Assembly (NCBI RefSeq): GCF_000003605.2 | Contig: NW_003146281.1 | Span: forward strand, 481,874-515,115 | Reading direction: 5' to 3' | Source of the DNA: Saccoglossus kowalevskii | Lineage: Eukaryota; Hemichordata; Enteropneusta; Harrimaniidae | Length of the DNA: 33,242 nt | Part shown: one piece after another, positions 1 to 33,242 of the stretch | Position numbering within the stretch: the first letter of the stretch is position 1 | How the letters are laid out: each line of letters opens with the position of its first letter | The notes under the pieces: model-generated | What the model was told of the DNA's origin: nothing | What the model saw: only the letters and a program-made list of their open reading frames with translations | The model's database searches: none | Position numbers and translations under genes: made by a program

Positions 1-1297
1 GCAGCAAAGTATTCCTCGTGTTTTACATCATTCACATTCCATCCACATACTAGTACATAACGTGTTGCTATATTTCTGGGAAATGTTCAGATATGATAAA
101 ACCCGGGAATGGAAGGGAATTTCCCGACTACAACATAAAGAGTCGTTATGGCATAATAATAGTCTGTATTTATTTATTTATTTATTGAGTGATTGGTGCT
201 AGCCGGTAATTGATCGAAAATTACAGAGCCTCTTAATGATTCATCTGTAGCTTCGATGGTGTTCTGTCACTAAATTTGGATTCAACAACTTGCTAAGAAT
301 ACCGGTTCATCATATGAATAAACAACAATGATGGATTGTCATTTTACAGTAAATTTATCTACGGTCATTCACCCGCCATTCACGTCCCATCATGACTAAC
401 AAACTGAATCGCCAATGACGGGACAGTGCAGAATTGTTCATTGTCATGGTAACAACATCCTTGTACCAACATCACCTAAAGTGTTGTCGATTACAATAAA
501 CAGACGAACATGTGTTTTGTGTTTATGGCAGTTCATTGCGTGGGGCAATTCGTAACTGCCACAGTGCCGTTTTTTTTTTTTTTTTGGTGGATTATCCACA
601 ATACTGGGATGGGACAAACGACTGTATATGTATCGAATGTTGCGGCCCGGTTTTGACTTGTATATTCCCAGCCAAATCAGCTGAACGATCTCGTCCTGTA
701 CTGAGTACATGGTAATTAACATAACGAGGTGCCTAAACTGGAGGCGTGATTAACCGACTGATGACGCATCGGTGAAGCCTTTTAAAACAACTGACGCTGT
801 CCCCTTGCTGAGAGTTTTGCAACAATTGACAGGGTCAGTGACCTGATGAGTGATAATGACTGAACCGAGTGGGTAAGTGCAAACGAAGCAAATCACACAA
901 TAGAACACGTTGAATAACAATAGGAACAATGTAAAAATACGGGAAAGGATAACTCTATATCACTACCCTCGCGCAAGTACAATTAAAACAAAAGAAATCA
1001 GTAACAAAAGAAAGGGCCGACACACTCATGCCGCGACCATCGTCTGAATTACCAACCAACATTCCATTCAAGTTTTCTGCTACCAAATAAACGGGCCTTG
1101 ACTGTCGAATGACTCATGACCATGTCTGTGTCTTCTCGAACTCATGGTCAAAGTCAGAAGGGGATATACTTATTTACCATTAGAATTGATGATAATATAA
1201 GTTGTGTTTGAAAATTGCAAGATGGTTATTGTGACCATGGATGTACTAAGTACACCCATGTTGTGACATAGGGTTAATTGCATCCGTGATTGGTATA

Positions 1298-1322
1298 ACC
1301 ATGGATGTACTACATCCATGGT
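1298..1322. repeat. Near-perfect palindrome ACCATGGATGTA/TACATCCATGGT
   Basis: The 12-bp arms are perfect with a single-base centre. A weaker relative (ACCATGGATGTACT / AGTACACCCATG) lies about 65 bp upstream, near 1235-1260. Confidence 0.6.
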
Positions 1323-1385
1323 ATAACTATGGAGTTTATTTCACCTCCATACTATGGTTATTGCTGTATAGTTCCTACACATATA

Positions 1386-1541
1386 CTGTAAAAAGACATT
1401 TTTGGTGCTTTTTACGGAATTTATTTTCACTGATTTTTGACGAGTTGGATGTAAAATATAAGAAAAAGGGTATATTCACTGAATCACCCCTTCACAAAAA
1501 TAGCGAAAATTAATTCCAAGCGAAAATAAAGTATTCTACAG
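1386..1541 (+). mobile_element. TA-flanked MITE, same family as 31461-31668
   Basis: TA|CTGTAAAAAG at the left and GTATTCTACAG|TA at the right. The interior (GGAATTTATTTTCACTGATT, then TATATTCACTG) matches the nested copy. The left inverted end is shortened, giving 156 bp. The 75-aa ORF over it is spurious. Confidence 0.78.
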
Positions 1542-1572
1542 TATTATATACACGTGGGAGTAGGTGATACCA

Positions 1573-1739
1573 CTGTAAAGGCATTTATGTTCACTTGAGT
1601 TTAATTTCACTTGCTTATTCACTAGATTTTTAATTTTCCGGAATTCTGTTGCTATTTTACATTACATGGCGGATTTTACGTTTCGGTGAAATCATCCGAG
1701 TCGAAATTAAAACCAAGTGAATAATTAATACATTTACAG
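1573..1739. mobile_element. MITE with CTGTAAA ends
   Basis: The left end CTGTAAAGGCATTTATGTTC and the reverse complement of the right end (CTGTAAATGTATTAATTATT) are similar, and both continue into TTCACTTG and a TTTAATTTC block. Size is 167 bp. A TA follows the right end, but the left flank is not TA. Confidence 0.6.
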
Positions 1740-3003
1740 TACATTGCATGGTGTATGTCGGAAAGTTGTCCATGTTTTGTGGCAAATTGGCCACTTAAAC
1801 TATACTAGTAAATATATACCTTCATTGTTTTAGGTGTTACCCAGAGTGATAGACGTGCTCCACTCTTAGACTACAGAAAACAGCTTCCATGCGAGAGAGT
1901 TTATCCAGAACCCCAGACACCTACAGAATAGCTTTTAGTTGTCTGAGGTGAAACAGACAGCGCTACTTTTCACACGTCGTTATTATCGAAATTCAGGTTT
2001 TTCTTCGCGATAATACGTGTCTCGCCTGCACCAGTAGCGGAAATGCAGCATGCCAGTCTCATCACGGCAGATGTTGTCACGGCGTAAATTGTATGTCAAT
2101 CTATGGCACTAGCGATAACTGGTGTTTCGCGTATTATCCCGCCCACGCCGAACGAAAGATTCGTTTCTGGTCACCCGCGTTTGAATAGAAAGAACACTAT
2201 GATTAATACGACAATTTTGTAATACCACAGAATAAAAACAAGATCATCTGTAATTTTTGTTTTGACAAATTCTAATTTGCTATGTAACTCGATTTATAAA
2301 TGACTTACACGATAACAATGTGTGCAGGTTAACCTAAGAACCGTGTCACAGAGAAGTCAAAATTTACTCATGGTATCGAATAAATAAAAAGAAAATATAA
2401 AAATAACACACGACACATGTTTGCGAAGCTACGGTGGGTCAAGGTTCAATAAATAACATGGTTTTCAGTTTATTATCAATATTGTGATTTATTAGGGCGT
2501 CCGTGGAGTCATGTGTCTTAAACAGCCCGGGAACACAGATAAAAAACAACGCGGATATTGTGGTGAGTGTTTTGGGGGAAGGAGTAATATACACTAAAGA
2601 AAAATACAAATTGTATGCTTTCTATAATTATTCAACCACTTTTTATCCATTACCAGATATCATTATAATCGTATGTCTTGTGGAGTTTATCGTAAAGTCC
2701 GGCATCGGTACAGATATTGCATGTAATCGTGTTATTGAATCAAAATTATTATGGGAAAATTGAGAATTTTGAAAGAAAATTATTATTTCCCATTTATGGG
2801 AGAAGTGTTCTACAATGTAGAACATTGCTTTTGAATAAACCACGTGTTGCTATAGTGACATTGCTTTGTAACATGGCGTAAGATAACTTGCGATATTGAC
2901 TGTATGCGCGAAGAGATTCTTCACTATTCTGTCATATTTAAGTTGCACTTATTTCAATTCCAGCAAAAATTTGAGTTCATAACTTTTCGTATGTGGTGCA
3001 ACC

Positions 3004-3204
3004 CAGACTGGCAAAGTCGGGACTTCTTTTTTGTTTTGCAAAAAAAATATAATTAATTGTCAATTTGGCCTTTTTAGCGTGATCGCAAAAACTAGCGTGG
3101 CCGCGAAGAAAATCGAAAGATTTCGCGGCGAGTGGGGAACATATTTCATTAATTAAAAATTACACCTATGTTTGAGAAAATCGCCCCGACTGTGGCCAGT
3201 CTAG
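3004..3204. mobile_element. hAT-like MITE with intact 8-bp target duplication
   Basis: The direct repeat GTGCAACC (2996-3003 and 3205-3212) brackets a 201-bp element. The ends CAGACTGGCAAAGTCGGG and GACTGTGGCCAGTCTAG are inverted copies (CAGACTGGC / GCCAGTCTA). An 8-bp duplication with CA.. ends is the hAT signature. No ORF. Confidence 0.8.
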
Positions 3205-3212
3205 GTGCAACC

Positions 3213-6200
3213 GTCAGATGGTATACATTAACAAGGCGCTCATTTGAAAGGTCTATTGTGGAATCAAAAAACAAAAGCAAGAACAATACAAAGGCGGTCA
3301 TCTTTGATTGAAAACAATTGCCATCTTACAATACATAGTCAAAAGCATTGAAAAACTGCTAAAATAGTAACTTAGCTCGACTGGATGTCGTGCAGCCGTG
3401 CCTGAGAAGCGACACTTGGGTTTTTGAGTTTACGATTCATCAAATAACACTATTGTTGACATTTTAATATTATCAAGATTGACTATGATCATACTGTACA
3501 TAAAGACGCACCTCAAAACGACACACGTAGAACACAAATAAATAACGTCTGCTAATGATGATAGTCTGAACTATTTCAATGCCGTATTTTACCGCTTAAA
3601 TCAGGGTGCAAGATATGCACATTTTAATGTACTTTCTATCATGATACTGGTTTGTTAATTTTAGGTAAAATATACATCATTTTCCCTTGGCTACAAAACA
3701 CATTGAAAATATCTTATTTTGTGAAAGAGATAGATGTGATTACAGCCGAAAATTCAAAACAAAATCAAGCATGTAACATGTAAACAAACATGTAAACAAT
3801 TTCCCGCTTCGAGTCATCGATAACTGGGATATTATATATTCCTATCGGTTATCGGTTACCTATTTCTTCTTGAAATATTGTTTGTAACTGAAGTATATCT
3901 GTTTTTATTAATTTAGTCTGTAGAGATACTGCTCTCAGTATCACATGACAGTCGTGTAAGAGTCTCATTATTTTTGCATTTTTTTTTTTTTTACAAACGA
4001 CGACTTCAGCATTAAACAACGTTCCGTCTGAAAATAATATCATTTTATTTTACTTAAGTATAATATGCTGGTTTTTACTCATAATTTTAGCAACTACTAT
4101 ACAATGCTGAACTTTCGCTTGGGATTAATTTTCGCTCATTTCGCTGAAGGAATGAATAAGTGAAAATAAAATCCAGCCGATATACCTTTTTTTCTATATT
4201 TTACATTCAACTGGTCAACAATTAGTGAAAATAAATTCTATACAAAACACCTAAAAAATTCTTTCAGCGAAAATTAATTCCAGCTAAAATAAAGTATTTT
4301 ACAATGCTCAATGTTCTAGTTTGTGATACGTGCTTGAGGTTCACGCTCTGGGGGGGGGTGTCTCATAAACAAAGGTCTCAGTGAAATGGTGTCTGTTTCA
4401 AATCATGTCACGATGAGACCATGTGATAGACCACAGACCCTCTTTGTATGAATAGACGCGTGAACCCAACAGGTAGACATTAACACGACGCGCAGATCAG
4501 TCGAATACAAGAACAATAGATACTCGACCATCTTGGATTTATAACAATCGCCCGAGACAAGGCACTGCGACGCGGAATAGTCAAACGCGCCGCTAAATCC
4601 ATGGCATTGCTGTCAATCACGCCTTTGGCATCATAAAGCTGCAACAACTCGTCGGCTGTGACTTTTATGTGGTTTGAACTGCAGTGTTTGCAACTAGCTT
4701 TTTGTTCAATAAAGATGGCGTATCCAAGCAACCGATGCAACGTCATAAGATACTAGTACATGCTCCATATGGTCCCATAAAGAAGACACCGAATGCGTCT
4801 GTTTAGTGTCTCATTGTTTTGTGGCTTCGTACAGCCCAACACCTACCCTATTTACAAACTCGTTTATGTACTAGTAAGTCAAAGCTGACATGTTGCAGTT
4901 CTCAGCATACCTATAGAGACACTGGCCCGTTACAGTAGTGTACATTATGTATTAACAAAAGGACAACAATAAAGAAACCTTGATGTATTACACACGGCCG
5001 GGTCTAAGCATGAATTCGAGTTACGACCCCTGTCGAAGACTAATCTGGAGAAATTCTCGAAAATATCGCAATTACGCCAATAGGTGAAATTTGAATTTAA
5101 AAAAAACAAACAGATTCCTGAACAGACTTGAACTTAAAAATAAAATATAATGTGCACACGGTCTTTGTCATTAGTGCTGATCGAAGTACAAATGTACATG
5201 TATTACTTTTCCGAGCACGCCATTTTCTTCATCGCCAATGATCGTTTCTTCAATTTATTTAGATATTTTACCAAATAGTGATAGTTGGCTTAAAGTTATA
5301 TTATAAATAATGTGACAAGTTACCCGGAAGAAGCAAGCATTTGACATTTGAAACCACTCCACTATACATCGTGACGGCCAGCGTCGTGACCCCCGTTTAT
5401 TACCACGATAGTGAACGCGTCATCCATACCACGGTGTTATAATACTTAAATGATGTTTGGGCACGAAAAACACACTCAGTAATGATATAACCAACAAATA
5501 GAAATAAATCCACAACCAGTACAATGATAGGTCTGACCATGAAGGCGATAAAATAACCATTATACTAGTATTAGTTACACCAATACTAGTAACTATGCGT
5601 ACCGTGTATTCGTATATTGTATTAATTTTTATTTGCATACCGGTTGCGTATTGATTATGTATAGATAAGGTATTGCATTATATTATGTCAACTGAAATAT
5701 ACTATACACAATCCTAACACGTGTGTGTCTCCTTAAAAGTGTCATAAATCGTGCCTTGGACTAATTGTCCAGAGTTTGTGAAATGGTTTTGTGGGGTTTG
5801 TTATTAGAACCAAGAAGTATATATATATTGATAATTCCGTCATAAATTGAACCATTAACTGCCACATTGTCCCCAGATCGTTTGTCATCGTCATGGATAT
5901 CGTATTTGGAATTGATATGATGACGTGTTTTGTGGTGTAATCGATGACACAACACACTAAAATTGATCGAAATCGAGTTTTAGGAATAAAATAGTTTACA
6001 TGAGTCGATACGTCGTATATGTATATATGTCACCCCAACCCGAGTATTCTTTCGTTATTTTGACAATTATTTATTAGTAGTTTTGTGTTTATATGTGATT
6101 GTGTTTTAAATACAGACACGACATAAATCCGTGGGTGGTAATTCGAGACGTCTTCTTCCGTTCCTGTGGTCTAGTCTTTATTTAAAGTGGCCCACCGTGG

Positions 6201-7602
6201 ACAACGATACGATACGTGTGTTATTCGTCGTGCCATTGTACTCGCTAAATACACACTGTAGGCATCTGTGTTCGATAGCCGACCAGACACCCCTGTCTAG
6301 ATTTTCTCCACACAGACGTCGCGATTTTTCAGACAGTGTCTTAACGCAGTCTGAAAATGTTGGGTCACGACATTGAAAGCTCTGCTTGTCCGCACTTGCA
6401 TTCATTTTTTTTTTAGGAGTAACCTAGTTTTTAACTGAAACAAGAATTTTATTTTCGCAAATAAAAACGCATCCACTGCAATTTTTTAGAAAACATATTG
6501 TATGATAGTGTCAAATTGTGATTCTCCGTCAATGGACATCTGACATCGTCGGAGCTTTGACAATCACACCACTTTTTCCAAAAATAAGTGCTAACTATGA
6601 TCGTTTAACACCCCATTTGCCCCATACTTGCGATTTCCGTGGCACGTGGACAAAGTGAAGATATACACATACTGTTAGTGACGACTCGCGCCCATGGTTA
6701 ACCGCGAACATTACACTCATCTAGCACCTTTTGTGGTTATTTAAAAAAAATATACGAACGGTAGTGAGTGTGTAAGTTGGGGTGCCGTTGTTGGCTGGTA
6801 ATGGTAATGGCTGCACTAAATATACAATATATATCTGCGATTTAGTAAATAAAGTTTAATAACTAGTTGTTAGTTGTGTTAATTTCTTTTTGTTTATCAA
6901 AAGTTTTTTTTTTATCCATAAGTCTTTGAGTGAAATGTATTTTTTATTTGGTGCAGCTCCTAGTTCACATAGTGAGCCCCTGTTACAAAAGGGAAGCAAT
7001 AAATAAATAAATAAATAGTTGTAGATAATACGTGTAACTAGTATTAGTATCACCATAATTATTTATTTCTTCAACAAGTTATATTATTAAAGTATGTTCA
7101 TACTTCATTTTCAAACCATTTAACGTATTTGAGATACGTACAATGTAATTTGTGGTGGTATAGGACCGAGAGGGGCACTGACTTGTAGCTCGTTTACCTA
7201 CCAGCCACGCGGCCAGCATGCCGATACATTCAAACCAATATTGTCTCGGTTCAAAGCCCTGGCACACAGTTTTCAAAGTAGGCCGGTTAGTTTCCTTAAC
7301 TTTATTTAACAAACGGGTATTAGCTTTGAATCAGTTAACTTAGGAATTATTGACCTACAGTGTACGTGGTTCATTCGAGTTCATAACCGTACGTAGCTAT
7401 AGCTTCGTGGAAACGTTGCGTTGTTCAGTTAGCGGGAACTCATTAGGTTTCAGCCATTCAGAATCAGTGCGAAAGGTTACATACGCCTTATATGGGCATA
7501 CCTCCAACGCAACGCATGGTCTACCGAGAACTGAGTTGACGCAGGTCGTAGTATGTTTCAACGAAACGTTCATTCATAAATACGAAGGGAATAACACGTT
7601 CT
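3213..7602. other. Gene-free region upstream of ETS1/2
   Basis: It holds the MITE at 4097-4304, a run of 9 G at 4351-4359, and an AAAT microsatellite near 7000. Short ORFs (for example minus strand 4480-4746 and 6178-6405) resemble no protein I know. Distal enhancers of ETS1/2 may lie here, but none can be pointed to. Confidence 0.5.
4097..4304 (-). mobile_element. Diverged MITE of the same family, inverted
   Basis: The interior is the reverse complement of the 31461-31668 copy (CTGAAGGAAT..., TCTATATTTTACATTCAAC). The ends are diverged: TA|CTATACAATG at left and AAAGTATTTTACAATG at right. Length is about 208 bp, as for the nested copy. Confidence 0.7.
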
Positions 7603-7603
7603 G

Positions 7604-7818
7604 ATTGGCAGACGTCACAGAAAGGCATGCCCTTTATTTACATATAAAAGGCGCTTTGAAAAACAAATGACGTCAACAAACAATACCTCCATAGAGAGAA
7701 TTGGCCCCGCCTCCCAGATTATCCAATCAGAGGATAGCAACCATATGAATGGCAAAGTAGATCGGGACTCTCCCGTCTGATATAAAGCCTAACCCACGCT
7801 CTAGTCAGGTAGTCAGTT
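7604..7818 (+). promoter_or_regulatory. Distal ETS1/2 promoter (CRE, GC box, CCAAT, TATA, Inr)
   Basis: A dense core promoter lies just upstream of the predicted 5' UTR. Visible elements are an inverted CCAAT (GATTGG near 7603-7608), a CRE half (GACGTCA, 7611-7617), a perfect palindromic CRE TGACGTCA (7668-7675), a GC box (CCCCGCCTCCC, 7705-7715), a forward CCAAT (7723-7727), a TATA box (7781-7786) and an initiator-like TCAGTT (7813-7818). A second TATA-like sequence, TATAAAAG, lies at 7643-7650 and might serve another start site. The spacing from TATA to the TCAGT adenine is 34 bp. The paired CREs suggest cAMP/CREB or ATF-type control, which is inference. Confidence 0.7.
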
Positions 7819-8101
7819 CTCTCGAGCATTCAGATGAACACACTTCGATAATACCCAAGATCCTTTTTTTACGTTTTGATATTTTTATACGAACTTGTTT
7901 ATAATTATCGCGATCTCTTGTGGACATCTACATATACAATATTGGCGTTAATTATTTATCGAGTCGAGTCTATCGTACTGTGATATCTACCGTGTATACC
8001 GTGACTGAGTCTTCACCGATATCATTCGACTACACCGTTGAGCGAATAATTCTGTCGTGAAGCCAGGGTATTACATCAACCAAAATACGAATTTACTGAA
8101 G
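7813..8101 (+). other. ETS1/2 non-coding exon 1 (5' UTR of long isoform)
   Basis: The exon runs from the initiator to a good donor (AAG|GTGGGT, GT at 8102). Extending the exon-2 frame upstream meets a stop at 8039-8041 with no ATG between, so the exon is untranslated in the main frame. Its only ATG is at 7834, giving a five-codon upstream ORF that stops at 7849-7851. The rest of the 289-nt leader has no ATG. The 5' end is inferred from the TATA/Inr spacing. Confidence 0.6.
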
Positions 8102-8266
8102 GTGGGTAGTGTTGTCGTTTCTCATGTTCTTTGACAAATTGTCATGACATTCGCCGCTCGTTTGTTCATATTCGATCTTCATTGATAAACAACATGGCGC
8201 ATTTAACCCGTATATTTTATGTGTCGACCAACATAGCTGAGTAACATGTCTATTTTTATTCCCTAG

Positions 8267-8368
8267 GCTCCAATAGAAGTGCCTTTTGCAACTATGAAGA
8301 TCGATAGCGAAACATACGAAGAGAGGTTTGCCATGGAGGCTACAAAACCCATGAAAATCAACAATAAG
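8267..8368 (+). CDS. ETS1/2 exon 2 (start codon exon)
   Basis: The acceptor is TTCCCTAG| and the donor AAG|GTACG. The exon ends in phase 0. Translation starts at 8294 and gives 25 residues beginning [10 protein letters not shown]. The 27 nt before the ATG are 5' UTR. The exon is specific to the distal-promoter isoform. Confidence 0.8.
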
Positions 8369-11300
8369 GTACGTTTTGATCTTATACAACGTTTATGGAC
8401 GGCCATTCATTCTTACTGAGCCGACGTCAGTGCGTGTGTCGCTATTGAATCCATTTGTTGGCTTACCCACGTTTTGCCTGTCAAATATTACCAGTTTTAG
8501 CAACCTGCTGCTGTCTAGCAGCGCTACATCACTCAACCCAAAGCCGCCTTGATGTCAACGGGTCGGCTCTTGTGGAGTTGGCGGTCATTATCAAGACCTA
8601 TTAGAGCTATCGTCGAGATTACGTTTCTATTGTTTCTAGGACAATACTGGCCCTATTCTTGTTTACACTGGTTATGAAAAGTGTTTTCAGAGCTTGAGTA
8701 AACATCTCATAATCCATTAAATTTACGCTGTCAAAACATTGGACACTGCGACGTGACAGCATTTCACCACGCGCTGACACTTACCGTGTGACGTCGATGT
8801 TTATTGCGCAATAGGTCACTGAATATATAAGTACAAATTCCGTGTCGTATTGAGCCCCGCATCTGTTGCTCAGTTACCCAAGGTCACCGATATTTAAAAT
8901 GCGTATATTTACGTGCTATTCGGCATGATTATGTGTATGACACATATCTGAGGGCGGTCAAGGCTAGGTGAAATCGTTTTCTATTGCGTTTCATGGAACT
9001 CCCGGGCATCACGTATCACTCCCTCGGAATCACGACTTCTAAAATCATTTCACTCATGTTCTATCCGTATCCTACCCAGTGTTGGCAGCCTTCTCTCTAG
9101 GAACTTCCTGAAAGTTTGTGATTGGGCCTAAAATTTGCATATTTATATTTTCCAGGCATATAACGGAGAACTTGCAGCAGAAGTTGCTAGATTGAATAGT
9201 ATGCTGAACGATTCTGACGTTTATATGCATTACAGAGAACCAAGTTATCAAGTTGTACCAACAGGATTGGACTTGCCGGACGACATCAATGGTGAGATTT
9301 CTTTTTGTTTTATTTTTCATTTTGTTGAAGTATTTGCCAAGTGTTAGCCATCCATGGAGATTTTTAACCATAAGCTTATTTTTTCTTAGTACAAAAACTT
9401 CTGGTACAAGTTAAGTTCAGGTTTTTCCATTTCCAGTATATTGTATATTTTCCCATACTAGTATATTGTCACGCAAGGCAACGATTTTCAGATTCAAACG
9501 GGAAAAGCTATTTTTTTCAGACATGTTTCCAGACATAGTTTTGGTTTCATGTCTGTTGTCGAAACAATAGGTCTACAATTGTCATGTGCTATGTGGTGCC
9601 CCATGGAGTAAATCTACCTGATAGCTATTTATAAATTACCGGATTAAAACCGCGGGAAGTGTGTTTCTTATCTGTGACTCTCAGCATTATATTTTTATGG
9701 TAGTTCTTCCTTCCTTTTAGCTTGTGTGCTTCACAGATACAGACGCTTTTGGTGTTTAGGTTACAGTTTTGTTTTGGCTTCTCCATTGACATGTGTCATA
9801 ACACTAGTAAAACTTTTTCTGCCCCAGCACGGACAGAGTTCATTCATTGGCGATATTCTGGGTCATGTTTTGACCCAACCCATTTATTCTGTATAGTAGT
9901 ATTACCATATATGGTTACAGGGCAAACATCCATTGATGATGTCACTTTTCATTCAATGCTAATGAGTTTCTTGCTACTTAATATTCATGAGGCAGCCTCA
10001 TTTTCGGTAATTTTAACAGCTCTGCTAGCTAGGTAATAAATTACTCCTCAAAGTGGATATAAAACATGTTTTTTTTGTAACTATGAGCCTTTTAGGCAAC
10101 TATAGGGCTTGAGTATTTCTTTTAGCTCATTAGCTATACACTAATTGACTAAATAAATCCATAGAATGGTCTCAGAGGGGGTCTAAGCTACAGACTAATC
10201 CATTATTAAATGTATTATTATTATTTTACATTGAATTACCCAAAGTCAAAAATAAGTTCATCGACCTCTTTGAAGTTATTCACATTTTAATGATGGAGGA
10301 TTTGAATTGGTTAAAAAATAGTTAATAACAATAACAATCAGATAATAACAATTTTACCAGGATGGTGTACTATGATTCAGGTCATCATTGCCCCCATTGA
10401 TAGCTGCCATAAATTCGTCATATTGTTAACCTTTCTCAATTTCAACTGATGGTGGCGCTATTACACACAAATATGTGAGTCATGTACAAGCCTAATTATC
10501 ATTATCATTGATCCGCCCACACCAGTCACTCAACTCGTCAGGTTCATTGAACTCTTATCATGTAAACAAGAAGCATATTTCATTGATATTGTTGGAGGCC
10601 AGCCAGGGAATGTCTTATCAGATTGTCAATCATTCTACCTCTTTGTTAGTTTTGCTTTAACCTGTGTTTTGAGCTGTTTTAGTCTTTTGTTGTTAAATTC
10701 CATTCTTTTCATGGATGCTTTGGGTAACAATTACCAAATGAAATGGAATGTTGATGATGACTCGCATCGAACAATATGCTGTTTGAGCAGAATCAATGTC
10801 CACCTATAGTCAGGATTAGCTATTTTTGATTAAAATTAAATTTTGAGGGGAGCACTACCGGATGGATTAAAAACAAATTGAATATCTGAGATTACTTTTT
10901 TCTTGTTTTCTCACCACAACTAGTAGGGGTCAACACCTGAATGTTTTTGTGACAGGAAACTTGAGTAGTCCACTCTATTGATTTGTGGTTTTGTTAATTG
11001 TGTGAATTGTCAACAGAAAAAAACAGGGGAAGTTTCCACTGCCCATATAGGCAAAACAATATGCAAATTATTATGAGAACTTGTCTGTGATTGGTTATGA
11101 AATCAGAGTATGCAAATGACTCATATCCCATAGTATAAATTACTGTTGAAGTGAGTAGGTAGGTAGTCAGTCAGACAGTAACCCAACTGAACGAGACACA
11201 CTTGGCAAATACTTGTGAATCATGACAACTGTTGTAGAACCAGAGATTTGGACAACCCATCATGTCTTTTATCAGAAACCAAATGCATCAACTTATTTCA

Positions 11301-13605
11301 ACAAATGTCATTCCTGGATTCAGAAAAACTCTAATGGTAATGCTTGTTCCAATTGTTTGTTTTTTTATTTCTGTTCTCAATTATAATTCTAAATTCTGTT
11401 TTTTTTTCTTTTACAGAGATGCACCCATCTCAGGTTCCTCCTACCCCACGTACTAAAGCACTGATGAATGCCTGTATCACCGAAACTTTTAAGAGCTTTA
11501 ACAAAGAAAGAGAGATTCTTAATATCCCTAAAGGTAAGGCTCAAGCTATGTTGTTGTTAGTATTTTTATTATCTTTTTATTTTTTTTCAATAGATTTTGT
11601 TCATTCTTGTTTTCCACTTCCTAATTATTTAATAATTATTTAATTATTTCAGATCCACGTGTTTGGGATGAAACTCATGTTGTACAGTGGTTGCTATGGG
11701 CGATGTCTGAGTTTTCCCTGGAAGGTGTAATGGTTGCACATTTTACAATGAAAGGATGCGAACTCTGTGCTATGTCTGAAGTAGAATTCTTATCAAGGGC
11801 TCCACCGTTTGCTGGCGACATCTTGTGGGCACATTTGGAGTCTCTGCAAAAAGACTGTGATCGGGAATTGTCATCACTTGCTAGCTCCCTATCCACCACT
11901 TCTACAACTAACAGCGTACCACTAGACCAGGTTCCTGCCAGTTTCTATGAAGCTACCTGTATGCCAGACTTTGAAACGTTCCTCTCAAAAGGTAAGAAAC
12001 TGTAATAGTTGTCGAATAGCGGAAACCAAATCACGTAGACTTTCATGGTTGGAATCTTTTATTGACATTGTTCCATGCTTGGATGAAGTTACAACCCATT
12101 TAATTTGTGAATAATCTACTCAGCTGGTTGTCATGGAGATTCAAAACAATGGCGGTTTTTATGTGGGTATCCTGAACTTATTTACTGGTCATCCAGTCAT
12201 CCAAAAGTGCTATAAAAGTCATACTTACAATGAAGCTTCTGGGTGGCCACTTGACTTGACAACATGGTGTATAAACAATGTTGGTTCAAACTTGTGTTGC
12301 TTAATTAGATAACCCTGTCAACTGAACAACATGAAAATGAACGGGGAAAATAAGACATCAATCTGTACATTGATTCAGTGTATGGAACAATAGCCAACCT
12401 GGGTGGCCCATCCATATGTGGAGTAATGAAATGTAGGACCACCAAACATGATGATGTCATTCATTGAAACTCTAGGGATAGTACGTGTAACAGACCACAC
12501 ACAATTCGATTGTAGTCATATTTCAATTTTTCAATTTTTATTTTGCTTGCAGATTACCCAGACCAACCACAAGCAGTTGCTGTTTCCTCCGCACCTCCAG
12601 CTTACACAGAAAGCATCTACACACAGTCGCTAGCTACGCTGAATGACATCAATGCTGAAGAACTACTGAACATCAAACAAGAAGATGTGAGCTCTGACTA
12701 TTACAGCCAGGATTCATCACCATGTTCTAGTTACGCAGACAGTCAAGCACTTGATTTCTACACAAATATGCTTTCAGATCAACCACAGCCAAACATAACA
12801 TTCCAAGGAAAAAGTTTGAATACAAGTAAGTATAAACGATCAGTTAATATTAATATTTATTGAACAATATTAATCAGAAAAAGCAAAGATTATTTAAACT
12901 AACCATATTCAACTTTATTGCTCGCAGGTAGTTTTGGTCGTTTGGATGTTGCAGTTGACGCATATGGCAGTCGTTTCCAACAAGTACCACTATCCAAGCC
13001 TCTATCACGTTCAGACAGTTCCGATGTTGGCAGTAATTACAGCAATTCTAGAAGCAACTCACCAGCTACGAATACTACTAGTGTGGAGCATCCATCAAAC
13101 CCTGTTATCCAAGCAGCCGTTCTTGCTGGCTATTCAGGTATGTCAAGTTCACATTATTTTCGTCCAATTACAATATATGATTTTTATTATTTTATATTTT
13201 TTGTAAATTTATGAAATTTCAATAGAAAAGTGTCTTATCAGTTCATTGTATTTTGTCTTCACAGGAAGCGGCCCAATTCAATTGTGGCAATTTTTGCTCG
13301 AAAAGTTAACAGACAAAGCATGTCAACATTTGATCAGCTGGACCGGTGATGGCTGGGAATTCAAACTTTCAGACCCCGATGAAATCGCACGTCGCTGGGG
13401 GCAGCGTAAAAACAAGCCTAAGATGAACTACGAAAAACTGAGCCGTGGTCTTCGCTACTATTACGACAAGAACATCATCCACAAAACATCAGGAAAACGC
13501 TACGTCTATCGCTTTGTATGTGATCTTCAGAGTCTACTGGGTTACACTCCAGAAGAGATACACCAGATGGTCGGAGTCAGACCTTTGGACAAGGATGATG
13601 AGTGA
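8294..13605 (+). CDS. ETS1: ETS1/2-family transcription factor, long isoform (join of seven coding exons)
   Basis: The spliced CDS joins 8294-8368, 9156-9291, 11417-11533, 11653-11991, 12553-12825, 12928-13137 and 13265-13605: 1491 nt, 496 aa, close to vertebrate ETS1 (about 440) and ETS2 (about 470). Seen in order: an acidic N-terminal part; VPTGLD at about 63-68, as in vertebrate ETS2; a Thr80-Pro81 site matching the ERK site before the PNT domain; the PNT/SAM domain at about 95-177; an acidic/Ser/Tyr activation region with a SUMO-type IKQE at 263-266; a Ser-rich linker; and the ETS domain at about 386-470. The recognition helix keeps Arg444 and Arg447, the pair that contacts GGA in this family. 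The protein is expected to bind GGAA/T DNA in the nucleus as a target of Ras-MAPK signalling. The start ATG has A at -3, and the same frame meets TGA at 8039 in exon 1. Whether the animal has one ETS1/2 gene or several cannot be told here. Confidence 0.95.
8369..9155 (+). promoter_or_regulatory. ETS1/2 intron 2 with a perfect C/EBP palindrome
   Basis: This is a 787-bp intron without coding signal. It holds a perfect C/EBP-type palindrome ATTGCGCAAT at 8803-8812 and a CRE-like TGACGTCG about 15 bp upstream. Both are single motif matches, and activity is not shown. Confidence 0.35.
9156..9291 (+). CDS. ETS1/2 exon 3 (ETS2-like N-terminal region)
   Basis: The acceptor is TATTTTCCAG| and the donor AATG|GTGAG. 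The exon enters in phase 0 and leaves in phase 1, coding residues 26-70. It includes VVPTGLDLP, which resembles the PTGLD stretch upstream of the PNT domain in vertebrate ETS2. It is absent from the short isoform. Confidence 0.85.
9292..11060 (+). promoter_or_regulatory. ETS1/2 intron 3, with a cluster of GATA/FOX/homeodomain-type motifs
   Basis: This 1.77-kb stretch upstream of the second promoter has no coding signal. Around 10440-10650 there are several GATA-type cores on the minus strand (TTATCA in various contexts), a FOX-type TGTAAACAA near 10560-10568, a CCGCCCACACC GC/KLF-like box near 10513, and a TCAATCA PBX/HOX-like site. Motif clustering suggests an intronic enhancer, but all are short matches. 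An imperfect fold-back lies at 10697-10749. Confidence 0.3.
11061..11172 (+). promoter_or_regulatory. Intronic (proximal) ETS1/2 promoter with octamer, AP-1, TATA and Inr motifs
   Basis: A second complete-looking core promoter sits in the intron between exons 3 and 4. It has two POU octamers ATGCAAAT (11061-11068 and 11110-11117), an inverted CCAAT (about 11089-11094), a perfect AP-1 site TGACTCA (11117-11123) overlapping the second octamer, a TATA box TATAAAT (11134-11140) and an initiator-like TCAGTC (11167-11172). The TATA-to-Inr spacing (35 bp) is almost the same as in the distal promoter, and both start regions share the 11-mer AGGTAGTCAGT (11161-11171 here). A coding first exon follows directly. 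The AP-1/octamer content differs from the CRE/GC-box content of the distal promoter, suggesting different inputs. Confidence 0.7.
11222..11336 (+). CDS. ETS1/2 alternative first coding exon (short isoform)
   Basis: The ATG at 11222 lies about 53 nt after the predicted start site, with no earlier ATG. It opens a 115-nt coding segment (38 codons plus one base) beginning [10 protein letters not shown] and ending at the donor AATG|GTAATG. Its phase-1 end joins exon 4 (11417) exactly as exon 3 does, both producing an Asn-Glu-Met junction. The isoform would use 11222-11336 plus exons 4-8: 1395 nt, 464 aa. The 38-residue N terminus has several aromatics and His, resembles nothing I recognise, and replaces 70 residues of the long form. 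Alternative 5' exons are known for chicken c-ets-1 (p54/p68) and Drosophila pointed. The phase and promoter match make this more than a chance ORF, but no transcript is seen. Confidence 0.7.
11417..11533 (+). CDS. ETS1/2 exon 4 (MAPK site and start of PNT domain)
   Basis: The acceptor is CTTTTACAG|AG and the donor AAAG|GTAAGG. The exon is phase 1-1 and 117 nt. It codes residues 72-109, including PPTPRTK with Thr80-Pro81, the counterpart of the ERK-phosphorylated Thr before the vertebrate and Drosophila PNT domains. The first PNT helix segment follows ([15 protein letters not shown]). It is used by both isoforms. Confidence 0.92.
11653..11991 (+). CDS. ETS1/2 exon 5 (PNT domain core)
   Basis: The acceptor is TTATTTCAG| and the donor AAAAG|GTAAGA. 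The exon is phase 1-1 and 339 nt. It codes [17 protein letters not shown] and continues through [14 protein letters not shown] (about residues 110-177), the diagnostic PNT/SAM fold that docks ERK and co-activators. A Ser/Thr-rich tail runs to residue 222. Confidence 0.95.
11992..12552 (+). other. ETS1/2 intron between exons 5 and 6
   Basis: The intron is 561 bp, GT-AG, with a good polypyrimidine-rich acceptor. I see no repeat or regulatory structure in it. Confidence 0.8.
12553..12825 (+). CDS. ETS1/2 exon 6 (activation region, SUMO motif)
   Basis: The acceptor is TTGCTTGCAG| and the donor ACAA|GTAAGT. The exon is phase 1-1 and 273 nt. The region is low in basic residues and rich in Ser, Tyr, Asp and Gln ([13 protein letters not shown]), typical of an activation domain. 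It contains a psi-K-x-E sumoylation consensus (IKQE, Lys264). Homology is weaker here than in PNT and ETS, as expected for the family. Confidence 0.88.
12928..13137 (+). CDS. ETS1/2 exon 7 (Ser-rich linker and inhibitory segment)
   Basis: The acceptor is GCTCGCAG| and the donor TCAG|GTATGT. The exon is phase 1-1 and 210 nt. It begins with a Ser-rich stretch ([20 protein letters not shown]) like the CaMKII-regulated serine-rich region of ETS1. It ends in [13 protein letters not shown], matching the helix HI-2 region just before the ETS domain. I could not recognise a helix HI-1 counterpart. The position corresponds to the exon that is skipped in human p42 ETS1. Confidence 0.88.
13265..13605 (+). 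CDS. ETS1/2 exon 8 (ETS DNA-binding domain, stop codon)
   Basis: The acceptor is TTGTCTTCACAG|. The stop is TGA at 13603-13605. The whole ETS winged helix-turn-helix is in this one exon: [35 protein letters not shown] and recognition helix [14 protein letters not shown]. It is followed by [16 protein letters not shown], the conserved C-terminal inhibitory helices H4-H5 that separate ETS1/2 from other ETS subfamilies. All core residues seen in ETS1 are present. Confidence 0.98.
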
Positions 13606-14300
13606 ATCTTGGTTGCCATAGATACAGGTTCACCTGTAAAAACTCTTTCACAACCGGGAAATGTGCAACAATATCCCATGATGCAACAGTGCATCTGTGT
13701 TGTATTTTCTGTCTAATCAAGTTCAGTTTCTGGGTCATGTAACCCATTTTTAGAAGATTGACGTTGTAAGGCTGAAAAAATTGTGCTAATCGAGTCTGGT
13801 TACACCTGGTCTTGGTAGGTTATTACAAGTGTTAGGTTACGCGTTCAGACAGTAAATGCAGAAGGCAAGCAATAATAATGAGAGGTGTTTGGCACACTGC
13901 CAATAAAATTTGAATTTTACTGACAATCATGATCTCACCATAATGTTTCTGAAGGTGCTATTGTAAAGCAGTTGATGAAAAAAATAAGTAAGGAGAATTT
14001 ACATCCTTATTCATGTATCAGAATGTGAGTTTACTTAAAAAAGAGAATTTTTTTGTATTGTTTTGTAAATATTATTTCAGTTTTTACAACCTAAAAAGGA
14101 TTGTATTATTTGTCTGATGCTGGCATCAACGTTTTTGATTTTTTTCTGACAATCCTGATATGTTTGGTTGTTATTTGTTTACTCAAGGTCTTGATGACAA
14201 GTTAGTGTATATGTACGGATAGATTTTTTTGAAGAAAAGTTTTTCTGCATTGTTACAGTTTTTATTTTTGTATCAAATAAAATATGTACAGTGACTCTAT
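13606..14300 (+). other. ETS1/2 3' UTR with poly(A) signals
   Basis: No ORF continues after the stop. AATAAA signals are at 13902-13907 and 14276-14281. The second is followed by a T/G-rich stretch suitable for cleavage and is the likely main end. Further AATAAA at 14748-14753 and 14948-14953 could extend the transcript. A perfect Pumilio recognition element TGTAAATA lies at 14064-14071. Confidence 0.6.
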
Positions 14301-15319
14301 ATTTAAGTAAATAATAGTTTTTCTTGTTTTTCATTCATGTATTAATATATCAAATACCTCACAATGAAACAGACAGGAATTCGGCACTGGTGGCTGTGTT
14401 TGGCTGGTCCAATATACACAAAATTTGTACATTGAGATAGCATGGTTATGTAAATCTTGTCTGAGTTATCGTGGGCATCATTTACCTAGAACAATACATA
14501 GGAAGTCTTGGCTCCGTCCTTTATGATGATTGAATTGCTCATATGTGAAGGGATACGAATCATAATTTGGAAGTTGATATAAAGGGCAAGATATAAAGTG
14601 ACCCATGTTCGTGTAGCTCGGTTTACAGCACACAAATCTGTACAGGGTTTTAATCCTTGTATAACAGGTTTTTTATTGTGATCCAATATTTTGTACATAC
14701 ATGAAGTCTGTTATTTACAAATCTTCATACATGTTACTATGGAAACAAATAAAACTGTTGAATTTTAAACATAAAATGTTTTTGTAAATTTGATGTATAA
14801 GTGTATGATTATGAACATTTCTTCATTAATGAATGATTGGTCCACCCCTGACAGTGCAGTACTATTTCCAAGAATTGTCCTTCCCATCAGAGTGCCTTTT
14901 TCGCACATACTTCTACTCTCTACGCTGTGACTGGTCCAATTGTGTATAATAAAACTGTAAATGCATTAATTTATTCAATGAGTTTAAACTTTACTATTCA
15001 ATGAATGAAATTCATTAAATCTGTGTGAACATATAACATTTGAATAAAAAATGTTTCACTGGGAAATCCTTAATTCAAACCAAGTGAATATAATCAAACC
15101 TTTTACAGTATTCTCAAGTGTTGGACCATTAGATACTTTGGGGCCGTTCGCAAATTTGGAAAAAAAAAACAGGATAAAATCTCAAGGACGAAATCCTGCA
15201 GGGTCCAATTGCAGAAAAAAACTGAGTTAAAATCTTAGGGAAAAATATTTCACACAGTGGAAAAAAATACAGCAAATTCATCATGGCAAACTAAAACACA
15301 AACAGAAAACACTATTTTT
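14301..15319. other. Region downstream of ETS1/2
   Basis: It contains two further AATAAA signals (14748-14753, 14948-14953) that could serve a longer ETS1/2 transcript and the MITE at 14955-15108. Otherwise nothing is recognised. Confidence 0.5.
14955..15108. mobile_element. MITE with CTGTAAA ends, second copy
   Basis: CTGTAAATGCATTAATTTAT at the left and ACCAAGTGAATATAATCAAA followed by TTTTACAG|TA at the right resemble the 1573-1739 element in sequence and spacing. The left flanking TA is lost. It lies just beyond the ETS1/2 3' end. Confidence 0.55.
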
Positions 15320-16016
15320 AGCTCTGCTGTCGACTTTGTCGAGCGGAGCTTATCATATGAGTGATTGTCCGTCGTCTGTCGTCGTTGTCCGTCGTCGTCC
15401 AGGTCAATGTTTTACTTTTTCGACTTCTTCTTGAAAACTACAAGCCTGAATGCTTTGATACTTGGTGTATATGTACTTTGGGTGGTCCTCTCTTAGGTTT
15501 GTTCATTTCATGATGATATCTTCAATTCTCTAATTTTGGTGAATATTTTTGTCATTTTTGGTAAAAAGTGATATTTTCGACTTCTTGTTAAAAACTGCAA
15601 GTCCAATTGCTTTGATATTACATATATAGATGCTACATTTGGACCTTTCTCAGATTTGTTCATTTCGTGATGATATCTTTCATTCTCTAATTTTCATGAA
15701 TATTTTTGGTAAAAAGTGATATTTTCGACTTCTTGTTAAAAACCAAAATTCCAATTGCTTTGATATTACATATATAGGTACTACATGTGGACCTTTCTCA
15801 GATTTGTTCATTTCGTGATGATATCCTCAATTCTCTAATTTTGGTGAATTTTTTTGTCATTTTTGGTAAAAGGTGATATTTTGAATTCTTGTTGAAAACA
15901 GCAAGTCCGATTGCTATACATACTATACATATTGTTCATTTTCTAATGATATCTTCAGTTCTTAATTGAAATGTGTCTTGCTAACAGCGGAGCTATCTCA
16001 GCCGAGATGCTGCTTG
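15320..16016 (+). repeat. Dispersed 0.7-kb repeat, copy 1 (intact arrangement)
   Basis: The 5' end is a hairpin (AGCTCTGCT / AGCGGAGCT around GTCGACTTTGTCGA). It is followed by GTCGTC-rich sequence, then about four tandem sub-repeats of 150-157 bp (starting near 15411, 15567, 15717 and 15871). The end is ACAGCGGAGCT plus a second hairpin (ATCTCAGCCGAGAT) and GCTGCTTG. The outer 11-mers are inverted with one mismatch. A second copy at 31085-31952 in the same orientation shows that it is a mobile or formerly mobile sequence. No ORF. The class is not recognised. Confidence 0.8.
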
Positions 16017-16122
16017 TTTTGGTAATGGTACACCTATAATAAGCAAATGCCACAATTGTTGAAGGCAGTGCATTGTATATGTATATATTAACATAGCATA
16101 GAACATGGATTACAATGTGTTG

Positions 16123-17040
16123 CCCTTTAATATAGTAGACGTGCTATTTAATATAGTAGACAAGCCCTTTAATATAGTAGACATGCCCTTTACTATAGTA
16201 GATGTGCCCTTTAATATAGTAGATGTGCCCTTTAATACAGTAGATGTGTCCTTAACTATAGTAGACAAGCCCTTTAATATAGTAGACGTGCTATTTAATA
16301 TAGTAGACAAGCCCTTTAATATAGTAGACATGCCCTTTAATATAGTAGACGTGCCCTTTACTATAGTAGATGTGCCCTTTAATATAGTAGACGTGCCCTT
16401 TAATATAGTAGATGTGTCCTTAACTATAGTAGACAAGCCCTTTACTATTGTAGAAGTGCCTTTTAATATAGTAGAAGTGCCCTTTACTATAGTAGATGTG
16501 CCCTTTAATATAGTAGATGTCCCCTTTAATATAGTAGACGTGCCCTTTAATACAGTAGATGTGCCCTTTAATATAGTAGACGTGCCCTTTAATATAGTAG
16601 ATGTGCCCTTTAATATAGTAGACGTGCCCTTTAATACAGTAGATGTGTCCTTAACTATAGTAGACAAGCCCTTTACTATAGGAGAAGTGCCCTTTAATAT
16701 AGTGGACGTGCCCTTTAATACAGTAGATGTGTCCTTAACTATAGTAGACAAGCCCTTTACTATAGTAGAAATGCCCTTTAATATAGTAGACGTGCCCTTT
16801 AATATAGTAGATGTGCCCTTTAATATAGTAGACGTGCCCTTTAATATAGTAGATGTGCCTTTTAATGTAGTAGACGTGTCCTTTAATATAGTAGACGTGC
16901 CCTTTAATATAGTAGACGTGCCCTTTAATATAGTAGACGTGCCCTTTAATATAGTAGACGTGCCCTTTAATATAGTAGATGTGTCCTTAACTATAGTAGA
17001 CAAGCCCTTTACTATAGTAGATGTGCCCTTTAATATACTA
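16123..17040 (+). repeat. 21-bp minisatellite, 43 full units plus a partial one
   Basis: The unit is CCCTTTAATATAGTAGACGTG with variants (TCCTTAACTATAGTAGACAAG, ...ATACAGTAGATGTG). From 16123 to 17025 there are exactly 903 bp = 43 x 21 with no indel, followed by a partial unit. Because 21 is a multiple of 3 and the unit lacks stops in the relevant frames, both strands show a long ORF (16105-17115 + and 16110-17108 -) reading as PFNIVDV and STILKGT heptads. No start context, splice signal or homologous protein supports translation, so I treat these as repeat artefacts. Confidence 0.92.
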
Positions 17041-17703
17041 GTAGTATTCAACAAAGATTCTTTTACACACACAAAACTCCTTAATTCCGTGACCGTGTAC
17101 CAAGCCATAATGTAATACTAAATATTTTATTGTCTGGATAATTCGCCAAGAAATCAATACATATTATTATTTATACAATATATACGTAATTATTCTCATT
17201 GAATAAATCAACATGGCTGCGTTTTTTTGTCGATCATATTATTTTTGATCAATGTAATATCACTCTTCCAGAATGTCTCTGCACAAAATGAGAAAACTCA
17301 TGTTGATATCATATCAGGCTATAAGACAACACGCACACATCTAGACATTACCAGAACACTAAATAGCGTTCTATGTAGTGTATATGGTCGGCATAAAGTT
17401 TACCGAGTATCGCATGATTTTAAATTATACGAATAAGTTGAACATGTACGTGACCCGGTCTAGCAATTTTTTCTTTTAGGTCAGCTTTGCTAGATTCACA
17501 AAAAGCAAGATTGGAATACTTTTAAAATGTTTAAACATAGTATAAATACATTTTGGTTGATTATACTTGACATTGAACAGATTGACTACCTTTAACACTG
17601 AACATTCCATTGCGATGATGCTATACTATGTTACAGTGTGATGAAATACATTTTAAACTCGCCTCAGCCTCAGCAACTATGACACTAGACAAATTAGTAC
17701 TAG

Positions 17704-17826
17704 TACTTAAATCGCGGTGGACGTCGCGCAGCGCGTGTTCGAATTTCATGTAAACAAACAATGTATTTTACACGCGTTGTATACGTCTATGAGTCCCATA
17801 TCGAACAGGACGCGACACGTCCTTTA
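17704..17826. mobile_element. ACTTAAA-ended MITE, copy 1
   Basis: ACTTAAATCGCGGTGGACGTCGCGCAGC... to CGCGACACGTCCTTTAA. It aligns almost base for base with the element at 19171-19307 through its interior (GTGTTCGAATTTCATGTAAA, CACGCGTTGTATACGTC). The right end is truncated and diverged. Confidence 0.7.
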
Positions 17827-19170
17827 ATTTTGTTTTCAACTTCCCATATTTCAAAGTAATTAATGGGATGGGTGTACAGCAGTTAATTTTGTTCTTTATC
17901 AGGTCGGGTCACAAAGCTGACCTTACCGATGGTTTTTATGCAAGCCACAGTCATGGGTCGTACATACACTGGACAAAGGGTAAATCTTCTAAAAAGGGAA
18001 GTTTACATCGTTGTGGGTTCATCCACAGTGGCCGTGGTTCATCCCATACAAATAATATCCTAAAAATCAAATTACATGTAGGTTTCACTGCAGAATATGT
18101 GCACACTGTAAAAATGACATAGCGTCTCTATGTCTAGAAGAAATCGACATCTACAGCGTAACATGTAGGTCACTGTACCATGACGCATTGCTTCAGGTAT
18201 TCGCCCGCATGGATTAAAGTTTCACAAACTTGTTTATGGTGATGTCATCTTTTAGGACGCCCACGCTTTAACAGGTTGGTTGCCTTTAGTTACCACCTGC
18301 TTTTTGAAGAGGGTTTAAGCTCGAGGTTTGTAACGAAAAACAAAACTTTAATCAAAAGGGGCTCAGTCCGCTCTAAATCTCCAGTTACAGTAGAATAGAT
18401 ACACGTAGGTAGGTTTCATACAAGTATGAGGCTTCGTACCCACGGCTGTGATATTTTCACATCCCCAAATTCCGTAATTTATTAGGTTGTAGTGAAATAT
18501 ATACCTTGTTGATAACCCCGGGGTTGATAATCAGATTATGTGTCTCTAATAGGGGACAAGGGGGATAGCTGGTACAGGTTACAGGAAAGAAAAAAACGGC
18601 ATTTTACGTTTAGGAAATAAAATGAAAGTTCCATTTACAGTAAAAAATATTTTTTTTAAGATAACGCAAATTCCTAATTACATTGTACATTTTTATAATA
18701 TTTTTGATAATTTGTGTTTAAAAAATCAAAATTGGAAATTGCGTACGAACTACGACATTAAATTTGGAAAATGCTTTATACGCTTACAAAAAATAATATC
18801 TTTGTACAAATTACGGACGAATAAAATAGCTGATTACATTTTACACCTTGCCCATGCCGACGAATTTACGTTTTTTATTTATTTAAATTTTATTATAACG
18901 AAAATAAAAACAATCGATTACAGCTTACAAAAATGCCCCTTGCCGACCTTCTAAATACTGAACAATTTTTATTTTTTATATCACAGTATTTGCATCATGA
19001 TGTTACATTGTTGATTCAGTTCAGTGTGAAGTTATATAAAAACACTCAGGAGCAAACGGGTAACTAATTGCTATTTACTTTATTTGATCTGTATATGGAT
19101 GTCCATTAAAACATCATACGAGCTTTTACGACATGTTTTCACTTATAAAGTCTCACCACACGCCTTCCAT

Positions 19171-19307
19171 ACTTAAAGCGCGGTGGTCGTCGCGCAGCGC
19201 GTGTTCGAATTTCATGTAAATAAACAATGTATTTTACACGCGTTGTATACGTCGCTATGAGTCCCATATCAAACAGGACGCGGCGCGACGACCACCACCC
19301 TTTAAAG
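19171..19307. mobile_element. ACTTAAAG-ended MITE, copy 2
   Basis: This 137-bp element has good inverted ends: ACTTAAAGCGCGGTGGTCG against the reverse complement CTTTAAAGGGTGGTGGTCG, both continuing into TCGCGC. It is GC-rich in an AT-rich setting and nearly identical inside to 17704-17826. Confidence 0.78.
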
Positions 19308-19373
19308 AGGCCGTGATTTCACTTATGTTTTAGTGAGTAGGTTTTGTATGTATCTGTCTTATTATTGGGTATA

Positions 19374-19602
19374 CTGTAAAACATGTTGAAAAAGCGGCAT
19401 GCAATTTTAGCGAATTGTGGTAAAATGACGTAATAGCGAAATGTTGATTTAGCGAATCTCTCTTGTCATTGTTGATTTCTTTGTTTGATGTCCATTTTGA
19501 ATTTATAATAAAGTCATTAGCGACATCTTGAATTAGCGAATCAGTTATCTCGTTAAATTCGCGAAAAAGACATGCTCGCGCAAAAAGACATGTTTTACAA
19601 TA
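19374..19602. mobile_element. MITE-like element with CTGTAAAACATG ends
   Basis: TA|CTGTAAAACATG at the left and CATGTTTTACA at the right are inverted. The interior carries repeated TTAGCGAA / TTCGCGAA words. It is of the same general type as the other CTGTAAA elements but a separate sub-family. Confidence 0.55.
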
Positions 19603-22056
19603 GACTGTTTTGCAGCCATATGGCACCTGGTAAACTAATGTTTTCCTGTTTGAAGATGAATACACTTGTTTGGTTTTCTTTTTATTATTATCTGAGGTTT
19701 TGGTTTTCTAAAGCGTTTTATTGTGGTTGCAGGACTAACGTCTTGATGGCGCGACAGCGTAGTCCATTTCGCCCCGTCTCCACCCAATCTAGATTACCGC
19801 ATGGGACTCACATATGTGTGGTTTGTTTTCACAACCAAAAACAAATTGTTTAGAAGTTGGCCATTAGAAACTCAATGACAGGGATTGGAGGTTGGACAAT
19901 GATGACCATTCCGACTCTTCGTCTTGTAAATGACTCGAGTGTATGACAGACACGTTGAATTCGGTGTGAAGTATTGGATCAGTAACCGCGTAAAACGGAT
20001 TATTTTGATAAACTCGGGAAGTAACTTGTAGAAGGATATAGCATGACCTCTTAGCCTGTTCAAATTGTTTATAATATAACATGTAACACAAAACGAGCAT
20101 AACACAACATCTAGGTAATTATTCTATTTATTCTCATGTTAAGTGATTAAATCGATTTCGCAATTGGTGGTTCCAATTGAAAGGGTCGTGGCTAAATCAA
20201 GGTGGTTTACGTAAATGGGAAAATCCAGAATCACTGACTTTGATATCGTAAACTGGGTCCTCAACCTCCGACTCGAAGGGGTGACTCATTGTTTGTGGTC
20301 ACGTGACAGGCGAGCCCTGAAATAAATTGGTTTTGCAATATGCCGCCCCAGTAGTTTTATCGATCACATGGGGGATATTCACAAGTGATAAACTGGTTAC
20401 GTGTTTCACAAAGCGGTTAATTAAATGAATATCTATTATCGATTTGATTTTATCAATAAGAGTGTTGAACTTTCTCGTTTTGTATGAATGTGTGACATTT
20501 TCATGATATGTTTCTATAGAAACGCCACACCTGTATTATTTGACCTGAATATGTGAAAAGTAATCCCTCTCTTATTATCTTGAAATAAATGAGATTATGA
20601 GAACATTTTCAGAAGTATGTGGGTCTTCGGCGTGCTCTGCGTAACTACCGCACTTTATTGTAAGACCCGTCGTTATAAGTGTTGGTAATTTTAATTTGGC
20701 TGTCGTCATAATGGTCAATTTACACACCGTCCGTTGAGGGACGGTGATTTACACTACCGTTGTCCCAACGGGAGGAATGTTTCTCACGAAGATATCCCTG
20801 AAAGAGATACAGGGAGGATATTTGGTCACTTAAAAGACAATACTGATAGAGCGGGTCACGTTCATGTTCATTCCAGTTGGAAATTTACCCCTAAATTCAG
20901 CTTCATTCCTGTATTTTCAAATTGTCAGTTATATTCTATATAACGGTTATATATTATAAACACGTGACCAAGAAAGGCATAATTTAATCTGCAATTTATC
21001 CACGTGAACAAGTCTTTTTTAAATAGAGGAATTGCCGGCACTATTTACTAGTCTGTGTTTGGCAGAATTTACTACATATATACGTGATTAGTGAATTTAC
21101 AAATCGGTAAAACTAGTTGAATACTTATTTTATTTAACAAAATGTACAAACCCACCCATGTAATTATCATGTCATGGGTTATTTTACAATATTTATTTAC
21201 GGGTTCGATACGGATTTACTGAATGATATGGGTGTAAACTAGAAGAACCAATATTGTCAAAATCGTTAGTTTTCACTGGATATTAATTTCAATGTTATTT
21301 TGATCACATTCTCTGAGTTTTGAATTCACGGGTTTCCATGGAAACAACGGATTATACTGTAATTATAATCGCGAACAGCGTAACTAAAGTTAAATAAGTA
21401 ATTAATTAATTAATGCATTTAGAATAGTTCGCCTCGGATAAGAATGACATTAATTAGACTTAGTTATATTAAACATTTTTTTTACTATAAAATATGAATT
21501 CATTTCAGATTCACAATGGTGGAATCAAAGACGACTCGAAATACAACATAAAATTATTACTATAATTAATTTAAAATGTTATTTTAAATAATTATTTCAC
21601 ATATAAATACATATTGCCTTAAATATATATATAAATCATAGTATGTCGGTCAGTCACTATATTATCGTACGTGACCCATGTCATTACTTTACAATTATGT
21701 TCACATGTATATTGCGTTCTGTCTCAATAAAATAAATTGTTTATAAAAGGATTTCACCTTCAGCCCCTCATGCATGTCACCATGGTAAATTTAAAATGAA
21801 AACGTGACCAATGGTGTTACACAGTACACAACAAGCCGTTTGAAACAGACACAGTTTCATGAAATTGACATACTTCCCCTGACACGCGTGGTTGCCTTTG
21901 ACAATGAACTACTTTCTTTGACGGACTTTCCGCCTTAATCGCCGACAACTCTGGGCACTTCCCCTTAGGGCATACCGTTTATACTCGGACCGACAATTTT
22001 CTCTTTCACGATGCATCTGGTAATACTAGTGAGCGGTCAGTTTTGACGAGATTAAC

Positions 22057-22119
22057 GACTGTCCACATTGCATTGTACGTCGGTAGCGACTGTCAACATT
22101 CGCATTGTACGTCGGCAGC
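22057..22119. repeat. Two-copy 31/32-bp tandem repeat
   Basis: GACTGTCCACATTGCATTGT... and GACTGTCAACATTCGCATTG..., both ending in ACGTCGG.AGC. Only two units. Confidence 0.65.
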
Positions 22120-23566
22120 GGTGTTTTTCATCCACATACTTGTGTTAATACGTAATGTGTTCGGCGAGGTGATTGATGGAAACCTGCTTGCCGCTGAAAA
22201 ATATGTTCACTGGACGCCGAAACATTGTTTGTCTTAACAAATTATCGGCCGCGCTCACACTTAGATTTACCTCGGGAGTCGGCAATCGCAAGAGAGAAGA
22301 AAACAACTAGATAAAATAAAGTATACGCCCACCGTCTTTGAAATGGACCGCCAAACTAGTGCCGCTGGTTTTTAGGACAATTCCTAAAGAGCTGCACTTC
22401 ACGGGTTTTTAATTTTACGTCTTATGTACGCCAACTAACTCAGCTACGATTAACAACGTGACGTAAAATGGAATATCTTACAGTATTTCCATAAAACAGA
22501 AACTAATTCAAAAAGTTATATCATGAGATGAGTTTTTGTCCAGCTTAGTCGATTCATCATAATATTTGGATCATCGATTTAACACGGTTACTGGAAAAAA
22601 TAATAAACTTTTTCAGGGAACGCGCGAGAAAAACTTCAGTATAAACCACAGTTCCTCTATCTATAAACCTGACAACTGTACTGTCTGATACATAAGTGGC
22701 AGAGTTACTAAAGCACAAAAGACACAATCGTCAGGAGGCTGTAATCCCTGAGAAATATGATTTGAATTTTAAAAAATCTCGCGTTTTATGCTTCACAATG
22801 ACCCATTTAAAATCTTGGTGGAGGCTGGAGGAAATTTGGTCAATTCCATAATGTTTTTATTCACACAACTTTTCATGGGGATTTGAGAGCATGTCTGTAC
22901 ATATATAGATTTTCAAATACTAGTAATAAGCTCGTTTGAATGTCCGTCCGTCGAGAGAGTTTTTTTTTTCTTGCTATTGAGCCTGTGTAATTTTTATTTT
23001 CCTTGACTTCAACCCCCATCATTTTTTTTTTCTCTTTAAAATCTTTCAGCTTACAGTTACTCCCAATAATACTTGTGTGTATATTTGATCGGCGCAGTTA
23101 CATTGATTTGACTAGCAATGTACTAGTATGTTGTACCATGGAAGTATAAACAGACCTCCATGGTTGTACAAACACACATGAACATCCGAACACGGGTTTC
23201 CCGTTCACGACATTCAATAAACTCGAGAAAGTGTGTGCATTCCTTGGTCGATTGAATCTTTAGAGACTGACTATTATCAGAATTTGTTCTACCAATTTAT
23301 TTATGGGGCCCGTCACAACCAAGTTACACGAGATCAAAGGTCAGGGTAATAAGGAAGGCACCTGTAAACTCAATATTGAAACAATGTGGAATGTCAAGTA
23401 GTAACCAAACATACAAAATGGTGTTTCCATGAAAACAGTTGTTGTGTGATCTGACGAAAGCGTTAAGAAATTGTAACTTTTGATTCGAATTTCAATACTG
23501 AATTGTTACTGACTTTGGTCTATGGTTACTATGGTTATCTCAGTTTCTATTTATTTATCGATGGAT

Positions 23567-23735
23567 ACTTAAAGTGGGGGAGTCGTCACCTACGCATGCG
23601 TCAGATGGCCATAGTGTGTCATTGTTTACAAACAAACTTCTACCCATGAGCATTTGCGTTTTTAGCGTGTGTTGTTATCGTCGCTTGGGACTCAATTCCC
23701 GCGCGTGCGCAGGTGACGACACTCCCGCTTTAAGT
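23567..23735. mobile_element. ACTTAAAG-ended MITE, related family
   Basis: ACTTAAAGTGGGGGAGTCGT at the left and ACTCCCGCTTTAAGT at the right are inverted, both continuing into TCGTCACCT.CGCA.GCG. It shares the ACTTAAAG ends, G/C-rich arms and a TTGTTTACA core with the 17704 and 19171 elements, but the arm sequence differs. Confidence 0.7.
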
Positions 23736-26700
23736 TTTAATCTTTAGCAGCATTCAAATTAGAGGGACAACTACAATACGCATTCTACGTAACTTACAAC
23801 TCAATGTGCTGATATCAGTCGCTTTTAAAACCAATGTCTCCAACCAAAACGAAAACTGACTTTTCTAACTCCCATTCTAGATCAGTTTCATACCAACTCA
23901 CCTGTAGCATTACCAAACCCGGGAATTCCCGTATTTATTTATTCAATTTATGTAGTATGGACTGACCAACTATTTGTTACATGCTGATTATCCGTCCCTT
24001 TGTTATAAGCAAGTTAAATGTCATTAAGTGCATATTTTGTCATGTACGTAATTTGTTTTCGAAAATGTGTATGATTGTAGAATTTACGTGCTGCATATTA
24101 ACATATGCTCGCCATGTGTAGGCCAATACGCATGTTACGAAAATATAGAGATAATCATAGTACATACATACAAAATATGTGAACCTTTTTTGAACCTGAC
24201 CGTTCTTAATTATTTAGAAACGGAGGTAGCGGCACGAAATTTGCATGGGGGGGGGGGGTGAGATCTGCTCGCCAACCTCGCGACCTTACTATGGCGCCCG
24301 GGCATGATTCTCCTAAAAAATGTTGAAATCTATTCCCTCTGAAACGCTATTTCCGGCATTTTGAGGGGCAAATTTTGCTGACACAAAAGCTTGATTTTGG
24401 AGGGGCGACGTTACCAACATTTTTTTCGAGGGGCTCCCCCTTTGCCCCCCCCCCGGCGTCGCCACCGAGTAATTTACAAATTCTACCAAATTTTTCAAAA
24501 ATAAATAAGTTTTCGGAATGTTTTCAACATATCTCCCCAATAGCGTTATCCTCTAAATTGCGGTTATTTTAAACTTCGGGATGCCCTTGTCACCTTGTCA
24601 GAAACCATGGTTGGCGAGTACATATATTTTTCCGGATATTTGGAACGATTTTGTCAAGTGTTTATACGACCCAGTGGTAGTTTTATTTTATTTTGTTGAA
24701 TAACATGTTTATGCCTTCGAGCAGAAATCTTAACATTCATGCATACCAAAAATCAAACACTTGCTTTATTTTTCATTTAATTATTATTTAGTGTCTAACA
24801 TATCACGAAATACTCCTGAGCCTAACACGAATTATTGCCAATTTTATATCAGATATTGGAATTTATTGAACCACTATTGGGTTTCGATGTGACTGCCTGA
24901 GTGTATGTGTAGGAACCATTAGGTTGTGGTTGGGGGGGGGGGACTACGAAGCGAAGGCCAGGCTAGGCTAGATTCGGAACACTGGAAGTGTGCGAATTTT
25001 GACGCGTTGTTTTGATATAACACCGTATCATCACACTCAATTTCACAAATTTGACACCGATTTCCACCGATTGTGTATGGTCTTATCGAGAAAACTGTGG
25101 AATATGCGGCGGTGTAGGACGTGCAAGTCGTGTGTCATAGTGTAATGCTAATGACAATGTAATTATCAATTGGAGATGTGGTTCTACGAAGTAAATTTTG
25201 GTTTGGTGAAAGGGCTTGTTGTAACAAAAATACGGAAGTTGATGACAGCAACTTAGTTTGTTTAACATTTTCTTCTTCTTTTGATTTAAAAATATACTTG
25301 GGTGGATTAGCGTGGATGGTTTAAAAACATCGATTGTCCCGATAATATATTGGTAACCGTAGCCGTGTCCAGTGAGCGGTGTCCAGTACGCTGACCTCCG
25401 TAAACAAGCTAGCAGTCACTCCGCTGTCTGAGGCGTGGGCGGAATGCGATTATTTTTGGTATTGGCTGCCATTCTTATGTCGAGACAACGTGTCTGCTGA
25501 CCTAGCCAGATATCGCGATATTTTTGTCTGCTGGCCTCTTTTAACAACCCGTAGTGCGATCTAGATGAAGTCTCTACTCTCACCAATGTTGTATTGCGAT
25601 AACATTTCGCGCACGATGATGACATTTTACACCATCTGAAAACGAGAGATAAGAACCCGTTACTGTAATCTTTAATTGCCCGATAAATGCCATTGTCAAT
25701 TTATTTCTTACGGGGTTTGCAATTATTACAAATGACGTTGTCAATTTATGAGACGTGTCCTGTTTCAAACTGATTGATTACCATATCCTCTTCAGCATTA
25801 AACCAACTGGAGCATTCGATCTGCAAACCCAACCACATATGTAGAGTGCAAATTATATTTTTCGATAAATTGTAAAAAACTATCATATTTAGTAGTTCAC
25901 GAGAGTCACGTAATATTTGGAAATACTTTCCAGAAAGGGACGAATTGAATTGTGACAAACTGGTCTTCAACATTACTGTCAAATAAGCAGACCAACGTTT
26001 ATGGTAAAACAAGTGTTCAAACATAGACCTTAGAAAACATGTTTTCTAAGGTCTATGGTTCAAACAAGTATATTACTCCATACTTCAAAGTCTATGATTG
26101 CTAAAAATATACTAAAGTAAGTTAATGTTAAAGAAAAAAGTAGAATATGCCAGCAAACATAGCATTGTGTTATACACCCTATTCTCCAGAAAGATAGATG
26201 TTTGCATCACGGCGTGTCGATTTGAACTTGACTGCAGCGTTCTCGATTCTAATAACAGATAGAACTACCAGATCTCTCCTAATTGTAGCAAAGCAACAAT
26301 TAAAAAAATAAAACGGGTCACTCAGGCTGAAAAGGGAAGATTTTTGACGTAATCCCGCTACGATATTGGAGGGTTTGCGGTAAAGACCAGGCTTCGTGTG
26401 GTCTTTTTGTGGTCAATGGTTGATATCTTTCTCTAAATCTGGGAACATATAGTAACTGTTTCAGGTGGAATATATGCACGGTCGGTCTACGTGTCAAAGT
26501 TTGCCAACAAGTATTCCGGCAAGTGGGTTAATTGACATATTGATACCCAGTTGTATATATCAGTGTTAATACATTTAAAGAGTACGACGTAAGTAACAAA
26601 ATGAAAACACTTTTTACAGTTAATCGTCAGTGCGATCCGACCACAATCAGTTAACATCAGTGGGTTGCTGTGGTTAATTGAAACGTTAAGCTTACACACG

Positions 26701-27164
26701 CCGAGAAATTAAATTAAATTAAATTGACTTAGACTAATTCCAAAATACTGAACAAACCGAGTTTGTCGTGTTTGGTTTTCCGAGACATCGATACCAGTGA
26801 ACTCTTGTATGTGCACTTGACTTGGGTAACGCGAGTGAACTTTGGTCGAGAAGGCCAGAAACAAACCAATACTTTTACAATACGAAACAAGAACTCGGAC
26901 CCCGCTTTCTACTTTACGCGTGATATTGTTTAATAAAATTTGGTTTAATCATTTTTGCGTTCCCACGACTATTAAACTGAAAGCAGATGAACAAACACCA
27001 CTTGGTCTTTTCAGCCAAGGAACTCCATGAGACGGGGTCAGTAGACAGTCTGGTTTTACTGTCTGAATTTTTCGGCCCGGTCGAAAATGATCTCATCGTT
27101 TGCCCTTGGTACTAGTTACTCCCGATATGGTAGTTTCATTGTTTCGTCCAAATGGCCAAACTCC
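23736..27164. other. Intergenic region, part 2
   Basis: No gene is recognised. It contains G/C homopolymers (12 G at 24247-24258, 10 C at 24445-24454, 11 G at 24932-24942), an inverted pair CTCGCCAACC / GGTTGGCGAG 351 bp end to end (24268-24618), an AAATT repeat near 26706-26725 and the palindrome at 26015-26065. Confidence 0.5.
26015..26065. repeat. 36-bp perfect palindrome bracketed by 8-bp direct repeats
   Basis: CATAGACCTTAGAAAACA at 26022-26039 is followed at once by its exact reverse complement. GTTCAAAC occurs immediately on each side (26015-26022 and 26058-26065). This looks like a minimal two-ended insertion of a transposon with hAT-like 8-bp duplication, or a solo pair of terminal repeats. 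Confidence 0.75.
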
Positions 27165-27387
27165 TCCCATTTCGTGACGTCGTCGTTTGTAATGCTTGAC
27201 AGGAAATTCCGATTCAGTGACTAACCAGACAAACTGTCAGCATATTGACCATTAGGGGGCGCACTTTGATCGGACCTGCATTTTGCTGACACGGTCGTTG
27301 GAGAAGCGAATCAACAAACACATATATGGCGCTAAACTTGAATGGACGTCGAAATTCACTGATTTGTTTTAATATTTCGTTGTTTTG
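27165..27387 (+). promoter_or_regulatory. Probable HAUS5 promoter and non-coding first exon
   Basis: The ATG exon starts four bases after an AG acceptor, so a non-coding exon should lie upstream. The best donor I see is TTTTG|GTAAGTATT (GT at 27388). The preceding 200 bp are richer in CpG than their surroundings and hold a CRE-like TGACGTCG (27175-27182) and a CTCF-like site (27249-27262). No TATA box is visible, as expected for a housekeeping gene. Exon 5' end unknown. The region 27446-27887 would then be intronic. Confidence 0.35.
27249..27262 (+). promoter_or_regulatory. CTCF-like core motif
   Basis: CCATTAGGGGGCGC agrees with the CTCF core CCASYAGRKGGCRS at all but the fourth position. 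It sits between the ETS1/2 domain and the inferred HAUS5 promoter, where an insulator would be plausible. A single motif match. Confidence 0.4.
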
Positions 27388-28396
27388 GTAAGTATTTATT
27401 GTTAATTTCAGTGTGCGTAGAGTAGTAATTCACACCGGGTGACATTTGAACAATAGTATAGATGTCCGTTTATTTGCACCACAACGTTGCGGTCGTCCTC
27501 AATCTTTGTTATTTCTCAAATTTGATCTCAGTGTTGTCGTCCGGAACCGTGAATCAACCCCAGACCAGAGTGGGTTGGCCCCCACCCCCCCTGTGCTTGT
27601 GCTAGAAGTGGTTGGTGTTGGAGGCCCGTATCCCAAGATCATTTTCACCGAAGGTTTAGCGAGTTGTGCCCGGTTCCCCAGTCGATGTACATAATCATGT
27701 TTTAGTTCAATTGAGAGACCTCGTCCCCAGCCGCTTTGTTGACATCAATTTCTACTCACACCACTTTCTTATTTTTTACTCTCACTCAATATATTTGCTT
27801 AGAAGCAGTCGCACCTTCAGGTATCATTACTTGGTCACAAAACTAGAACTGAAAAAAAGACTTGACATATACTGTACTAATTTTTAAAAAAACTTATAAA
27901 ATCAAAGCTGTTAACAGTACATTTGCCATTCCATGTATTGCCCCCTCCCCACCACTGATACTAAGGGGAGTGATAGTTGCAATATGAGTATGCAACATCA
28001 ATGACTTCACTGATCATACGTAGTGAAACAGTGAAAGGCATAATAAATACAAATCAAAATGACTGGTAGAACAATTCAGAATTTATATGGCAATATTATT
28101 GCGAGTTTTAATTAATATTATTGAGTTAGTTCAATATTCAATCAGCAAGCCCTTCATTTTGAATAAGTGAGTTATAAACTAAGTTACTAACAGCTTTATA
28201 CTTTTCACTGTTATAGAATACAAGGAACCAACAAAAAACTAAATAATTAAAAACAAACTGGGCTAAATTATTATTAATATATCTAGGTATATACATTGTA
28301 ACAGAACCCCATGGCCTGTCCTGTTAGTTAAGAGTTATTTTCCTTCATAATGTGGTGTAGTCTATATCCTTATTTAAAACAATCTGTATTCTTCAG

Positions 28397-28567
28397 AACC
28401 ATGGCCACATCTAAGAACAAAGTACAGAAGTCTGTATCGTGTGATGACGTTTTTAAAAATGCTACTCCGATTGAGATGGCACAATATTTGCATACATGGG
28501 CTGTAGAAGAGATGGGATTGCATACAAACCCAGGAATGAAAATGGCAACTGTGGAACAGCTATCATG
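28397..28567 (+). CDS. HAUS5 first coding exon
   Basis: The acceptor is TATTCTTCAG| and the donor CATG|GTGAGT. The exon carries four UTR bases and 55 codons plus two bases (phase 2), beginning MATSKNKVQK. It includes IEMAQYLHTWAVEEMG, the first conserved block of the family. Confidence 0.85.
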
Positions 28568-31500
28568 GTGAGTATCATATTTCTTTGAATCAGATTGGAT
28601 GGATGAAATCTGGATGTGATGTGGAAAGAATGATTTCAGGAAGGGATGAGATAACAGGGAACACTTGTTAGTTAGGATAGTGATAATATGAAGCTATTAC
28701 GAGGATACAGAAAAGTATGCACGAAGACAGTACTGCAGAAGTATCGGCCGACACGCAGCAGAGGTTGATGCAACTGTGTACCATCTGAGTGCATACTTTT
28801 TGGTATCCTCATAATAACATTATTATACATCTTTTCCACCCAAGGATACATCATGGGAATGCTGGAATACAAAAAGTTTAATATTTGGTTTACTAATGCA
28901 TATATATAACCTTACCATGAAGTAGCTGACTTTATTGTTTTCAGTTTTTCTTCTCTGGTTTTGAAACGGTTCTCTATACATTTTGCTATATTGATTGTTT
29001 TCTCATCTTTATAATTTAAAAATATTTAGTTGTTTTTTTTATAAATATTGGGGGGGGGGGGGGGTGATGACCACTGATAAAGTTTTTTTCTTTCTCCTGC
29101 GTGAAGATCACATGTTAGCAGAAAATGTTCTTTGTTCTCTATGGTATTCTTTTAAAAAAATAAACACTTTCTGTGAGATATTTCTGTTATTATGGGTATT
29201 TTTGACAATTGTGTAAGTAGTTTTCAAAGCCAAAGTCAGTTTTCAGTTCACTTTAAGTGCTCAATTTATTTTGTCCACATTTAAAACAAGATAGTATGCG
29301 TCATATACCTGTGCAGACCTTAATTTCTAAGGTGTGGAGAGATCATTTGCCCATCACTCACCCTAGTCTAGAAAGATGATTATTCCTCCCTCTATTCATA
29401 CTACTTTGGGCATAGTTACTCTAATCACTTGTGTAAATTACTGTGTTCAGTCAACAAGCCTTGTTCAGGAAATCTTGGAATGGGATCCTCATTAGGATAA
29501 AAAGGATGGGATCTTTGTGTTCTGGAAGCGGTTTCAAACATGACATTGGCATAGGATGCATATAGGGTTCTTAATGAGAATCCCAGTTGCCTCTGGTAAA
29601 ACTCATAAAAGTTTCCTGTAATTTTGATGTGATAACAGCAGAAATGCACACTCCAAAATGGTGACTCCCACCAACTGTATCTTCTGATGACTGCTGCCAT
29701 ATATATTTATGCCACTTGCATGTATCTGGTCACACCCCTAAAATCCTCTATACCCTAGTTGTCCGGGTAAGTGCCCAGGGTTCTGAACATGGAAAATTGC
29801 CAAAAAATAGGGGTGGGCGTTTGCCCGGACATCCCCTGCAAACAACAAAAATGCGCCAAGAATTTACAACACGCATATCAAACTGTAGCATGGAATAAAA
29901 TGGCAAATGAAAAGATGCAACGGAATTAAATGAATACTATGCAACATTAGAAGTTTAACAAAAATAATTGATTGCTTATAATGTGACAAATAAGCCAGAA
30001 TTAATAAAAATCGATAGTGAGGAATCATTTGAATTAGGATTTTCCCACCGACAAACACACCAAATACTGTTGAACTCAAAATGAACTAAAATGTCAGGGT
30101 TAAACTGCGTATAATTATTTCCTGTTTTGACAAATACTGGATCAACTTTCATACAAGATCAATAATAATTTCCACAGTAAAAATTAAGAAAGTTCATAGT
30201 TGTTTGAAAAATACTTTTCAGATCTCTATTTGTACGTTCATTGCCATCTTCATCAAAGTCCAAATCGGCATCACTGTTGCCATCGAACAAAATCCTTACA
30301 GCTTTGTCGTTAATTTGGACTTGGCACTTTTAATCAACGGATTTCACTGTCTGTCAGCTTGGCACTTTTAATTCACATCTAATCAGAATAAAGAGACAAG
30401 AAAAATGGGGTTGTTGCAAACGACTCTGCTACGTTGGCACACAATGCTTTTGTTTACAGTCTGTCAATTATCTTTGACCTTTAAGTATCTGCTTTACTGA
30501 TTGGCTAAGAATGACATCACTACTAGTGTTTCATCATAGAGGTCAAGTCAACATTGCTTTCTTATCAGACTAGACGCTCATCAATCATGGCCAAGTTATC
30601 ATTAGCAAGTTTCTGCGATTGGAATGTCTCACTATATGGATATATAAAGACAGAAGAATAATTTTTATGACAAAATGCAATAGCTGTGCTGAAAAATGGT
30701 AAAAAAGTTAGCAGTCTTCGGCGTGACATTGCAAAATATACTATAAGATTTGCTTGAATCGTTTCTAAGGAAGCACAAACCAAGGAAGCACAAACCAAAA
30801 GGCATTTTCCAGGGCCACGACATTTCAAAAAGACTACCATTTCTGCTTTAATATACATTTTTGTAGACTTGCTGACTGTTATGATTCTGATAAAAAATCT
30901 TTAAAATAAATTTAAATTACATAAACAGTGGTTAACACGTTGTCCTGAAGGCAGAATGTCACAGCTTATTTGCGCTCATCTCTCGTTTTATGCAATCAGT
31001 ATTTATTTTTATCAGAATCATAACAGACTGCAAGGAAGTCAACTGTTAAATACAATGAACAAAAAATAGGTATTTGTTATTTTTAGCTCCGCTGTCGACT
31101 TTGTCGAGCGGAGCTTATCATATCAGTGATTGTCCGTCGTCATCCGTCGTCGTCGTCCGTGTCAATGTTTTACTTTTTCAACTTCTTCTTGAAAACTACA
31201 AGCCTGAATGCTTTGATACTTGGTGTATATGTACCTTGGGTAGACCTCTCTTAGGTTTGTTCATTTCATGTTGATATCTTCAATTCTCTAATTTTGGTGA
31301 ATATTTTTGTCATTTTTGGTAAAAAGTGATATTTTAGACTTCTTGTTAAAAAGCGCAAGTCCAATTGCTTTGATATTACATATATAGGTACTACATGTGG
31401 ACCTCTCTCAGATTTGTTCATTTTGTAATGATATCTTCAATTCTCTAATTTTGGTGAATACTGTGGAATACTTTATTTTCGCTGGAATTAATTTTCACTG

Positions 31501-33075
31501 AAAAAGCTTTTGGGGCGTTTTGCTTGGAATTTATTTTCACTGATTTTTAATGAGTTCAATGTGAAATATAGGAAAAAAAGTATATTCACTGGATTTTATT
31601 TTCACGGAATCATCCCTTCAGCAAAAATAGCAAAAATAAATTCTGAGTGAAAATAAAGTATTCTACAGTATTTTTGTCATTTTTGGTAAAAAGTGATATT
31701 TTCGACTTCTTGTTAAAAACCACAATCATTTATGGTGAAAAATGATATTTTTGAATTCTTGTTGAAAACAGCAAGTCCCATTGCTTTGATACTATACATA
31801 TTGTTCATTTTCTAATGATATCTTCTGTTCTTTAATTGAAATGTGCATTGCTAACAGCGGAGCTATCTCAGCCGAGAGGCTGCTTGTCTAATGATATCTT
31901 CTGTTCTTTAATTGAAATGTGCATTGCTAACAGCGGAGCTATCTCAGCCGACTGGTATATTTTTGAATTTACTGTGTTTTTCTTTTAATGTTACAGGATT
32001 ACTCGTGGTAGTATGCAGGACATTTGGAAGTTTGTACTCAACAATGTAAAGTCTCGACAAACAGTACAAAAAGTCCAAGGAAACCTGATGCTGTATCCTT
32101 TCGTAGATTGACAATATGATGCACAGCTCAGTACGGGTGGGGTGGGGGTGGGGGGTATGGTGAGTTGTACCATGCAGCAGCAGCAGCAGCAGCAACAGCA
32201 ACAGCAGTTGTTAATATGGATGACCATATTTCAAAAATTCATATTCAATTTAAGTGTTGATGTATTCAAACAGCTATGTTTTATTAACCCAAAATCAACA
32301 AAATACTAAATACAAGTGACAATTTATAAAAACAAAATATCTAATGTCTCCACTCCAAACCACACATGAATGATTAATTTGGAAGTCCAACAGCAGCTTG
32401 TTCTACTTATTGACTGCTAACCACTGCACAAACCAGGGTCTATAGCATTGGGAAAATCCTTTAAAAGTCTTTGAATTTGTTGAGGTCTGGAGAGCCTTTG
32501 AGTTGTCTTTAAATTACAGTAAAAATGTAAACCTCTTTGAAAAGTCTTTACATTTTTTCATAATTAAATAATTCATTTTAGAACAGCCCGTTTTCTCCAG
32601 GGAACTACCATATCCTCAGAACTTTGATGAGCTTTGGTGATGCTGTTGGCTTGAATTAAGGGTCAAAAAGTTTAAGAAAAGCTCTAGAAAAGTCTTGGAA
32701 ATCATTTGGCTCTTGGTGCTATGGACCCTGCAAACATGCTAACTGGTTCACTATGTCCAGATTGTTCGCCTGCCTGACTAGATAAGTCAGCAGTTATGTT
32801 TTCAATTCTACCTTCCCCTTTGGTAAATCCAAATGTTGTTTTTAGAAATAAAAATGTCCTAAAAGTGGAGGATTGGCACATCTGATTAGGATCAGTCATG
32901 TCTGAAATTCCTTAACTTTTACCTATAAGACATGGTAAAAAAGAACACTGCAGGCAAAGAGAACAATTCCTTGAAAAGAAAAAACAATTATTGTCTAAAT
33001 TGAATGTTGATAGGAGAGATGTGGAAGTATTGGAAGGTGAAGTAAGCAGGTTAGAGACAGATGTCATTAAAACAG
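28401..33075 (+). CDS. HAUS5: HAUS augmin-like complex subunit 5, N-terminal part (3' end outside window)
   Basis: Coding exons are 28401-28567, 31997-32092 and 32930-33075, giving residues 1-136, with at least one more exon beyond the window. Family hallmarks are WAVEEMG at about 33-39 and DIWKFVLNNVKSRQTVQKVQ followed by GNL at about 64-86, the same order and spacing as the N terminus of vertebrate HAUS5. A Lys/Glu/Arg/Leu-rich coiled-coil follows from about residue 89. HAUS5 belongs to the augmin T-III subcomplex (HAUS1/3/4/5), which recruits gamma-tubulin complexes to existing microtubules for branching nucleation in the spindle. The chosen ATG has an ideal ACCATGG context and lies four bases after an AG acceptor. 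An in-frame ATG at 28350 would then be intronic. The protein has an 18-residue extension before the conserved part. Confidence 0.88.
28695..28816. mobile_element. Fold-back / MITE-like element in HAUS5 intron 1
   Basis: TATTACGAGGATACAGAAAA followed by GTATGCAC is inverted at GTGCATACTTTTTGGTATCC followed by TCATAATA. The arms are about 28 bp with three or four mismatches around a roughly 65-bp centre. Confidence 0.6.
29760..29831. repeat. 72-bp fold-back with TGTCCGGG ends
   Basis: TGTCCGGGTAAGTGCCC pairs with GGGCGTTTGCCCGGACA (14 of 17 positions) around a short centre. It could be a small MITE or a structured RNA segment in HAUS5 intron 1. Confidence 0.5.
30876..31026. mobile_element. MITE with 21-bp perfect terminal inverted repeats
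   Basis: The left end reads CTGTTATGATTCTGATAAAA and its exact reverse complement (TTTTATCAGAATCATAACAG) closes the element. One further base pairs, giving 21-bp arms around a 109-bp interior. It lies in HAUS5 intron 1. No clear target duplication is seen. Confidence 0.75.
31085..31952 (+). repeat. Dispersed 0.7-kb repeat, copy 2 (interrupted by a MITE)
   Basis: It matches copy 1 (15320-16016) over the 5' hairpin, GTCGTC region, sub-repeats and 3' end, but differs in three ways. A 208-bp MITE is inserted at 31461-31668. Part of the sub-repeat block is shortened. The last 76 bp are tandemly duplicated (31811-31886 and 31887-31951). Its perfect terminal 11-mers are AGCTCCGCTGT and ACAGCGGAGCT. 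It ends about 45 bp before a HAUS5 exon acceptor. Confidence 0.8.
31461..31668 (+). mobile_element. TA-inserting MITE nested in the 0.7-kb repeat
   Basis: Comparison with the empty site in copy 1 (GTGAATATTTTTG) fixes the ends: TA|CTGTGGAATACTTTATTTTC ... GTATTCTACAG|TA. The 208-bp insert has inverted ends (CTGTRGAATACTTTATTTTC) and a TA target duplication, the signature of Tc1/mariner-type non-autonomous elements. It has no ORF. Confidence 0.88.
31997..32092 (+). CDS. HAUS5 second coding exon
   Basis: The acceptor is TTAATGTTACAG| after a T-rich tract. The exon is 96 nt, phase 2 in and phase 2 out. It codes ITRGSMQDIWKFVLNNV and continues to VQGNLM, the strongest HAUS5 match. Its 3' end is not a U2-type donor but the exact U12-type sequence |GTATCCTTT. 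Confidence 0.88.
32135..32155 (+). repeat. G-quadruplex motif in the HAUS5 U12-type intron
   Basis: Four G runs (3, 4, 5 and 6 long) are separated by single T loops, on the transcribed-sense strand, 42 nt after the U12 5' splice site. This is a textbook four-run G4 motif. Formation in RNA or DNA is inferred. Confidence 0.7.
32174..32207 (+). repeat. CAG/CAA trinucleotide repeat
   Basis: Six CAG units are followed by CAA-CAG interruptions, inside the predicted U12-type intron. The frame is irrelevant because the tract is intronic. The ORFs read through it on either strand are not genes. Confidence 0.85.
32930..33075 (+). CDS. HAUS5 third coding exon (coiled-coil start)
   Basis: The acceptor AG is at 32928-32929 and the donor ACAG|GTGAAA. 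The exon is 146 nt, phase 2 in and phase 1 out. It codes HGKKEHCRQREQFLEKKKQ and a further Leu/Glu/Lys-rich heptad-like segment ending DVIKT. It is in frame with exon 2 only if the U12-type intron is removed exactly as proposed. Confidence 0.75.
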
Positions 33076-33130
33076 GTGAAAACTCAACTTGTATATCAAT
33101 ATAACTACTGGTAATGATGACTGTCAGTAT

Positions 33131-33242
33131 TGTAGATTGATTCGGGTAATGATATAGCTACAGGTGTCAATCTAGGAAACATGTAGATGTTGTAGATTGA
33201 TTCAGGTGTTGATATAGCTACAGGTGTCAATCTATGAAACAT
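33131..33242. repeat. 60-bp tandem repeat at the right edge
   Basis: Two copies begin at 33131 and 33191, with few differences, and the array may continue past the window. Each unit contains the inverted pair TAGATTGA / TCAATCTA 34 bp apart (33133-33140 and 33167-33174; 33193-33200 and 33227-33234). It lies in the HAUS5 intron that follows exon 33075. Confidence 0.75.

Follow-up and report, generated by a model that had tools for sequence, protein, structure and literature searches.

A shared 11-mer at two predicted promoters of the Saccoglossus kowalevskii ETS1/2 gene: more plausibly a common start-site signal than a duplicated promoter

The ETS1/2 gene of Saccoglossus kowalevskii probably has two start points that lead to proteins with different N termini, and the same 11-mer, AGGTAGTCAGT, follows a TATA box at both of the predicted starts. 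A sequence-only reading of the locus had offered two explanations for this likeness: an old promoter duplication, or a shared downstream core element. The question is what the common sequence represents. Across the window (the whole stretch of DNA that was analysed, 33,242 nucleotides), the 11-mer is most plausibly a start-site signal common to both, lying in partly repetitive sequence, and not the mark of a duplicated promoter.

The gene model on which the question depends comprises the following exons:

7811..8101, + strand, predicted distal non-coding first exon (donor GAAG/GTGGGT; boundaries placed by splice consensus)
8267..8368, + strand, distal coding exon (ATG at 8294)
9156..9291, + strand, second distal-specific coding exon in the splice model
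11165..11336, + strand, predicted proximal first exon (stop in frame at 11216-11218, before the ATG at 11222; the donor, AATG/GTAATG, is weak)
11417..13605, + strand, span of the common exons (11417-11533, 11653-11991, 12553-12825 and 12928-13137, then the last)
13265-13605, + strand, coding part of the last common exon (stop TGA at 13603-13605)

In the splice model, each set of first exons is spliced in frame to one common downstream exon, the phase being the same for both, as in the p68/p54 type of arrangement, and the frame stays open to the ETS domain. The modelled isoforms are 496 and 464 amino acids long, their sole difference being 70 versus 38 N-terminal residues; this model supports the proposal that isoforms differing only N-terminally are fed by distinct starts, each with upstream motifs of its own. 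Two Pfam families score above their cut-offs in the long form, SAM_PNT at residues 96-177 (8.4e-26) followed by Ets at residues 389-468 (2.9e-34), the domain order of an ETS1/2 transcription factor gene, and both domains are encoded by the common exons. Moreover, the top PDB match for the first 177 residues of the long form is C-ets-1 (2kmd), and a TP site preceding the PNT domain is similar to the ERK site of ETS1. Scanned alone, the 77-residue proximal N-terminal piece matched no Pfam family. A role for the proximal exon as a cassette exon was rejected: with the in-frame stop at 11216-11218, a long internal exon in frame could not be accommodated, and the exon fits a first exon better.

Crepieux et al. 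reportedly described, in 1993, alternative promoters of chicken ETS1 that yield the N-terminal isoforms p68 and p54, and the gene modelled here is like vertebrate ETS1 in having two promoters for proteins with different N termini. Of two later papers, one comments on p68 (PMC9249322) and the other cites the chicken promoter study (PMC10992995). The end of the distal exon appears to resemble the long human N termini, with VPTGL[DE] in the match: as good a match was reached by 6 of 2000 shuffles for ETS2 and by 10 of 2000 for long ETS1. The proximal 38 residues, in contrast, are unlike the p54 N terminus (an equal or better score is reached by 830 of 2000 shuffles). A further parallel is Drosophila pointed, an ETS gene with two promoters, P1 and P2 (PMC4668582); there the SAM/PNT domain is found in PntP2 only, whereas both isoforms modelled here keep it. 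A text search for VPTGL retrieved no ETS paper, a literature search on hemichordate or sea urchin ETS1 isoforms retrieved no matching paper, and none of the matches listed dealt with ETS1/2 promoters in an invertebrate deuterostome, most subscription journals lying outside the search.

The core elements of the two promoters, and the neighbouring sequences that bear on them, are as follows:

7643..7651, + strand, rival distal TATA box TATAAAAGG, 138 bp upstream of the distal TATAAA
7781..7786, + strand, TATAAA box of the distal promoter (exact letters)
7807..7817, + strand, predicted distal start region, AGGTAGTCAGT (TCAGTT initiator at 7813-7818)
7838..7845, + strand, ACACACTT in the predicted distal 5′ UTR
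11134..11139, + strand, TATAAA box of the proximal promoter (exact letters)
11151..11179, + strand, period-4 simple run holding the proximal 11-mer (lag-4 matches 19/25)
11161..11171, + strand, predicted proximal start region, AGGTAGTCAGT (TCAGTC initiator at 11167-11172)
11196..11203, + strand, ACACACTT in the predicted proximal 5′ UTR

The letters and coordinates of both 11-mers are exactly as first read, as are the distances from the first T of TATAAA (26 bp distally, 27 bp proximally) and the positions of ACACACTT, for which 31 and 35 bp are start-to-start distances from the 11-mer. The start sites put forward earlier, 7815 and 11169, need correction. These are the A residues of the TCAKTY initiators, which are present at both promoters but lie 34 and 35 bp from the TATA box; the TA step within the 11-mer gives an A at 30 and 31 bp, a pyrimidine-purine step at the usual distance. 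In mouse CAGE data, 30 and 31 bp are the commonest TATA-TSS spacings, and where the TATA box lies at −32 to −34 the start motif is stronger and initiation also occurs at alternative sites further upstream (PMC1779604); relative to the mouse range of 27-34 bp given there, the TCAGTY A residues sit at the upper limit or slightly beyond it. The two sites have the TATAAA, the TCAGTY and the start-type YA at 30-31 bp of metazoan TATA-plus-initiator focused core promoters, but, unlike these, they have YA steps every 4 bp: the A residues fall at 7807, 7811 and 7815 (26, 30 and 34 bp) distally and at 11161, 11165 and 11169 (27, 31 and 35 bp) proximally. This pattern (YA at d, d+4 and d+8, with d = 26 or 27), which was chosen post hoc, occurs at 2 of 111 TATAWA sites, namely these promoters. 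Among the same 111 sites on both strands, a TCAKTY with its A at 26-37 bp is found at five, in four places, two of which are accounted for by the predicted first exons. The rival distal TATA box looks better than the distal TATAAA, and no TCAKTY occurs 26-37 bp after it.

The sharing of the 11-mer is above chance, and the excess is modest when a shared initiator is taken into account; all of the chance tests were designed after the observation. Within the first 80 nt past the TATA box, 1 of 20000 third-order Markov pairs shared an exact word of at least 11 to within 1 bp of register, a result that leaves some scope for common origin or for a genuine extended element. Among real TATAWA pairs, 7 of 5957 did. 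Besides this pair, six TATAWA pairs match over at least 18 bases and, by their appearance, are candidate dispersed repeats. The 11-mer contains the initiator TCAGT, and pairs of TCAGT in the window extend to at least 11 matched bases in 14 of 4371 cases, this pair included. For the Markov, TATAWA and TCAGT pairs, and for the random pairs used below for ACACACTT, the minisatellite at 16100-17049 was masked, and same-strand neighbours less than 100 bp apart were skipped in the TATA-site pair counts.

On balance, we incline to the view that these are two alternative TATA-plus-initiator promoters of one ETS1/2 gene and that the 11-mer is a start cassette that arose twice. TBP bound to TATAAA would place Pol II above a short segment of 4-bp period, in which an A preceded by a pyrimidine would recur at 4-bp steps; the preferred one would be that at 30-31 bp (A7811 and A11165), with the consensus initiator TCAGTY at 34-35 bp (A7815 and A11169). 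The convergent origin that we infer would most likely reflect two processes, selection for the initiator and slippage-type expansion of a tetranucleotide run, rather than promoter copying. The proximal run fits this well, its best 28-nt window being in the top 0.08%; the distal run is mildly periodic (lag-4 matches 7/15; its best 28-nt window is reached by 7.7% of windows), and slippage therefore accounts for it less well.

Upstream of these similar cores the motifs differ, and those named earlier (CRE and GC box distally, octamer and AP-1 proximally) are all found in the letters:

7668..7675, + strand, CRE palindrome TGACGTCA, the sole one in the window
7707..7712, + strand, GC box-like CCGCCT
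7723..7727, + strand, distal CCAAT box
11061..11068, + strand, octamer ATGCAAAT
11110..11123, + strand, octamer ATGCAAAT (11110-11117) overlapping AP-1 (TGACTCA, 11117-11123)

If bound by their factors, the CRE, CCAAT and GC boxes would bring different inputs to the distal promoter from those that the octamer and AP-1 sites bring to the proximal one; the former would then drive the long isoform with VPTGLD, and the latter the shorter isoform. The CpG context differs too: observed/expected is 0.96 at the distal core, in CpG-normal DNA, versus 0.10 at the proximal promoter, in CpG-depleted gene body, a depletion that suggests germline methylation. Should transcripts confirm the two isoforms, a further animal would join chicken in having N-terminal alternatives of ETS1/2, with fly pointed as a parallel case, and the VPTGLD-type distal N terminus would suggest that the long form is the older; the promoter pair, if confirmed, would offer a natural comparison of similar core promoters in opposite CpG surroundings. 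The sharing of the 11-mer by itself leaves knowledge of promoters unchanged. A bolder version is very doubtful: that a ladder of starts positioned by TATA, its start dinucleotides spaced 4 bp apart and supplied by tetranucleotide-periodic sequence, is a reusable core-promoter cassette of the lineage, of which one gene carries two, in unmethylated DNA and in a methylated gene body, with chromatin state and upstream factors selecting the isoform from equal cores.

It is unlikely that the proximal site is no promoter, the TATA box and simple repeat there being chance features of a methylated gene body and the distal isoform the only one. The CpG depletion (measured over −250..+50) and the weak donor agree with this, as does the weak coding signal of the proximal open reading frame: its score is equalled or exceeded in 4.1% of 4290 stop-free stretches of non-coding sequence, and a different frame scores slightly more (0.103 versus 0.089). 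Against it, about 280 bp hold two octamers (the + strand has no others), the overlapping AP-1 site, an inverted CCAAT, the TATA box, the initiator and an ATG with a phase-correct donor.

Distinctly unlikely is a genuine, lineage-specific extended initiator of about AGGTAGTCAGT serving many TATA promoters of this animal. The exact 11-mer stands in register at both TATA promoters and has no further exact copy in the 33 kb, but looser copies are at chance level (8 sites with at most two mismatches, these two included, versus 6.89 expected), and the other guessed gene start, placed by eye at about 27.3 kb, lacks the exact 11-mer.

That one old promoter was duplicated, everything then diverging except the start cassette and ACACACTT, is very unlikely. 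The order of TATA, 11-mer and ACACACTT is collinear at both promoters, and a short upstream CAATCAGAG-like match has a raw score of 12.5; the spacings, however, are unequal, by 4 bp for ACACACTT and by about 23 bp for the CAATCAGAG-like match. Gapped alignment of the 110 nt downstream of TATA gives a score of 13.0, which only 44 of 5000 dinucleotide shuffles reach, probably because of the 11-mer itself; this is the one test that favours duplication. Among real TATAWA pairs, 397 of 5939 score at least as high, as do 854 of 18565 random pairs. Over −100..+100, the scores under four schemes are reached by 2357, 1007, 546 and 124 of 5803 real TATAWA pairs, and the 19 ungapped identities over +10..+60 by 1571 of 5803. 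The best repeat present at both sites is 16 nt at 88%. With wider alignments no better than those between real TATA sites, and no alignable homology detected by them beyond a short motif, duplication was rejected as unsupported.

The alternative of ACACACTT as a shared downstream core element fails on its spacing from the 11-mer, which differs by 4 bp where a DPE-like element would keep a fixed distance from the start site. Its sharing is weak: 252 of 20000 random 51-nt pairs have a common word of at least 8 within 5 bp of register, and ACACACTT occurs in the 33 kb twice on the + strand and twice on the − strand. The predicted distal first exon also contains one upstream ATG, at 7834.

The ETS1/2 gene lies on the plus strand of the window, and its exons, modelled from splice consensus with GT/AG splicing throughout, are as follows.

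8267-8368 and 9156-9291, plus strand: distal coding exons, ATG at 8294
ending at 11336, plus strand: proximal first exon, ATG at 11222
11417-13605, plus strand: five common exons, stop TGA at 13603-13605

In this splice model, both exon sets enter the common exons in the same phase with open frames, yielding a long form of 496 aa from the distal promoter and a short form of 464 aa from the proximal one; as had been proposed by the sequence-only reading, the modelled isoforms differ only at the N terminus, with 70 and 38 residues of their own, respectively, and are identical thereafter. For the long form, Pfam places SAM_PNT (8.4e-26) as well as Ets (2.9e-34) within the common part, C-ets-1 is the best PDB relative of its first 177 residues, and the 77-residue proximal N-terminal piece scanned alone gave no Pfam match. 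The distal-specific coding signal is clear (none of 4290 non-coding stop-free stretches scores as high as either of the two 38-codon stretches assessed); the proximal signal is weak, being reached by 4.1% of the same 4290 stretches, with another frame scoring slightly higher. An in-frame TGA (11216-11218) immediately 5' of the proximal ATG rules out a long in-frame cassette exon, and the proximal exon is, therefore, naturally read as a first exon. In the predicted distal 5' UTR, an upstream ATG with a five-codon frame (7834-7851) overlaps ACACACTT, whereas no upstream ATG was found in the predicted proximal 5' UTR, a contrast that could possibly make for a translational difference between the isoforms.

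Both copies of the start-region 11-mer (7807-7817 and 11161-11171), of the 8-nt word ACACACTT (7838-7845 and 11196-11203) and of the TATA box (TATAAA; 7781-7786 and 11134-11139) were located exactly where they had been reported, together with the upstream motifs: a CRE, a GC box-like element and CCAAT at the distal promoter, and two octamers, AP-1 and an inverted CCAAT at the proximal one. The CRE palindrome of the distal promoter is the sole copy in the window, AP-1 sites occur at four places, and octamers number two on the plus strand, both at the proximal promoter, and five on the minus strand. A rival candidate distal TATA box, TATAAAAGG, is seen at 7643. The exact 11-mer has only two copies in the window; with up to two mismatches there are eight, including these two, against a shuffled expectation of 6.89. 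Four places in the window show TATAWA followed, at 26-37 bp, by the A of TCAKTY.

7781, plus strand: distal TATA box, at a predicted first exon
11134, plus strand: proximal TATA box, at a predicted first exon
21624/21626, plus strand: TATAWA-TCAKTY
28087, minus strand: TATAWA-TCAKTY

This arrangement at both predicted first exons speaks for each of them as a core promoter, independently of the remainder of the 11-mer. The gene likely has two alternative promoters.

Counted from the first T of the TATA box, YA dinucleotides lie at 26, 30 and 34 bp in the distal promoter and at 27, 31 and 35 bp in the proximal one, a three-step pattern found at 2 of 111 TATAWA sites. According to a mouse study (PMC1779604), TATA-start spacings of 30 and 31 bp are commonest, the great majority falling within 27-34 bp, and a TATA box at -32 to -34 is accompanied by a stronger start motif and alternative starts upstream. 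Because this spacing favours 30-31 bp, starts are expected at A7811 and A11165; A7815 and A11169, the originally predicted starts (34 and 35 bp from TATA), would be second or co-dominant ones.

All statistical tests were devised post hoc, after the shared word had been noticed; the minisatellite (16100-17049) was masked in the word-chance, alignment and periodicity/TCAGT tests, and close neighbouring sites (100 to 250 bp, depending on the test) were skipped in pair tests. Within 80 nt past TATA, an exact common word of at least 11 bases, no more than one base off register, arose once among 20000 third-order Markov pairs. Of 5957 real TATAWA pairs, seven had such a word, which in six of them is at least 18 bases long and looks like a dispersed repeat; the shared 11-mer is above chance. 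For the ACACACTT case, a common word of at least 8 bases within 5 bp of register was found in 252 of 20000 random pairs. The TCAGT within the 11-mer fits the known initiator consensus, and may be common to both promoters for functional reasons; 14 of 4371 pairs of TCAGT sites in the window, the promoter pair among them, extend to at least 11 matched bases. The proximal 11-mer belongs to a run, 11151-11179, in which 19 of 25 positions match at lag 4; for this periodicity its best 28-nt window ranks in the top 0.08%. The distal run, 7800-7818, matches at 7 of 15 positions and is only mildly periodic, its best 28-nt window being equalled or exceeded by 7.7% of windows. Period-4 sequence makes word sharing between two places likelier and can lengthen by slippage, an argument that is stronger for the proximal than for the distal site. 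The best reading of the shared word is a putative initiator plus a period-4 start ladder.

The old promoter duplication also put forward in the sequence-only reading is unsupported. The downstream alignment (110 nt; score 13.0) was equalled or exceeded in 44 of 5000 shuffles, 854 of 18565 random pairs and 397 of 5939 real TATAWA pairs, the last weighted most because local composition is theirs too, and the -100 to +100 alignment score was equalled or exceeded by 2357, 1007, 546 or 124 of 5803 real pairs, according to scoring scheme. Conceivably, an old copy has eroded down to the start region. Farther upstream, around CAATCAGAG, the two sites share a brief candidate match (score 12.5).

The CpG observed/expected ratio varies by segment.

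1-2000: 0.87
2001-9300: 1.18
9301-13600: 0.46
13601-14400: 0.39
14401-27400: 1.04
27401-33242: 0.45

The low-CpG stretches (9301-14400 and 27401-33242; 0.39-0.46) coincide with the ETS1/2 gene and an apparent second gene. In invertebrate gene-body methylation, as described in PMC8857923, mutation removes methylated CpGs; the mosaic would be the methylation footprint expected of it. The distal core (about -250 to +50) holds 13 CpGs (o/e 0.96) and the proximal core a single one (0.10), from which we infer that germline transcription starts at the distal promoter and runs through a methylated body, and that the proximal promoter, if used, would be tissue-restricted. Alternatively, the proximal site may be no promoter at all.

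Chicken c-ets-1 has alternative promoters giving two amino termini (title of Crepieux 1993, cited in PMC10992995), and ETS1 p68 arises from an alternate promoter (PMC9249322). The distal exon, with QVVPTGLD, resembles the N termini of human ETS2 (6 of 2000 shuffles as good) and long human ETS1 (10 of 2000), so that the distal form may be homologous to the p68/ETS2-type N terminus. No match was seen between the proximal N terminus and any of three reference N termini (830 to 1811 of 2000 shuffles did as well); the proximal form is like vertebrate ETS1 p54 in position only. A two-promoter ETS1/2 gene with a shared start word is a modest case of an already known kind.

Elsewhere in the window, the minisatellite at 16121-17041 (21 bp unit, 43.9 copies, TGCCCTTTAATATAGTAGACG) carries one long stop-to-stop open frame per strand (337 and 335 aa). 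An apparent dispersed element has two copies (15305-16010 and 31085-31950), with CTCCGCTGTCGACTTTGTCGAGCGGAGC-like and AACAGCGGAGCTATCTCAGCCGAGA-like bounds by eye. A downstream gene possibly starts at 28402-28570 (ATGGCCACATCTAAG..., by eye), its first 56 residues being without a Pfam match, and a gene upstream may have its last coding exon at 1831-1935 (also by eye), ending in YPEPQTPTE-stop.
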